Assembly: GCA_024280775.1 (NCBI GenBank)
Contig: JAJRPM010000004.1
Location: 124,001 to 188,000 of the forward strand
From: Candidatus Zixiibacteriota bacterium
GTDB lineage: Bacteria > Zixibacteria > MSB-5A5 > GN15 > JACZUZ01
Length of the DNA stretch: 64,000 bases
Direction: 5' to 3'
The notes under the pieces are model-generated. The model did not search any database, was not told where the DNA came from, and worked only from the letters and a program-made list of their open reading frames with translations. This document shows, piece after piece, positions 1 through 64,000 of the stretch. The stretch's first letter is position 1. Every line of letters starts with the position of its first letter. A program made the translations under genes and the position numbers.

Positions 1-2576
1 ATCTGGGAACTGAAAAATCCAGCATCATTGGTTGTCAACGCGTTGACGTTGTTAGCAGCTAGCGTTATGGGGTTCGTCGCCCAGAAAGGACAAGGGACAC
101 CAGTCGCGGCGATAACCGCATACAACTTGTTCTGTGTTGCATAGAACAAGATATCATCAAAACCGTCGAAAAGCATGATAGATTTGACTTCTGTCGCGTT
201 CGGAGCAAGACCAGGGAACGGAGAGTTCGTGGTATTGTGCCAAACGTATGCGCCGGTAGCGGCATTAACCGCGACTACGTCACGATTGAGACCGGTACCG
301 AGGATAGCCAAATCAATGCCTAGAGCGGCATTCGCGCCCACTGTCGGCTGGGTACGGTTACCAAGCGCGCCAGCAAACAAACCACTAACTGTAGGATCAG
401 TATCCTGATCCCAAACTAGTGAACCGTCTGTGAGCAAACGACAATCAAAGCCATTGTCATCAGAGATGAGGACTTTGTCGCCGAAAATAACTGAACCACT
501 GAAGGAGTTACCAGCCGATGACTGGGCAGTCCACAGTACGTTCAAGTTACAATTGGCTTCGCCAAGAGCGTTAAATGACGCGCCGGTTCTCTGCTGATCG
601 TGCTGATAAGTCGGCCAGTCATCTCCCGGAGTACATACGCGCTCGTTGAACGGTACGCAGCAACGGAAGCTCTCGGTGTAGTAGTTATTACCACTACCAA
701 AAACGGCGTCTGACGGGAACCAAGACCCGCCAAATTCATAATGTCCATTTACCGGATCTGAACCATCAGAAATCAATATCTGATAGATAGGATCGGCAAT
801 TGTGGTGCCCCACTGCGGCCTTGCGACCACGTGGTAAGCGCCCATAACCTGTACACCAGCGCCGGCATTCGGGAAGATGTCAATGAATCCAACACCTTGA
901 CCGGTACCATTACCGAATGGGAAGGCAGTCTGCGGAACGATTTCGCTATAAGCGGCGGCGCCCGGGGCTCCTGCGGCGTCAAGATACACGCCAACTTCCA
1001 TTCCGGTGAGATCGTCATATCCGAAAATCGGAATGCTGGCGATATCAATACGACACTCATCACCACCTGCGGCATAGGCGCCGGAGAATCCGGAGAACCC
1101 ATCCGACATGAAGAAGGTGCTGAAGAATGTCAAGTTGCCTGCGTTGCTGAGAAGTTCACAAGTAACGAACTCATCATTACAGACATTAATGTCAACCAAG
1201 AAATCTGGATTGGTTCCGAAGGCGGCAAAGTAATTGTTCCAACCTGTCAGAGGCGGGGGACATGTGCCATAAGGAACATCAATCACACCATCCGGCCAAA
1301 ACACTGAAGCAACATTTTCCACGTTTCCTTCACCAGCGGTGAAGTCATCCGCGCCAATGCCACTACCAAAACCGGTAACTGCCGGATCTGGTCCTGTCCA
1401 ACGAACTGCGATATGATATGTCACAGACGGGCCAGGAACGATGTTGATCGGATAGTCTACCCAACCGAATGAACCGAGAGGATAGAGGTCGGCGCCAAGG
1501 CCAACACCACCGATGGTCAACGAAGGAGCCAACGGAGATGAAGCATCCGGGACGCCAGCGCCGTCATCGGCGAGCATTTCAAGAATGACTTCGCCGTCAG
1601 GATCTGTTCCTGAGAAGAAGTCAGATAATGAAATCTCAGCTACCAGCAAGGTGTCAAACCCACCGGTGGAATAGCGCATGGCCACACCCTTACGGCAGTT
1701 ACCTGTGCTAGGCAGACTGAAGATGAAAGAATACGAATCCGCATGTGTGTTCAAGAAACAATCCGTAAACGGAATTTCCTGACAACAAACGATTGCGCTC
1801 GCAACCTGGTTATAGTACTGAGCCCAGAACAAATCGTTCGTGGTCCAGCCCGGAACCGAGGAGTCGAGTGTAACACCTGTGCGAGGCTCTGTCGCCAAAC
1901 CACCGGTGTTGTCAATTACGGCTTGCACACGGTCAGTTTCCGGACCGCCAGCGTCAACGGCTGAGCCGATGACTGAACCGAAGGTTACAAAGAAATCTTC
2001 GGTAAATGTCAAACCTAATGAAGTGAGATCGAAGAAGTTCCAGGCTCCGGCTGACAATGTCAATGAATTAACTATGACACTACCAACTTGAGTCGCAGGA
2101 ATACTCGGATTCGGACCTGCTCCGGCCCAAATACCAATTTCTATGTCGATATCACCATCAACCGCTCCAAGGAACATCCAAGTACCGTTCAAAGAACAAA
2201 GGAAATTGTCCTGTACGAAGTACTTATTACCTACGGCAGGTACAAGACCTCCCAAGGCGCCGGAGTTCCGGAACGATAGACCACCCCAACCACACGGATA
2301 ACACGTGTTGTCCTGATCAACGCAAGCAAAAGTAGGCACGAAGCTCTTGGTCAGGACTGCTCCTGTCAAGTCTACAGCTTCTGTAGCTACCTCTTTTTGC
2401 AGTTTCTCAGTCAACCTGGACCGCACATCGTCCTGTCCGAACAACACTGCCGACGAATTACTCGTCGGTAGCGGCTGGGCAGTGCGCTTGCCGTCTGGTG
2501 CGATGGAGAATACCGCGGTGTTCCCGATGAGCAATATGCTCAAGGCAAGAACACCAGTTAACAACTTTTTAGACAT
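1..2576 (-). CDS. Secreted protein with C-terminal PQQ-like propeller repeats (3' end cut by window)
   Basis: Absent from the ORF track because it has no stop inside the window. I translated it from the ATG complementary to 2574-2576 and found it open to base 1 (about 858 codons). The start has a strong ribosome site (AGGAGG about 6 nt upstream). The N-terminus is a clear signal peptide (MSKKLLTGVLALSILLIGN...). The long middle part is rich in Gly, Asp and aromatic residues with paired Cys (TCYPCGWGG, IVCCQEIP) and looks like beta-sandwich surface-protein sequence. Near residue 650 the motif DWPTYQHDQQRTG and a following LLTDGSLVWDQDT match the opening of PQQ-like/quinoprotein-alcohol-dehydrogenase-like beta-propeller repeats, so the missing C-terminus is probably a propeller plus a sorting tail. 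Likely exported or surface-attached. Enzymatic function is unknown; propellers of this type are often non-catalytic. Confidence 0.85.
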   Translation of the reverse strand, partial: MSKKLLTGVLALSILLIGNTAVFSIAPDGKRTAQPLPTSNSSAVLFGQDDVRSRLTEKLQKEVATEAVDLTGAVLTKSFVPTFACVDQDNTCYPCGWGGLSFRNSGALGGLVPAVGNKYFVQDNFLCSLNGTWMFLGAVDGDIDIEIGIWAGAGPNPSIPATQVGSVIVNSLTLSAGAWNFFDLTSLGLTFTEDFFVTFGSVIGSAVDAGGPETDRVQAVIDNTGGLATEPRTGVTLDSSVPGWTTNDLFWAQYYNQVASAIVCCQEIPFTDCFLNTHADSYSFIFSLPSTGNCRKGVAMRYSTGGFDTLLVAEISLSDFFSGTDPDGEVILEMLADDGAGVPDASSPLAPSLTIGGVGLGADLYPLGSFGWVDYPINIVPGPSVTYHIAVRWTGPDPAVTGFGSGIGADDFTAGEGNVENVASVFWPDGVIDVPYGTCPPPLTGWNNYFAAFGTNPDFLVDINVCNDEFVTCELLSNAGNLTFFSTFFMSDGFSGFSGAYAAGGDECRIDIASIPIFGYDDLTGMEVGVYLDAAGAPGAAAYSEIVPQTAFPFGNGTGQGVGFIDIFPNAGAGVQVMGAYHVVARPQWGTTIADPIYQILISDGSDPVNGHYEFGGSWFPSDAVFGSGNNYYTESFRCCVPFNERVCTPGDDWPTYQHDQQRTGASFNALGEANCNLNVLWTAQSSAGNSFSGSVIFGDKVLISDDNGFDCRLLTDGSLVWDQDTDPTVSGLFAGALGNRTQPTVGANAALGIDLAILGTGLNRDVVAVNAATGAYVWHNTTNSPFPGLAPNATEVKSIMLFDGFDDILFYATQNKLYAVIAATGVPCPFWATNPITLAANNVNALTTNDAGFFSSQ

Positions 2577-3761
2577 CTATTTCCTCCTTAAGAGCTAGGA
2601 CACAATTCGTTTCTTTTGACCACATGAAGTGAATGACCAAGCTTGTTATCATTGTCGGATAAATCCGATTAGACAACAGCCATGCGGCCTTTCGCTTCGA
2701 CTCCACCCTGTCTAGGGAAAATGGTATATCAGTGGAGTTTAGTATGGACAACGTCATTGTGCTAATACCTATCTGTCTCTTGGAGTAGAGACTCACCTGC
2801 GGAATCATTTCCCGCAAGTCCAAGTCATGTTTTTGATTAGTTTTACATTACCTGTAACCCAGGAGCCCGAGTTATAGGATTGATAAATAGTCGCTTCTGT
2901 TTGCTTATCAAATCGCGAATGATTTTGAAGTAGTCCTCCAAAATTGTAGTATCGGTTTACATACAAGCTATTCGAGGGGACGAACATAATCTCTCCATAT
3001 ACGCCATCAAATACTTCAATGGCGCGGCGGTGAAATCTTGAAGCAAAATCTGCTACGTTGTTCAAAGAATCCATCAAAATTAGTTTCATTAGAAACATAA
3101 TGCCTGTATACGAGCGTAGAAGGGTTACCAACACGTACTTGAAATTAGAAGGTGTAGTGGAATCGACGTCGAATGGCTTGTTGTAGTGATTCTTACATCA
3201 GAAAACTGATGCGAAAAGCGAGATTCAGGTGGCCTACCGTGGCTTCGGTTTACCGCTTCATCGAATCTATCGAAGGTATCGTCCCTCAAAGGCCCATGCC
3301 CTTGATAAGGTCAACAATCGGAACATCCGAAGGATTCTGTTGCGCTTTTCAAACGATTCAAAACCGGCAAATCAGCGTAACGCAATAGCAGGCAATAGCT
3401 TACTGTCGCATTTGGGCCATTATTAGGGCCGAATCGCAAAAACCATTAACAATTTTCGACTTCTTAAGTTTAGAGGTAAGTTCGCAATACTCAAGGACTT
3501 ATACAAAGACCGATTTGGCTCTCAAGCCTAAGTTTATCCAGTGAGAAAACACGCACTCAGAGGTGAATAAACAACTTACAGCGAAAAAGTCAAGAGAAAT
3601 CTTTTCCCAAACCACAATAATTGGAACTTTTTTCCGCAAACCTCAATCAATCACCAAATCCACTCGCAAAAGTCCGTATTGGGAGGCTAGAGCGGCCCAA
3701 ATCGCTGTTTGCGTCGCTGTTTGCGATAGTCAAATCGCCTCCTGACCACTATATAATAGTC
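2577..3761. other. Gene-poor intergenic stretch
   Basis: About 1.2 kb between the start of the secreted protein and the nuclease. The short ORFs here (for example 2805-3134 minus and 3173-3388 plus) have no recognisable motifs, no clear ribosome sites and no family resemblance, so I do not call them genes. A perfect 12-nt tandem duplication (TCGCTGTTTGCG twice) lies near 3702-3726. Divergent promoters for the two flanking genes are expected here but I cannot fix them. Confidence 0.5.
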
Positions 3762-4478
3762 ATGAGCAACTTTACCCATCGAACTCGCCTCCAAAGAGCC
3801 CTTTATCAGCTCAGCCGCTCTCCATTTTGGCGCGGCAAACGCTGGCGTATTACGCTGGGAACCATAGTTATTATGCTGACCCTTCTGGTGCGCTTTGTAG
3901 CCGATATCGGCTATGACCTGGCCCCAAACTCTCGCTTCCAGGTAACCAAAGTAATAGACGGAGATACAGTAGAATTGACCGGCGGCGAACGCCTACGACT
4001 GCTGTTTATCGACACTCCTGAACGCGGAGAACCTTATTATGACTCGGCAAGCGCACTGGTTACCGCTTTGGCGCTCGGCAAGTTCGGAGACTTGCGATTC
4101 GGCAAACGTAAACGCGATGGCTATGGACGCCTGCTGGCAACTCTATTTATTGACACTATTAACATAAATCGGGAATTACTCCACCGGGGTTTCGCCAATC
4201 TCTACCTCTTCCCCGACAATCTCAAAGACTCATCGGTCAACAGACAGGTCCTGGAATTACTTGAAGCGCAACGAGAAGCCCTCACTGCGAAACGTGGCCT
4301 GTGGTCTATAGAAAGAAGTGAAGAAAAGAGATATGTGACAACTCGCCGCTCATTGCGCTTCCATCGGCCAAGTTGCCGCATGATCCGCAACCACGCAGAG
4401 GCAGGCCTGAGAGTATTTGACCACAGAGAGCAGGCGCTATCAGAAGGACTCTCGCCCTGCAGGGTATGCAGACCCTGA
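3762..4478 (+). CDS. Membrane-anchored thermonuclease (SNase-like) with C-terminal Cys motif
   Basis: 238 residues from the ATG at 3762 (MSNFTHRT). The ORF-track start at 3621 adds 47 residues of non-family sequence. A membrane segment around residues 32-48 (LGTIVIMLTLLVRFVA) precedes a staphylococcal-nuclease-like domain: FQVTKVIDGDTVEL, LRLLFIDTPERGE, the conserved Asp/Arg pair and a Lys/Arg-rich strand with GYGRLLA. This family cleaves DNA and RNA in a Ca-dependent way, so the domain is expected outside the cytoplasm. The last 45 residues (FHRPSCRMI ... LSPCRVCRP) match the small Ada-like zinc-binding tail often attached to bacterial thermonucleases. It stands alone, convergent with rluB. 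Family assignment is firm; substrate is inferred. Confidence 0.88.
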   Translation: MSNFTHRTRLQRALYQLSRSPFWRGKRWRITLGTIVIMLTLLVRFVADIGYDLAPNSRFQVTKVIDGDTVELTGGERLRLLFIDTPERGEPYYDSASALVTALALGKFGDLRFGKRKRDGYGRLLATLFIDTININRELLHRGFANLYLFPDNLKDSSVNRQVLELLEAQREALTAKRGLWSIERSEEKRYVTTRRSLRFHRPSCRMIRNHAEAGLRVFDHREQALSEGLSPCRVCRP

Positions 4479-4592
4479 CAGACAGGTTTGATGATAGGGT
4501 CAACATCTGTTGTGTGAAGTCTTGATTTTCGCTTTTTGAAAATTGTGACCTCACACTTTGTCTACGGAAATTGTCTATGGAAGCAGAAATTA

Positions 4593-5345
4593 CTAGAAAA
4601 CTAATTTACGGAGTGACTTTATCTCGATTTCGGTAAGATTGCGCCATTCACCGGGCTTGAGCCCCTCACAGGTGATATTGGCAAAATTGACGCGCCAAAG
4701 GGAAAGCGTTTGGTAGCCGCAAGAGGCAAGTAATTGCTTAACTTCATGTTTATGCCCCTCACGCAGTGACAGCTCTACTACCGACCCTGCGCCATCTTTG
4801 CTAATCAGTCGCGCTTTGGCGCGACCTATGTGCCCATCCTCAAGCTTGACACCCTCAGCAATACGAGCGCTATCGGCTTCCGAAAACACTCCATCAATTA
4901 ACGCCTGATAGACTTTCTCCACTTCATAACGAGGATGCGCCAAACGATGCGCCAACTCACCGTCATTAGTGAGCAACAGAGCGCCCTCTGTATCAAAATC
5001 CAAACGGCCAACCGGATACACACGCGCCTTGAAAGGCGTTACGCCTTTTCTCCTACGGCGCAGGACATCAATCACTGTAGTTCTGTGTTGTGGATCATTA
5101 ACTGTTGTCACACACAAACGCGGTTTGTTCAGCAGGATATAGAGCTTCTCATCCTCAGGAGTGATTCGGTTGCCATTGACTTCGACAACGTCACTGTCAT
5201 GTGTCACCATAGTTGACAGGTCTTCGTCACTCAATACACGACCGTTAAGAGACACTCGCCCCTGGGCAATCATCTTCTCTGCGGCGCGTCTGGAACAGAC
5301 ACCACACAGAGCAATATATTTATTTATGCGAGATTGTTTTGACAT
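4593..5345 (-). CDS. rluB: Pseudouridine synthase of the RsuA/RluB/RluE/RluF family
   Basis: 250 residues. The N-terminal S4 RNA-binding domain (INKYIALCGVCSRRAAEKMIAQGRVSLNGRV) is followed by the catalytic domain with YILLNKPRLCVTT and the signature VGRLDFDTEGALLLTNDGELAHRL, whose Asp is the catalytic nucleophile of the family. The later EGHKHEVKQLLASCGY motif is also typical. It converts uridine to pseudouridine in rRNA. Bacteria outside Enterobacteria usually carry the RluB type (23S rRNA) next to scpA/scpB, as here, so rluB is the best symbol, but RsuA specificity cannot be excluded. It follows scpB on the same strand with a 70-bp gap that holds a possible terminator. Confidence 0.9.
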   Translation of the reverse strand: MSKQSRINKYIALCGVCSRRAAEKMIAQGRVSLNGRVLSDEDLSTMVTHDSDVVEVNGNRITPEDEKLYILLNKPRLCVTTVNDPQHRTTVIDVLRRRRKGVTPFKARVYPVGRLDFDTEGALLLTNDGELAHRLAHPRYEVEKVYQALIDGVFSEADSARIAEGVKLEDGHIGRAKARLISKDGAGSVVELSLREGHKHEVKQLLASCGYQTLSLWRVNFANITCEGLKPGEWRNLTEIEIKSLRKLVF

Positions 5346-5388
5346 GCGCGAGTAGAGACGCAGATTATTTGTAAATAGTAAACAAACC

Positions 5389-5416
5389 AGCCAGGCGGAG
5401 GATTACCAGCCTGGCT
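5389..5416 (-). terminator. Possible Rho-independent terminator after scpB
   Basis: Inverted repeat AGCCAGGC / GCCTGGCT with a 12-nt loop. On the minus strand it is followed by a T-rich stretch (GGTTTGTTTAC). It overlaps the scpB stop codon and may partly uncouple rluB from the upstream operon. The T tract is imperfect. Confidence 0.45.
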
Positions 5417-6315
5417 TATGCCTGTTCGGTAGTGACAACTTCTTCGGTTTCGACAGCAACGTCTTCCTCGGCGCTATCCTCAATGACTTCATTAACAGCC
5501 AATTCTTCGCCGTCAGTAGCGCTAGCATCGCCATCTGTAGCGCTATCTTCAACTGCGCTGATTGTTGCCTCGTCACTATCGTTTGACTCGCTCTCAGAAT
5601 GAATAGCTTCGGCCCGCTCGGATTCCATGTTCTGGATCAACTCTTCGATTTCCGCAATTCGCGGTAGATCATCGAATGTATTCAAACCAAAGAACTTCAG
5701 AAATTCATCGGTGGCGCTATACAATAAAGAACGCCCCGCGCCCTCCGCCCGGCCTGAGATTCGAATCAGGTTTTTCTCCAGCAAATTGTGCAACACTCCA
5801 TCGGAAGCCACACCACGAATAAACTCAATCTGGTTCTTACTAACCGGCTGTTTGTAAGCAACAATCGCCATCGTCTCCAGCGCCGCTTTTGTCAGTCTGA
5901 TTTTTCTAGTCTTGGTAAAGAGTTTCTTAAGACAATCACTCCACTGCGGAAGCACATAGAATTGATACCCACCAGCGACCTGACGGATCCGAAATGACCT
6001 GTCACTAGCTTCATAAGATTCATTCAAAGCCGCAATAGCTTTCTTGATACGACCAACACCGCTCATGCCCAAAGCCTGCGAGATTTTTGCAGACTGCAAT
6101 GGCGAAGCGCTGGAAAACACCATCGCCTCTACATAGTTAGCCAGGTCGGTGTCATTGATAGAAGCATCAGAGACAACACTCTCACCTTCTGGATCACCTT
6201 GAACATCCACCTGTCCATTGGAAGTCATGCCTTCGCCAGTATTAGCGTCAGCGGATTCAGTGACAACAGAGTTAGACTCTGCAGATTCTTCAATTGTATT
6301 GTCTTTGTCGGTCAT
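5416..6315 (-). CDS. scpB: Segregation and condensation protein B
   Basis: 299 residues. The conserved core (about 60-225) has the tandem winged-helix ScpB fold: VEAMVFSSASPLQSAKISQALG, GYQFYVLPQWSDCLKKL, the hallmark LTKAALETMAIVAYKQPVSKNQIEFIRGV, and LLYSATDEFLKFFGLNTFDDLPRI. ScpB dimers bind the ScpA kleisin and with SMC form the bacterial condensin that organises and segregates the chromosome. Both termini are long, acidic Ser/Glu/Asp-rich tails (about 55 and 75 residues) that look disordered and make the protein longer than the usual ~200 residues. It lies 48 bp after scpA in the trpS-scpA-scpB run. Its partner smc is elsewhere in this window, in split form. Confidence 0.93.
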   Translation of the reverse strand: MTDKDNTIEESAESNSVVTESADANTGEGMTSNGQVDVQGDPEGESVVSDASINDTDLANYVEAMVFSSASPLQSAKISQALGMSGVGRIKKAIAALNESYEASDRSFRIRQVAGGYQFYVLPQWSDCLKKLFTKTRKIRLTKAALETMAIVAYKQPVSKNQIEFIRGVASDGVLHNLLEKNLIRISGRAEGAGRSLLYSATDEFLKFFGLNTFDDLPRIAEIEELIQNMESERAEAIHSESESNDSDEATISAVEDSATDGDASATDGEELAVNEVIEDSAEEDVAVETEEVVTTEQA

Positions 6316-6363
6316 AGCTATTTATTGTAATAGAAGTAGTGTTTATTGGGCGTGACAACCAAC

Positions 6364-7338
6364 TCAACTTGGCTCGTCACCTTCAGAATGATCGCTTTCC
6401 CATTCATCAACGATTATCTCACCTTCATCATAAAACGCCTCGCCACGATATACTCGCAACTCGGCAAATGAATTCACTTGTTGAAAAGTAAGCCGGCGCG
6501 CTTTGGCCATTTCAAGCAAAGCAATCAAAGTAACAATCGCCACTAGTTTGGTTTGCGCGTCAGCAAAAAGCTCCGCAAATGTTGCGCTCTCACTAACGCT
6601 TAGCAATTCTACAATCTGCGATACGCGCTCCGCCACACTTATCGGCTCCATCTCCGTCACATGCTCCAAATTCTGCTCAACACGCAACATCACTTCTTTG
6701 AAAGCTTCAATCAAATGATACACAGTGTTAGACGGAACACCCGGACCGTCACTAAAACGAATCTGCTTACGCTCCGGCACAAAAACCGTCTCCTCGCCCT
6801 CGCGCAACTCACGCAAAGACTCTGAAGCCTCTTTGAAGCGCTTGTATTCCAGCAGGGCCATCACCAGCTCTTCGCGCGGATCCATTTCATCAGGATCATT
6901 CTCATCACGCGGCAACAACATTCGCGTCTTAATGCGAATAAGCGTGGCGGCCATCAGAATAAACTCACCGGCTGATTCAAGATTCAATTCATGAATCACT
7001 TCGACATATTGCAAATACTGCCCGGTGATCTTCGCCACCGGAATATCGTGCAGGTCCAGTTCATCTTTCTTAATTAAATAGAGCAACAACTCCATCGGCC
7101 CATGAAACAAGTCAAGGTCGACCAAATACTGATTGGCCCCGCCCTCGCTCACCGCGGCTTTTACCCAAGTTGGAGTATTCTCCGGTAATTCCACCGGAGC
7201 TACCTCGACAACGGTTTGCACATCGGAAACCGGCTTACCAACTGTCGACTGCTCTTCGTCGCTTGAACTTGTATTCTTTGTTACTGCGCTATCTGGCATA
7301 TTCTGTTCTACAGGCGCATCCGGCCCCTGATTAGTCAT
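6364..7338 (-). CDS. scpA: Segregation and condensation protein A (kleisin)
   Basis: 324 residues. After a disordered acidic N-terminal tail of about 75 residues, the ScpA kleisin begins at YLVDLDLFHGPMELLLYLIKKDELDLHDIPVAKITGQYL, the family's most conserved block, followed by AGEFILMAATLIRIKTRMLLP. The C-terminal winged helix (FAELFADAQTKLVAIVTLIALLEMAKARRLTFQQ) is also present. ScpA bridges the two SMC heads and recruits ScpB. Its ATG overlaps the trpS stop by 8 nt (ATGACTAA), implying translational coupling. Confidence 0.94.
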   Translation of the reverse strand: MTNQGPDAPVEQNMPDSAVTKNTSSSDEEQSTVGKPVSDVQTVVEVAPVELPENTPTWVKAAVSEGGANQYLVDLDLFHGPMELLLYLIKKDELDLHDIPVAKITGQYLQYVEVIHELNLESAGEFILMAATLIRIKTRMLLPRDENDPDEMDPREELVMALLEYKRFKEASESLRELREGEETVFVPERKQIRFSDGPGVPSNTVYHLIEAFKEVMLRVEQNLEHVTEMEPISVAERVSQIVELLSVSESATFAELFADAQTKLVAIVTLIALLEMAKARRLTFQQVNSFAELRVYRGEAFYDEGEIIVDEWESDHSEGDEPS

Positions 7339-8392
7339 GATACTTCATCTTCATCGCGCTCCGAACATTGTCCATGACAATCTCAGTGCGCTCATTGGCT
7401 TTAACAGCTCCATCCCTGAGGACATCCCAAATAAACCCAGTGTTCTTTTCGATTTCAACCCTTTTTTCGCGCATCGGCGCCAGAGTTTCGTTGAGGTTCT
7501 TGGCTAGCCGCATCTTGCAATCCACACAACCCAACTCGCCTGACCTGCATTGAGGGGCAATTGTCTCCGCAATATTCTCAGAGGCAGAGTAAACCTCATG
7601 AAGTTTATACACCGGACAGACTTCCGGACGACCCGGATCATTCTTACGGAGCTTCTGCGGATCAGTGAACATCCGCTTGAGCTTGGCGCTGGTCTCTTCT
7701 TCGCTCGCGGTGATAGCTATGTGGTTATCCATAGATTTGGACATTTTCTTGCCATCAGTACCCGGAATCAGCGGTATTTTCGTCAATAAAGTACTCGGCT
7801 CGACCAATGTCGGGCCATAGTAATGGTTGAATCGCTTAGCGAGATCATTTGCCAACCATATATGCTTGGACTGGTCTTTCCCCACCGGAACCTTATGCGC
7901 CCCATAGACTAAGATATCGGCGGCCTGCAAAACCGGATAGCCCAAAAAGCCATAACTATCCATCCCCTGCTCGTCTTTCTTCTCTATATAGGTAGGCAGA
8001 CGAGTCAAAGTAGGCACCGAGATCATCATCGAGAGCAACAAATGTAGCTCGGCGTGGGCGCGCACCTCCGATTGGATGAAAATCGCGCATTTCTCCGGGT
8101 CCAACCCCGAGGCCAGCCAGTCGACCGCCATTACATAAATTCTATCCTTAAGTCCAGCGGTGTCTTTGAATTCAGCGGTAAGCGCATGCCAATCCACAAT
8201 ACAACAAAACATCTCGTAACTATCCTGCAAGTCCACCCAATTGCGCAAAGCGCCTTCAAGATTGCCAATATGCAAAGCCCCGGTGGGTTGCATTCCCGAA
8301 AGAATAGTCTCCTTGCCAGGTTGAATCGAATATCCCGAATGACCAACAGATTGCTCGTTGGCTTTGGATGCTTTCTTCTTTTTGTCAGACAT
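7331..8392 (-). CDS. trpS: Tryptophanyl-tRNA synthetase
   Basis: 353 residues, a class I aminoacyl-tRNA synthetase that charges tRNA-Trp. The HIGH-like signature is TGALHIGNLEGAL (about residues 37-49) and the KMSKS loop is GKKMSKSMDN (about 215-224). FLGYPVLQAADILVYGAHKVPVGKDQ is characteristic of bacterial TrpRS. Cys residues in CRSGELGCVDCK after the KMSKS loop resemble the metal or iron-sulfur motif found in some bacterial TrpRS. The first 15 residues are Lys-rich and non-conserved. It leads the trpS-scpA-scpB run. Confidence 0.95.
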   Translation of the reverse strand: MSDKKKKASKANEQSVGHSGYSIQPGKETILSGMQPTGALHIGNLEGALRNWVDLQDSYEMFCCIVDWHALTAEFKDTAGLKDRIYVMAVDWLASGLDPEKCAIFIQSEVRAHAELHLLLSMMISVPTLTRLPTYIEKKDEQGMDSYGFLGYPVLQAADILVYGAHKVPVGKDQSKHIWLANDLAKRFNHYYGPTLVEPSTLLTKIPLIPGTDGKKMSKSMDNHIAITASEEETSAKLKRMFTDPQKLRKNDPGRPEVCPVYKLHEVYSASENIAETIAPQCRSGELGCVDCKMRLAKNLNETLAPMREKRVEIEKNTGFIWDVLRDGAVKANERTEIVMDNVRSAMKMKYHD

Positions 8393-8435
8393 GCTCGTGC
8401 AAGATCACTATTGGAGTTTTGAACAATTCGTAAAA

Positions 8436-8459
8436 GGCAGAACCGCTTCAGGTTCTGCC
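8436..8459 (-). terminator. Rho-independent terminator after the lipoprotein gene
   Basis: Perfect 9-bp stem GGCAGAACC / GGTTCTGCC with a 6-nt loop. On the minus strand it is followed directly by TTTTA. It lies downstream of the lipoprotein gene and upstream of trpS, so it probably separates these units. The GCAGAACCGC word recurs in the larger palindrome at 17582-17622. Confidence 0.65.
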
Positions 8460-8554
8460 CTGCATTTCTCACTGCTGTATGTACGGAATAAAACGCATCC
8501 GGGCAAATGGAGTTATAATCAGGCTCTGCCAGAGTCAACAAGACTTCATGTTTT

Positions 8555-9106
8555 TCAGTTGGCAGACGCGAAATTTTCACCTAAGGCGGTAAACGACATC
8601 GACAAAGCTGAAAGCGACACACCTGTGTCAGCTACCAAGAGCTTATACTTATCTGTTTGACTTCCGTGAATCAGATTGAGAGAATACTCGCCGTTGGGTA
8701 TCTCGAAAAGTGAGATAGTTTCTGCAGGACCTATCTGGTCTGCTGTCACCTGCGGTTCCTGAATACTTAACAGAGTAATATCAATCGTTGCAGGCCCCAC
8801 TACAATTTCGTTAAGGATTGAATAGCTGATAGAAGGATATAGAATAGCGCTAGACTGCACAACACCAATTCTCAACGGCTCTCCGCTGGAGCCGTAACAA
8901 GTCGTGAAAAAGCCAACTCCAATTACAACATCACTTTCAATTGCGAGAGCGTTTCTCGTTTGCTCATCGGAAACCCGACAATTCTTCACTAAAGTCGGAG
9001 TAGGTAAGGAGCTACTGACTGGCCCCTTAGCCTGGCATCCAACAATCATTAAGAAAATCAAGGCCGAAAAACCGTACATAGGACATCGCGAAAATCTCAG
9101 ACTCAC
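8555..9106 (-). CDS. Hypothetical lipoprotein
   Basis: 183 residues. The start is a GTG preceded by a perfect AGGAGG. The N-terminus has a short basic/hydrophobic signal ending in the lipobox LMIVGC, so Cys24 should be lipidated after processing by Lgt (encoded in this window) and signal peptidase II. The mature part is Ser/Ile/Leu-rich with alternating hydrophobic residues suggesting a beta-sandwich; the piece FEIPNGEYSLNLIHGS resembles carboxypeptidase-regulatory or DUF4397-like domains. I do not recognise a family. It is followed by a terminator, so it may be monocistronic. Confidence 0.7.
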   Translation of the reverse strand: MSLRFSRCPMYGFSALIFLMIVGCQAKGPVSSSLPTPTLVKNCRVSDEQTRNALAIESDVVIGVGFFTTCYGSSGEPLRIGVVQSSAILYPSISYSILNEIVVGPATIDITLLSIQEPQVTADQIGPAETISLFEIPNGEYSLNLIHGSQTDKYKLLVADTGVSLSALSMSFTALGENFASAN

Positions 9107-9241
9107 AATTCCTCCTCACAATTCAGAAGTTTCTGACGGATTAACGAACACCGAAAGATAACCGGCTTCCGGATTCTGTCAACAGATATTTGGAGGGCGT
9201 AATGTATCACATGCACTGCTAGTGGCAGGCATACAAATTAT

Positions 9242-9829
9242 TCAAAAGGCCAGTGCGCTGGCGAGGATACTTATGTGTGAATGGCTAAAGCCGGATTTAC
9301 TTGAAGACGTTCGTCCGCCAGCCAGGTAAAAACCTAGTTGAAAGTGACGTTTATATGCAAACCCAAATCCAATAAGAGCGCCAACACCCGGCTTATTGGC
9401 GTCAACCGCCTGTACATTGAAGGAATACATCCCCAAACCTGCCGAAGTAAAAAACTCTCCCACGCGTCCGGCAGGATAGTAGTGATACCAGTTCACGCCA
9501 ACGAACCCCTGTAGCACATTCTGGTTGGTGAAGCCAGTAAAACGGCCCTCGCCCCACTCTACCTCCGATACATAACTGGTGGCGTTTATCTCCAGCGCGA
9601 CTAGATTCCTATTGTCCCATGCGTAACCCGCCAAGAAATTGAATCCCACGCCACGTCTGTTTTCATTAAATGGCGTATCGGAGTTTCCCCAGTGAGAGTT
9701 AACTGCGTGACCTAAACCACCACCCACAACCACACCTTGGCGAGAACTGTCAAATGCGCTAACGCTCCTAGTGAACACAAAAAACAATACAATTGCGACC
9801 AGCAACCGCTTCATGGCGAGATTCATCAT
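9242..9829 (-). CDS. Outer-membrane beta-barrel protein
   Basis: The track ORF begins at 9907, but the signal peptide (MKRLLVAIVLFFVFTRSVSA) starts near MMNLAMKRLL, so I place the start at 9829; ATG 9814 is also possible. The mature protein has repeated amphipathic strands with alternating Gly and aromatics (VVVGGGLGHAVNSHW, NFLAGYAWDNRNLVALEINA, EFFTSAGLGMYSF, GALIGFGFAYKRHFQLGFYLAGG). It ends in a hydrophobic strand with terminal Phe (SILASALAF), the usual BamA recognition signature. It is probably an 8-stranded OmpA/OmpW-like barrel; ligand unknown. Confidence 0.75.
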   Translation of the reverse strand: MMNLAMKRLLVAIVLFFVFTRSVSAFDSSRQGVVVGGGLGHAVNSHWGNSDTPFNENRRGVGFNFLAGYAWDNRNLVALEINATSYVSEVEWGEGRFTGFTNQNVLQGFVGVNWYHYYPAGRVGEFFTSAGLGMYSFNVQAVDANKPGVGALIGFGFAYKRHFQLGFYLAGGRTSSSKSGFSHSHISILASALAF

Positions 9830-10057
9830 CCTGAAATATCTACTCTTTGATGATGCACCCTGTTGTATCGAACTGTGACTATGTATTTTTTTCGACATCT
9901 TATGCATTCAATTTCAATTTGGAACTCGACAACTCCCTTTGTTCCTTCAATAAACGCGTACCGTTCTTAAGACATTTTGACGAATTGCACTATTTGACGA
10001 AACACACTATTTGACAAAGCGTCTAAGTGTTAGAAATCAACACTACCCTTAGGCAAT

Positions 10058-11257
10058 TCACTCCCCAGCGATAATAAACAACGGCTGGTTAGCAAAACTG
10101 TTGAACTGAGGGCGCAAACGTTCGGTGTTATAGTGCTTCTCCACATCCACAAGTTTCTTCGCGCTAGTGACAACTTCAATAGGCATGTTGTCATAGCGAC
10201 CATTGCGTAACACAACCAATCTTCCGGAAATTCCCTGCAGAATCAAATCCACCGCCAGATTACCATAGGCCATTGGAACAATCGAATCAATCGCATCAGG
10301 ATCACCGCCGCGCACCAAGTAGCCCAGCTTCTGATTGATAACATCCACTGAACGGCCATCATTAAACTTCGGAGACAACTCCCGCAATTTGCTTGAGACA
10401 ACATCACCAATACCGCCAAGTTTTGCATGACCGTATGCGTCCTTACGCGAATCAGTGTACATAGTCTCAGCGCTATCGAAAGCAGCCCCCTCAGAAACCA
10501 ACACCACCGCATAGTTACTAGGGTTGCGCTTGCGATCGTCAATCAACAACTCTGTAAGAGACTCAATACTGAACTTGTGTTCGGGGATGACACATCTATC
10601 TGCAGAACCAGCTAGAGTAGGTAGCATCGCAGTGAATCCGGCATAGCGCCCGAAAACCTCCAACACCATAAAGCGCTCATGCGAACCAGCCGAGGTGCGC
10701 AGGTTATTGGTTATCATGATAGTGCGTGTAACACAAGTACTGAAACCAATACAATAGTCAGTGCCCGGGACATCGTTGTCCATAGTCTTGGGGATAGCGA
10801 TTACTTTGAATCCCTCTTTGGCAAGACGCACGCCATAACTTAGTGTGTCATCACCACCAATTGGAATTAGATAATCGACATCTAAGAATGCAAGATTCGC
10901 CAAGACCTCAGGTGTGAGGTCATTGAGTTCGGCCTTGTAGCTTTGTTGTAAATGATTCGGAACGTCACCTGATGCGATGTAAGCTGGATTGGTGCGTGAA
11001 GTATGCAGAAAAGTTCCGCCGCTACGACCGGCGCGGTTAACAATTTCTTCAGTGAGAATCTGATAGTTGTCGGTGTTGTCCGCTTCTTTATCGCGAATCA
11101 ACTCAACCACTCCGGCCCAGCCTCGACGGAAACCAATGACCTGATAACCTTCGTTAAGAGCCCGAATGGTTATCGCCCGTATAGCGGGATTCAAACCAGG
11201 CACATCACCTCCACCGGTCAGCAGAGCGATTACACCCTTTGGACTCTTGCCTTTCAT
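10058..11257 (-). CDS. pfp: 6-phosphofructokinase, probably pyrophosphate-dependent
   Basis: 399 residues of the PfkA superfamily. Visible motifs are TGGGDVPGLNPAIRAI, the nucleotide/PPi loop IGGDDTLSYG, the catalytic block PKTMDNDVPGTDYCIGFSTCV, and the fructose-6-phosphate region MVLEVFGRYAGFTA. ATP-dependent enzymes carry Gly at the second variable position of GGDGT and Gly in PGTIDND. Here these are Asp (GGDD) and Lys (PKTMDND), the combination known for PPi-dependent enzymes. It would catalyse reversible phosphorylation of fructose 6-phosphate with PPi in the cytoplasm. It is monocistronic or first in a short minus-strand unit. PPi use is inferred from the two residues. Confidence 0.88.
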   Translation of the reverse strand: MKGKSPKGVIALLTGGGDVPGLNPAIRAITIRALNEGYQVIGFRRGWAGVVELIRDKEADNTDNYQILTEEIVNRAGRSGGTFLHTSRTNPAYIASGDVPNHLQQSYKAELNDLTPEVLANLAFLDVDYLIPIGGDDTLSYGVRLAKEGFKVIAIPKTMDNDVPGTDYCIGFSTCVTRTIMITNNLRTSAGSHERFMVLEVFGRYAGFTAMLPTLAGSADRCVIPEHKFSIESLTELLIDDRKRNPSNYAVVLVSEGAAFDSAETMYTDSRKDAYGHAKLGGIGDVVSSKLRELSPKFNDGRSVDVINQKLGYLVRGGDPDAIDSIVPMAYGNLAVDLILQGISGRLVVLRNGRYDNMPIEVVTSAKKLVDVEKHYNTERLRPQFNSFANQPLFIIAGE

Positions 11258-11303
11258 GTCATCTTAGTAGTCTAGATATTAGTAGTCCTGGTGACTCGCG
11301 CTG

Positions 11304-11693
11304 TTAGCCTTTGACACTAGGCTGTAATGCGCCAACCCACTTGCGCGCCTCGTCCAATGTCTCAAATATGCGCGTATCCCAAGTCCCGGCTCCGCCGGAG
11401 AGCTCGTACATACGGGCCATACCGATAATCAACGAGCTGGTGGCCACAATCGCCACTTTCATTTTGGGATTCTTCTCAGCGCCAGCTTTATCAACTGCGA
11501 CAACACGACGTATCGACTCAGCGTCAGCTTCAAACTCAGCGCCTTCCACAAACTCAACAATTTTGTATTTCAACTCCGGCAAGCGCTCGTTATCGCACAA
11601 ATTAGTCGCGCAACTAATCAAGTCCTCGCCTGAGATTTTTCCATCCTGCAGGAAGTGAACTCCCTCGGATTCCCATGTTACAACAAACGGCAT
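11304..11693 (-). CDS. Conserved hypothetical protein, possibly SpoIIAA/STAS-like
   Basis: 129 residues with a good ribosome site (GAGGGG 8-9 nt upstream). The pattern of an N-terminal strand pair (FVVTWESEGVHFLQDGKISGEDLISC), a central helix, KVAIVATSSLIIGMARMYE and the C-terminal IFETLDEARKWVG resembles SpoIIAA-like/STAS-like alpha-beta proteins, in which the last helix carries a similar '...eeAr.W' motif. This is a weak fold guess. It lies 46 bp upstream of pfp on the same strand and could be cotranscribed. Confidence 0.6.
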   Translation of the reverse strand: MPFVVTWESEGVHFLQDGKISGEDLISCATNLCDNERLPELKYKIVEFVEGAEFEADAESIRRVVAVDKAGAEKNPKMKVAIVATSSLIIGMARMYELSGGAGTWDTRIFETLDEARKWVGALQPSVKG

Positions 11694-11861
11694 TTCGTAT
11701 TTCCCCTCAACCCTAGATTATGTTCAACTGTAACTAAACACGGCCTCCTAGCCATCGGCCGCGCTCACTATAGCGACACTGAAGCTCTATGACAAGGCCC
11801 TATAACTACCAACCTAATGAAAAAATCCAATGAAACCGAAAACAATTGAAAACGAACAAGA

Positions 11862-12443
11862 TCAAGAACAAATTCTTACCCACTGCCAACCAAATACACC
11901 AGCTGTCAGTAGAGCATATACTAGTGCATCGAATTGGAGCTTGATAACCTGTGACCATGGCCTGCTGAACCAAATAGCATCTGGAATAGCCCCCATCCCA
12001 TACGCCAACCAGGAAACGACTCCGGCAATGCGAAACACCGTCAAATATTCCGCGCCCGCAGGAATGGTTCGGCTAACTATATAGGCCACTATAACCCCTA
12101 TCACCAGGTAGTAAATAAATGAGAACGCGACATTCTTACCCATATTAGGCATACCATTAGGCGCCACAGTCAGATAGCCCACCGGGCCATTGGTCATTTT
12201 TTCAATTACTTCTGGCTTCTTTGCGTCATCCCAGGATTTGCAGTGCGGCATAACATATAACCCCGGAGCCAGATTCTGATTTCGTAGCGTCTTCATGGCC
12301 GCATCTTCGTCAGGTAATTTCTTGAAATCGCTTTTGTGATGTGGCGAAACCATCCATATCAACGAACTGGCTATCCATACCGCAACAGCCGAAAGCAGGA
12401 TAGCTAACCATTGCTGTGAAATGTAAATCATCTCGGCGCCCAT
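11862..12443 (-). CDS. Conserved hypothetical integral membrane protein
   Basis: 193 residues with a ribosome site (AAGGGA) before ATG. About four transmembrane segments: WLAILLSAVAVWIASSLIWMV, VAFSFIYYLVIGVIVAYIV, VFRIAGVVSWLAYGMGAI and ALVYALLTAGVFGW. Between helices 1 and 2 is a roughly 65-residue soluble loop with LPDEDAAMKTLRNQNLAPGLYVMPHCKSW. This layout matches an uncharacterised family of small membrane proteins in environmental bacteria, known to me only as hypothetical. It is divergent from the M50 protease across 166 bp. Confidence 0.65.
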   Translation of the reverse strand: MGAEMIYISQQWLAILLSAVAVWIASSLIWMVSPHHKSDFKKLPDEDAAMKTLRNQNLAPGLYVMPHCKSWDDAKKPEVIEKMTNGPVGYLTVAPNGMPNMGKNVAFSFIYYLVIGVIVAYIVSRTIPAGAEYLTVFRIAGVVSWLAYGMGAIPDAIWFSRPWSQVIKLQFDALVYALLTAGVFGWQWVRICS

Positions 12444-12609
12444 TCTAATTCCCTTTCTATTTTCTTAGAACAGATTTTTTATACTGGACTAAGGTAGTCG
12501 AATATGCGTGTTATGGCAATATGCAATGCGAGAGCAACTCGCAGAAGAGACGCCTTGACAGCAGGGGCGCTTTGGACTCACATTGGCCCTCGCCTGATGA
12601 TGCGAACTC

Positions 12610-13758
12610 ATGGGAATAACAATGAAAGCAAAGAGAAAACAACAAAGAGAAGCAATCCTCCGGCAGATAGAAGAATTGCTACGCGGCAGATTCTCAGTCA
12701 CCGCAGTCGGCAACCTCGGCGAGGAAGTCATTGTGCGGCTTGAGCCTCTGCTGGCCCCCGATGAGCCTCTCTCGGCAATCGCCACCGCCGAGATTTCTTC
12801 AATAACCGAAGAGCTCACTAGACTAAACTACGAATGCGCCTGGCTCGAACGAGCCGGAGGAACCTACCTGCGGGTGCGAATCCCAAACAGCGACAAATTC
12901 CCCTGGACTAATGTCCTGCTCTTCGCGCTGACTGTAGTGACCGTGTTTTTCTTTCCGCAATACTCCAACTACGTAATCGAAACCGTAATAGACCTCAAAG
13001 AGGCCCCTCTGGGCTTTGTAGATTGGGTATTCACTCCTTCAGCCTGGCAAGTTAGCTGGGGCTTGAGCTTCACCTTCTGGCTATTAGGTATTCTGCTGGC
13101 GCATGAATTCGGCCACTACTTCGCCGGCAGACGACGCAACCTGCGACTGACACTACCGTTCTTCATACCCTTTCCGAATTTCATCGGCACCATGGGCGCG
13201 GTTATCCGATTCAAGTCACCTATTGAAAACCGCCGCGACTTGATTGAAGTAGGCGCCGCCGGGCCTATCGCTGGTTTTGTAGTGGCAGTAATAGCGATTT
13301 GGATTGGACTACTCAATACCGACCCAACGCTGGAAGGAACATTCTCCTTCGAAAGCGAATCACTACTGATGACCTTCATGGGGAAAATGATTCTAGGCGA
13401 AAGCGCTTTCGGACACACATTGCGTCTCGCGCCAGCGGCGTTTGCGGGTTGGGTCGGTGTACTTATCACTGCGCTGAATATGTTGCCGCTGAGCCAACTC
13501 GATGGCGGACATGTCACCTATGGACTGTTCGGGAAGAATCAACGCGTTATTGCAGTATTAGCCTTCGGCGGCTTAATCTGGGCTGGCTTCCAATGGCCCG
13601 GCTGGTGGGTCTATGGAGTTCTGGCATTGGTTTTCAAACCTTTCCATTTCCCCACTCTCGATGATAACTACCCCATCCCAACCAGCGCAAAAATAATAGG
13701 CTGGATAGCCTTAGTAATTTTCGCTCTAACACTAATTATCAAACCTTTCGGGATGTAG
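12610..13758 (+). CDS. Site-2-protease-like intramembrane metalloprotease (M50 family)
   Basis: 382 residues; the start may instead be the second ATG at 12622. A cytosolic N-terminal region of about 95 residues precedes several membrane segments. The zinc-binding HExxH is LLAHEFGHYFAG (about residue 165), and the second conserved motif LSQLDGGHVTYG (about 300) supplies the third ligand, as in S2P enzymes. LRLTLPFFIPFPNFIGTMGAVI between them is typical of bacterial and plant EGY1/S2P homologues. It lacks a PDZ domain, so it is not a standard RseP. Likely cleaves membrane proteins within the bilayer; substrate unknown. It is followed by a palindromic repeat element. Confidence 0.88.
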   Translation: MGITMKAKRKQQREAILRQIEELLRGRFSVTAVGNLGEEVIVRLEPLLAPDEPLSAIATAEISSITEELTRLNYECAWLERAGGTYLRVRIPNSDKFPWTNVLLFALTVVTVFFFPQYSNYVIETVIDLKEAPLGFVDWVFTPSAWQVSWGLSFTFWLLGILLAHEFGHYFAGRRRNLRLTLPFFIPFPNFIGTMGAVIRFKSPIENRRDLIEVGAAGPIAGFVVAVIAIWIGLLNTDPTLEGTFSFESESLLMTFMGKMILGESAFGHTLRLAPAAFAGWVGVLITALNMLPLSQLDGGHVTYGLFGKNQRVIAVLAFGGLIWAGFQWPGWWVYGVLALVFKPFHFPTLDDNYPIPTSAKIIGWIALVIFALTLIIKPFGM

Positions 13759-13773
13759 CGCAATTCCCCACGC

Positions 13774-13926
13774 TGTCATTCTGGGCAAAGCGAAGAATCT
13801 CATTGGCACAAGCGCCGTAGGTCGGGTTCCGCAGTCCCATTCATGTGACGAAGAAACCCGACAATTCTCCCACGTAGCAAATGTCGGGTTTCTGCGCGTC
13901 TGACGACGCTCCGGAACCCGACCTAC
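13774..13926. repeat. Interspersed palindromic repeat element with nested inverted repeats
   Basis: The left part TGTCATTCTGGGCAAAGC GAAGAATCTC belongs to the same style of dispersed repeat as the CATTGCGAG elements. Next comes a nested palindrome: outer arms GTAGGTCGGGTTCCG (13817-13831) and CGGAACCCGACCTAC (13912-13926), inner arms AGAAACCCGACA (13852-13863) and TGTCGGGTTTCT (13882-13893). All four arms share the CGGGTT / AACCCG core. The element sits between convergent genes and could also act as a terminator. A degenerate relative of the left part is seen near 16552-16580. Confidence 0.7.
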
Positions 13927-13982
13927 TCAACTGACGAAACATGAACAGAATTGCGAAGTCCGTTGAAGAAGCGCTACAACTC

Positions 13983-15077
13983 TCAAACATCCGCATGCTC
14001 AACACCAGCGGCGTCACCCCAGCTGGCAAAATCCCATTTGTTTTCCAGTTTTAGTACACCACGCGGGCAAACATGCGCGCAAATTCCACAACCCACACAG
14101 GCCGCGCGTTTGAAATCCTGATTGTTCTGCGCATACTGACGCACATCAATTCCCATCTCGCAATAAGCGCTGCAATTGCCGCAGGAAATACACATTTCAT
14201 CTTTTACCGTAATTCTAAAGCGACCAAACTTTTGTATCAGCCCCATCAAAGCCGCAAGCGGGCAAAAGAATCTACACCAAACACGCGAGCCCATCAGAGG
14301 ATACAGCCCCACGCCTATCACACCAGAGAGAATAGCCCCCACAAAAAAACTATAGAACCCTTTCACACCATTGGAGACTTTCGAAAACACCGGATACATA
14401 GCGCTATACTCTCCGCCTGATTTCGCTGAGAGAATAAACCCGGAAACAACAATCGCGGTAGTCAAAACAGCCAACAGTAGAATAGCGTAAATTGAAAAAC
14501 GCTCGAAGCGCCATGACTTGGAAGTCTTACTCGAAAGATGTCGGAAGGAATCGCCTGCTGTCTCTGCCAATCCACCACAGCCGCAGACCCAGGAACAATA
14601 CCAGCGCTTGCCATACATGAAAGTCAAAATCGGAACCAGTATCAGTGAACCCAAAAAACTATAGAGAATAAATGGCAGTGGTTGATTTATAATATTCGAG
14701 GGATAGAAGGCGCTGTAGTTAAGCGGCCAAAAGTAAGCGAAGTTGTAACCGGGTGTATCAAACATCTCCATCACATGCGGCAATGCAAAAGCAAACACTA
14801 CCTGGAAAAACATGATAGAGACAGTACGAAGTTTTTGATAGCGAGTCTTGCCATGCCGCCTGATAAAGACAATTCCAAAGACAACGATGAAAAGTGTATA
14901 CAGTGTTCCATACAACCCCCACTTGCCACCCAAATGCAACTTGGCCGCAATCGGCGCAAAGAACTCGGTGAAATACATCAGCACATAAAATGTCAGCAAC
15001 ACGCCTGACAACACCCATGCGATAACACTACGGTTAGAGACGCTCTTGTTGTAAGTATTCAACAGTCCAGTTTGCAT
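13983..15077 (-). CDS. Membrane polyferredoxin (NapH/NosR/CcoG-like 4Fe-4S protein)
   Basis: 364 residues. Five to six membrane helices carry the paired motifs WYCSWVCGCGGL and VWCRFFCPLAALMG, characteristic of the NapH/NosR-type membrane ferredoxin family. The C-terminal domain has two 4Fe-4S clusters: CISCGNCSAYCEMG and CVGCGICAHVCPRG. Such proteins pass electrons between membrane quinols or soluble donors and a redox partner. The gene lies 22 bp after a FAD/NAD(P) oxidoreductase on the same strand, with an AGGA ribosome site, so both probably form one electron-transfer unit. The partner is not identifiable from the window. Confidence 0.88.
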   Translation of the reverse strand: MQTGLLNTYNKSVSNRSVIAWVLSGVLLTFYVLMYFTEFFAPIAAKLHLGGKWGLYGTLYTLFIVVFGIVFIRRHGKTRYQKLRTVSIMFFQVVFAFALPHVMEMFDTPGYNFAYFWPLNYSAFYPSNIINQPLPFILYSFLGSLILVPILTFMYGKRWYCSWVCGCGGLAETAGDSFRHLSSKTSKSWRFERFSIYAILLLAVLTTAIVVSGFILSAKSGGEYSAMYPVFSKVSNGVKGFYSFFVGAILSGVIGVGLYPLMGSRVWCRFFCPLAALMGLIQKFGRFRITVKDEMCISCGNCSAYCEMGIDVRQYAQNNQDFKRAACVGCGICAHVCPRGVLKLENKWDFASWGDAAGVEHADV

Positions 15078-15099
15078 ATTCCTACCCTATCTCCAACTC

Positions 15100-16368
15100 T
15101 CAAGCGGGAGCTGACTCCACTACTTTGAACTTCTTTGAGAACTCTTCGTCAAAACAGGCCTCACCTAATCGCTCCAACACCCACTTGATATCACGTTTCT
15201 CCTCCACCCATTTCACAAACAGCCTATGATCCCAGCGGCTCCCGAGCATATTGAACCCAACCACCGATCCATCGGCCAGGTAGGTGATGCGTTGTGAGGT
15301 TTCGTTAGTCAAGTCACATTGAAACCAATCACACTCACCGTCAAAGTTGAAATTCACATATCCACCAGTGGTGTACTCAATGTCAAAGAACTTGGCTGAG
15401 TTGTAGAATGTCCCGCGCACATAGTTTTGCCGCTCGGACTCAGAGGCAATCATATTGAAACCTGCATCGCGCCCCTGATCACGACCGGTATACCAAAGTT
15501 GCTCCGGCCTGCGCACTCCATTGAACCAAACAACCGAAGTGCAATCCCCCGCCGCCCATACATCAGGCGCCTTAGTCGCAAGTTTTTCATCGACGATTAT
15601 CCCGCCGCGCTCATCAAGTTCAACACCCGAATCTTTCAGAAAATCCGTCTGGGGACGAACACCAATAGCAAAAACAACTAAGTCCGCTTCAAGAGTGTCA
15701 CCTTTAGTAGTGCGGACACCGGTTACCTTTCCATTCTCGCCCAATACCTCGGCGGTCTCAGTCGAGAGAAGCATCTCTACTCCGTGAGAATGAACATGAG
15801 CTGTAATCATATCACCCTCGGCCTTGGAAAAAGCAATCGGCCAAAAGTAATCCTCGCGAACCATCATAGTAGTCTTGATACCCGCCAGGTGCAAAATCTC
15901 CAAAGTCTCAATACCAATCAACCCGCCACCAACCACAATCGCCTTGCGCGCAGTTTTAGCTTTTTCGGTCAGCCACTCAAGATCCTGCCAGGTGACAAAA
16001 TTCCCCACACCGTCAAGATCAATCCCCGGATAATTGGGTTTCAAAGGACAGGAGCCAGAGGCGACAAGCAAACGGTCATAGGTGATTATCTCTCCGTTGG
16101 TAAGCGCCAAGACTCTCTTCCCGGAATCAACTTTAGCTACTCTGCCACGAATGCGCTCGTAGTTCTTTCGCGCATACAAATCGCGCTCGTATGGCTCAAC
16201 ATCCTCAGCGGAAAGCTGACCACAGAAAACATACATCAACGCAGTGCGCGAAAAGAAATGATCACTCTCAGAAGAAATAATAGTAATCTTCGCCCCGGAA
16301 TCGCGAGACCTGATTTTCCCGGCGGCATTGATTCCCGCGACACCATTACCGATTATCACAAACCGCAT
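15100..16368 (-). CDS. FAD-dependent NAD(P)H oxidoreductase (nitrite-reductase/rubredoxin-reductase-like)
   Basis: 422 residues with a strong ribosome site (GAGAGGGA). The FAD-binding Rossmann motif is VIIGNGVAGINAAGKI, the NAD(P)-binding motif is AIVVGGGLIGIETLEIL (about 143), and the second FAD motif ends in APDVWAAGDCT (about 285). This is the class II pyridine-nucleotide disulfide oxidoreductase fold without a redox CxxxxC, as in rubredoxin reductases and the NirB flavin domain. The C-terminal ~110 residues (FDIEYTTGGYVNFNF ... GSRWDHRLFVKWVEE) are atypical. It is cotranscribed with the following polyferredoxin and is its likely electron donor or acceptor. Confidence 0.88.
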   Translation of the reverse strand: MRFVIIGNGVAGINAAGKIRSRDSGAKITIISSESDHFFSRTALMYVFCGQLSAEDVEPYERDLYARKNYERIRGRVAKVDSGKRVLALTNGEIITYDRLLVASGSCPLKPNYPGIDLDGVGNFVTWQDLEWLTEKAKTARKAIVVGGGLIGIETLEILHLAGIKTTMMVREDYFWPIAFSKAEGDMITAHVHSHGVEMLLSTETAEVLGENGKVTGVRTTKGDTLEADLVVFAIGVRPQTDFLKDSGVELDERGGIIVDEKLATKAPDVWAAGDCTSVVWFNGVRRPEQLWYTGRDQGRDAGFNMIASESERQNYVRGTFYNSAKFFDIEYTTGGYVNFNFDGECDWFQCDLTNETSQRITYLADGSVVGFNMLGSRWDHRLFVKWVEEKRDIKWVLERLGEACFDEEFSKKFKVVESAPA

Positions 16369-16639
16369 ATTTCCCTCTCCACTGCCTGTAACCTTCTGGC
16401 TGTAACTATCCAGCTGTAACTATCTGTCGTTATAATGCGAGACTACTCGCACGCAGAATCATTAACCAAACAATAGCAACTTTTGTTCGCAAGTGAAATA
16501 TTTTTCTTAGCCTACAGTTTGACATTGAAGTCAATTACTCCATGATTGCGCCCATACTGAGCAAGGCGAAGTATCTTCAAAGATAGCCATTAGCGCTATC
16601 GCGCTTGAATTTCTGGCATAAAACAAGCATACTTGCGCC

Positions 16640-17464
16640 GTGAATCTACTAGCCGAAAATCTCTACGCTGTCATATACTGGAATGTCCAACCAGAGCTAT
16701 TCAGTTGGGGCTTCCTACATCCACGCTGGTATGGACTCTTTTTTGCCATCGGTTTTTTGGTAGCCTACTCTTTGCTAACTAAGGTTTTTAGCCGAGAGAA
16801 CGTTCCAGTCGACGAGGCCTACCGAGTGTTTCTCTATGTTTTCATCGGCACACTTTTAGGCGCTCGTTTCGGACATGTGCTTTTCTATGACCCTGTATAT
16901 TATTTTAGCAACCCTCTTGAGATTGTGAAAATCTGGAGAGGCGGCCTCGCCAGTCATGGCGGAACTATCGGCATAGTGATAGCCGTTTGGCTCTATGCCA
17001 GAAACACCAAAGGCGTAACCTTCCTCTGGATTGCAGATAGAGCCTCGTTGGTATGCCTGGCAACCGCGGCAAGCGTACGAATTGGCAACCTGTTCAACTC
17101 AGAAATCATTGGCAAAGCGACAGACCTTCCCTGGGCCTTTGTCTTTGAACGTATTGACAACATCCCGCGCCATCCCGCACAATTATATGAAGCGATTTCC
17201 TACTTGCTTATCTTGGGTCTGCTATGGCGCATGTACAACAAAATCGGCCCCACCATCGCCCCCGGCAAAATAACCGGTGTCCTGTTCATCACCGTTTTCT
17301 CGGCGCGCTTCCTAATAGAATTCGTCAAAGAAGTCCAGGAACCATTCGAAAAAGGCATGACATTGGATATGGGACAACTCCTAAGCATACCTTTCGTCCT
17401 CGTAGGAATTTGGCTATTGCTCAGAAGTCGCAAATATGCAGAGCAAAAACTAGCCAGGGGATAG
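16640..17464 (+). CDS. lgt: Prolipoprotein diacylglyceryl transferase
   Basis: 274 residues starting at a GTG. The multispanning membrane enzyme moves diacylglycerol from phosphatidylglycerol to the lipobox Cys of preprolipoproteins. Family motifs: WYGLFFAIGF, GARFGHVLFYDP, WRGGLASHGGTIG (His-Gly block) and RIGNLFNSEIIGKAT, the Lgt signature, then HPAQLYEA near the C-terminus. Length is normal. It is divergent from the FAD oxidoreductase across 271 bp. The hypothetical lipoprotein at 8555-9106 is a natural substrate. Confidence 0.94.
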   Translation: MNLLAENLYAVIYWNVQPELFSWGFLHPRWYGLFFAIGFLVAYSLLTKVFSRENVPVDEAYRVFLYVFIGTLLGARFGHVLFYDPVYYFSNPLEIVKIWRGGLASHGGTIGIVIAVWLYARNTKGVTFLWIADRASLVCLATAASVRIGNLFNSEIIGKATDLPWAFVFERIDNIPRHPAQLYEAISYLLILGLLWRMYNKIGPTIAPGKITGVLFITVFSARFLIEFVKEVQEPFEKGMTLDMGQLLSIPFVLVGIWLLLRSRKYAEQKLARG

Positions 17465-17581
17465 CCTCCTTATGCGCCACAATGGGTTGCCTTGCAACTC
17501 CTTACAGGCACACAACCCCAATCAGAACCAAGTAGAGATTTCCGGTTTCCTCTATTCATTTTCATAGCACAGAATAAAGAA

Positions 17582-17622
17582 AACGCGGTTCTGCATCAGC
17601 TTTCCTATTGCAGAACCGCGTT
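17582..17622 (-). terminator. Strong palindrome, probable terminator for the minus strand
   Basis: Perfect 14-bp inverted repeat AACGCGGTTCTGCA / TGCAGAACCGCGTT with a 13-nt loop. On the minus strand it is followed by TTTCTTTATT, so it could end transcripts of the penicillin-acylase gene. On the plus strand no T tract follows. Its core matches the hairpin at 8436-8459. Confidence 0.55.
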
Positions 17623-17636
17623 CGAACCGCTATACT
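17608..17636 (+). promoter_or_regulatory. Candidate sigma-70-type promoter for a small RNA
   Basis: A good -10 box TATACT (17631-17636) lies 17 nt after a weak -35-like TTGCAG (17608-17613). Transcription would start near 17643 and could run to the terminator at 17834-17870 without crossing an ORF. Confidence 0.4.
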
Positions 17637-17642
17637 TCTAGT

Positions 17643-17871
17643 AGCAAGAAGAGAAGCGACCGTGATGGTCAGCTAGTCAATGGACTAGAGCTAATAAAAA
17701 GAATTCTTAGTTGTACAAAGTGTGTGGCGGATACGGCCCACCTTGATACGTTTTGTTGCAAGTCTAATCTTGTGGCGCGTTTTGTATCTCGGTAGAACCG
17801 TCACATTCCCTCATCACTCTACTACACGAGTGAAACGGGGATAGCCCTCAAGCTATCCCCGTTTTCTTTTT
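17643..17871 (+). ncRNA. Candidate structured small RNA (~230 nt)
   Basis: No ORF is supported here, but the stretch has a promoter-like start, several local hairpins (GACC-GTGAT-GGTC; CTAGTC-AATG-GACTAG; CGGT-AGA-ACCG) and a strong intrinsic terminator at its end. It lies between lgt and the convergent penicillin-acylase gene. I find no tmRNA, RNase P or SRP signature. A 6S-like RNA is possible on size, but I cannot show the closing stem. An alternative is a long lgt 3' untranslated region. Confidence 0.4.
17834..17870 (+). terminator. Rho-independent terminator
   Basis: Perfect 11-bp stem AACGGGGATAG / CTATCCCCGTT with an 8-nt loop followed by TTCTTTTT. Strongest intrinsic terminator in the window on the plus strand. 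It ends either the candidate small RNA or the lgt transcript. Confidence 0.85.
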
Positions 17872-17891
17872 GGTCAGTTGTAGACTCAGTC

Positions 17892-20372
17892 TTATTGCGG
17901 TTTCAAAGTCAATGTCGACAACGATGCGGCTTTAGTCTCTTCAAAGTCTAATGACATTCTGTGATAATCCCCGCTTTGCCATAATTCATAAAAATCAAAG
18001 AAATGCTCACTAACCGGATTACCCGATGCTCCCGCAGGTAGACACATCAGCGAATGAACCGGGTCTGACATATCTATCAAGAAGCGCCAGCTAGGCGCAG
18101 CAAGTGTATGGAAAGCGCCGGAAGTGTCGGCTCGGTAATATGATGCATTAAGCGAGCCGCCGCTTCCACCGCGACTCCAGGGGCCACGTGTCAATCCCAA
18201 AGCAGAATTGATACCCGGCACAATCGCCATCGGATGTTGCATCACCAGAGAGTGCATCATTCCCCAGGTCTGTCCTTTGACTTTCTCCAGTGTAAGCGCC
18301 AGCGCTTGCTGTGTTACATACGCGCGGCCTTCAAGAACGTCAGGCGTAGTGACATCATCAAACCACACCGAGCTATCCTGATGATAAACCTGATCTACCC
18401 AAAGTCGCTTTAGGCGACCGACAGATGATTCTAATTCGTCAGCAAAGATGCTATGTTTCAATTGAAAAATAAACTCAGCGATGATCGCGGTAGGAATAGA
18501 TGACGAATCAGTTGAGCCGTTCCATTCACTCATCAGCTCTGCCAACGAGTCTTCTCCATTGTTTTTCAGCAACGTTGCCAACTCGTCTTTCCAGCGCATG
18601 AAATAGCGATCATGTCTATCCAATTGCAGCTCTCGCATATCATCAAGTGAAAAATCATCTTTGGCTGAAAGCGCCTCACTGGCCCGAAGTATTCTATCAG
18701 AGAAAAAAGAACCGGGGAGTTGAAAATCCAGATTCGGTTGATCTTGTTTGTTATTACAATTCGCCAACCAGCCCTGCTGAGGATTATATGACGCTGGAAT
18801 CTCCTCCAAAGACCGGAAACCAGTCCACCCTGCATCTTCATCCCAGCTGTTAAGCGGAAAGTTATCACGTTCTTTGCCACCCATACGGATTGGAATCGGA
18901 GCGCCCAATTGATAACCTATATTCCCCGCAGTATCAGCGAACATCCAATTCGCATTAAGCGCCCCGAACTGTGTCACTACTTGTTGAAAGTCTGCGAAAC
19001 TGCTAGTTGTCAACAGCTGAAGCGCTGAGTGAGCGGTTGTAGCCAGGTCAAGATCAAATCCCGCCCAGTGGAGAGAATAGCTATGTGACAAAGACTCACT
19101 ACTATCGAGAACAATAGGCCCGTGATTGGTACTTCGGATATTCACAATCCTGGCGCTATCAGCGCCAGCCACAATCAAAGTCTCAACGACAACACTGAAC
19201 TCACGCCAGCCATCCGAAGTCCGGTATTGCATACTATCTGAAGGATTAACTTCTTCAAGATAGTAATCAGTTTGATCCACCCCCGCCGCAGTCATTGTCC
19301 AGGCGGCCTCGCGGTTATGCCCCATCACAACCAGCGGCAATCCCGGAACAGTAATCCCCAATGCATCGTATTCCCCATCTGTGGTATGCAACCCCACCGC
19401 ATACCAAAACTGAGGCAATCTAGTCACATCCAGATGAGGATCACCGGCAAGAAGCGCCCCGCCGCTAACAGACTTGTCCTTGGAGACCACCCAACCATTC
19501 GAACCAGCGCTCATAGAGAGTCCGTAACAATTATTAGCAATCACCTGTTCAGCTACCCTGTCACGCCAAGCTGTCACTTTCGATTGTTCTGATTGTTCCG
19601 ATTGTTCTAATGGAGCTGACACTTTCCCTTCAGCAGTAGTCGCAAGTTCTGATTTATCGTCAGCCACTGATTCAGGAGAATCTAATAGACCTAACCTACT
19701 CTTTGCCGGTACGGTAAACAAACCCCAGTCAGGATAGGGCAACTCTAGTGTCCGAGCCTTCTCCAGACCAACATTTTCAGCCAAACGCACAAAAAACTCA
19801 TCACGATTTTGTATCGCATCAGAAAACCAAGTCTGAAAACTCAAAGCCGTCAAACAATCATAAGCGCTCCATTCGTCAAACTCCGTACGCAAAAGCAAAT
19901 ATTCAAACGGCAACTCACGACAAGTAGCCACATAACTATTCACACCGGCAGAATAAGCATCCAACAGCGCCCGGTCCTGTTCATCGAGCTTCTCAAGCGC
20001 TGCGGCGGCGTGATACTTGTGACGCATCGCGCGCTGACGAATATCAATCTCAAGTGTCACCTCGCCCAAAAGCTCAGAGAGACGCCCTTGCGAAACATGC
20101 CGGACAATATCCATTTGGAACAGACGATCAGCTGCATGTTGATACCCCAATGCAAAGAGCGCATCACTTTTGCTTTTGGCCCAAATTTGCGGAATCCCCA
20201 AAGAATCAAAAGTAATCTCAACCGACTCATCCAATCCCGTTACATTCACAACGCCCTGCACTTGCGGCAATGACGCTTGCGTCGAGGAATAGAAAAACCA
20301 TGCCGCCCCACCTATTGCTGAGAGGAGAATTGTAAGTAGAAACAGGAAAATCTTCTTCTTGGTAATCTTCAT
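17892..20372 (-). CDS. Penicillin acylase family (Ntn-hydrolase) protein
   Basis: 826 residues. An N-terminal membrane or signal segment (IFLFLLTILLSAIGGAAWFFY) implies export to the periplasm or an anchor. The alpha part includes the DALFALGYQHAADRLFQMDIVR block. The auto-cleavage site that creates the N-terminal catalytic Ser is in SAGSNGWVVS (about residue 290), followed by LLAGDPHL and MGHNREAAWTMTAAGVDQTDYY, all typical. Members hydrolyse amides such as acyl-homoserine lactones or beta-lactam side chains; the substrate here is unknown. The spacer upstream of the Ser contains a 9-nt triplicated repeat coding EQSEQSEQS. Normal length, convergent with lgt. Confidence 0.9.
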   Translation of the reverse strand: MKITKKKIFLFLLTILLSAIGGAAWFFYSSTQASLPQVQGVVNVTGLDESVEITFDSLGIPQIWAKSKSDALFALGYQHAADRLFQMDIVRHVSQGRLSELLGEVTLEIDIRQRAMRHKYHAAAALEKLDEQDRALLDAYSAGVNSYVATCRELPFEYLLLRTEFDEWSAYDCLTALSFQTWFSDAIQNRDEFFVRLAENVGLEKARTLELPYPDWGLFTVPAKSRLGLLDSPESVADDKSELATTAEGKVSAPLEQSEQSEQSKVTAWRDRVAEQVIANNCYGLSMSAGSNGWVVSKDKSVSGGALLAGDPHLDVTRLPQFWYAVGLHTTDGEYDALGITVPGLPLVVMGHNREAAWTMTAAGVDQTDYYLEEVNPSDSMQYRTSDGWREFSVVVETLIVAGADSARIVNIRSTNHGPIVLDSSESLSHSYSLHWAGFDLDLATTAHSALQLLTTSSFADFQQVVTQFGALNANWMFADTAGNIGYQLGAPIPIRMGGKERDNFPLNSWDEDAGWTGFRSLEEIPASYNPQQGWLANCNNKQDQPNLDFQLPGSFFSDRILRASEALSAKDDFSLDDMRELQLDRHDRYFMRWKDELATLLKNNGEDSLAELMSEWNGSTDSSSIPTAIIAEFIFQLKHSIFADELESSVGRLKRLWVDQVYHQDSSVWFDDVTTPDVLEGRAYVTQQALALTLEKVKGQTWGMMHSLVMQHPMAIVPGINSALGLTRGPWSRGGSGGSLNASYYRADTSGAFHTLAAPSWRFLIDMSDPVHSLMCLPAGASGNPVSEHFFDFYELWQSGDYHRMSLDFEETKAASLSTLTLKPQ

Positions 20373-20399
20373 TTGGGGTGTTTCTTCTAAAGATGGAGT

Positions 20400-21365
20400 T
20401 TAGCGTTTCGACAGGAAGTGTTCCAGCGCCTTATCTATGTCTCGATAGTCAAATTCAAAGCCTGCGGCAAGTATTCTCGCTGGAACCGCGCGGGCGCTCG
20501 CTAGAAACAACTCCTGAGCAATTCCTCCCGGCGCCAATTTCAGCAAAAACTCCGGCGCATTAAGAATCGCCGGACGATTCAAAGCCCGGCTGAGTTTCCT
20601 GGTGTACTCCGCATTGGTTATAGGATTAGGCGCAACAGCATTAACCGCTCCGGATACCGAATCATGACTCAGTATGAAAACAATCATCCGTACCAAGTCC
20701 TCAAGAGCAATCCAACTCATATACTGCTCACCTGAACCAAACCGTCCGCCCAACCCTGAACGAAATGCCGAAATCGCTTTCTGCAGCGCCGCGCCCGACG
20801 GATCAAGAACAACCCCGATGCGCAAATTGACAACTCGCATACCCGCCTCGCGAGCCAACTGTGCGGCCGCCTCCCATTGCTGACAGGTATCAGCCAGAAA
20901 ACCTTCTCCGGCGGAACTTTCCTCGGTCAGCTCCTCAATTTCCCGGTCACCATAGAACCCAACCGCCGAAGCGCAAATCAATGTCTTGGGCCGATGTTTG
21001 AGCTTGAGGACACTCAATACAAGATTTCTGGTAGCGGCAACTCGACTGTCATAAATCCGTCGCTTCTTTGCTTTGGTCCACAAACCGACAATCGACTCAC
21101 CGGCAAGATGAACCACAGCGCTAGATCCATCTATCCCGGTCAAATCACAGTTCTCAGCAGATGGATTCCACAAAACAGCGTCAGCGCCGACTTTTCTACT
21201 ATCTCGCACAAGTCGAACTACCCTCACTCCATCGCCCGACAGAGCATTCACAAGCGCCGAGCCTACAAATCCACTCGCTCCGCTTACTGCCACCATCTCC
21301 GGAATACCATTAATATCCTCTGAACCATCATCGGCGACTAAATCGGTCTTATTTGTATCAGCCAT
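20400..21365 (-). CDS. NAD-dependent epimerase, TIGR01777 (YfcH) family
   Basis: 321 residues from MADTNKTD; the track start 57 nt upstream adds non-conserved sequence. The extended SDR Rossmann motif is MVAVSGASGFVGSALVNAL, then AVVHLAGESIVGLWTKAKKRRIYDSR, a hallmark of this family, and ASAVGFYGDR, which carries the Tyr of the active site. The C-terminal DUF1731-like domain (LNRPAILNAPEFLLKLAPG) is present. The family is usually annotated as a sugar-nucleotide epimerase or cell-division inhibitor homologue, but true substrates are unknown. About 15 acidic residues precede the Rossmann fold. Divergent from the PfkB kinase. Confidence 0.87.
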   Translation of the reverse strand: MADTNKTDLVADDGSEDINGIPEMVAVSGASGFVGSALVNALSGDGVRVVRLVRDSRKVGADAVLWNPSAENCDLTGIDGSSAVVHLAGESIVGLWTKAKKRRIYDSRVAATRNLVLSVLKLKHRPKTLICASAVGFYGDREIEELTEESSAGEGFLADTCQQWEAAAQLAREAGMRVVNLRIGVVLDPSGAALQKAISAFRSGLGGRFGSGEQYMSWIALEDLVRMIVFILSHDSVSGAVNAVAPNPITNAEYTRKLSRALNRPAILNAPEFLLKLAPGGIAQELFLASARAVPARILAAGFEFDYRDIDKALEHFLSKR

Positions 21366-21554
21366 GACGACAATATGCCAGATGAACCGAGAATTGCAAG
21401 AGTGCAACGGCCCACACCTCAAGGGCGAAATCCATCAATACCCAACATAATCTTCAGAAAGCGCCATAGACGTCCGACTTAATACAATAGAGATAGACCA
21501 CTAGAGACGAGAGTGAAAAAGAGCAACAAAACTATTGGCGCGCCAGGAGTTCTC

Positions 21555-22523
21555 ATGAGCAAGATTATCACCGTCACAGTCAACACTTCCATAGATTATC
21601 TAATCGAGGTTTCAGATTTTGAAATCGGCGCAGCAACTCGAGCGCATTCCGGTGAACGCTTCGCCGGAGGTGGAGGAATAAATGTCGCCCGCGCTCTGGC
21701 TACCTTAGGCGAAGAGGTCATAAGTCTAGGTTTCGTAGGCGCTGATTCAGCTACTTTCTTTGAAGAACCCAACCTTGTGACTCATCGCAGCCTATTGACC
21801 GTAGTTCCCGAGAAAAACCGCGAGAACATTACTGTGCATGACCCAGAGCGTCATGTCCATTCCTACATTCAAACTCCCGGCTACTCTGTAACCCACGATG
21901 ACCTGCTTTGCCTCAACAAGGCTATGCAACAATTCATTTCGCCTGGTGACTGGGTAGTAATCTCCGGTAGCCTGCCCCAAGGCGCACCCAAATCAACTGA
22001 ATGGGAGTTAGTGCGACTCGCCCAAAGCCTTGGCGCAACTGTTGTACTCGATACAAGCAAAGAGGATTTGAAACGAGGACTCGACGCCAAACCATACATG
22101 GTCAAACCTGACCTACGTGAGCTGGAAATGCTAACCGGCCAAAAACTAAAAGGCGATGAAGACGGAATAGTCTCAGCGGCGCTACAAATCGCCCGCTCCG
22201 GAGTTGAAGTGGTAATCGTATCTCGAAGTTCAGCCGGGGTAATCGTCGCCTCACGTGAACCCGAAAGAGTATGGCTAGCAAAAGTAGCGGTTGATGGTCA
22301 CCTGCATTCAGTGCCGCTAGTCGGCTCAGGTGATTCATTGGTAGGCGGAATTACTTACGGGCTGTTTAACAACAAGCCACTAGTTGAGTCCTTACGTCTA
22401 GGTGTAGCCTGCGGCGCGGCAAATCTGCTGACTGTCGGCCCGGCCAAATTCAAATTGACTGACGTAGAGCGTCTCGCCGCAAAAGTCGAAGTTAAAGAAC
22501 TGGAATTGAGTCCGGCGCTATAA
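21555..22523 (+). CDS. PfkB-family sugar(-phosphate) kinase
   Basis: 322 residues from ATG 21555, which has an AGGAG ribosome site 5 nt upstream. The GTG at 21513 in the track has none. PfkB hallmarks: the N-terminal GGGGINVARALATLG glycine motif and the catalytic anion-hole motif VGSGDSLVGGITYGL (usually GAGDS; here GSGDS) with its catalytic Asp. VTVNTSIDYLIEV resembles the 'TLNPAiD' start of 1-phosphofructokinase, tagatose-6-phosphate kinase and Pfk-2, so a phosphorylated hexose is the likely substrate. It could supply ATP-dependent phosphofructokinase activity beside the PPi-type enzyme. It is convergent with hemY, 18 bp apart. Confidence 0.85.
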   Translation: MSKIITVTVNTSIDYLIEVSDFEIGAATRAHSGERFAGGGGINVARALATLGEEVISLGFVGADSATFFEEPNLVTHRSLLTVVPEKNRENITVHDPERHVHSYIQTPGYSVTHDDLLCLNKAMQQFISPGDWVVISGSLPQGAPKSTEWELVRLAQSLGATVVLDTSKEDLKRGLDAKPYMVKPDLRELEMLTGQKLKGDEDGIVSAALQIARSGVEVVIVSRSSAGVIVASREPERVWLAKVAVDGHLHSVPLVGSGDSLVGGITYGLFNNKPLVESLRLGVACGAANLLTVGPAKFKLTDVERLAAKVEVKELELSPAL

Positions 22524-22541
22524 GCGCAACATCACACCCAA

Positions 22542-23936
22542 TCAATTTGGCAGTGATTCAACAACGCCCAATGAGTTTCCCAGACAATCACTGACACCAA
22601 TACCCCGGTAGGCGTTGCCCGCCAAATGAAGTCCCGGAAATTTCGCCGCTTCACTTTCAATCTCTGCTAGTATATCCATGTGACCGATAGTGTATTGCGG
22701 AATCGCTTTAGTCCAACGGTAGAGCTTCACCAACTCCGGCGGCTCAGTGACACCCATGATAGAGCTCAATTCATTGCGACAAATAGTAACTAGGGCCTCA
22801 TCAGATTTATCCATTACCTCCGGATTTGCCCCGCCACCCAGCAACACTCGTAGCAAGACTTTACCTTCTGGCGCACGATCAGGAAATATCGAGGATGTCC
22901 AAATAGCGCCGAGAATATCACGTTTCTCTGAAGGCGGAATCAAAAACCCGAACCCGTCCAGCGCCCGTGATGCGGCTTCAGCAGGATAACCGAGACAAAC
23001 AACGGCAATTGGCGCATAGGGAATACGCCCGGTTGCAGTCGCCAGTTTCCCTGATAGATTTGTCAAAACTTGCTCCGCACGGTATGACGGTATAGCCAGT
23101 ATCAGGTTATCACAATCAACTGACTCTTGATTCTCAAATTGAACAGTGAATCCGCTACCGCCTACGCCAGCCGTCACATCCTTGGCCAAACAACCAGTTT
23201 GGATACAGTCACTATAGGTCTCCGATAGACGTTCAATAAGCGCCTGCACACCGGTTCTCTTGAGCGACAACAAACGCATCGAGCCTTTGCGCTCAGGCTT
23301 GTTTTCTCCCGACTGTGACTTCTTAGCTTCCAGTTTCTTGCGCTTGCGACGCGCCAAAGCTCCACGAATAATCGAACCGGACTCTTTATCAAGCTCATAA
23401 AGCATTGGAAAACAAGCGCGCACCGACAAACGTTCAGCGGAACCAGCATAAATGCCAGTTACCATTGGCTGAATCAAATAGTCCGCGACCTCTTTCCCCA
23501 AGTGACGTGACGCAAAACTGTAGATTGATTCATCACCGTCAGTCGCTGAAGAGGTAAACGGCTCAAGGAAGATTCTCAACTTCCCTAAAGGGGATAACAC
23601 TCCGGAAGTTATGAATGACCCCAATGACATTGGAGCCGGGCGCAATTTGCCGCCTCGCAAAATGAATCGCTTCTTGGCGTTCTCATTCGCTGATTCAAGA
23701 AGACCCTCAGCGCCAATTTGCTCGCAAAGCTCACGAGTCAATCCGCTCTTATCAAGAATACCATTCGGCCCCCACTCGCAGGCGTAATCGTCAATGACAT
23801 CTGTGCCGATTACACCTCCAACACGATCAGCGCCTTCAAAAAGACGCACAGACATAGATGGACGTAGTTTTTTGAGATAATGAAGCGCCGAAAGACCTGA
23901 GATGCCTCCGCCGACTATGATGGTATCATATTTCAT
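22542..23936 (-). CDS. hemY: Protoporphyrinogen (or coproporphyrinogen) oxidase, HemY-type
   Basis: 464 residues. An FAD-dependent oxidase: IIVGGGISGLSALHYL dinucleotide motif, then ADRVGGVIGT and WGPNGILD typical of HemY/HemG. The C-terminus has the second FAD motif GLHLAGNAYRGIGVSDCLGNS. It removes six electrons from protoporphyrinogen IX, using oxygen. In Gram-positives the same family acts on coproporphyrinogen (CgoX), but hemN upstream and a Gram-negative-type hemH favour the protoporphyrin route. A basic stretch (ALARRKRKKLEAKKSQSGENKPERK) is a lineage-specific insert. Last gene of the heme run, 39 bp after hemN. Confidence 0.91.
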   Translation of the reverse strand: MKYDTIIVGGGISGLSALHYLKKLRPSMSVRLFEGADRVGGVIGTDVIDDYACEWGPNGILDKSGLTRELCEQIGAEGLLESANENAKKRFILRGGKLRPAPMSLGSFITSGVLSPLGKLRIFLEPFTSSATDGDESIYSFASRHLGKEVADYLIQPMVTGIYAGSAERLSVRACFPMLYELDKESGSIIRGALARRKRKKLEAKKSQSGENKPERKGSMRLLSLKRTGVQALIERLSETYSDCIQTGCLAKDVTAGVGGSGFTVQFENQESVDCDNLILAIPSYRAEQVLTNLSGKLATATGRIPYAPIAVVCLGYPAEAASRALDGFGFLIPPSEKRDILGAIWTSSIFPDRAPEGKVLLRVLLGGGANPEVMDKSDEALVTICRNELSSIMGVTEPPELVKLYRWTKAIPQYTIGHMDILAEIESEAAKFPGLHLAGNAYRGIGVSDCLGNSLGVVESLPN

Positions 23937-23975
23937 AATGCTAACACCACAGATTCAATACTAGTTCAGTTCGCG

Positions 23976-25379
23976 CTATATAGTGCGCGAGAATGTAAGC
24001 GGCTTCTCGGCTTCCTGCTTCTTCAAATAACCGTCGAACACCATAGCGATATTACGCACAAATGTCCGACCAAGCGCCGTCACTTGCAAGACAGTACCGT
24101 CATCAACCAGCATTGCATCATCAAAGAAAGTCTCCAGTTCCTCGATGGCGCCCTTGAAATACTCTTCGAAAGACAGCTTGAAACGCTCGCTGAATTCATT
24201 TCTATCCAGAATAAAGTTGCACATAATCGACGAAATCACATACTCACGTATCACATCATCATCAGAGAGCTGCAACCCGCGCACAGTAGCATATTCACCT
24301 GCGTTAACCTTCGCCAAATACGTATCCATATCCGAACTATTCTGCGCCAGCGCCCCGCTGACCAAACCGATAGAGGAAATCCCCATTCCCACCAAGTCAG
24401 TAGCTTTATTAACAGTGTAACCCATAAAGTTGCGCATCAACTTGCCCTTACCCTGCGCAATAGTCAGCTCATCATCAGGAAGAGCAAAATGATCCATCCC
24501 AATCTGCTCATAACCCGCCTCTGAAAACAGCTTCTGCGCGGTGTTGAACAAGCGATACTTTTCCTGCAATGTAGGCAGTTGGTCTACCTTAATCAGTTTC
24601 TGATTGCCGATACGAGTAGGCAAGAATGCAAAACTATACACCGCCACCCGGTCAGGTCGCAGACCAATAGTCTTCTTGATAGTGTCACTAAAGGTTTCAA
24701 CATTCTGCTTGGGTAAACCATAAATCAAGTCTAGATTCACTCCCTTGAACCCCTGCTCACGAGCAAACTCAACACAACGCTTAGTGCGGTCATAGGGCTG
24801 AACACGCCCAATACTTTTTTGCACATCCGCATTAAAATCCTGCACGCCCATTGAAATGCGATTGAAACCACGTTTAGCCAGGAAAACAAAATGCTCTTTA
24901 GTAGTGACACGCGGATCCACTTCAATCGAAATCTCTGCAGTGTCGAGCAATATAAACCGCTCCTGCAAGGCATCCATAACCTCTGTAAACTCCGGCACAC
25001 TCAAATGCGTCGGTGTCCCTCCGCCGAAATGCAACTGCTGAACTTTGTTACGTCCGTTTAGCGCATCAGCAGTCTTAGTAATTTCCAACTTTAACGCGGA
25101 AATATAGTCAGTGATATGCTCTCTACGACGAGGAATAAAAACATTGCAACCGCAAAAATAACAGCGCTTCTCACAAAACGGCAAATGCACATAGAGCGAC
25201 AGCGGCTCCTTAGTGTTCTTTCCCGCTTTTTGCAAAGCCTTATAATATTTCTCTGCGTCAAACTCATCTGTCCATGACGGCGCGGTCGGATAACTGGTGT
25301 AACGCGGACCAGGTCGGTCATATTTTTGCAAGAGCTCAAGTGGAGCCACTACAGTATTAGAAACTGTTTTGTTAATCAT
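23976..25379 (-). CDS. hemN: Oxygen-independent coproporphyrinogen III dehydrogenase
   Basis: 467 residues of the radical SAM superfamily. The N-terminal PRYTSYPTAPSWTDEF is specific for true HemN rather than the HemW paralogue. The cluster motif is CEKRCYFCGCN (CxxxCxxC plus the extra Cys of HemN), then LHFGGGTPTHL and ISMGVQDFNADVQKSIGRVQ. The C-terminal HemN domain is full length. It decarboxylates coproporphyrinogen III to protoporphyrinogen IX without oxygen. Paired with an oxygen-using HemY, this suggests a facultative or microaerobic lifestyle, or that HemY uses another acceptor. It follows hemE by 12 bp. Confidence 0.95.
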   Translation of the reverse strand: MINKTVSNTVVAPLELLQKYDRPGPRYTSYPTAPSWTDEFDAEKYYKALQKAGKNTKEPLSLYVHLPFCEKRCYFCGCNVFIPRRREHITDYISALKLEITKTADALNGRNKVQQLHFGGGTPTHLSVPEFTEVMDALQERFILLDTAEISIEVDPRVTTKEHFVFLAKRGFNRISMGVQDFNADVQKSIGRVQPYDRTKRCVEFAREQGFKGVNLDLIYGLPKQNVETFSDTIKKTIGLRPDRVAVYSFAFLPTRIGNQKLIKVDQLPTLQEKYRLFNTAQKLFSEAGYEQIGMDHFALPDDELTIAQGKGKLMRNFMGYTVNKATDLVGMGISSIGLVSGALAQNSSDMDTYLAKVNAGEYATVRGLQLSDDDVIREYVISSIMCNFILDRNEFSERFKLSFEEYFKGAIEELETFFDDAMLVDDGTVLQVTALGRTFVRNIAMVFDGYLKKQEAEKPLTFSRTI

Positions 25380-25390
25380 TACCCTATCTC

Positions 25391-26461
25391 CTATGACCTG
25401 AACGAATGAACCGTATCTACGAAAACAGAAACCGATTCGATTGGCGCCTGCGGCAAAATACCATGCCCGAGATTCGCTATCAAATTATCATGCGAATCCA
25501 GCGCTTCGAGCATCACTTGTGTTCTTCTTTTAACTTCATCCGGCGCACAGAAAAGTATATTCGGATCTAAATTCCCCTGAATTGCTTTTCCCGGAAGCGC
25601 CCTCTGCGCTTGCGCCAAATCCATCCGGTAATCCACCCCGACTACTTCACAGTCTAATTCCGCCACCATATCAATATACGGAGCCAAATTATTCACAAAT
25701 AAAATACGCGGAACATTGTAGCCCTTTAGCGCTTCAAATATCCGCGCCGTATGTTTCAATGACCACTGATGATACTCCTCAACAGCAAGTATCCCGCCCC
25801 AGCTATCAAATAATTGCACACCATCAGCCCCGGCTTTCACCTGCTCTTGCAAGTAGGCGATTGTCGCTGAAGTAATCCGCTCCAACAATTCCTCTGCGGC
25901 CTTTGGATACTCATACATGAAACGTTTCACTTTATCAAAAGTCTTCGAGCCATGCCCTTCAATTGCATAGCAGGCCAAAGTAAACGGTGAACCGGCGAAA
26001 CCCAAAAGCGGTGTGTCAGGAATGCTTTTTTTGATAGCGCGCACCCCGTCAAAAACATAACTCATCTTTGAAGCGACATCATAATCCTCAATACGCGAGA
26101 CATCATCAGGACTCTGTATCGCCGGTGTAACTTGGGGACCACCTTTGGCATACTCCAGCGAAAACCCCATCGGCTCCAACAGCGGAAGTATATCAGAAAA
26201 CAAAATCGCCGCATCAAAACCAAAACGTGTAATCGGATCAGTAGTAGCTGTCGCAACATGCGCTGGAGTGCGACACAGCTCCAGGAATGACACCTTCTCG
26301 CGCAAAGCACGATATTCCGGCAGATATCTTCCAGCCTGACGCATCACCCAAACCGGTATACGGCCTTTGTTTTGGCCATAGCAGGCGCGAATAAATGGAC
26401 TATCTTTAATCGAAGGCGCCTTACTCTCAAGCGCTAAGCCTGTTGCTGAATCGGTCATCAT
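25391..26461 (-). CDS. hemE: Uroporphyrinogen decarboxylase
   Basis: 356 residues. N-terminal signature IPVWVMRQAGRYLPEYRALR, substrate-binding FGFDAAILFSDILPLLEPMG, second signature GFAGSPFTLACYAIEGHGSKTF, and C-terminal AIQGNLDPNILF with NLGHGILPQAP. It removes four acetate carboxyls from uroporphyrinogen III to give coproporphyrinogen III. The 166-bp gap from hemL holds a palindromic repeat, the only large spacer in the operon, so a separate promoter or mRNA-processing site there is possible. Confidence 0.96.
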   Translation of the reverse strand: MMTDSATGLALESKAPSIKDSPFIRACYGQNKGRIPVWVMRQAGRYLPEYRALREKVSFLELCRTPAHVATATTDPITRFGFDAAILFSDILPLLEPMGFSLEYAKGGPQVTPAIQSPDDVSRIEDYDVASKMSYVFDGVRAIKKSIPDTPLLGFAGSPFTLACYAIEGHGSKTFDKVKRFMYEYPKAAEELLERITSATIAYLQEQVKAGADGVQLFDSWGGILAVEEYHQWSLKHTARIFEALKGYNVPRILFVNNLAPYIDMVAELDCEVVGVDYRMDLAQAQRALPGKAIQGNLDPNILFCAPDEVKRRTQVMLEALDSHDNLIANLGHGILPQAPIESVSVFVDTVHSFRS

Positions 26462-26499
26462 ATATCATCTCTCAATCAAACACTTCAGTTATTACATCT

Positions 26500-26591
26500 G
26501 TCATTGCGAGGAGCGGAGCGACGCGGCAATCTCGTCGCTAACAAGGTAGTTCTATGAATCATTGGGATTGCCGCGCTTCGCTCGCAATGAC
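26500..26591. repeat. REP-like palindromic element in the hemL-hemE spacer
   Basis: Left arm GTCATTGCGAGGAGCGGAGC GACGCGGCAATC and right arm GATTGCCGCGCTTCGCTCGCAATGAC are near-perfect inverted copies around a ~34-nt centre. Transcription would give a long hairpin within the heme operon. The same sequence family occurs inside the hemH ORF at 33713-33808. This style of element ('CATTGCGAG...AGCGA...GCAATC') is dispersed in many unrelated bacterial genomes. Confidence 0.8.
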
Positions 26592-26627
26592 TCAAGGAGT
26601 CGGGCTCTATACTTTCTAATAAATAAA

Positions 26628-27962
26628 TCACTCTGAGCCACCCAAAATCTTCGCCAATTCGCCTGCGGCGTTCGTCAACTGCTTTTCGCTATGCGCCGCG
26701 GAAATAAAGCACACCTCATATCCCGAAGGCGGCAAGTAATAACCGCTATCGAGCGCCAAACGATGACGCGAGTTATATCTATCTATCCCGGCAGACTCAA
26801 TCGCCGAAGCGCTAAGCGGCATATCTTTTTGGAACACCAACCAAAAAATCGAGCCCACTCTGGCTACTTGGTATTCGGTGTCTGTCATGTGTTTTTGCAA
26901 CTCCGCAACAAAACCTGCGCTACGATTTTCTAGTTGTTCATAAACTTGACCATCATCCAGTTTCTTGAGTGTCACCAACCCTGCCACCATCGCAAGTGGA
27001 TTCCCCGAAAGCGTACCCGCCTGATACACCGGTCCCTCCGGTGACAATTTGTCCATAATCTCAGCCCGACCGCCAAAAGCGCCAACCGGCAATCCGCCGC
27101 CAACTATTTTACCATAAGTAATTAAATCCGGTGTGAGATTGTACCTGCCAGCGGCGCCGGTCATTCCAATCCTGAAGCCGGTAATCACTTCATCGAGAAT
27201 CATCAACGCGCCATGCTTGGCTGTCAATTCACGAATAAGATTCATATATTCCGGTCGTTGAATCAACAAACCATTGTTCGCCGGAATGCCTTCAATTATC
27301 ACAGCCGCAATCTTATCACCATGCTCAGCAAAACACTTCTCCAACGCGGCTTCGTCATCAAGAGGCAAAACAATAGTATCACCAGCGGCAGCTTTGCTAA
27401 TCCCCGCCGATGACGGCTGTGAAAAAGTAGCCAGCCCTGAACCGGCTTTCACTAACAAATAATCACTATGCCCGTGATAGCAACCGTCGAACTTCACAAT
27501 CACATCCCGACCGGTATACCCGCGCGCCAAACGCACCGCCGACATCACCGCCTCAGTCCCCGAGGAGACAAAACGCACTTTATCTACCGCATCAATATGC
27601 GAAACAATAAACTCGGCAAGATCATATTCACACTCAGCGTTAGCGCCGAATGTCGAACCGCGCTTAACCTGCTCGGTAATTGTATTGACAATATCGGAAT
27701 CCGCATGACCAAAAATCAACGGCCCCCATGATGAACAAAAATCCAAATAGCGATTCCCGTCGACATCAAACATATACGGCCCCTCGCCGCGCGCAATAAA
27801 TCGCGGACCACCGCCGACAGCCTTAAAAGCCCGCACCGGAGAATTCACCCCGCCAGGAATCACCGCCTCGGATAGTCGAGTCAACTCCTCAGAGCGTGTG
27901 GTTGTCATCTTGCTTGCCTTCTCTTGGGAAACTGTTGTAGTATTCGCTTCTAGATTAGCCAT
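26628..27962 (-). CDS. hemL: Glutamate-1-semialdehyde 2,1-aminomutase
   Basis: About 444 residues. PLP-dependent class III aminotransferase with VIPGGVNSPVRAFKAVGG at the N-terminus, FVSSGTEAVMSAVRLARG, the cofactor region LMILDEVITGFR and the Schiff-base Lys in LITYGKIVGGGLPVGAFGG. It isomerises glutamate-1-semialdehyde to 5-aminolevulinate, so ALA is made by the C5 route. I chose ATG 27962, which overlaps the hemB stop as ATGGCTAA (8 nt), the same overlap form as at other junctions; the track start 27974 and a later ATG (MTTTRSEE) are alternatives. Confidence 0.95.
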   Translation of the reverse strand: MANLEANTTTVSQEKASKMTTTRSEELTRLSEAVIPGGVNSPVRAFKAVGGGPRFIARGEGPYMFDVDGNRYLDFCSSWGPLIFGHADSDIVNTITEQVKRGSTFGANAECEYDLAEFIVSHIDAVDKVRFVSSGTEAVMSAVRLARGYTGRDVIVKFDGCYHGHSDYLLVKAGSGLATFSQPSSAGISKAAAGDTIVLPLDDEAALEKCFAEHGDKIAAVIIEGIPANNGLLIQRPEYMNLIRELTAKHGALMILDEVITGFRIGMTGAAGRYNLTPDLITYGKIVGGGLPVGAFGGRAEIMDKLSPEGPVYQAGTLSGNPLAMVAGLVTLKKLDDGQVYEQLENRSAGFVAELQKHMTDTEYQVARVGSIFWLVFQKDMPLSASAIESAGIDRYNSRHRLALDSGYYLPPSGYEVCFISAAHSEKQLTNAAGELAKILGGSE

Positions 27963-28947
27963 TGAGCCACTCATTTTTTAGAATATCACGTGTATGATAA
28001 GTAAGAATAATTGACGCCCCGGCGCGAGTGATTGCGGTGAGATTCTCAAGTGTCAAAGCCTTCTCATCTCCCAGCCCCGCCTGAGCCATCAACTTCACCG
28101 AAGTATACTCTCCAGAAACATTATACGCCGCCACCGGAGCCGATGAAACATCGCGGAATGCCGCGATAATATCCAAGTAGGCCAGCGCCGGTTTGACCAT
28201 CACAATATCGGCCCCCTCGGAAATATCCAGCTCCAACTCTGTAAGCGCTTCACTGGAATTACGGAAATCCATTTGATAGGACTTTCTATCACCGAATTGC
28301 GGCGAACTATGCGCCGCCTCACGGAATGGCCCATAATAAGCCGAACTATACTTCGCCGTATAGGCCATAATCAATATGTTATCGAATCCCTCAGACTCCA
28401 GCGCCTGACGAATCGAACCAATACGCCCATCCATCATATCCGACGGAGCCACACAATCACACCCCGCGCGCGCCAAAGTCAAAGCCATCTCCGTTAGAAC
28501 CGCAACCGAGTCGTCATTAGTGACACCATGACCATCCACCAAACCGCAATGACCATGATCGGTATAACCACAAAGACACACATCCGCAGAAACAAACAAC
28601 TCCTCGCCGAATTTTTGCTTTAACTCAGCGCAGGCGCGCAACGCCGGGTTATCATCGGAGAGAGCGCTCGAAGCGCTCGCGTCCTTGCGATCGGTAACCC
28701 CGAAAAGCATGATGCGATGTATACCTAACTTCATATCCTCAGCGATACTCTCAAGCAGTTTATCAACTGATTCACGGTTAATCCCCGGCAATCCGGTTAT
28801 CTCCTCACGAACCCCCGAACCGTCACATACAAAATACGGCTGAATCAAACCCTCAGCGCTTAGTCTAGTCTCGGCAACCAAATCACGGATTACAGCGCTA
28901 CGTCGCAACCTGCGCGGTCGATGTATAGTAATAGCCTTGTTATCCAT
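27955..28947 (-). CDS. hemB: Porphobilinogen synthase (ALA dehydratase)
   Basis: 330 residues. It condenses two ALA molecules to porphobilinogen. The active-site zinc motif VSADVCLCGYTDHGHCG is of the Cys-rich, Zn-using type, unlike the Asp-rich Mg type. The two active-site lysines are in MAYTAKYSSAYYGPFREA and MVKPALAYLDII. Its ATG overlaps the hemD stop as ATGGATAA, so translation is probably coupled to hemD. Confidence 0.96.
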   Translation of the reverse strand: MDNKAITIHRPRRLRRSAVIRDLVAETRLSAEGLIQPYFVCDGSGVREEITGLPGINRESVDKLLESIAEDMKLGIHRIMLFGVTDRKDASASSALSDDNPALRACAELKQKFGEELFVSADVCLCGYTDHGHCGLVDGHGVTNDDSVAVLTEMALTLARAGCDCVAPSDMMDGRIGSIRQALESEGFDNILIMAYTAKYSSAYYGPFREAAHSSPQFGDRKSYQMDFRNSSEALTELELDISEGADIVMVKPALAYLDIIAAFRDVSSAPVAAYNVSGEYTSVKLMAQAGLGDEKALTLENLTAITRAGASIILTYHTRDILKNEWLNG

Positions 28948-29728
28948 TGCAAGTTTCTTTCTCTTGCTGTCGGTTGCCTAACACATGCTTCAAAGCCATC
29001 TCCAAATCTGGCTCTGTCAACACCTCAGGCGCTCCCCAACCAATATCTTCAATCGCCTCAGCAGTGATTTCCCCAATGGCCACCACTCTTGCCTTAGGAG
29101 CCCCGAACAATTCTTCAAATCTCTCAGCGGTCTTCGGTGAGGTAAACAATATGCTATCATCTTGCGAGAAACCTAGCGCCGATTCCTGTGGGGGTATTTC
29201 TGGCTCTGCCCGATAGACAACAACTCTGCGGTAATCTACGCTGGTGTCGGCGAAAAGACTAACCGGATCAAAGCGCACAACCTCAGCTCCCACATACACC
29301 AAATTACACCTAACTTCCGAAACTCCGGCGAGCGTATTGAGCAACTCCTCAAATAGCGCCTCACTGATTGTAGTATGTGGTTGGATGGAAACGCTGAAAC
29401 CCAGCGCAACAAGAGAGCTCGCAGTTTTTGCCCCAACAACTGCAAACTTAGTCTCTGCGGAAACCGAAACGCCCTGTTCCTTTAATCCCTGGAAAAAACA
29501 CTCAACCCCGCGAGCGCTGGTGAAACACAGCCAGTCGATGGCGGCTAATTCTTTAGGTGTTAGAGAAAACTCAACCGGGGCATAGCGAAAAAGCGGCAGA
29601 GGTATAATACAAATTCCGAGCTCCCCCCCCCGCGTAGTAATATCCGTCAACTCTTCAGCTGAGCGGGTGACTCCTAGTCTTTGCTTGTTGTCAATCCGTT
29701 TGTCAGTCTGTTTATCTGTCTGTTTCAT
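28940..29728 (-). CDS. hemD: Uroporphyrinogen-III synthase
   Basis: The track ORF starts at a TTG at 29755; I prefer the ATG at 29728 (MKQTDKQ), which has GGAG 9 nt upstream; ATG 29743 is the other choice. HemD is poorly conserved, but LGVTRSAEELTD, IDWLCFTSARGVECFF, FAVVGAKTASSLVALGF, DDSILFTSPKTAERFEELFG and VVAIGEITAEAIEDIGW are the expected blocks. It closes and inverts ring D of hydroxymethylbilane. Positions 29622-29631 hold a run of nine C (nine G in the mRNA), encoding RGGE: a slippage-prone tract. The N-terminus has a short KQTD tandem repeat. Confidence 0.88.
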   Translation of the reverse strand: MKQTDKQTDKRIDNKQRLGVTRSAEELTDITTRGGELGICIIPLPLFRYAPVEFSLTPKELAAIDWLCFTSARGVECFFQGLKEQGVSVSAETKFAVVGAKTASSLVALGFSVSIQPHTTISEALFEELLNTLAGVSEVRCNLVYVGAEVVRFDPVSLFADTSVDYRRVVVYRAEPEIPPQESALGFSQDDSILFTSPKTAERFEELFGAPKARVVAIGEITAEAIEDIGWGAPEVLTEPDLEMALKHVLGNRQQEKETCNG

Positions 29729-29756
29729 TGCCGCGCTCTCCATGCTCTGCAACAAT

Positions 29757-30689
29757 CTAGCCGACTTTCACACCGGTGAGAGCGTCATAGGATTCGGCTA
29801 CCAGAGCCGCAACGTCACTTCCGCTGACCTCAACTCTGCGAATCCCCGGCGAGCCATCCTCATCCTCAACTCCCAGAGTCGCCACAAAACGTTGCGTCCC
29901 GCCTGTCTCCACTTCGCAATAAACACCCAGAGGCAATGAACAACCGGCGTCAAATTTCTTCAGCAAACCACGCTCCAGCGCGATTTCTATGCTGGTTTTC
30001 TCATCCGAGAGCTTGCTCAAAATCGCATTGAGCTCAGTGTCGGTCTCACGACTCTCAATTGCCAGAGTCCCCTGACCGGGAGCCGGCAAAAATACTTCAG
30101 GGTCAAGTTTGACCGCTTTCAATCCACTCAAATCTGAATTGAGCCGCTCAACTCCGGCGACAGCAATAATAATCGCATCAAAATCGCCACGCTTAACTTT
30201 ATCTATTCTAGTAGGCACATTGCCACGAATATCCTTGAGCTCCAGTTTTGGATTCAAATGGCGAATCTGACTTTTACGTCTCGCAGAGCTGGTGCCGATA
30301 ACCGCGCCGTCTTTCAGGGGTAGAGCGCCCGATGATCTAGCGCCTGTTTCAACCAACGCCTCCTCGCGAACCAGAAGCAATTCACGCCTATCCACCCGAA
30401 AACCTATCATCGGAAGAATCAAACCTTCAGGCAAAGTAGTTGTCAGGTCTTTAAGCGAATGCACCGCAATATCCACCTCACCACAAAGAATCGCTTCCTC
30501 TATTTCCTTGGTGAAAAAGCCAATTCCCTCAATCTTATCAAATGACATATTGGTGATTCTATCACCGGTTGTGACAATGACTTTGATTGTCGAAGAAATA
30601 CCACAACGCTCCTGCAGAATATCCTTGATAAAATTCGCCTGCCACAAAGCCAAGTCCGAGCCTCTTGAGCCAATTACTATATCACGCAT
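29757..30689 (-). CDS. hemC: Hydroxymethylbilane synthase (porphobilinogen deaminase)
   Basis: About 310 residues. N-terminal IGSRGSDLALWQANFIKD, the substrate-binding KEIEEAILCGEVDIAVHSLKDL block, TSSARRKSQIRHLNP, and the cofactor Cys in FDAGCSLPLGVY, where the dipyrromethane is attached. It polymerises four porphobilinogens. I start it at ATG 30689, giving an 8-nt ATGCGTGA overlap with the hemA stop; the track start is a TTG two codons upstream. Confidence 0.95.
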   Translation of the reverse strand: MRDIVIGSRGSDLALWQANFIKDILQERCGISSTIKVIVTTGDRITNMSFDKIEGIGFFTKEIEEAILCGEVDIAVHSLKDLTTTLPEGLILPMIGFRVDRRELLLVREEALVETGARSSGALPLKDGAVIGTSSARRKSQIRHLNPKLELKDIRGNVPTRIDKVKRGDFDAIIIAVAGVERLNSDLSGLKAVKLDPEVFLPAPGQGTLAIESRETDTELNAILSKLSDEKTSIEIALERGLLKKFDAGCSLPLGVYCEVETGGTQRFVATLGVEDEDGSPGIRRVEVSGSDVAALVAESYDALTGVKVG

Positions 30690-32196
30690 TTGCAACCTTC
30701 TTTACCGGACATTTTTTTACAGGATCTTCTATTACCACATCTTCTTTGGCAGTATCTGCTTTAGCGACATCTTCTCTACCAGCGCTTTTCTCAATAGAGC
30801 CGTGCCCCATCGGGCATTGCAAACGTTCGCCCTGCTCTGCTGTCTCAGGCTGTCCCTCAGGAAAACACTCTCTTTTGGCCTCCTCACACATCTCGGTCAA
30901 TGTATGCTCACCACCCCCCTGACACAAATGCGCCGAAACTGCATGACCGAACTGCGCCGAGGAAAAACCCACCACCTTACGAATCAGCGTCTCAATATGC
31001 GCTCCCACTTCCGACGGATAATCCGCCAGGTGCGCATCAAGCATCTTATTGCAAGTCTTAAGCGCGAATTCCATCGACTGCTGATATGACTCCTTGAGAG
31101 CCGGACGAATCGTACGCTCAATATGAGCCCGCTGGAATTTGCTCACCGCTCCATCGACAATCTCTCTGGCCTTGTCCACTTCACGGAACTTCTTGTGCAA
31201 ATTCGTATCTTTTCTGCTTTGCAATGAGGTAATATCAATTAACGTGGCCTTGAAAGAATCTTTGAAAACCTCATCAAAGTCGCGAGGAATAGCCAAATCC
31301 ACACAATACACTCCCGACTTGGTTCCATGTAGACGTTCATGGAATGCCACATCAAACAGCGGCTCAGGAGCGCTAGTGGCGCTGACAATTACATCCAACT
31401 CCGGCGGCGCAGCTAGAAAACCTTCCATACAGATAGTCGTACCATTAAACCTCTCAGCCAACGCCTGCGCCTTGCTGATAGTGCGATTTACAAACATGAT
31501 ATTCTGAACATTGAATTTCTTCAAATAGGTGGCAACTTTGACAGTCATCTCGCCGCTACCAACTAGAGCCACTCTAGTTGTTGAATCAAGTGCGTCTTTT
31601 TCCTCAAGCTCAGACATTACAAGTGAAGCCATCGAAACCGAGCCACGGCCCAGCTCGGTCTCGTTACGAACCTGGCGCGCAACCATCAGCGCCTCAGTAG
31701 CAAATGGCTCCAAACGCGCGCCAATTATCCCCAGCTCAATTCCTTCTTGAAGCGCATTCTTAAACTGCCCGGTAATCTGAGTCTCACCAACTACCAATGA
31801 CTCCAAAGCTGAAACTACCCGGAATACATGACGCATCGCGGCGGCTCCATTGGCAGTCTTCAAATCCGTAGGCTGGAAATCAAAATCACGACCCTTGCTG
31901 AAAAAGAAATCCAACAACCGATTACGAACATCCGATGCAGTCAAATCCTCATCGGTGGCGACAATAAACTCTACCCGATTGCAAGTAGCCAAATACAGTA
32001 GCTCTTCAACGCCAAGCCTGCCCTTTAATTCTGCAAGCTGAACAGCCCGCTCTTCGGGGGCTATTGTGAGACGCTCCAGCAACTGCATATTGCCATCGTT
32101 GACACTTACACCGATAGCGCGAATAACCGTATTCCGTGAACCGTGAATAGGAGTGATTTTTGAGGTTGCCTGATCTTTCACTGCTTGATCTTTCAC
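30682..32196 (-). CDS. hemA: Glutamyl-tRNA reductase with Cys-Pro-bearing C-terminal extension
   Basis: 504 residues starting at GTG 32196 with AGGAG 8 nt upstream. The catalytic Cys lies in LLYLATCNRVEFIV; the NADPH domain is RVALVGSGEMTVKVATYL; the dimerisation helix region follows. It reduces glutamyl-tRNA to glutamate-1-semialdehyde, the first committed and usually regulated step. The family is commonly 410-450 residues; here the last ~60 residues form a charged extension with two Cys-Pro dipeptides, CPMGHG (Cys461) and KKCPVKK (Cys496). Cys-Pro is the core of heme-regulatory motifs in other proteins. The first 10 codons include a 15-nt tandem repeat (VKDQA twice). Confidence 0.95.
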   Translation of the reverse strand: MKDQAVKDQATSKITPIHGSRNTVIRAIGVSVNDGNMQLLERLTIAPEERAVQLAELKGRLGVEELLYLATCNRVEFIVATDEDLTASDVRNRLLDFFFSKGRDFDFQPTDLKTANGAAAMRHVFRVVSALESLVVGETQITGQFKNALQEGIELGIIGARLEPFATEALMVARQVRNETELGRGSVSMASLVMSELEEKDALDSTTRVALVGSGEMTVKVATYLKKFNVQNIMFVNRTISKAQALAERFNGTTICMEGFLAAPPELDVIVSATSAPEPLFDVAFHERLHGTKSGVYCVDLAIPRDFDEVFKDSFKATLIDITSLQSRKDTNLHKKFREVDKAREIVDGAVSKFQRAHIERTIRPALKESYQQSMEFALKTCNKMLDAHLADYPSEVGAHIETLIRKVVGFSSAQFGHAVSAHLCQGGGEHTLTEMCEEAKRECFPEGQPETAEQGERLQCPMGHGSIEKSAGREDVAKADTAKEDVVIEDPVKKCPVKKVANA

Positions 32197-32576
32197 TGCC
32201 TGAGCTCCTGAAAACTTTTATTATTACTGCAAATTCTTTTCTATATGTCTAATGTCTTTTTACTCAGACGTGATAGCTATTTCACGCCCTGTTACTGGCC
32301 GCAAATAGCGTTTAGTCCATTATTGTTTGTCAAGGTTATGTCACAGCTTTCAAAAATAACCGACTAAACAATCATTTTCTCTCTATTGAGAATCAACGAC
32401 TTACCAGCGCCACATATTACTATTATCGGCTCAGGCAATAGTGAGAATAACTTTTCATTTCATTTATTTCCGTGACAAAACTATTACATTACCTACCTTC
32501 AATTGTGTAGTCTTTCTGTCGATTAGAGAGAAATACAGCGTGGTTTCTCTCGTAGGAATCTGAAAAGGCGTCACAA
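32197..32576. promoter_or_regulatory. Divergent hemA/hemH intergenic region
   Basis: A+T-rich 380-bp spacer between the divergent hemA operon and hemH, so both promoters must lie here. On the minus strand a perfect -35 hexamer TTGACA occurs at 32333-32328, but the -10 about 17 nt downstream is poor (CGCTAT or GCTATT). No riboswitch or operator is recognisable. Confidence 0.35.
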
Positions 32577-34286
32577 ATGTCAGATACATTGCTAACCAAA
32601 GATAACCCAACCGAAGAAACATCGGAATTGCAAATGACCTCCATCGAGCCACGCTCAACTGTCACTACACAGGGAATCATGTTGCTGAATCTCGGCACAC
32701 CCTCTGCTCCAGAAACCGGCGCAGTGCGGCGCTATCTTCGCCAGTTCCTCTCGGACCCGCGCGTGATGGACATCAGTCCTATCGGAAGATTCTTCCTGCT
32801 AAATCTAATCATCCTGCCCTTCCGCTCCAGTAAATCCGCCGAGGCCTACCGCTTAGTTTGGACCGACCAAGGCTCGCCAATTATCTGCCACGGAGAAAAG
32901 CTAACCGAGCTGGTGCAACAACGTCTCAATTCGAAGCAACCCGGCGCCTACAAAGTAAAGCTAGCAATGCGCTATGGCGAGCCATCTATCCAACGAGTCA
33001 TGCGCGAATTTCGCGACGAAGGAATAGACGCAATCAAAGTAGTCACCCTCTTCCCCCAATACGCTTCGGCAACAGTAGGCAGCGCTATGGAGGAAGTCTA
33101 TCGCGTAGCAAACCTTGAATGGAATATGCCCGTAATAACCGCCACACCCGCCTACTATGACCATCCCGGTTACATTGGCGCCTTCGCGGATGTCACAAAA
33201 ACTGCTGTCGATTCTGATAACTACGACTACTATCTCTTTAGCTTCCACGGACTCCCCGAACGACATATTCGCAAAGCCGACGCCGAAGACAATCCCGGAC
33301 AGCCGGAGCATTGCCTAGCCGATGGCTCCTGCTGTGAATGTATCACTTCGCGCAATCGCAATTGCTATCGCGCCCAATGCTACGCCACAGCCAGAGGCAT
33401 AGCCCGTAAACTTAAACTAGAAGATGGAACATGGTCAGTGAGTTTCCAGTCACGCTTAGGCCGCGAAGCTTGGATTCCACCCTATACTGATAAGAAAATC
33501 GAAGAACTAGCACAAAACGGAATCAAATCACTAGCGATTCTCTCCCCCGCCTTTGTAGCAGACTGCCTGGAAACCTTAGAGGAACTAGGCATCCGCGGCA
33601 AAGAATCCTTCCTAGAGGCAGGCGGAGAGAAATTCAAAATGATACCGTCACTAAATACAAACCCCAAATGGGTAGAAACTGTAATAGAATTGGCAACAAC
33701 AAACAATCCATCCATTGCAAGAAGCGAAGCGCCAAATCAGTCAATGCCAGGAACGGAGCAACGAATCAGTCATTGCGAGGAGCAAAGCGACGCGGCAATC
33801 CCGTCGCCCATAGATCGGGGCTTTGAAAAAGAAAATCAACGGAGCAACAACATGACCGCACATACATTCGAACCATCCCTAAGCCGCAAAGGACTAATCA
33901 CACTCTCTGGATTAGTTTGGTCATCAGCCGGAGTAATGCTACTCATCCGCGCCATCCTAATGATTGACACCATAACTACCACCGGCATAGCGCTAATAAT
34001 CCTCGGACTGGTAGTAGGAACCCTAAAGAGCAAATTCGTCCTCTCAACAGTAGCCCGCAAAAACATCGAGCGCATCAAAACCATGTCACCCGATAAATCA
34101 AAAATCTGCCTCTTCGCCTTCCAACCGGTGATGTCCTATCTCCTGATAGCGCTAATGGTCACCGCCGGTGTAACCCTGCGCCACTACTTCCCCCACTCGA
34201 TCTACGTAATCTCCCTATACTTCGCCATAGGCGCCGCCCTACTATACTCCGGCCTAGAATACTTCCGCAGCGCCAGCCAGGTATAA
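32577..34286 (+). CDS. hemH: Ferrochelatase continuous with a C-terminal four-helix membrane domain
   Basis: 569 residues. Residues ~32-377 are a complete ferrochelatase: GIMLLNLGTPSAPETGAVRRYL, VVTLFPQYASATVGS, the active-site His in FSFHGLPERHIR, and C-terminal VSFQSRLGREAWIPPYTD and LNTNPKWVE. CYRAQCYATARGIA is the usual Gram-negative pattern. It inserts Fe(II) into protoporphyrin IX. Ferrochelatase would normally end at NTNPKWVETVIELA. Here the frame continues through ~48 residues encoded by dispersed repeats (ISHCEEQSDAAIPS) into a ~140-residue domain with four membrane helices. ATG 33852 (residue 426) has GGAG 7 nt upstream, so the membrane domain may also be made separately. Confidence 0.92.
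   Translation: MSDTLLTKDNPTEETSELQMTSIEPRSTVTTQGIMLLNLGTPSAPETGAVRRYLRQFLSDPRVMDISPIGRFFLLNLIILPFRSSKSAEAYRLVWTDQGSPIICHGEKLTELVQQRLNSKQPGAYKVKLAMRYGEPSIQRVMREFRDEGIDAIKVVTLFPQYASATVGSAMEEVYRVANLEWNMPVITATPAYYDHPGYIGAFADVTKTAVDSDNYDYYLFSFHGLPERHIRKADAEDNPGQPEHCLADGSCCECITSRNRNCYRAQCYATARGIARKLKLEDGTWSVSFQSRLGREAWIPPYTDKKIEELAQNGIKSLAILSPAFVADCLETLEELGIRGKESFLEAGGEKFKMIPSLNTNPKWVETVIELATTNNPSIARSEAPNQSMPGTEQRISHCEEQSDAAIPSPIDRGFEKENQRSNNMTAHTFEPSLSRKGLITLSGLVWSSAGVMLLIRAILMIDTITTTGIALIILGLVVGTLKSKFVLSTVARKNIERIKTMSPDKSKICLFAFQPVMSYLLIALMVTAGVTLRHYFPHSIYVISLYFAIGAALLYSGLEYFRSASQV
33713..33808 (+). repeat. Three related repeat copies inside the hemH ORF
   Basis: Copies: CATTGCAAGAAGCGAAGCGC CAAATC (33714 on), TCAATGCCAGGAACGGAGCA ACGAATC, and GTCATTGCGAGGAGCAAAGC GACGCGGCAATC (33769-33800). 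They align to one another and to the 26500-26591 element. All three stay open in the hemH frame and encode the linker between the enzyme and the membrane domain. Confidence 0.75.
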
Positions 34287-34314
34287 GCACACATTGAGAA
34301 CACAGGACGAGACA

Positions 34315-36888
34315 TCAATTACCTATTCTCGATTCCTTGTGTTGTATCGCTCTTTGTGCCTGTATGGGGATATTGAGTTTGTCGGAAATCCATTGGCGAT
34401 CCTCATACCCAATGGAGTGAATGTATAAATGCCTTATTACAATATCTTTGAGCATCCTTTGCGCAATCCGGTTCTTTTCTAGATCCTTATGCAATCTTGC
34501 GATTTCTTTTTTCGGCAATTTATTTTGAAACTCTAATTTCATTGCCACTTCAATCAATCGAAGTGCGGGGGTTTCTTCACTCTCCGCCATAGCTTGGGTA
34601 GCAACGCCTATCAAGTCATGTGAGCCGGTATTGTCAGCAAGCTTCTTAACTACAGCATAACTGAACCCATAGCACAATGAAAGGAATATCTGTTGCGCGA
34701 CCTTGTCTCTCTTATTTTCCTTTACAGAATCGCCTTCAATAATCATTGATATATACTTTACTACATCATCCTTGTGGTCTTCCGTAAAACTCAGATAAAA
34801 TCCGAGACACTTCAATCCTGAACCGAAAGCGGCCATCAAAAGACTCTTGATTTGTTTTTTGGTTAGAGACGATTGTCTATTGCGGAGTATTTGGCCGATT
34901 ATTTCTACTATCCGTAAAGAGCGGTGCATATCTGCTATCAGCTCCGAAGAGTGTTCTTCTGATCTGTCCTCCTCATATCCAGACTCGTACTCATCTTTAT
35001 TAGCTAGATGCTTCTTCCGTTCCTCTTCAACATTACGCCTTTCAATAATTAGATCAGGCAAATCATGTAGTAATTCGGCGAGGTATGAAGTTTCGGAGAC
35101 GTTCAATGTTGCCGCATCTTGTTCCTCGAATACCATTTCCGCATTGAGCAAAAGCTCGTCAATAATCCCACTATCCCTGCTATGGTGCACAAGGAATATG
35201 AGTATGTTGGCATACTTCTCAACATGAAGTTTACCGCAAAGGTCATAGATTGTAGACTTGACACTCTTATCTTCAAGATGATCCGATAAGTACTTCGCTA
35301 CGAAGAAATAGAAAATGTACTTGTACTTGACAACTATTCCAGTGCTTTTTTCTGTCAAAATACCTGCCGCCTTGAGGTTACGTAAGACCTCATCATGAGA
35401 TCTTATCACATAATCTGCATCATATCTTTCCTTGAAAGCCACCAAGTCCTCGGGGTCCATCCATTCATAATTCCTCCTAAACATGAAGAATGATAATTCC
35501 GACAGGTAATTGATATATAGATCAAGTTGCTGGGTACTGATGTTTAATCGAAGTAGCGAGGCATGAATTACTGTTTGATAACAGTGACCATACGACGTCA
35601 AACTATAGTCGGCTGGTCTAGCTGAATCTAGTATTTGGAGGACCGTTAGAATGTAAATTGGTTTGGGCGGGAGGACGCTCTTGCTGACAATAGCATTGAC
35701 ATGCCTTGTAGCCACATCATTCAATGACTCCAACTCAGCGGGCTGAATCGTTTCTTTGCGTCCAAGGGAATTCCAAGTACTAATCAAATCTCCTCTTCTC
35801 AAGTGTCCCATTGGCAAGATGTCGTACTGTCTGAGACCAGACATCTCTGAATATACTTCCTCGTTTAGTCTTATCGAAGGGTCAGAGCAGATTACAACTT
35901 TGTCAAAAAGGTTTTGGGAATTGGCAAGAAACTCGCATAGAGAGCGATGATTAAGTTGCATTTCGTCAAAGTCATCAATCAATAGAATCTTTTCGGAAGC
36001 ACAGGCCAAGTATCTTCTTACGTCTGCCTTATCGTATTGTCTTGATACAATAGGTGCCAACAATTTCGCCACATCTGACTTGTTAATCACTCGGCCATCG
36101 ACAAGCAATGGGACTGCACCTAACTCATAGTAGTTTACCATAAGCCTTTGAAGGAGAGCTGTCTTGCCAACCTGGTCATCACCTAACAATAGCGTACTAC
36201 TCGAAACCGATTTCAGGTGCAATGCATCGCTGGACTGCTCAATATTGTCAATGCTTTCATATTTCCGCGTAATTTCCTTTATGTCTGGAAACACATAGAT
36301 ATTCGAAAGCCGGACTTCTTCACAATGCCGGTGCTGGAACTGAATTTGCGTGTCATCGAGATAAGACAAAAAGCCATCACTAATACGCAACGCATCTCCA
36401 CGAGCCAGATTTCCGCTTGGTGAAACTGCTTTGAACTGCGATGAAGTCCAATCTTTCAAAGTCTTCGTGATAGCTAGGGCCACTTTCAACCACCACTCGT
36501 CGGAATTCGATTCGGTTGGTGGCGACCCATTTTCATTTGCCGCCGTAAGACCGGACAATGGAGTACTTAGCCAATTGCACGACCGAACAATTATGGGTAC
36601 GAGCTTGATTCTTTTTTTCTCTAACGATTTAAGAGCAACTTCAAATTCGTCGCGATAGGCAGAAGTTGAAGCAAGAAAATCTTGACTTACCAAGAAACAT
36701 ATTACATCTGAGTTCTCAAGATTCTCTCTGATGACTTCCATGATCTTATCACCAGCAAGTAGTTTTTTGTCATGCCATGTAGATAGCTCTCCGTTCTTCT
36801 CCAAGACTACCAGCTGTTTTCGGAATTCTTCGAAGTGGTTAGTATCGGCGTGGCTATAGCTAATGAAAAGCCTAGGCTTATTGTTCAT
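34315..36888 (-). CDS. TIR-STAND NTPase, probable anti-phage immune protein
   Basis: 857 residues. The N-terminal TIR domain (about 1-147) opens with RLFISYSHAD and includes VICFLVSQDFLAS and, in the C helix, the putative NADase Glu81 in YRDEFEVAL. A STAND P-loop NTPase follows: Walker A GDDQVGKT (236-243), Walker B ILLIDDFDE (301-309), then winged-helix-like and helical regions to the end with no recognisable sensor repeats. In known TIR-STAND immune proteins, ligand-triggered oligomerisation lets the TIR domain consume NAD+ and abort infection. The gene stands alone between hemH and a creatininase gene and looks A+T-richer than its neighbours, suggesting horizontal gain. The trigger is unknown. 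Confidence 0.85.
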   Translation of the reverse strand: MNNKPRLFISYSHADTNHFEEFRKQLVVLEKNGELSTWHDKKLLAGDKIMEVIRENLENSDVICFLVSQDFLASTSAYRDEFEVALKSLEKKRIKLVPIIVRSCNWLSTPLSGLTAANENGSPPTESNSDEWWLKVALAITKTLKDWTSSQFKAVSPSGNLARGDALRISDGFLSYLDDTQIQFQHRHCEEVRLSNIYVFPDIKEITRKYESIDNIEQSSDALHLKSVSSSTLLLGDDQVGKTALLQRLMVNYYELGAVPLLVDGRVINKSDVAKLLAPIVSRQYDKADVRRYLACASEKILLIDDFDEMQLNHRSLCEFLANSQNLFDKVVICSDPSIRLNEEVYSEMSGLRQYDILPMGHLRRGDLISTWNSLGRKETIQPAELESLNDVATRHVNAIVSKSVLPPKPIYILTVLQILDSARPADYSLTSYGHCYQTVIHASLLRLNISTQQLDLYINYLSELSFFMFRRNYEWMDPEDLVAFKERYDADYVIRSHDEVLRNLKAAGILTEKSTGIVVKYKYIFYFFVAKYLSDHLEDKSVKSTIYDLCGKLHVEKYANILIFLVHHSRDSGIIDELLLNAEMVFEEQDAATLNVSETSYLAELLHDLPDLIIERRNVEEERKKHLANKDEYESGYEEDRSEEHSSELIADMHRSLRIVEIIGQILRNRQSSLTKKQIKSLLMAAFGSGLKCLGFYLSFTEDHKDDVVKYISMIIEGDSVKENKRDKVAQQIFLSLCYGFSYAVVKKLADNTGSHDLIGVATQAMAESEETPALRLIEVAMKLEFQNKLPKKEIARLHKDLEKNRIAQRMLKDIVIRHLYIHSIGYEDRQWISDKLNIPIQAQRAIQHKESRIGN

Positions 36889-36989
36889 ACTCTACAATCC
36901 TTCGAGCAATGTGTGACGTCTTATTCGACTATACTAAAATCATCCGAGTAAACAGCAAATCGTACTGTTTCACCTATATGACCCCACCT

Positions 36990-37727
36990 CTACAACCCAG
37001 CCTCACGCCACCGCTTCAACACAAACTGTGCAAACTCAGAAACCTTGGCGGTAACTTTCTTATGATACTCTTTGGAGGATTCGAGATTGTCAAAACGAGG
37101 CTTACCGGCATCAGAGCGATAGGTAAGAATAGTGCCGGGGATTGGATAAACATCAGCGCCGGGTGCAAAAGTGTACACCATATCATCGGAGTATTGCTCA
37201 GGAAAGCCAAACTTGGGGTTAATAGCCATCACCATCGCATTTTCGTCAAGCCCCGCATGTCCGCCGGACTCACCAAAATGTTCACGCGTCAACTCCTCGC
37301 ACATCTGCCACCAATGCAGAGCCGCCACATTCAATCCATACTTGTGATTGCCCATGCGCACTACATCCTTGAGCGCATTGTTATTGCCGCCATGCCCATT
37401 GAGGATAATAACATTCTTAAACTTAGAGCGTTGGAATGACTTAAGTATGTCCATCAAGTAACGAATGAACGTCTTAGGGTCAATAGTAGTCGAACCGGGA
37501 TAGGAATACAGCGAGCGCGTAATCCCATGATTAACAATAGGCGCAATCAGCGCATTAGTGTCATCAGCTATGCCATCGGCGATAGAATCAGGGATATAAT
37601 TGTCAGTGCCGATGCAAGAAGCGCCATGCGCCTCAACAGTGCCAACCGGCAGAATAACTGTATCTATTTCAGAGGGAACTAAACGTTGAATATCCCGCCA
37701 GGTGCGGGCCTGCAGATGTCGTTCCAT
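36990..37727 (-). CDS. Creatininase-family amidohydrolase
   Basis: 245 residues. Metal-binding blocks of the creatininase/MftE family are visible: VILPVGTVEAHGASCIGTDNYI, PIVNHGITRSLYSYPGSTTI, VIILNGHGGNNNAL and GGHAGLDENAMVMAI. Members hydrolyse creatinine, formamide-type or peptide substrates (creatininase, ArfB, MftE). The substrate cannot be read here. It follows the DUF2064-type gene by 33 bp and is probably cotranscribed with it. Confidence 0.87.
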   Translation of the reverse strand: MERHLQARTWRDIQRLVPSEIDTVILPVGTVEAHGASCIGTDNYIPDSIADGIADDTNALIAPIVNHGITRSLYSYPGSTTIDPKTFIRYLMDILKSFQRSKFKNVIILNGHGGNNNALKDVVRMGNHKYGLNVAALHWWQMCEELTREHFGESGGHAGLDENAMVMAINPKFGFPEQYSDDMVYTFAPGADVYPIPGTILTYRSDAGKPRFDNLESSKEYHKKVTAKVSEFAQFVLKRWREAGL

Positions 37728-37760
37728 TTGTTCCTGCCTATTTATTACACCTGTGCTTCG

Positions 37761-38525
37761 CTAGGCTTCGCTTTCGGCGAGTAGTCGCGAAAGTGTCAAT
37801 TCGGTTTCATGCGCGGTAACTTCATCACCCTGAAGTCTGAACTGATTGATATCACGCACCAAATATTCAAGATCTTCAGGATGCTCAACCACATACCACA
37901 TCTCAAGCTCAGTCCAATGCAAACCCTCAGCGGTAAGTGTATTAGAAACATCCGAATAAATAGTCGGCTCAGTCCAGTCAAATTGCGACAACGAAGTATG
38001 ATACTGCCCGCGCATACCAAGAAGATAATAGCGCCCCTCAACAGTCGGCCCAAACACCGCATCAAAATTATCAAGCTCATCAATCGCCTGAGTAATCAAT
38101 TTGGCCGTGAGCGTAGGAGTCCGGCTACCAAGAAAAATAACTTTCTCAAATCCCTCGGCAAAACAATCCTTAATTGCGGTCTCCATCTTCACTCCCCATC
38201 TATCTGCGGGAAGCTCAACATCCAGGAATAACCGTGAGTCGATAGCCTTACCACTATTCTTCTCGATTTTATTCTGCACATAATGCACAATCTTCTCAAC
38301 CGAAGCTCTAGTCTCCAAATCATCGCCATAAAAAAGCCGCACCGAAGCCCCCGGAATAGAAAGAGCCGCAACCAGCGTATCAGCGGTGAATGACTGGCTA
38401 AGCAAATCCTTCTGACGGTCATCAAACCGGCCGTCAAAATCCAAATTCGAACCGTCCTCTGTAGTTTCCTGCACACAAATAGCGATAACTGTATTAGAGT
38501 ATTTTTTCTTCCCGGCGGCTGACAT
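37761..38525 (-). CDS. DUF2064/TIGR04282-type nucleotidyl or glycosyl transferase-like protein
   Basis: 254 residues. The region KVIFLGSRTPTLTAKLITQAIDELDNFDAVFGPTVEGRYYLLGM matches the DUF2064 (TIGR04282, arsenosugar-biosynthesis-like glycosyltransferase) core, where the usual DGGYYLLG reads EGRYYLLG. These proteins have a GT-A fold. The usual N-terminal 'P.pG..KTRL' motif is not evident; the N-terminus (QETTEDGSNLDFDGRFDDRQKDLLSQSFTADTL) is divergent, so activity is uncertain. It forms a pair with the creatininase gene. Confidence 0.78.
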   Translation of the reverse strand: MSAAGKKKYSNTVIAICVQETTEDGSNLDFDGRFDDRQKDLLSQSFTADTLVAALSIPGASVRLFYGDDLETRASVEKIVHYVQNKIEKNSGKAIDSRLFLDVELPADRWGVKMETAIKDCFAEGFEKVIFLGSRTPTLTAKLITQAIDELDNFDAVFGPTVEGRYYLLGMRGQYHTSLSQFDWTEPTIYSDVSNTLTAEGLHWTELEMWYVVEHPEDLEYLVRDINQFRLQGDEVTAHETELTLSRLLAESEA

Positions 38526-38755
38526 GATAATATTCTGTATCTACTTATAGTTAGTGAACGTTTCTGTTTCCTGGCGTTCGATTACGCCTCGTGCAATCGC
38601 AATAGCAATAAAGCGCTTATAGAAAACGATTGCTAAAAAAACATACGATGCCTCCGCGCGAGAGTCAACTATGCTGAAGCAAGATGTTGGGAAAATGTAA
38701 ATTGGGGAATTTGACGCCTAGCGCCATAGAATAGAAGAAATACCGGCCCAATGAC
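38526..38755. other. Intergenic spacer without recognised features
   Basis: 230 bp between two minus-strand genes; no ORF, repeat or clear terminator was seen. Confidence 0.4.
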
Positions 38756-39802
38756 CTAAGAGTGGTCCTTTAAATAAACTCGCATTTCCTGCTTAATCAA
38801 CTGCACAAACTTATCCGAATTTAACTGTTTGACAAGTTTATCTGCGACACGCTGAGCCACAGCGTCAGCCATTTGCTTAGAGAACACAGTGGCGGCTTGA
38901 TCGTTATCCGACGAATCCGCCCATTCGAAAACGCTGTCATCGCTGGCAGGAGCAGGCTTAGCGGCTTTCTGCGGAGCGCTCTGCGGCGAGGACTTAGCGC
39001 CACCCTGCATTTCAGACATAAACCATTCGTAGTCATGATCGCCCTTTGCAGGAGCCGCGGAAGGACTCTGCTTCGGAGCTTCGCTAGTCTTGGCGGCTGT
39101 TTCAAGTGGAGCCACATCCAACTTAGCGCCATCGGAAACCTGTCCTGCCGAAGCCGCCATATCGCGTAGCTTGTTCTGCATAAACGCCAAATCAATTTTC
39201 GATGTGTCAGTGGTAGATTTTTGAGTTGAAGTTACACTGGTTATTTCCGCGTCATAACCAACCAAACTTTCGCTCTTGGAGATAGTTTGTATCTCAGAAC
39301 TATCAACCGCGCCACGAACTTCGGATTCGTGCACATCAATTTGGTCAAGCCCCAGAGCCTTATCAAGAGCGCCCTCTACTGCATCATCACCGAATAAAGA
39401 TGCGCTCTCCTTGGGCGATGCAACTGTCGCAGTCGACCCTGAACCAGCCCCAGTAAAAACATTCACCTTCGAAAGCAATTCATCAGCGGCAAATGGACAG
39501 CGCACAATCGCCTCTTCCGGCAAATCAGGAGCCGAATCAGTACCGGAACACAGCAACAAAAACGGAGCGCCCACATGCTCAGAGTTCTCCGCCCAACTCT
39601 GATAGAACGGAGCGCCACTATCACCCTGAACCCGAACACCAACCACCGCCAAATCAAACTTTGACACGGTGAGTATACCTTCAGCGCGTGAGGCAGAATC
39701 TACAGAAACAACTTCATAGCCAGCCTGACGCATGACTTTCTCAGCTTCGGACCGCAATGCGGCATCCGGCTCAACGAGCAATATTTGTTTGCGAGGGGTC
39801 AT
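38756..39802 (-). CDS. Pseudo-receiver protein with disordered middle and helical C-terminus
   Basis: 348 residues. Residues 5-118 have the CheY-like fold pattern (QILLVEPDAALRSEAEKVMRQAGYEVVSVDSASRAEGIL). The phosphoacceptor Asp is replaced by Gly (FDLAVVGVRVQG instead of ..LDV..PG) and the conserved Lys by Cys (VRCPFAADEL), so it should not be phosphorylated in the usual way. The middle ~170 residues are Ser/Ala/Lys-rich and probably disordered. The last ~45 residues (SKQMADAVAQRVADKLVKQL...) form an amphipathic helix likely to bind a partner. The partner is unknown. Confidence 0.72.
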   Translation of the reverse strand: MTPRKQILLVEPDAALRSEAEKVMRQAGYEVVSVDSASRAEGILTVSKFDLAVVGVRVQGDSGAPFYQSWAENSEHVGAPFLLLCSGTDSAPDLPEEAIVRCPFAADELLSKVNVFTGAGSGSTATVASPKESASLFGDDAVEGALDKALGLDQIDVHESEVRGAVDSSEIQTISKSESLVGYDAEITSVTSTQKSTTDTSKIDLAFMQNKLRDMAASAGQVSDGAKLDVAPLETAAKTSEAPKQSPSAAPAKGDHDYEWFMSEMQGGAKSSPQSAPQKAAKPAPASDDSVFEWADSSDNDQAATVFSKQMADAVAQRVADKLVKQLNSDKFVQLIKQEMRVYLKDHS

Positions 39803-39880
39803 AATTTAGTTATCGACAGAAAAGGGTGATTATTTGTGCTGATCTTCTATGCTGTTACCGGCCATTCTTCCACTTGGGTG

Positions 39881-40798
39881 TTACTTAGGCCGCTTGTCTT
39901 CTGATAGTCTTTCGCTGGCTTCTTCCAGGAACTTTCGCTCTTCGTCGGTGATATTCTCCAGCCCCACCGCGTTAATCTTATCCAAAATGGAATCGACTCG
40001 TTGCATTACGTCCTCGGCCTGGCGACGGTTCGTTTCGAAACGCTGATTTAACTTCTCATGTTTCCGGCGCTTAAACCAGGATTTAAGCGTCCCTTCTGAC
40101 TGCTGGACAACTCCCCTCCGGCTCAGCAGAAAACCAATCACCGCCCCGCCGAGATGAGCAAAATGCGCCACATTCCCACCCGGTGAGATAAATGACCAAA
40201 TCATCGGAATAATCAAAAACGCCGGAACCGCATATTTAATCTTGACCGGTAGCACAAAGTACAAATACAACTTACGCTCCGGGAAATAGCGCCAATAGGC
40301 CGCCATCACACCAAATACAGCTCCCGAGGCGCCTATAATAGCGGCATAAGAATTGAAGTCAAGTATCAGCGAAAACAAAGCGCCACCCAATCCCGAGAGT
40401 AAATAGAACCGCACAAATCTACGCGAGCCCCACATAGTCTCGAATTCTGTCCCGAACATCCACAGAACCAGCATATTGAAAAGAATATGCATGAGCCCAC
40501 CATGCAAGAACATGTAGGTAAACGGCTTATAGAATCCGTTGGGGAAATCTTCGCTAAAATAAGCCCCGGGCACAAAACCAAAATCCCCAGTTAGAGGGGT
40601 GATTTGCTGAATAAAAAATACTACTACATTGACAATGATTATCCACTTGATTGCCGGCCCAATTACACTTGGTCCGAACCGCAGACGAGAACCACCACCG
40701 AAGCCGCCACGATTGGAGCCGAAACCGCCAAAGCCCCCAAAGCCCGAACCGGATCTATGTGAATCGTCATGTGAATCGTCATTTGAGTAATTAGTCAT
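39881..40798 (-). CDS. Rhomboid-family intramembrane serine protease
   Basis: 305 residues. A Gly/Phe-rich N-terminus (GSGFGGFGGFGSNRGGFGGG) precedes six membrane segments. The conserved first-loop motif is FTYMFLHGGLMHILFNMLVLWMFG; the catalytic Ser is in IIGASGAVFGVMAAY and the catalytic His in AHFAHLGGAVIGFLL. The cytosolic C-terminal ~75 residues are charged and coiled-coil-like, ending in a helical motif (ILDKINAVGLENITDEERKFLEEASERL) found in many bacterial rhomboids. Substrates unknown. A 12-nt tandem repeat encodes DDSHDDSH near the N-terminus. Confidence 0.92.
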   Translation of the reverse strand: MTNYSNDDSHDDSHRSGSGFGGFGGFGSNRGGFGGGSRLRFGPSVIGPAIKWIIIVNVVVFFIQQITPLTGDFGFVPGAYFSEDFPNGFYKPFTYMFLHGGLMHILFNMLVLWMFGTEFETMWGSRRFVRFYLLSGLGGALFSLILDFNSYAAIIGASGAVFGVMAAYWRYFPERKLYLYFVLPVKIKYAVPAFLIIPMIWSFISPGGNVAHFAHLGGAVIGFLLSRRGVVQQSEGTLKSWFKRRKHEKLNQRFETNRRQAEDVMQRVDSILDKINAVGLENITDEERKFLEEASERLSEDKRPK

Positions 40799-40963
40799 TG
40801 TATTCTATACATCGGAAACACGTTATAGTTTGTTAATCAAATAGCTTTTCCTCAAGAAACGCCCGCCTCTTTGGCCGCAAGTCCCTAGGCGCGCGCAACC
40901 AGTTAAACAATAACGACTTATAGCTGACCGTCATTGCTGGCGGCCCAGGTGAGTAAAAGCACA

Positions 40964-41437
40964 TCAGCTAAAACGAACATGCTCTTTAAGCATACAGCGA
41001 TCCATAACTACAGTAAGCCCGGCTTCTTTTGCCAATTCGAAGGCCTCAACTGATACGACACCCTCTTGAAACCATATAGCCTTGGCCCCAATTGCAATCG
41101 CTTGGCGAGTTATCTCCGGCGCAAACTCCGAGCGCCGGAACACATCGACTATATCGATTTTTCCGGGTACTGAAGCCAAATCAGGATAGGCCTCTATACC
41201 CAGAGCCTCTGTCTCTTTGGGATTTATCGGAATAATCTCATAACCCTGAGAAAGCAAATATGCCGCTACTCCGTTACTAGCGCGTGAGGGGTCAGAAGAC
41301 AGCCCCACAACCGCCACCCGCTTTGACTTTTCCAGTAACTCCTGGATTTCGTCCGGGTCGGGATTGACCCACTGATCGTCACGATCACCATCAGGGTCTC
41401 CAGAATTCTCAACTTCTCGCAAAATTCCTTCTTTCAA
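40964..41437 (-). CDS. CoA-binding domain protein (YccU family)
   Basis: 157 residues. A Rossmann-like CoA-binding domain: KRVAVVGLSSDPSRASNGVAAYLLSQGYEIIPINPKETEALGIEAYPDLASVP, then VDVFRRSEFAPEITRQAIAIGAKAIWFQEGVVS and MDRCMLKEH. The family is standalone and structurally related to the CoA-binding domain of succinyl-CoA synthetase; function is undefined. The first ~30 residues are acidic and not conserved. It follows trxA on the same strand behind a terminator. Confidence 0.86.
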   Translation of the reverse strand: MKEGILREVENSGDPDGDRDDQWVNPDPDEIQELLEKSKRVAVVGLSSDPSRASNGVAAYLLSQGYEIIPINPKETEALGIEAYPDLASVPGKIDIVDVFRRSEFAPEITRQAIAIGAKAIWFQEGVVSVEAFELAKEAGLTVVMDRCMLKEHVRFS

Positions 41438-41477
41438 TCTACAATGACAAAATTATTGATTTAACAGCAAACTCAAA

Positions 41478-41503
41478 GGGCGCCACCCAAAAAGGTGACG
41501 CCC
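41478..41503 (-). terminator. Probable Rho-independent terminator after trxA
   Basis: Ten-pair stem GGGCGCCACC / GGTGACGCCC (one mispair) with a 6-nt loop between trxA and the CoA-binding gene. On the minus strand it is followed by TTTGAGTTTG, a weak T tract. Confidence 0.5.
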
Positions 41504-41553
41504 ACATTTGAATTATACGATACTATCAGGAAAAAGTCTCCCAACAAAAGCGT

Positions 41554-41880
41554 TCAAGCAAACACCTTATCAATTTTCTCGATAAGTTGCGCTTTCGGAA
41601 CCGCTCCAACCATCTGCTCCACCATCTCACCGTTCTTGAAAAACAACAGTGACGGAATGGACATGATACCATACTTCTGAGCAGTCTCCTGATTGCTGTC
41701 AACGTCGACCTTGGCAATACGAACCTTGCCGTCGTATTCCTTAGCCACCTCTTCGAGCATCGGAGCAATCATTCTGCAAGGACCACACCAACTGGCCCAA
41801 AAATCCACCACTACCGGTGTATCAGATTTGATTACCTGTTCCTCGAACGTGCTATCGGTAACTTGTTCTGGTGCGCTCAT
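41554..41880 (-). CDS. trxA: Thioredoxin
   Basis: 108 residues, standard length. The active site is [10 protein letters not shown], with VVVDFWA before it, [34 protein letters not shown] and the cis-Pro after it. General cytoplasmic disulfide reductase. It appears monocistronic, with a terminator behind it. Confidence 0.96.
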
Positions 41881-42336
41881 CTTAATACTCCCGCCTTTCT
41901 ATGAGAATCCTGTCGAATTCCCTCTATATGTGTTTCTTCTATCTTTTACTAAAATACAGCCCCAACCAACTCGCGACTTCTAAGAACCACTTCTAATAAC
42001 CAATGCAATCAAGCCGCAGGTGTAATACCGCAAATACCCTCAAACTGTTCCCGGGCCGTCAACAGATCTTCAGCTACCGAACCACAAGAGAGCTTACTTA
42101 GTATACTGTTTTTGTATCGTCAGGAAAAGCATATCCGGCGCTAGATTTTGCTCAATAGCAACTTCATCGCATAGTTGTGTTTGGTCGCTGTCTCGGGTCG
42201 TTGTCTCTGGTCTCTGTCTTGTTGTCTCGGGTCACAATTCTCGCTACGCGAGAATTGTGCCCCGAGACTTCCGCTAACTATACCAATAATAACCATTCAA
42301 CTTGTCACCAGTCCCCCGCTAGCGTATCATCAAAGC
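41881..42336. other. Intergenic region with a long hairpin
   Basis: 456 bp between divergent trxA and dtd. It contains a 21-bp inverted repeat with one mismatch, GTCTCGGGTCACAATTCTCG C (42224-42244) and GCGAGAATTGTGCCCCGAGA C (42248-42268), separated by only 3 nt. A degenerate extra copy of TGTCTCGGGTCGTTG precedes it (42189-42203). It resembles a small palindromic repeat rather than a terminator because no T tract follows. Confidence 0.6.
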
Positions 42337-42786
42337 ATGCGAGCAGTAATCCAAAGGGTAAAATCCGCATCAGTAAAAATCGATGACGCCACTGTAGGAA
42401 AAATACAGGGCGGACTTATGATACTGTTGGGGGCCAAAACCGGAGATAGCGAAGCTGATGTCGCCTATTTGGTCGAAAAAATCTCACGCTTACGGATTTT
42501 TGAGGATGACGCCGGAAAAATGAACCTCTCCCTGCAAGACTTACCAAAAGAATCCCGCTCGGCTCTGGTAGTTTCCCAGTTCACCCTCTACGCAGACACC
42601 CGAAAAGGCCGCCGTCCCAGCTTCAATCAAGCGCTCGAACCCGTAGCCGCCAAAAAGCTCTACCACTCATTCGTCACAAATCTCAAAACTACCGGGATCA
42701 AAGTAGAAACCGGAGAGTTCGGAGCCAAAATGCTGGTAAGTCTCGAAAATGACGGTCCGGTCACAATCATTTTGGAAAGCCCATAA
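42337..42786 (+). CDS. dtd: D-aminoacyl-tRNA deacylase
   Basis: 149 residues from ATG 42337 ([16 protein letters not shown]); the 54 extra codons in the track ORF translate intergenic DNA. Family motifs: MRAVIQRV at the N-terminus, [20 protein letters not shown] (the SQFTL active-site motif) and the C-terminal [26 protein letters not shown] with the Gly-cis-Pro-like element. It removes D-amino acids from mischarged tRNA. It is followed by maf, 47 bp away. Confidence 0.94.
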
Positions 42787-42833
42787 CAGAGATACTTCTT
42801 ACCCCAAAGACACAATACAACCGATTCCCCTCT

Positions 42834-43529
42834 ATGCCACTGCCAAAACTACAAATCCCTCCGATGAACAAACTGCGTCATCTGAGCGAGGAGTTTCCAG
42901 TGATTCTCGGCTCCGGCTCTCCCCGTCGCAAAGACTTACTGGAACAGGCGGGTATTCCATTCAGCATCGTTACCACAGATGTCCCCGAGGATATTCCACG
43001 CGGCGAAGCCCCCGATACAGCGGCAAAGCGCCTCTCAGCTCTAAAAGCCTATCACGTCAGCCAGCGAGTAATTCAAGAAGGCCGAACCGAACCAGCGGTA
43101 ATAATCTCCGCAGACACCATAGTCTGGCACAACGGCGAGTGCCTTGGAAAACCCGAGAATGAAACAGTAGCGCGAGAGCTCTTGCACAGATTACGCGGGG
43201 AAACACACAGCGTATTCACTGCAGTCACTCTATCGCTAAATCTCTCCCCTACCCTGGCGCACAGTGTTTCTGACATTGTCGTTTCTGACATTGTCGAAAC
43301 AGGGATAGCTGAAACAAAGGTAGCTTTCAAGAACGTCTCCGATGACCAAATCGAGCGCTACATAGCCACCGGCGACCCACTCGATAAGGCCGGAGCCTAT
43401 GGCGCACAAGAACTCGGCGCTTTTTTAGTTGACCATATCAGCGGAGAGCTGGATACTGTCATTGGCTTTCCGCTGGCGCTTGTGGATGATTTGGCCGGTC
43501 TTCTTCTGACCAAAATCCCTCGCGATTAG
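42834..43529 (+). CDS. maf: Maf-like nucleoside triphosphate pyrophosphatase
   Basis: 231 residues; the ATG at 42864 (MNKLRHL) is another start. Maf motifs: PVILGSGSPRRKDLLEQAGIPF, AVIISADTIVWHNGECLGKP and ATGDPLDKAGAYGAQELGAFLVDHISGELDTVIGFPL. These enzymes hydrolyse dTTP/UTP or modified nucleotides. An insert after the 'THSVFTAVTLSL' strand contains a perfect 15-nt tandem duplication (43266-43295) encoding VSDIVVSDIV, making the protein longer than the usual ~190-200 residues. Confidence 0.91.
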   Translation: MPLPKLQIPPMNKLRHLSEEFPVILGSGSPRRKDLLEQAGIPFSIVTTDVPEDIPRGEAPDTAAKRLSALKAYHVSQRVIQEGRTEPAVIISADTIVWHNGECLGKPENETVARELLHRLRGETHSVFTAVTLSLNLSPTLAHSVSDIVVSDIVETGIAETKVAFKNVSDDQIERYIATGDPLDKAGAYGAQELGAFLVDHISGELDTVIGFPLALVDDLAGLLLTKIPRD

Positions 43530-43793
43530 TTCCAGTCGACAAAAACCGCCGCTGAACAGGGAAAAACCACGCAAGAGGTTTGTTCACAGTAGCGGATGTC
43601 GATAGAGAATACAGGGAAAGTAATCGTGACAAATCTCTCTAACAGGATTTTCTCCAACAACCTGAGAATTTGTGCGTATTTCAAAGTGTAGTTGAGTATG
43701 TAATTCAGTATATAGCTCAGGAAATCGCCAGGGATTGGCGAGACGGAACACATCGGAAAAGTAATTTCAGAGTAGCGCCACCAGAGAATCGAT

Positions 43794-44753
43794 ATGAGCA
43801 CAGAATCCAGACTAAATGACAATCAACAAATCGGCGCAATTCTACGCGATGAGCGCATTGCCCGTGGGCTTTCCTGCGAAGAGATTTCACGAGACTGCAA
43901 ACTTCAAGAGGTTTTCGTACGAGCCATTGAAGACGGGCACACAGACTATCTGCCCACGCATATCTATTTCCGCATGTTCGCCAAACTCTACGCCGACACT
44001 CTCGCTATTGACCCCGAACAACTACTAGGAAAACTATACCCCGAGCTTCCTTTGCCGGAAAAACCAGAATTTGCCGGTGCGGTATACCGCGCGCAGGCTC
44101 TGGCAGAAAGACGCTCCCAAGCCCTGCAATCAGCCGACCTTCGAGCAGAATCAGGCGCCAACTCAGAAAACCCAACCGGAATATCATCGCTTCTCAATAG
44201 TCAATCTCAGTATGATATGTCAGGATTATCAGGCGCCAAACCGGAGCCACATAGCAGACGCAACAAGACCTTATTGCGCGGCGCAATGGCTGTCGTAGGT
44301 GTATTAGCACTCTTCGTAATCGCCAAGAACACCGTTCTTAACAATGGCTTCGCCGAAGAAGAGACAGGCTCAACGCCCCAAACCAGTGTCATAACTGGAG
44401 ATAGTAACGGAAACTCCGAAACTCCAATCGGAGCCTACCAGCCCCGCGAAAAGCTAACTCTGACCATCAAGGCCAAACCAACAGCCAAGAACGCCGGCGT
44501 GGTGGTAATTGCCGATGGAGATACTCTCTTCAATCGAAAGATACACAGCGGCGAAGTCTACACCTGGAATTCAGACTATCGTTTCAAACTCGATATCAGC
44601 GACAAAAACCAGGTAGAAATCTTCATCGGCGGGCAACGCCTGCAAACTCCGGAAGGCTCAAACAAACGCATATCCGGATTTGAAATCACCCAGCTAAATT
44701 ACGAGGAAATGCTGGCTTCACCGCTTTCGGCGGCTTCCGCTTCCACCAAATAA
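43794..44753 (+). CDS. RodZ-like helix-turn-helix membrane protein
   Basis: 319 residues. The N-terminal HTH_25 domain (IGAILRDERIARGLSCEEISRDCKLQEVFVRAIEDGHTDYLP.HIYFRMFAKLYA) is that of RodZ. A disordered stretch is followed by one membrane helix (LLRGAMAVVGVLALFVIAK, about 162-182) and an outside DUF4115-like beta domain (LTLTIKAKPTAKNAGVVVIADGDTLFNRKIHSGEVYTWNSDYRFKLDISDKNQVEIFIGGQRL). RodZ links MreB filaments to the membrane and sets rod shape; no mreB is in the window. Confidence 0.83.
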   Translation: MSTESRLNDNQQIGAILRDERIARGLSCEEISRDCKLQEVFVRAIEDGHTDYLPTHIYFRMFAKLYADTLAIDPEQLLGKLYPELPLPEKPEFAGAVYRAQALAERRSQALQSADLRAESGANSENPTGISSLLNSQSQYDMSGLSGAKPEPHSRRNKTLLRGAMAVVGVLALFVIAKNTVLNNGFAEEETGSTPQTSVITGDSNGNSETPIGAYQPREKLTLTIKAKPTAKNAGVVVIADGDTLFNRKIHSGEVYTWNSDYRFKLDISDKNQVEIFIGGQRLQTPEGSNKRISGFEITQLNYEEMLASPLSAASASTK

Positions 44754-44820
44754 TTAGCAAATAGTTCGCTGAACTTGTTTACTAGAACCTAAGCGCCATT
44801 CAAAAGGACAATATCCCCGC

Positions 44821-45408
44821 ATGGGACTAAAATCTTTCATAGCCGACTCCAAAATCGGCTGGCGTAAACGAAACTACACCGGCTCAGAGTTCTCCTTCTC
44901 AGCCGAGTTGGCAACCAGCGCCTCGGTTCTAATCTGCCTGCCGGAAAGCCTCCGGGAATTGACCATTGTCAAACCATTCCTGCCTGAGTTCGCCGATATT
45001 TTCGCCCCGGCGGAAATGTTCCTAATAGCCTGCCCCGGATCGCATGTCGCTAATGTATTCCCGCGCAAAGGCTATCGGATAATCGCCCCCGGCATGCACC
45101 AGCGCACCTGGGCCGGCCTGCCCAAACCCGGTCTACTTAAGGCGTTGCACGCCAACAAATTCGACATAATTATCGACCTGAACCTGCACTCTAACCCCTT
45201 CGTCGAATTCATTTTACTGGACTTCCCGGATTGCGTCAAAATCGGCGTCGGCGACCATCGCGGCGAACCTTTCCACAATGTAGAAATCAGAACCTCCTAT
45301 ATGCGTGACGAGCGCAATATCTACCGTTCTTTTATCGAAACCATCAACCAACTCAAAAACCCTCTCCCCCGCGGCTTCGTCGGCCAAACCCGCCTATCCG
45401 GATTCTAG
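44821..45408 (+). CDS. Hypothetical protein, similar to the N-terminal half of GT9 glycosyltransferases
   Basis: 195 residues. The pattern VLICLPESLRELTIVKPFLPEFADIFAPAEMFLIACPGS ... KFDIIIDLNLHSNPFVEFILLDFPDCVKIGVGD resembles the N-terminal Rossmann domain of heptosyltransferase-like GT9 enzymes ('fDlvIdLq....s..l....ga..rig'), but the nucleotide-sugar-binding C-terminal half is missing. It may be a non-catalytic relative or an independent family. It sits between the RodZ-like gene and smc on the same strand, as if part of a cell-morphogenesis/chromosome cluster. No disruption is visible at its 3' end. Confidence 0.6.
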   Translation: MGLKSFIADSKIGWRKRNYTGSEFSFSAELATSASVLICLPESLRELTIVKPFLPEFADIFAPAEMFLIACPGSHVANVFPRKGYRIIAPGMHQRTWAGLPKPGLLKALHANKFDIIIDLNLHSNPFVEFILLDFPDCVKIGVGDHRGEPFHNVEIRTSYMRDERNIYRSFIETINQLKNPLPRGFVGQTRLSGF

Positions 45409-45687
45409 CAACACTTTCGATATCTCCGCTCCAAATCTTCCTCATTCACCAAACGCAAATCGCAGTGTTTCTTGCTTTCAATAAACAGATGTTTGTTGAA
45501 TTCTTTGATTGTTCTCAAGGGCGTGATTGTGTACAATAATCACTGAAGACAATCGTTGAAAACATTGGCGCAGAATCGCCGGGTTTCGGATTGTTACCGA
45601 CATAATATACCTGTGAGCCAAGCAGTGTTCTAAACGCGTTTACCGGCCCACACTACTTTCGATATATTTTATTATTGGAGCGCCCTT
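45409..45687. other. Intergenic region upstream of smc
   Basis: 279 bp; A+T-rich with an imperfect palindrome TGATTGTGTACAATAATCA (about 45525-45543). It probably holds the smc promoter, not pinned down. Confidence 0.35.
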
Positions 45688-46311
45688 TTGCGATTAAAAA
45701 AACTTGATATAGTCGGCTTCAAATCCTTCGCCGAACGCACCCACATCCACTTAGTCGATGGCGTAACCGCTATCGTAGGCCCCAACGGTTGCGGCAAAAC
45801 TAATATTCTCGATGCCCTCCGCTGGGTGATGGGCGAACAACGCCCGACTTTGTTACGTGGCGGCAAAATGGAAGATGTGATTTTCAACGGCTCACAAACC
45901 ATGAAATCACAGGGCATGGCCGAAGTTACACTAACCATAGAAAACGCCCACGGCGTCCTTCCTTCCGAATACGACGAGCTCCAACTGACACGACGCCTCT
46001 TCCGCTCCGGAGAATCCGAATACATCCTCAATAAGACTGTCTGCCGACTGCGAGATATCACCGACCTGTTCGCCGACACCGGCATGGGAGCCAATGCCTA
46101 CTCCGTCATTCAACAGCACATGATTGACGCCCTAATCTCGGATAAGACCGAAGACCGACGCATACTCTTCGAAGAAGCCGCCGGGATAACCAAATACAAA
46201 CAGCGCAAACGCGCGGCGATGCGCAAACTCGAAACCACTGAGAACGACCTTAAGCGTCTCTCGGATATTGTCTCTGAAGTAAAAACCCAGGTCAATTCCC
46301 TCAATCGGTAA
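45688..46311 (+). CDS. smc: SMC, N-terminal head fragment ending at an in-frame TAA
   Basis: 207 residues. It starts at TTG 45688, supported by GGAG 7 nt upstream and by the exact SMC N-terminus (RLKKLDIVGFKSFAERT). Walker A is GPNGCGKTNILDALRWVMGEQ (about 33-53) and the Q-loop/head region runs to TGMGANAYSVIQQHMIDALISDKTEDRRILFEEAAGITKYKQRK. The coiled coil begins, then stops at TAA 46309-46311 after VNSLNR. The next codon is ATG AAA AAA GCC GAG CGC TAC, and in intact SMCs this junction reads '...L.rQ.kKAErY', so a single CAA-to-TAA change explains the break. As written, Walker A and Walker B are on separate polypeptides. Confidence 0.9.
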   Translation: MRLKKLDIVGFKSFAERTHIHLVDGVTAIVGPNGCGKTNILDALRWVMGEQRPTLLRGGKMEDVIFNGSQTMKSQGMAEVTLTIENAHGVLPSEYDELQLTRRLFRSGESEYILNKTVCRLRDITDLFADTGMGANAYSVIQQHMIDALISDKTEDRRILFEEAAGITKYKQRKRAAMRKLETTENDLKRLSDIVSEVKTQVNSLNR

Positions 46312-49300
46312 ATGAAAAAAGCCGAGCGCTACCAGGACACCCACATCGAACTAAAAAAACTCGAACTGGGCCTGGCGAGAATCACACTGGATGCGCTAAA
46401 AGAAGAGGACTCAAGCAAACGCCAGTCGCTCTACTCTGAACGCGACAAAGTCAGTGAATGTGACACCAAGCTTTCGGTTTCAAACGCCGAGCTCGAAGAG
46501 CGACGTCTACTCCAGAATGAGCTGGAGACAGAGTTAACCCAAGTCTCCGCGGCAACTCAGGCCAAAACCGAGGAAGGTCACGCGCTCGATATCAAAATCT
46601 CCTCACTAAAAGAGCGCGCTCTATCCCTTGCCCAAACTCGCGAACGAAACATCGTAGAAATACAAGCCTGTGACACACGCCTGGTACAGCTAGGTGAAGA
46701 AGAGAACACAGTAAGGGAAGAATTACAAACCTGCGAAGCGGGCCTTGGGACCCTACTGGCGGAGATTACAACAGCTGAGTTGGCCTCACAATCCGCCGAC
46801 GAAGAACTGCTAACTGCGCGTCGCGGAGCTAATGACACCACCGAAAAACTCATGGCCCTCGAAGGCCGAATCTCTTCCGGCAAAAGTGACACTCAGAATC
46901 TCTCCGAACAAGAAAACGAACTCAAGCGCCGTGTCGAAGACTGCCAGCGTCAGGTTTCCGCTCTCACCAATGAAATCTCAACCACCAGAGCCGAAAAAGA
47001 CAAATCATCAGCGCTAGCAAAACAGGCCGAGAACAACGTAGCGGATATTTCAAACCGCCTGAACGAAACCGCGCAGGAAATTGAAGCAATAAATGCTCGC
47101 ATCGAAACCGATAGCGATAACATTACAGATTTATCAGCGGCTCTGGAGGCTACTAGCGCCAGGTTGCGCCTGCTCGAAGAAATGATCGCCCGCCATGAAG
47201 GTTTCGGCGTTGGTGTCGCCGCGGCTCTCGATAATCGCGAGCAATGGTCCGACCTGCTCGGAACAGTGGCGGACTTAATTGTCCCGCGCACTGGTCACGC
47301 GCGCGCGATTGAAGCGGCTCTTGACGATGTAGCAGGCTATTTGGTAACCAAGGAACGTAACGCCGCTGAGCAAGTCATAGACTTCCTCGCACAAGAACAA
47401 AAGGGTAAAGCGGCAGTCTTTACTCTCGACGGATTCTCTATCACAGAGAAATCTACCGAGCAAACATCAACCAACGAAGACACCGAGACCAGCCAGCGTC
47501 GTCCCTTAGAAGAATCCGGTTTCGTAGGCTGGGCCGACAGACTTGTCGATCCGCATCCTGACGCCAAAGCTCTGGCGCATTCCCTGCTATGTGACACAGC
47601 AGTCTTTGACGCTACTATCGAAGCGCTTCCCCAATCAGAGTTGCAAGCGCTCCTAAGTAGACTGCCTGCCTCTGCTCAGGTTGTCACTACTAACGGAAAA
47701 CTCTACCGTGGCGTAACAGTCCTCGCCGGCGGCTCAGCAGATCAGGCCCCAAGATTCGGTCGTAGAGAGCGCGCCGAGGAAATGAAAAGCGAGCTAACTC
47801 GTCTCGAAACCAAGCTAAGCGCCGCTCGTGACAAGAAAAATGAAAATATGGCGGAAGTCGCACGCCTCCGCGCACGCATCTCACAACTTGACCTTGAGCT
47901 CGAATCAGCCCGCGAAGAGAAAAACTCAGCGGAAAGAAATCACGGCGAACTGGCTATTACTGTCACTAATCAGGAAAAAAACCAACAGCGCTTAGAGCAA
48001 GAACAAAAAGCCGCCAATGACAAACTCGACTTACTGAAACACCGTCAATACACCCTGACTCTCGATGTAGACCAGCTCTCCGGCGAGAAATCAAGACTCC
48101 TGGCGCTAGGCGATGAGCGTAACCAGGCCCTGGCGGCCCTCGAAGCGAATGCACAATCCGCCGCTGATGCCTCAAATAAACTCCAGGTCCGCCTAGTTGA
48201 GGACAAGTCAGTAGTCAACCAGCTCACCACAAGAATCAGTCACCTGCAAGAGCTGCGCAATGAAGTAGTCCAAACCAAAGACAGCAAAATCGCAGAAAAC
48301 GAAACTTCACTACGTGAAATCGAAACCTCCGCAACAACTGTAATTGAACTCGAAGAAAACCTTAGAGCAGTATTTGATCAGCGCACCGAGCTATCACGCT
48401 CCGAAGCCGAGATTCGCCAACGTCGTGACGAAGTAGTAAACCTGCTACGCGAGCGCGAGGAAGGTCTCAAAGAAGTTCGTAGCGCACGTGAGCGCGCCAT
48501 GCAGGAAGCTCATCAACTGGAGCTACGTCGCTCACAGATCGAGCTGGAAATCAAAGCCCTTTGCGAAAGAATTTCAGAGGAATACTCAATCGACCTCAAC
48601 GAGTATCAGGACGACAGCGAGGACGCTCCCAAAAAATCCGATGAAGTAGAGAAACTCTCAGAAGCCCGCGAAACAGTTAGCAACCTGAAACAAAAACTCA
48701 AATCATTTGGCGCAGTAAACCTGCTGGCAATCGAAGAATTCTCCTCAGCTCAGGAACGTTACGCCTATCTCAGCGCCCAATACGAAGACCTCACCAGCGC
48801 CCGCGCAACCCTGCAGTCGACCATCAACAAAATCAACAAAACCGCCAAAGAGAAATTCCTGGAGACTTTCTCAGTCGCGCGCAAAAACTACAAAGAAGTC
48901 TTCACTGAATTATTCCAGGGTGGCGAATGCGACCTGAAACTAGTAGATGAAAACGATCCGCTGGAGTCAGCCATCGAAATCGTAGCCAAACCCAAAGGCA
49001 AGAAGCTAGTGACAATTACCCAAATGTCCGGTGGTGAACGCGCGCTAACTGCTATTTCATTACTCTTTGCGCTCTATTTGGTGAAACCTTCTCCGTTCTG
49101 TATTCTCGATGAAATCGACGCCCCGCTCGATGATGCAAACTGTCATCGCTCCCTGCGCATGATTCGTCGTTTCTCAGGACGCACCCAGTTCATCATCATC
49201 ACCCATAACAAAATCAGCATGGAAGCCGCTGATAATCTCTATGGCGTGACGATGGAGTCACCGGGAATCTCCAAACTGGTGTCAGTTCGCTTCGGTGATG

Positions 49301-49578
49301 TCGCCGATGACGGACGAATCACTTTGCGAAATGACGCCATCCACGACGAAGATGACAGCGAAGAAGTCGCTCCGCGCACTGTCATAAGCAAGAAAGCAAT
49401 TGTGGAACAGGAAGCCGCTACTTCTGAAGCGACCGGGTTGGAGGACTTGCAGATTCCAACTGTCGTAGCGGAGCGAATGGTCTCCACCACGATTCCAGCC
49501 GATGATATTACCAAAACAGCGCCCAGCGCAAATGGTCTCAACGTCGACACCAAAGATGACACCAACGAGAACGCATAG
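46312..49578 (+). CDS. smc: SMC, coiled coil, hinge and C-terminal head (continuation after the stop)
   Basis: 1,088 residues in the same frame as the upstream fragment. Long coiled coil; hinge near 300-480 (EMIARHEGFGVGVAAAL, LGTVADLIVPRTGHARAIEAALDDVAGYLV) with a Thr/Glu-rich insert; second coiled coil; then the head with the signature MSGGERALTAISLLFALYLVKPSPFCILDEIDAPLDDAN (C-loop and Walker B) and FIIITHNKISMEAAD (His switch). A ~100-residue acidic tail follows. With the N-terminal piece it sums to ~1,296 residues, slightly above the usual 1,170-1,200. ATG directly after TAA could allow reinitiation. ftsY follows 53 bp later, a common gene order. Confidence 0.92.
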   Translation: MKKAERYQDTHIELKKLELGLARITLDALKEEDSSKRQSLYSERDKVSECDTKLSVSNAELEERRLLQNELETELTQVSAATQAKTEEGHALDIKISSLKERALSLAQTRERNIVEIQACDTRLVQLGEEENTVREELQTCEAGLGTLLAEITTAELASQSADEELLTARRGANDTTEKLMALEGRISSGKSDTQNLSEQENELKRRVEDCQRQVSALTNEISTTRAEKDKSSALAKQAENNVADISNRLNETAQEIEAINARIETDSDNITDLSAALEATSARLRLLEEMIARHEGFGVGVAAALDNREQWSDLLGTVADLIVPRTGHARAIEAALDDVAGYLVTKERNAAEQVIDFLAQEQKGKAAVFTLDGFSITEKSTEQTSTNEDTETSQRRPLEESGFVGWADRLVDPHPDAKALAHSLLCDTAVFDATIEALPQSELQALLSRLPASAQVVTTNGKLYRGVTVLAGGSADQAPRFGRRERAEEMKSELTRLETKLSAARDKKNENMAEVARLRARISQLDLELESAREEKNSAERNHGELAITVTNQEKNQQRLEQEQKAANDKLDLLKHRQYTLTLDVDQLSGEKSRLLALGDERNQALAALEANAQSAADASNKLQVRLVEDKSVVNQLTTRISHLQELRNEVVQTKDSKIAENETSLREIETSATTVIELEENLRAVFDQRTELSRSEAEIRQRRDEVVNLLREREEGLKEVRSARERAMQEAHQLELRRSQIELEIKALCERISEEYSIDLNEYQDDSEDAPKKSDEVEKLSEARETVSNLKQKLKSFGAVNLLAIEEFSSAQERYAYLSAQYEDLTSARATLQSTINKINKTAKEKFLETFSVARKNYKEVFTELFQGGECDLKLVDENDPLESAIEIVAKPKGKKLVTITQMSGGERALTAISLLFALYLVKPSPFCILDEIDAPLDDANCHRSLRMIRRFSGRTQFIIITHNKISMEAADNLYGVTMESPGISKLVSVRFGDVADDGRITLRNDAIHDEDDSEEVAPRTVISKKAIVEQEAATSEATGLEDLQIPTVVAERMVSTTIPADDITKTAPSANGLNVDTKDDTNENA

Positions 49579-49631
49579 CGTTAAACCTTCACAAACTCTA
49601 TAGATTCTATGGCGACAGCGCCGTACTGATT

Positions 49632-50546
49632 ATGTTCTCGCGATTCAAAAAGCTCAAAGACAGCCTCCTCCAAACCAAGAAATCGATTTTCGGTAAACTG
49701 GCCCCACTGGTCGGCGCCAGAAAACTCGATGAACAACTACTCGAAGAAATCGAAGAGACTTTGCTGGGCGCAGATATCGGTGTCGACGCCACCATGCAAA
49801 CCATCGACGCAGTCCGTAAGAAAGCCCAACGTGAAAATCTAACTCAGGGCGATCAAGTAATGACTCTCCTAAGAGACGAACTACGCGAAATCCTAACCAA
49901 GTCCAAAGCCACCTCAATCTGGGATAGCCCTTCCCGCCCGATAATCCTGCTAATTGTCGGTGTCAATGGCGCAGGCAAAACCACTACCATCGGAAAACTC
50001 GCTCGGCTCTACTCTGCTCAAGGCCACAGCGTCATGATAGCCGCCTGTGACACCTTCCGCGCCGCCGCCGTCGAACAACTCGAAACCTGGGCCACACGTT
50101 CAGGAGTAGACTTCGTCAAAGCCGGTGACGGCGCTGATCCCGCTTCTGTCGCATACGACGCCGCTGTCTCAGCCACTTCCAAGGGAACAGAACTACTACT
50201 AGTGGACACCGCCGGAAGACTCCACACCAAAACCCACCTGATGCAGGAATTAGGCAAAATCCGAAGGGTAGTGGAAAAAGCCAACCCCCAAGCCACAGTG
50301 CTGAGCCTGCTGGTCATCGACGGTACAACTGGCCAAAACGCCATCTCACAAGTCAAAGTATTCACTGAAACAGTAGGCTGTGACGGTCTAATCGTCACCA
50401 AGCTGGACAGCGCCGCCAAAGGCGGAGTTATAGTAGCTATCACTAAGGAGCTGTCAGCTCCTGTTCGTTTCGTGGGAGTCGGCGAAGGCATTGATGACAT
50501 TCAGGAATTCGACCCCGTCGCCTATGCCGATGCCCTGCTAGAATAA
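49632..50546 (+). CDS. ftsY: Signal recognition particle receptor FtsY
   Basis: 304 residues. NG domain of the SRP GTPase family: N-domain helices (LDEQLLEEIEETLLGADIGVDATMQTIDAVR), P-loop GVNGAGKTTTIGKLARLY, DTFRAAAVEQLETWA, DTAGRLHTKTHLMQEL, TKLDSAAKGG and GVGEGIDDIQEFDPVAYADALL. It docks SRP-ribosome complexes at the membrane. The acidic A domain of E. coli FtsY is absent, as in most other phyla. Confidence 0.96.
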   Translation: MFSRFKKLKDSLLQTKKSIFGKLAPLVGARKLDEQLLEEIEETLLGADIGVDATMQTIDAVRKKAQRENLTQGDQVMTLLRDELREILTKSKATSIWDSPSRPIILLIVGVNGAGKTTTIGKLARLYSAQGHSVMIAACDTFRAAAVEQLETWATRSGVDFVKAGDGADPASVAYDAAVSATSKGTELLLVDTAGRLHTKTHLMQELGKIRRVVEKANPQATVLSLLVIDGTTGQNAISQVKVFTETVGCDGLIVTKLDSAAKGGVIVAITKELSAPVRFVGVGEGIDDIQEFDPVAYADALLE

Positions 50547-50574
50547 CTCTTTGAACTCTCTCTAAGCAAAGAAG

Positions 50575-50982
50575 ATGAAACGCTTCACACTCCAAACTTC
50601 AACTCGCAATGAAATGCTGGACATTCTAGCGGATGTCCAAGACGCTCTCGACTCCTTACTTAGTGATGCCGAAGGCGCAAGTGGCGCGGCGCTTGTATAC
50701 TGTCCCCACACAACAGCGGCAATCACCGTCAATGAAAACTACGACCCCGATGTCAAAGTCGACATGCTTGCAAAACTATCGCGAGAAATCCCCAAAGAAG
50801 ACGGCTATCATCACGCCGAAGGCAACTCCGACTCCCACTTGAAGTCATCACTAGTTGGAACCTCAGAGCTAGTTCCAGTCGAAAACGGTCGAATTGCGCT
50901 TGGTCGCTGGCAGGGTTTGCTGTTTTGCGAATTCGACGGACCCCGACAACGTGAAGTGTGGGTCAGCTTTCTTCGTAGCTAG
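50575..50982 (+). CDS. YjbQ/UPF0047 family protein (secondary thiamine-phosphate-synthase-like)
   Basis: 135 residues. Family blocks: GAALVYCPHTTAAITVNENYDPDVKVDM, HAEGNSDSHLKSSLVGTSELVPVENGRIALGRWQGLLFCEFDGPRQREVWV. The YjbQ fold binds a metal via the conserved His residues. E. coli YjbQ has weak thiamine-phosphate-synthase activity, but the physiological role is unsettled. Sits between ftsY and rlmH on the same strand with short gaps. Confidence 0.9.
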   Translation: MKRFTLQTSTRNEMLDILADVQDALDSLLSDAEGASGAALVYCPHTTAAITVNENYDPDVKVDMLAKLSREIPKEDGYHHAEGNSDSHLKSSLVGTSELVPVENGRIALGRWQGLLFCEFDGPRQREVWVSFLRS

Positions 50983-51000
50983 AGAAACTCTGTTCCATCG

Positions 51001-51471
51001 ATGCTGAAAGTCAGAATCATAGCGGTAGGCAAAGCCAAAGGTGATTGGGCCAGAGACGCACAAAGCCACTACCAGAAACTCTTGCAAAAGTACTGCAAGC
51101 TGGAGATAATCGAGTTACCTGAAAAGGCCGACTCCGGCGATGGTTCAATAACCTCACTAAAGTCAGAAGAGGCCGAAAGAATTCGCAAACGTCTTTCCGG
51201 CGCATTTCTTGTGGCCTTAGATCAGCGAGGCAAAACCTTCACCTCAGAGACATTCGCCAAGACCATCTCAAACCTGATGAGCGATGGCCAAAGCGCCATA
51301 GACATAATCATCGGCGGAGCCTACGGTCTCGATGAAGACCTCCGCAAATCGAGCAACTTGATAGTGTCACTCTCGACTTTCACTCTATCCCATCAAATAG
51401 CTCGAATCACTCTACTGGAACAACTATTCCGTTGCTTCTCAATTCTCGCAAACACACCCTACCACAAATAA
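51001..51471 (+). CDS. rlmH: 23S rRNA (pseudouridine1915-N3)-methyltransferase
   Basis: 156 residues. SPOUT-class methyltransferase: VRIIAVGKAKGDWARDAQSHYQKLLQKYCKLEIIELPE, AFLVALDQRGKTFTSETFA, IDIIIGGAYGLDEDLRKSSNLIVSLSTFTLSHQIARITLLEQLFRCFSILANTPYHK. The C-terminal YHK is the usual end. It methylates the pseudouridine in helix 69 of 23S rRNA, using SAM. Last gene of the plus-strand cluster. Confidence 0.95.
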   Translation: MLKVRIIAVGKAKGDWARDAQSHYQKLLQKYCKLEIIELPEKADSGDGSITSLKSEEAERIRKRLSGAFLVALDQRGKTFTSETFAKTISNLMSDGQSAIDIIIGGAYGLDEDLRKSSNLIVSLSTFTLSHQIARITLLEQLFRCFSILANTPYHK

Positions 51472-51486
51472 GAAATGCTAAAACAA

Positions 51487-51514
51487 CAGGCGCGATCCTT
51501 TCGGACCTCGCCTG
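51487..51514. terminator. Possible bidirectional terminator between convergent genes
   Basis: Imperfect stem CAGGCGCGATCC / GGACCTCGCCTG (two mispairs) with a TTTC loop. It lies between rlmH (+) and the giant protein gene (-); CATCTTTATTAG follows on the plus strand. Confidence 0.45.
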
Positions 51515-51558
51515 CGCAAATCATCTTTATTAGTCTTGTATGTTACTATTGATGTCGC

Positions 51559-54500
51559 CTACTTCAATAGCAACATCTTCTTAGTAGCCGCGAAGGCTCC
51601 AGCTTTCGCTGAGTAGAGATAGACACCTGACGCCACCGAGGCGCCATGCTCATTCTTGCCGTCCCAGTTCACCTGAATAACTCCCGGATCATCTTCGCCG
51701 GTTAGCTTACGCACTGTCTGGCCAAGCATATTGTAAACCGTGATACTCCACGCCGAACGCTGAGGAAGCGAAAGCTCAATCTTCGTCGACGGATTAAACG
51801 GATTCGGATAGTTCTGCGAAAGGGCAAATGTCGTCGGAATAACTTTCTCTGCAATACGACCATTGATAACCTGCCAACCATTGGCATCCGAGAATTCAGC
51901 GCTAACCAGCTTCAATTCACCTTGATAACTTGCGGGAACATTCACTGAAAGCAACGAAGCCTTGCCGCTAGGAATCACCTCACCTTGCGCGGCATCGGGG
52001 CTTTCATAAACCAAAGCCCGAATCATGCCATCCTCAATTCGATAGGCCAAATCCATATTACCAGCGCCGGAGCCAAGCGTGATACTCTCAGGAGGCGCTC
52101 CACTGTAACTGAAGGTCAGGAACGCCGCGCCCAGCGCGATATCCGCATCAGAAGTCACCGCATAGCCGGTTTCGTTTTCAGTGAACAACACTGCTGGCTG
52201 ACGTGTATTGAACGCCAAACGCGGAATTGGCTCAGCGTCACCAATCAGCACCCGAATCAAGTGCACTAAATCAGCAACCGTAAGTGTAGCGCCATCAGCG
52301 TTGATATCCGATGCCGCAGTTTGACCGGCGATGCTGAAAATAAACGCATCCAGCCCAATCACAAAATAATTCGTATAGACCACCGCATCGGCTACCTCAT
52401 ACGCCAAACCATTGAGGTTCAAATCACCGCGAGCGTCAATCTTGTCAGGGTCAATAATACAAACACCACCATTAACAAAATCCACACAACGCGACGGAGT
52501 GTACTTGCCGTCAAGCGGACATGACGCATCCGGTGAACCAACTCCAATCAAACGAGAGCTCTCCGGGAATGCCACATCATCGAATTCATCCCAGACTAAC
52601 TTGTTCTCGGCATTGAATATCCGCGCATCAATAAACAAGTTGTCACCACCTGGATCAGAGAATCCGTTGTCACCGCAGTCAAGCCAGTAGAATGACACAG
52701 GCACAAATTGGTTACCCAGAGATTGGTCATTAGAAATGCGGAACTTCAACCTGGCCAGGACACCCTGAGGCTGGAAAGCCGAGTCAGGCGGATGATTGGC
52801 CCCGTCATTGATATCAGCAATCGCAACTAATCGCAGGAGACCATTCGGACATCCACCGCCGCAATTTGTGAACGGTCCCTGTCTGAAAGTGAAATACTCC
52901 CAATCGGTAACCGCTCCGCCAATCCCAGCGGACAAGAAAGCCAAAGCGCTTTGGTCATAGGAAATCAGCATATCATAGCCACCAATTGGTTCATTGGTCT
53001 CAGCAACAATATCCACATTAACTTCCTGGCCGACTGGCGTGCACTCCGGCCCTACAATCGAGACTGTCAAACAAACCCCGCAATCACTTGTCGGGAACAG
53101 CGTCACAAAGAATGACTCCGTGCGGGTATGACAGCCATCAGTGACTTGTATACAGAACTCATAGACACTATCAGCGCTGGCAGGCAAGAAACATATCTCT
53201 GCGCTATCTCCAGGAAATACTTGAAGTTCACCGGGACCACATATTTTGGTAATAGTAACTGCATCACCTTCTGCATCAGTGGCCAGTATTCCATTTAAGC
53301 ATATCGTAGTAGTGTCATCAGCGCAACGAGCCAGCATCAACCCTTGGGGCAATGTCAATTCAGGAACGCTATTGTTGCGAATATTCACCTCAAAGTGACA
53401 TGAGTCACTACCGCATGAAGTGCTCGCCAGAACATCAAAGACATACAACCCAGCAGTATCAACCGCAAAGGTCACCACTCCATTGTTGTAGGTCCCGAAC
53501 GGCTTAACCTCAACCACCGAACCATTTGTCATAGCGCCTACATTAACACTAAACGAATCAACCTGCCCAACACAAAGCAAAGTATCAATCGGAGCCGGAC
53601 AGGACAATTCAGGTGTCGAAGTAATCTTTACATCCACTGTCACCTGGCAACTTGCATTACCGCAAGGAGCAAAGGCATTCATATCTATCACATAGATCCC
53701 ACTCGTATCCGCGAAGAAACAAAGCTCTCTCGTCGTAGCATTGTAACTTCCGAAACTGACATTGAGCGAATCCACACCTGGAGTAACAGGTATCAATAAA
53801 CATACAGTATCAGGAGCGCAAAGCGAGGCCTGCTGAATTCCCTCAGGACAAACAATACTAGCGGCAATTCCAGTTGTCACATTTACTGCCACCGTATCAG
53901 TATCAAAAAGCCCGCAGGAATCAGTAGCGGTTACAGCAATTCGGAACTGCCCGATAGTCGCAGGCAGGAAGCACACAACCCCGCGAACCGGATCATAGGC
54001 GCCCTGATCAGCAACTACCGAAACAATATTGCCTTCATCATCAGAAAGTTGCACCGGAATACAAATCGAATCAATGGTACATTGGAACACATCTATATCC
54101 TTACCCAATGAAACAACAGGCGCATCATCAAGATCAGTAGTAACTGTAAAGGTACAGGAAGTCTCCGCGCAACTCAGACTGGAAGTAAGAGTGAGCGTCA
54201 TTGTCGTATCACCTGTTATCGGGATACAAACAGTCGAATTCGCAAAGTCTATATATGCCGGAGCAGTAACCGACGGGAACGCCTCTGGGGGTGTCACAGT
54301 AAATGGCAAGCACACCGTATCAGGCGCACAGGCAAACAATGACTGATCTGTAGGACAAGTAATAGTTGGAGTAGTTAGTAGTGTCGCCTTCACAACCAAC
54401 TCACAAGTATCTGCTCCACAATTATTAGCGGCAATCAACTGCACAGTGTATATCCCGCTAGTATCCAGCGCCAAACAAATCGAGTCATTGGCAATCACTG

Positions 54501-57500
54501 ACCCAGCTGAAGCGCTAAGAACAGCGCTCTGAGGCCCAACTTCAACAGCGAAACACTGTGTCACAGGCTCGCAGAACTCAACACTAACTGTGTCCTGACA
54601 AACAATCACCGGCGAAACATCAGCAGTCACCGTAACCGTGAAACTATCAACTGCGCTAATTCCGCAAGAATCTGTAACCCGAGTCCACAGTTGATACACA
54701 CCGGCAGTATCCGGGGTAAAGCAGATTGAACTGCTAAGAGTGTCAAAGCTCGCAAATGACGGTGTCTCGTATGCGACAATACCGCCACGTACATCATTTG
54801 CATCAACAGTCCGACAAATCTCCACTGTCCCGATATCGCAAATGAACACTGAGGTATCAGGAAGAGCCACGATAGTCGGAGGAGCGTTGAGTTCAACGTT
54901 AACTTCAAACACACAAGTATCAGAGCCACATTCTGAAGTAGCGACTGTAGTGATCGTATACAGTCCCGCTGTGTCCGCGTTGAATGACACCATACCGGCG
55001 TCATAACTTCCAACCGGACTAACAGTGACTATAGCGCCACCGGTAATTACTCCGACAGGACGACGCACCAATCCTGGGGCGCATAGGAATTCACTTGAAG
55101 GAGGCGGACAGGTAAATGCCGGCTGTCCGCCGATTACCACATTGAATACCACATTACAGCTATCAGTCCCGCAACCGCTACCGGCAGAAAGCGCCACTTC
55201 ATATACACCAGAAGTATCTGCGAAGAAACACAATTGGCCGTTGGCGTATGTTCCAAATGATGCGCTAACCACAGAACTCGCCGGTGACACATCAATTATC
55301 TGGCAGACAGTATCCGCGCCGCAAAGCATTACATCAATAGTATCCGGAGGACAGGCAATAGTAGCCTGAGGAACAATCTGCGGAGTAATCCAGGTGGTAT
55401 CAGCTCCAACAGCGCCACAGCTATCAGTAGCCACAATAATCACTGCGATAGAACCGGTATCAATCGGGGTCAAACACACCGTTCCGGTGATCGGATCATA
55501 AGAGCCATAAGGCAAAACCCGAACATCAAGTAAATCATATTCCGCATCTGAAATCCCAACCGGGATACAAACCTCCGTCAATCCGCAACCACTAACTGTA
55601 GTGTCGACACCAGCAACAACCACTGGAGCGCTATTGATTCGAACATCAACTACGATAGTTTTCTGTACAAACATTCCGCACGAATCAATAACCGTCACAG
55701 TAACCGGTGTCCTGCCGCTAACTCCCGCCGTGAAACAAATCGAACCAGTAGTCTCATCATAACGCGCCCCACCGGAGGTGGTAATAGCCATCACATTACC
55801 ATCAGTGTCAATTATATCAATGGGCACACAAACCTCGCCCGGAGCGCAAAGCAAAGCAATTGAATCCACCGGATCAGAAATCACCGGCGGCGAATTAACT
55901 ATCACAGAAACCACAACTGTATCAGCGGCAACCATACCGCAGGAATCGACGGCAGTAGTTATAATAGAATACTCACCTCCGGCATTCGAGGGAGTAAAGC
56001 ACACAGTTCCCGCTAGTTCATCATAAACACCGTAGTTCACACCCACCGAGAACAGGTTTCCATCATCATCGCGAGCGTCAACCGGCAAACATATCTCTTC
56101 AGCGCTACAGAGAAATACCGAAGTGTCAACCGGAGCAACAACTACCGGCGCACGATTGACCACCGCATTGACATAGATGGAATCGACATCACTTGCGCCG
56201 CAATTATCCACGCCGGTAACTGTAAAGAGATATAGTCCGGTAGTGTCAATACTAACACAAACTTTTCCAGTAATCGGATTGTAAGAGCCAAAAGGCGCAA
56301 CCTGCACACCAGCAAGGTTGTAGTCTGCATCGGAGATACCAACCGAAAAACAAACATCCTGAGGTTCGCAAAGCAATGCCGCGATATCAGGAGCCGTAAT
56401 CACCAACGGATTAGAGTTCATAGTCACATTGGCGATAAACGAACAAGTGTCCACAAAACAGCCATTGGTGACAATCATCTCAATCTCTTTCACCACTGAA
56501 CAATTGGTGAAGAAATAGATTTCATCATTTATCGCATCATAACCCACCGAAGGCTGGGTGATAACCACTTCAGCTCCAGCAGGAACATTCAAACCGCCGA
56601 AACGCAAGGTATCGGGCTGGCAGATAAATATCGAAGTGTCAACAGGGCAATTCAAAGTAAAGTCAGCGCCTATATTGACTATGACAACTATAGTATCGCT
56701 GGCGACTGCCCCGCAGGAATCAGCAACATTGACAATCAAAGTAAATGCGCCATCATTTTGTGGAGTAAAACAAACCTCACGAGCTTGGGAATTCCATGTT
56801 CCCCCCACAGCGGTTACAGAGGCAATATTGCCGTCAACGTCCCCATAAGTCACAGGCACACACACTTCAGTAGTTACACACTGCAAATCCAGCGTATCAC
56901 TAGCAAACGATGCTGTCGGAGGCGTATTGCCGATTACGGTAACGACTGTCGTATCTGCGGAAACCAATCCGCAACTATCTGTAGCGGTCAACACAATGTT
57001 GTATGTCCCAGAAGTATCGGGGTCAAAACAGATCTCACCATTATTGTAGAAGATGCTTGTTCCACCGCTAGCGACGACAGAAACGATATTGCTGTCAATA
57101 TCAGAAACTCCAAACGGCAAACAAACCGTCGTACCACCACAACCTAGAATAGTAGTGTCAGCGGCGGCGACTACCACCGGCGCGCTGTTGAGATCAATAA
57201 TAGCGATTGTCGTATCTGAGGTTAGGGCCCCACAGGAGTCTAGAGCATTTATCACTATGATATATGTACCGGAGGTATCAGGTATGAAACAGATTTCATT
57301 ACCTCTATCGATAGCCCCTATTACAGTCACCGACTGCAAATTATCATCCTGTACCGAATAGCCAAAACAAAGTTCAACTGGAGCGCAAAGTGAAGTGTCG
57401 CAAAGTTTTTTACTCATTACCAACGGCGCTTCATTTAGGGTGATATACAAATTCACAGTATCGCTAACAATCAATCCACAGGAATCAGTCGCTGTGGCTA

Positions 57501-60500
57501 TGATAGTCTGCTGACCCGATGCGCTAACAAACGCGCATATCTGCCCGTTGCTGTACACACCACCGACAACATCAATCGTGGCGAGATTATTATCTATATC
57601 GAAGATGCTAGCCGAGAAACAAATCGAATCCGGCGCACATAACGTCAACGACTGATCAGCCCTCAAGTCCACTACCGGAACGCTATTCTTCAGGACAGTG
57701 ACGATAGTAGTGTCATAAGCTGTTAACCCGCAAGAATCAGTGACCGAAAGCGCAATCAAATACTCTCCTGCGCTATTTGCCCCGAAGCACACCGTGTCAT
57801 TAGTGATATAACCGATATTTGTAGTTATCGAAGCAATATTGCTATCGATGTCACTTGCGCCGAAGTGGAAAAACAATTTCTCATTATCGCAGATGAACAC
57901 AGTCGTGTCATTCGGCCCGCTCAATGTCGGAGCGCTATTGAAGACCACTCTCACACGGAACGAGCAACTATCAGCCCCGCAGGCTGTCTGCGCCACCACA
58001 CCAATATCATACACACCCGAAGTGTCAGCGACAAAACTCACAAATCCATTCTGATACTGACCGATTGGAGATACGACAACCTCCGCAGAACCAGCCATCA
58101 AACCCACCGGCGTAACAATCACCGCTCCCGAATCACACACAAATACAGAAGTATCCACCGGACAAGTCAAAGTCGCGGCTTCGCCCACCGTCACAGCAAA
58201 GACAATTGTGCAACTATCAACGCCGCAACTAGTCCCGGCGCTAACAGCAATTTCATAGGTTCCACTGGTATCAGCGGTAAAGCTCAACACACCGTTGCTG
58301 ATTGTCCCGAACGACGATGTCAAATCCGCATTCGACGGACTAAACGTCAGGGCATAATTAACCTGATTCGGTCCGCACACTGTCATTGCCACCGGAACGA
58401 CTGGACAACTCAAAGCCGGAATAACGCCGGATGTAACTGTAACAGATATCGTATCAACACTGGTAGCGCCACAATCATCAGTGGCTACTACAATTTCTTC
58501 AAAGACTCCCTCACGCGCCGGCGTAAAGCAAATTGATTTCGTATTTGGATTGTAATATCCAATCGAGGGAACGACACTCACGATGTTTGCATTGCCTGCT
58601 ATCGACGGAATCGAAACCGGAAGACAAATCTCAGCTAATGAACATTGGAATATTGTAGTGTCAGCGCCAAGGGTAATCTGAGGAGCTTGATTGAAATCAA
58701 TAGTGATAATTGCCGTATCGCTGGCAACCGCGCCACAATCGTCGATCACTGACCCGATTACGGTATATACTCCAGCAGTATCTGGAGTGAAACAAATCAA
58801 GCGCCCCAACAAATCATACTGGCCGATATTCGGAGTAATCACCGGAACAGGACCATCAATATCACTTGAGACAAAGGAAACACAAATTTGTTGCGGCCCG
58901 CAAAGTTGCAAACTCAAATCAGCCCCGGCAACAACCTCGGGAGCCTGATTGACAACTGCATTGATAACCAAAGTATCGCTGGAACTAGCGCCACAATCAT
59001 CTGTCACAGTCACTACCGTCACATAGGTTCCGGTAGTGTCAACACTCTGACATACAACCCCTTGAATCTTATCATAGACACCGCCATTACTGACGGTTAC
59101 TGTAGTATTCCCATAATCCAAATCCGAAATACCTACCGGCAGGCAAATAGTAGCCGGTGCGCAAATCGTAGTATCCAACACCGGAGCCGCTATCACCAGA
59201 GGCGCTGAATTCATCGTAACATTCACATTGAAGGTACACGTGTCAGTTTGGCAGCCATTGCTGACAATGGCGGTGAGCTTCTTATTAACACTGCAATTAG
59301 TGAAGAAACAAATCGTCCCGGTGGAATCGTTATAGTAGGCCGTCTTGGGAAATATCTCCACTGTGACATCTGGCGGAAAAACTCCAAACGGAACACATAC
59401 ATCACCTGTGTCACAAACAAATATATTTGTATCAACTGGGCAGTTCACCGGAGCAAACACGGATTCGCTGACTGTTACAACAATAGTGTCGCTGGCGCTG
59501 AGTCCGCAAGAATCAGTGGCGGTGACAATAGCGGTGAAATCTCCAGGCCCGCTGGCGGCAAAACACAAATCGCCAGTCATCGGATCAATGGTTCCAAGTG
59601 TAGTAGTAATCGAAAGAATGTCGTTATCCACATCAGTGACAGTCAGGGGAACGCATATATCCTGCAAACCACAACCAGCAACAGAATAGTCCCCCGGAAG
59701 TGTAACTACCGGAGCATTCCCAGGTAACACTAGAACGCGAATAGTATCAGTTGGAATCTCATTGGCGTACATCTGCGGATTACTACGAATACAACTATCG
59801 GTAATCTGAAACACAAATTCAAATACTGTCGGCGCGCTCAAAGTCCCCGGCGCAAAACAGGCAACTCCGGAGGTATCAGTAGTCATAGAGAATGAGCCCC
59901 CGCCGCCAATCTGAGTTATTTCAACTCTGTCGCCAAAATTAGGATCAGAACCAGCGACGATAAAGCACAGTGTGTCAACACCGCAGGCGCTAAGCGTATC
60001 GGTGTAACTAAATAACTGCGGCGGATCATTCAATGCAACCAACAGACAAATCTGTTGCTCATCAAAACTACAATCATCACTAGCTCTTACAGTAAAGCAA
60101 TACACTCCGCTAGTATCAGCGGTAAAGGTAATCAAACCACTCTGGTCAATTGTTCCGGCTCCGCCAGTCAATGACCAGACAATAGCGTCAAAGTCACCAT
60201 CAAAGGCCGTAACTTGATGCGAAATCGTCCCGCCACCTAGACAAGACTGGTAGCTACGCTCATTAACCATAATCACCGGAGCGGTGTTTATCAGCACATC
60301 GACATTGGTAATGCAAGTGTCAGCTTTGCCGTCAGGCCCCAAACAAACAAGTTCAAAAGTGTACAAACCAGAAGTATCAGCGAAAAAGCAAACGCTATCG
60401 CCACTGAAGGTACCGTAGTTAACAGTGTTGGTGTAACCTGGTTTCGTTGTCGCGACAAATGAAGTCAAACAAACTTCCTGTGGCTCGCAAATGACTATTG

Positions 60501-61422
60501 CAGTGTCAGTCGGACATGAAATCTGAACTGGTGGCGAGCAGGCCAACGAATCAATTGTGAACGGATGACAGTCACTCGATGCTCCCAAAACCAAACACGA
60601 GTCATTCGCGGTAATCTCAGCGCAAGCGCTTGTATTCCGCTCCAAGCACGGGCCAAAAGGCTCTTCGCCCAGGAAGCGGGCTTGAATCGTGTAGCCCCCG
60701 TCAGCGGTAGGAAGCGCCAGTCGTACGCAGGCGGCTCCTCCCACACTTGTAACAACCGTGTCCTCGCTACTGGCAGAAGAACCCGAACCGCAATCTCCAG
60801 AATTGATAGAAACAATAACACTGCGTCCGGCCAAACCAATAGAGCCGCCATTAGGACAATACACAGCGAGATTGACACAAATATCAATAGAATCCCCCAC
60901 AACCGTGGAACAAATCGAAGTGTCAAGAGCAGGCGAAGTGATATTGAGAAAAGTATTGGCGTTGATGAAACTTGTTTGTGCGCTAAGTCCCGAAACCGAG
61001 CCTGAGGCGCTGACTATCAACTGGTCGCCTATAGCATTGTCATAAGGCAAAGCCCAGGAAGTCAGGAACTTGCCATTGCTATCGGCAAACACCGTCCAGG
61101 GGAAATGTCCAACACCTGCGGTCGGGTCTAATGCGTCGCGCAAAACCTGAACAGTAACGCTCTCACCCGGCTGAAAATTCACACCATTGATTTCAACTGT
61201 TGAACCGGGCATATAGTCCATTCTATCGGTGGAAACAGCCGCCAACGATGCAACAACTGTAGTAGCGCTGGTGTCAGTAATCTGGTTGGTGGTCGATCCG
61301 GACTTTTGCGCAAAGACCGCGCCACCAAAGCCCAACGAAAAAGTGACCGACAATATCCCCAACAACAAAAGCCGCATAGCCAGGGATTGCCTAAGGCTCC
61401 CATCAAGATGCTTTCTTGACAT
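51559..61422 (-). CDS. Giant secreted Cys-repeat protein with cohesin-like, dockerin-like and C-terminal sorting domains
   Basis: About 3,287 residues from ATG 61422 (MSRKHLDGS), which has GGAG 5 nt upstream; the track start at 61509 is less likely. A signal peptide ends near GGAVFAQ. After an N-terminal beta region come about 28 repeats of ~80-90 residues with the pattern 'C.P.evC.p....D.....sv....G.yd...g.vCF..DTSG.Y...v.atDSCG...sDT..v.V'. Two variants alternate: one ending TDSCGxxxxDT, the other opening CPVDTS and ending CGxDSC. Near the C-terminus lie a cohesin-like domain (VNVDIVAETNEPIGGYDMLISYDQSALAF), a dockerin-like pair (RGDLNLNGLAYEVADAV and SDINADGATLTVADLV) and a FlgD-like sorting tail (FALSQNYPNPFNPSTKIEL). 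It is probably a surface adhesin or scaffold. Confidence 0.9.
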   Translation of the reverse strand: MSRKHLDGSLRQSLAMRLLLLGILSVTFSLGFGGAVFAQKSGSTTNQITDTSATTVVASLAAVSTDRMDYMPGSTVEINGVNFQPGESVTVQVLRDALDPTAGVGHFPWTVFADSNGKFLTSWALPYDNAIGDQLIVSASGSVSGLSAQTSFINANTFLNITSPALDTSICSTVVGDSIDICVNLAVYCPNGGSIGLAGRSVIVSINSGDCGSGSSASSEDTVVTSVGGAACVRLALPTADGGYTIQARFLGEEPFGPCLERNTSACAEITANDSCLVLGASSDCHPFTIDSLACSPPVQISCPTDTAIVICEPQEVCLTSFVATTKPGYTNTVNYGTFSGDSVCFFADTSGLYTFELVCLGPDGKADTCITNVDVLINTAPVIMVNERSYQSCLGGGTISHQVTAFDGDFDAIVWSLTGGAGTIDQSGLITFTADTSGVYCFTVRASDDCSFDEQQICLLVALNDPPQLFSYTDTLSACGVDTLCFIVAGSDPNFGDRVEITQIGGGGSFSMTTDTSGVACFAPGTLSAPTVFEFVFQITDSCIRSNPQMYANEIPTDTIRVLVLPGNAPVVTLPGDYSVAGCGLQDICVPLTVTDVDNDILSITTTLGTIDPMTGDLCFAASGPGDFTAIVTATDSCGLSASDTIVVTVSESVFAPVNCPVDTNIFVCDTGDVCVPFGVFPPDVTVEIFPKTAYYNDSTGTICFFTNCSVNKKLTAIVSNGCQTDTCTFNVNVTMNSAPLVIAAPVLDTTICAPATICLPVGISDLDYGNTTVTVSNGGVYDKIQGVVCQSVDTTGTYVTVVTVTDDCGASSSDTLVINAVVNQAPEVVAGADLSLQLCGPQQICVSFVSSDIDGPVPVITPNIGQYDLLGRLICFTPDTAGVYTVIGSVIDDCGAVASDTAIITIDFNQAPQITLGADTTIFQCSLAEICLPVSIPSIAGNANIVSVVPSIGYYNPNTKSICFTPAREGVFEEIVVATDDCGATSVDTISVTVTSGVIPALSCPVVPVAMTVCGPNQVNYALTFSPSNADLTSSFGTISNGVLSFTADTSGTYEIAVSAGTSCGVDSCTIVFAVTVGEAATLTCPVDTSVFVCDSGAVIVTPVGLMAGSAEVVVSPIGQYQNGFVSFVADTSGVYDIGVVAQTACGADSCSFRVRVVFNSAPTLSGPNDTTVFICDNEKLFFHFGASDIDSNIASITTNIGYITNDTVCFGANSAGEYLIALSVTDSCGLTAYDTTIVTVLKNSVPVVDLRADQSLTLCAPDSICFSASIFDIDNNLATIDVVGGVYSNGQICAFVSASGQQTIIATATDSCGLIVSDTVNLYITLNEAPLVMSKKLCDTSLCAPVELCFGYSVQDDNLQSVTVIGAIDRGNEICFIPDTSGTYIIVINALDSCGALTSDTTIAIIDLNSAPVVVAAADTTILGCGGTTVCLPFGVSDIDSNIVSVVASGGTSIFYNNGEICFDPDTSGTYNIVLTATDSCGLVSADTTVVTVIGNTPPTASFASDTLDLQCVTTEVCVPVTYGDVDGNIASVTAVGGTWNSQAREVCFTPQNDGAFTLIVNVADSCGAVASDTIVVIVNIGADFTLNCPVDTSIFICQPDTLRFGGLNVPAGAEVVITQPSVGYDAINDEIYFFTNCSVVKEIEMIVTNGCFVDTCSFIANVTMNSNPLVITAPDIAALLCEPQDVCFSVGISDADYNLAGVQVAPFGSYNPITGKVCVSIDTTGLYLFTVTGVDNCGASDVDSIYVNAVVNRAPVVVAPVDTSVFLCSAEEICLPVDARDDDGNLFSVGVNYGVYDELAGTVCFTPSNAGGEYSIITTAVDSCGMVAADTVVVSVIVNSPPVISDPVDSIALLCAPGEVCVPIDIIDTDGNVMAITTSGGARYDETTGSICFTAGVSGRTPVTVTVIDSCGMFVQKTIVVDVRINSAPVVVAGVDTTVSGCGLTEVCIPVGISDAEYDLLDVRVLPYGSYDPITGTVCLTPIDTGSIAVIIVATDSCGAVGADTTWITPQIVPQATIACPPDTIDVMLCGADTVCQIIDVSPASSVVSASFGTYANGQLCFFADTSGVYEVALSAGSGCGTDSCNVVFNVVIGGQPAFTCPPPSSEFLCAPGLVRRPVGVITGGAIVTVSPVGSYDAGMVSFNADTAGLYTITTVATSECGSDTCVFEVNVELNAPPTIVALPDTSVFICDIGTVEICRTVDANDVRGGIVAYETPSFASFDTLSSSICFTPDTAGVYQLWTRVTDSCGISAVDSFTVTVTADVSPVIVCQDTVSVEFCEPVTQCFAVEVGPQSAVLSASAGSVIANDSICLALDTSGIYTVQLIAANNCGADTCELVVKATLLTTPTITCPTDQSLFACAPDTVCLPFTVTPPEAFPSVTAPAYIDFANSTVCIPITGDTTMTLTLTSSLSCAETSCTFTVTTDLDDAPVVSLGKDIDVFQCTIDSICIPVQLSDDEGNIVSVVADQGAYDPVRGVVCFLPATIGQFRIAVTATDSCGLFDTDTVAVNVTTGIAASIVCPEGIQQASLCAPDTVCLLIPVTPGVDSLNVSFGSYNATTRELCFFADTSGIYVIDMNAFAPCGNASCQVTVDVKITSTPELSCPAPIDTLLCVGQVDSFSVNVGAMTNGSVVEVKPFGTYNNGVVTFAVDTAGLYVFDVLASTSCGSDSCHFEVNIRNNSVPELTLPQGLMLARCADDTTTICLNGILATDAEGDAVTITKICGPGELQVFPGDSAEICFLPASADSVYEFCIQVTDGCHTRTESFFVTLFPTSDCGVCLTVSIVGPECTPVGQEVNVDIVAETNEPIGGYDMLISYDQSALAFLSAGIGGAVTDWEYFTFRQGPFTNCGGGCPNGLLRLVAIADINDGANHPPDSAFQPQGVLARLKFRISNDQSLGNQFVPVSFYWLDCGDNGFSDPGGDNLFIDARIFNAENKLVWDEFDDVAFPESSRLIGVGSPDASCPLDGKYTPSRCVDFVNGGVCIIDPDKIDARGDLNLNGLAYEVADAVVYTNYFVIGLDAFIFSIAGQTAASDINADGATLTVADLVHLIRVLIGDAEPIPRLAFNTRQPAVLFTENETGYAVTSDADIALGAAFLTFSYSGAPPESITLGSGAGNMDLAYRIEDGMIRALVYESPDAAQGEVIPSGKASLLSVNVPASYQGELKLVSAEFSDANGWQVINGRIAEKVIPTTFALSQNYPNPFNPSTKIELSLPQRSAWSITVYNMLGQTVRKLTGEDDPGVIQVNWDGKNEHGASVASGVYLYSAKAGAFAATKKMLLLK

Positions 61423-62435
61423 TGTCACTCCAGACTTGATATGACTTCTTGAATTTAGATAGTCCACTAAAGACTTCATCCACAGCGCTCCCTGATGTGT
61501 ATTCCGCAAAATTCGTTCAAACTAAAACCCAAGCTCTTCAACTCAGAAACTGCGACAATTGCAAAACAACGGTAATCAAAGAGGCCGGTGTAGCTAATAT
61601 ATCGAGGGGACATTTCCTGATTTCCAGACCAATCCGCAATTCCGCACCAGCTATTTGAAGCTAACGCATTTTTTGCGGTTGTATTCTGGTATATATGATG
61701 ACTAACAGCTGTCTTCGTAAGGGCGAAGTAATTGACGTAAGAGTCCATCTGGACAGTGTTTAATATACCATATTTCATGCTCTCGTCAATGCCAATCTCT
61801 CTGCGCCAAACAGGAATAGAATCCATTGGAATATCCGTTGAAGTAATAATTGAAGTATCCACTGAATTATCCATTGAGACCGTATCCCTTTCGCCAACTA
61901 ATGCGCAATAGCATGCATAATTGGCATCTGGATTCAGGATTATATTCGCTGGTTTTCGTTCGTCTCTCAAAAGGCAATCTCTTGTCTTACAGCACATTAC
62001 AAACCGGGTATCATCCCCCGGGGCATTTCAACTTACCCCGAACAATATGAACTACTGCCAATATCCGCAAAATCTGTGCGAACATTCCCCTCCAATGCCT
62101 CGTAATTGAAAACGAATGACTACTAGTCTTTCGCAAAGCGCTAGTCAAAGAGAATCAGAAAAGTCAATTGGGCCAACTATTTGCCCACAATTGAATCGAC
62201 ATTACAGGACAATCGAATTGTTGTCATCAAGTATCAACAACCGCCATTGTCCATAATCTGCCAGAAAGAAGCCCAACAAAATCCAGATTCCTGCGTTAAT
62301 AAAACAAGATGGGCCTCAGTTCGCCCCAATTTACTTATATTGTCTTTAGTATCAAGTTCCTTCAATCATGGAACTAGTCAATCAATCGGATATGAATAAA
62401 CAACTGGAATCCGCAAAAGGAACCAAGGAGAAACA
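61423..62435. other. Divergent intergenic region
   Basis: About 1 kb between the divergent starts of the giant protein and the anchor-B protein. It must hold both promoters, which I could not locate. The 173-codon ORF at 61476-61997 is the only long one and is listed separately with low confidence. Confidence 0.45.
61476..61997 (-). CDS. Doubtful ORF upstream of the giant protein gene
   Basis: 173 residues with no recognised motif, signal peptide or ribosome site. Composition is not obviously random (a Ser/Thr/Asp-rich piece, DTVSMDNSVDTSIITSTD), and it runs in the same direction as the giant gene, so a remnant or fast-evolving gene is possible. I would not annotate it without homologues. 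Confidence 0.15.
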   Translation of the reverse strand: MCCKTRDCLLRDERKPANIILNPDANYACYCALVGERDTVSMDNSVDTSIITSTDIPMDSIPVWRREIGIDESMKYGILNTVQMDSYVNYFALTKTAVSHHIYQNTTAKNALASNSWCGIADWSGNQEMSPRYISYTGLFDYRCFAIVAVSELKSLGFSLNEFCGIHIRERCG

Positions 62436-64000
62436 ATGTCAAAAAGCGGTAAAAACACTAGTTCCCTCCAACATCTAAAATCTCACATCTTACACCCGTT
62501 AGCGATGGTAATCGTCGTCTTTACCCTATTTTCTAACTCAACGCCTATTTTGGCTGTCCCGCCAGACTATGACTACCAGCCGTCTACCATCGATCCACAT
62601 AGCAGTCCAAACCCCACTGCGCAAACTATCTACCGCGAAAGCTTAGTGGCCCAAAGATACAACCTCGATAGTGTGGCGACTTTCCAATTCACCGGAATAA
62701 ACGGAAGTGATGTCTGGGGATGGGTTTCTCCAACTGGCGACCAATACGCCATCATGGGCATCAATGAAGGTATCGTCTTTGTCAATGTCACAACCATGAC
62801 TATAGTCGATACCATACCGGCATTCACCGGACCCTGCCTCTGGCAAGACATCAAAACCTATAGAAATTATGCATACTCTGTCTCAGAATGCGCTGGCAAC
62901 GGCATCATGATTATGGACCTGAGCTTCCTCCCAGATAGTGTCCATTTCGTGCGCTCAATACCAATCGCAGAAGACACTGTTTCGGGGCAGACACTAATGT
63001 CCTCACACAACATCTCTATTGACACAGCAAAAGGCTTCGCATATTTCGAGGGCGTCGGAGGGCCACTTAGCGTTTTTGTTCATGACCTGTCAGACCCGGA
63101 AAACCCCCAACTAATTTCTTCCTTTGGCGACCTCAATAATCAGATTCATGATCTTTTTGTAAGAAACGACACAGCTTATGTAGCCGATGGCGCGGTATCA
63201 TATTCAATCTGGGATCTGTCCGACGAACTCAACCCGCAACTCCTAAGCCGCTGGCAGCCACCCCAATCCGGCTTCACCCACAATATCTGGCCAACAAAAG
63301 ATGGCAAACGAGTTGTCACTACCGAGGAAACTCCCGGAAAGACAGTTAAGCTCTGGAACATAGAAAACCTCGACGACGTACAGCTCGAAGCCGAATTCCT
63401 AGGAGCCAGCGGCCTGGCTCATAATGCCCAAATAGAAGGCGATCTCATTTACGTCTCCCATTATGAATCCGGCGTCAGTGTCCTCGATATTTCCGACTCA
63501 AAGTGTATCGAAGAAGTAGCGAATTTCGACACCTGGATTCCCAGTGACAGGCCCGTATTCAACGGAACGTGGGGAGTCTACCCCCATGGCAAAGACTCAC
63601 TGGTTTTCGCCAGCAATTTCGATGGTAGACTATTTATTCTCAAACTTCGCGTAGATACGACGATACCAATCGCAGATTCTGACTCCGACGGTGTCCGTGA
63701 CTTCTGTGACAACTGCCCCAGTCTCCCGAACCCGCTTCAAACTGATGACGACTTCGACGGCGTAGGTGATATATGCGGCGCTCCTCAAAAAGTCAGAATC
63801 GACGACGAACTAGCCGAAACCCCGATCATCAGATGGACCTACAGCTCCAGCCCGCTTGTGCTGGGCTACGATATCTATCTAGCAAGACTCGATGATTCGG
63901 CCCTAATCTGCGGCATCCCCAACGAACAACCAATCTGGGGCTCACAGCACAAAGTAAATACCGGAATAGTCACAACCGGCGAATACACATTCACCGGACT
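62436..64000 (+). CDS. Choice-of-anchor-B/LVIVD-repeat secreted protein (3' end cut by window)
   Basis: Open to the window edge, so not in the track. It starts at ATG 62436 with AAGGAG 5 nt upstream (521 codons visible). A signal peptide (LAMVIVVFTLFSNSTPILA) is followed by a beta-propeller built from LVIVD-type repeats: GSDVWGWVSPTGDQYAIMGINEGIVFVNV, GNGIMIMDLSFLPDSV, DTAYVADGAVSYSIWDLSD and LIYVSHYESGVSVLDISD. This is the choice-of-anchor-B family. A thrombospondin type 3 calcium-binding repeat (DSDSDGVRDFCDNCPSLPNP...DDDFDGVGDICG) follows, then the start of an Ig-like domain. The C-terminus, probably a sorting tail, is missing. Extracellular; function unknown. Confidence 0.88.
   Translation, partial: MSKSGKNTSSLQHLKSHILHPLAMVIVVFTLFSNSTPILAVPPDYDYQPSTIDPHSSPNPTAQTIYRESLVAQRYNLDSVATFQFTGINGSDVWGWVSPTGDQYAIMGINEGIVFVNVTTMTIVDTIPAFTGPCLWQDIKTYRNYAYSVSECAGNGIMIMDLSFLPDSVHFVRSIPIAEDTVSGQTLMSSHNISIDTAKGFAYFEGVGGPLSVFVHDLSDPENPQLISSFGDLNNQIHDLFVRNDTAYVADGAVSYSIWDLSDELNPQLLSRWQPPQSGFTHNIWPTKDGKRVVTTEETPGKTVKLWNIENLDDVQLEAEFLGASGLAHNAQIEGDLIYVSHYESGVSVLDISDSKCIEEVANFDTWIPSDRPVFNGTWGVYPHGKDSLVFASNFDGRLFILKLRVDTTIPIADSDSDGVRDFCDNCPSLPNPLQTDDDFDGVGDICGAPQKVRIDDELAETPIIRWTYSSSPLVLGYDIYLARLDDSALICGIPNEQPIWGSQHKVNTGIVTTGEYTFTG

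Follow-up and report, generated by a model that had tools for sequence, protein, structure and literature searches.

The smc gene of a Zixibacteria MAG raises the question of whether the SMC protein of this organism is made as one chain or as two. Within the 64,000-nucleotide stretch of DNA that was analysed (the window), the frame beginning with TTG at 45688 and closing with TAG at 49578 is open but for one internal TAA, followed directly by an ATG (Table 1); the coding frame is thus interrupted at 46309 in the assembled DNA. The initial annotation had described this arrangement correctly and offered as explanations a two-piece SMC made by termination and reinitiation, stop readthrough, a recent null mutation, or a base-call error. 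The MAG, assembled in 17 contigs, is 97.5% complete with 0 contamination. A genome of the same genus (G001) served for comparison; the genomes looked at included no other assembly of this species.

Table 1. Features of the smc locus, its partner genes, and other in-frame stops of the assembly. Positions without a contig are those of the window; G000 denotes the MAG itself.
Feature	Position	Strand	Remarks
scpB	5416..6315	-	Intact, single copy; PF04079, E 4e-50
scpA	6364..7338	-	Intact, single copy; PF02616, E 1.2e-34
GGAG, Shine-Dalgarno-like	45677..45680	+	7 nt upstream of the smc TTG start; read directly
smc N-terminal ORF	45688..46311	+	207 aa; Walker A half-head and first coiled-coil turns; ends in TAA
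TAA in smc	46309..46311	+	In frame; replaces invariant Gln codon
smc C-terminal ORF	46312..49578	+	1088 aa, ATG start; coiled coils, hinge, Walker B/C-motif half-head
ftsY	49632..50546	+	Intact, downstream of smc; TIGR00064; gene order same in G001
secY, TAA	G000:C1:250726		Single copy; CAG in G001; Gln in 18/18 relatives
murF, TAG	G000:C16:29948		Single copy; GAG in G001
accB, TAA	G000:C7:104852		Single copy; GAG in G001
ALDH, one stop	G000:C5:128084		TGG in G001; Trp in orthologues of four relatives
GAF-PAS histidine kinase, two stops	G000:C1:309732 and 310644		AAG and GAA in G001
Spermidine-synthase-like protein, one stop	G000:C1:317366		CAG in G001
Omp85-like protein, one stop	G000:C7:336994		GAA in G001

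The two pieces were found to make up a complete bacterial SMC. The N-terminal ORF matches positions 1-207 of TIGR02168 (SMC_prok_B, length 1181) with an E-value of 7.5e-111 and aligns without gaps to residues 1-205 of the Bacillus subtilis protein, while the C-terminal ORF matches positions 210-1180 (E 1.3e-175). As the matches together span the whole profile, nothing is missing at the junction and the break amounts to a single codon; the flanking residues join as in a normal SMC, as had been claimed. The translation carries GPNGCGKT, SGGER and DEIDAPLDD, and the joined pieces have the full-length profile match, Walker A, hinge, C-motif and Walker B of the bacterial Smc-ScpAB systems, from which this gene departs by one internal TAA in its assembled DNA. 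The start codon is another single-base difference from G001, where it is ATG; TTG at 45688-45690 is the sole start-like codon near the Shine-Dalgarno sequence.

The assembly holds a single smc gene and no second SMC was found in it, so that a further copy or a MukB-like replacement was ruled out. Both ScpA and ScpB, required for a Smc-ScpAB condensin, are present and intact, encoded approximately 39 kb from smc with no adjacency to it. The initial annotation was right on their intactness, confirmed by profile matches, but its use of this as an argument against loss of the condensin did not hold: intact partners are to be expected whether the stop is an error or a new mutation or the protein is split, and hence do not discriminate.

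Alignment of smc from relatives, which had been proposed as a check, placed a sense Gln codon at the site of the stop in 29 of 29 sequences (CAA in 5, CAG in 24). G001 reads CAA-ATG in an intact frame, and the change of a conserved Gln codon from CAA to TAA, as suggested at the outset, accounts for the break; the comparison indicates that a single C-to-T change struck an invariant codon. Given that CAR-ATG is also found in many other relatives, the ATG at 46312 is an old internal Met codon rather than a new start, and no Shine-Dalgarno sequence precedes it. Between the MAG and G001, the dN of the N-terminal piece is low (0.026), and constraint on the rest of the gene is in line with that on ScpA, ScpB, and RodZ. 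Both halves look as conserved as the neighbouring genes, with no decay or relaxed selection detected by dN/dS in this pairwise comparison, and relaxation following a split was consequently dismissed. The search for the same split in sister genomes, likewise proposed, found it in 0 of 130 other genomes of the phylum with an smc match. One genome (G092) seemingly divided at the same place has Ns at the join, an assembly gap, and the smc pieces of three others (G112, G079, and G063) are partial or run to contig ends. A naturally split gene would be expected to be shared by at least two lineages or strains and to have its own start signal for the second piece; here, neither was found.

The remainder of the assembly was surveyed for comparable breaks by applying a hexamer model to 1.664 Mb, followed by Pfam and homologue checks. 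At least nine in-frame TAA or TAG codons were identified in eight otherwise intact genes, smc included, and this is a minimum since the scan sees mid-gene stops only, in about half of the genome. Loss of SecY, AccB, or MurF is lethal in bacteria, and hence the stops in their genes cannot all be real null alleles; sequence error or readthrough becomes the common explanation to beat. None of these three genes has such a stop in any relative checked. Their stops are equivalent to the smc stop and to isolated stops in the smc genes of two other genomes (G016 and G080): each is a single TAA or TAG in an intact conserved gene and is absent from relatives. What distinguishes the smc stop of this MAG from the other isolated stops is that ATG is the next codon. 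In a reciprocal survey of G001-homologous genes, restricted to coding-like frames, five nonsense codons were counted among 85,103 aligned codons of the MAG and two among 87,169 of G001, a difference that is not significant; one or two frameshift candidates were seen in the MAG and one in G001. The gene with two stops, at G000:C1:308316-311504 on the minus strand, encodes a GAF-PAS-histidine kinase-receiver protein that is broken by a TAG and a TAA and is represented by an intact 1096-aa frame in G001; it looks like a pseudogene.

The proximity of the TAA to an ATG proved to be a modest coincidence of 1-4%, as few of the possible nonsense sites of smc adjoin an ATG (6 of 479 single-base nonsense paths, or 3 of about 80 when transitions are considered). 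Among roughly 100 near-full smc genes in the phylum, three (about 3%) have a single in-frame stop, each at a different place: the present TAA, a TAA in G016, and a TAG in the Ser codon of LSGGE in G080. At the measured background, a gene of 1296 codons would be expected to carry a nonsense codon in approximately 2-3% of such MAGs, and the smc stop is therefore at background level. The smc gene of another Zixibacteria MAG (G038:C47:500-5500) lies in three frames separated by two frameshifts, which are more likely to be assembly errors.

Of the explanations put forward initially, a base-call error is thus favoured, on the invariance of the Gln codon and on the stops in secY, accB, and murF. The TAA is probably a one-base error of the consensus in a normal smc gene, the wrong letter being that at 46309. 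The break would then be an isolated CAA-to-TAA nonsense substitution within the assembled sequence, the organism would encode an ordinary SMC of 1296 residues partnered by ScpA and ScpB, and the ATG would be a normal internal Met codon lying next to the stop by chance. Similar breaks scattered among indispensable single-copy genes are the mark of such errors, and they are present here; with equivalent stops in genes that the cell cannot lose, the smc stop is most likely a one-letter error and not a natural split. Counting against an error are the quality of the assembly, with few frameshifts and few contigs, such that it is not obviously an error-rich long-read draft, and a density of nonsense codons not significantly above that of G001. 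Next in likelihood is a real, recent, and private nonsense mutation in the sequenced strain or population that would abolish or strongly reduce SMC and be tolerated for now under slow growth. The change is a single-base transition in a gene that is otherwise undamaged and under unrelaxed constraint, as for a very young allele. Null mutants of smc in B. subtilis are viable when growth is slow, making the loss survivable, and the kinase that resembles a genuine pseudogene suggests that real nonsense mutations may exist in this genome. Such a mutation is nevertheless an unlikely source of the smc stop, given an invariant Gln across the order and like stops in three genes that cannot be null.

A working two-piece SMC would require termination at the TAA, restart at the adjoining ATG, and an ATPase assembled from the 207-aa and 1088-aa chains through contacts of head and coiled coil. 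It is possible in principle, given that the SMC heads of B. subtilis (5H66/5H67; chain A of 199 aa and chain B of 188 aa) and Pyrococcus furiosus (1XEW, 3KTA), as well as the head of Rad50 (1II8), were solved as two chains, with separate N- and C-terminal half-heads that assemble. The break lies eight residues past the engineered end of the N-chain of 5H66/5H67, and hence within 10 residues of it; these chains, however, come from shortened expression constructs that lack the full arm, and do not reflect a natural arrangement of the gene. Bacterial ribosomes commonly restart where a stop and a start lie close together (PMC5972666), a natural TAA-ATG junction between genes follows fumarase in this genome (G000:C11:105053), and both halves of smc are under normal constraint. 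Against this, the ATG is ancestral and was not selected as a start, a Shine-Dalgarno sequence is wanting, and the split recurs nowhere else in the phylum. By the gapless alignment, moreover, the stop corresponds to residue 208 of the B. subtilis protein, inside helix alphaN1 (188-253), which makes up the uninterrupted strand of the SMC joint (PMC5526789). The arms of SMC tolerate insertions poorly save close to the hinge and at some places in the joint (PMC5526789), and while a nick at this position is not absurd, it would cut a continuous helix. Equal stops also occur where restart cannot help, as in secY, in which the next in-frame start lies 36 codons past the stop. The interpretation as a two-piece SMC is therefore unsupported and highly improbable; it is made unnecessary rather than refuted. 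Readthrough would instead entail that UAA and UAG are inefficient terminators in the lineage, such that in-frame copies are tolerated and full-length SMC is made. Three of the stops are in essential genes, and all nine, together with the two in-frame stops of G001, are TAA or TAG with none TGA, though for the nine this absence is not significant (P about 0.07-0.10 under random substitution). Among 43 tRNAs and a tRNA-Sec identified in the nearly complete assembly, none has the UUA or CUA anticodon of a suppressor, and TAA and TAG terminate 26 of the 35 conserved genes of the window. The replaced residues are mixed (three Gln, four Glu, one Lys, and one Trp), a heterogeneity as given by random substitution. 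With no cognate suppressor tRNA and no one consistent residue, a single recoding rule does not fit; recoding as Gln, hinted at by smc, secY, and the spermidine-synthase-like gene, was ruled out by the conserved Trp of ALDH and the Glu of accB. Readthrough of the smc stop is accordingly very doubtful. It is extremely improbable that it operates genus-wide, with the stops in smc, secY, accB, murF, and the other genes all being real, full-length proteins being made, and UGA being kept for termination and selenocysteine.

A split smc is, most likely, not a real feature of this organism. A conserved gene that is conspicuously broken should be judged by how often similar breaks occur across its assembly, first and foremost in indispensable genes. 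Were reads to confirm all the stops, the question would no longer be SMC but how the lineage lives with stops in secY, accB, and murF, an important matter.

Some TGA interruptions were initially counted among the breaks, but they fit selenoproteins instead. The genome has a selenocysteine system, with tRNA-Sec at G000:C10:808-900, and in-frame TGA codons were noted at Cys-like sites of a DUF3179 protein, a thioredoxin-like protein (UxxC), a DUF1573 protein (UGC), and a protein with an AIRS domain, apparently SelD (loci G000:C1:210952, C7:95865, C1:220628, and C15:182527). Selenoproteins with DUF3179 and DUF1573 are already known (PMC9312934). A SelB-like start follows a TAA at L088:12934.

An Rfam search of the window returned no match. 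Upstream of a minus-strand gene starting near 2580, the region 2572-3197 (minus strand) is conserved at the DNA level with G001, in which it contains a 173-aa open frame; the copy in the window is broken by several small indels and is either a broken gene or a conserved leader. Elsewhere in the genome, a DpnI-like restriction endonuclease (PF06044 and PF17726) is encoded at G000:C15:228266-229222 and is followed by a short in-frame ORF. Finally, the minus strand of the window encodes, at 51559-61509, a protein of 3316 aa with a type IX secretion C-terminal sorting domain (TIGR04183), which is full-length in G001.
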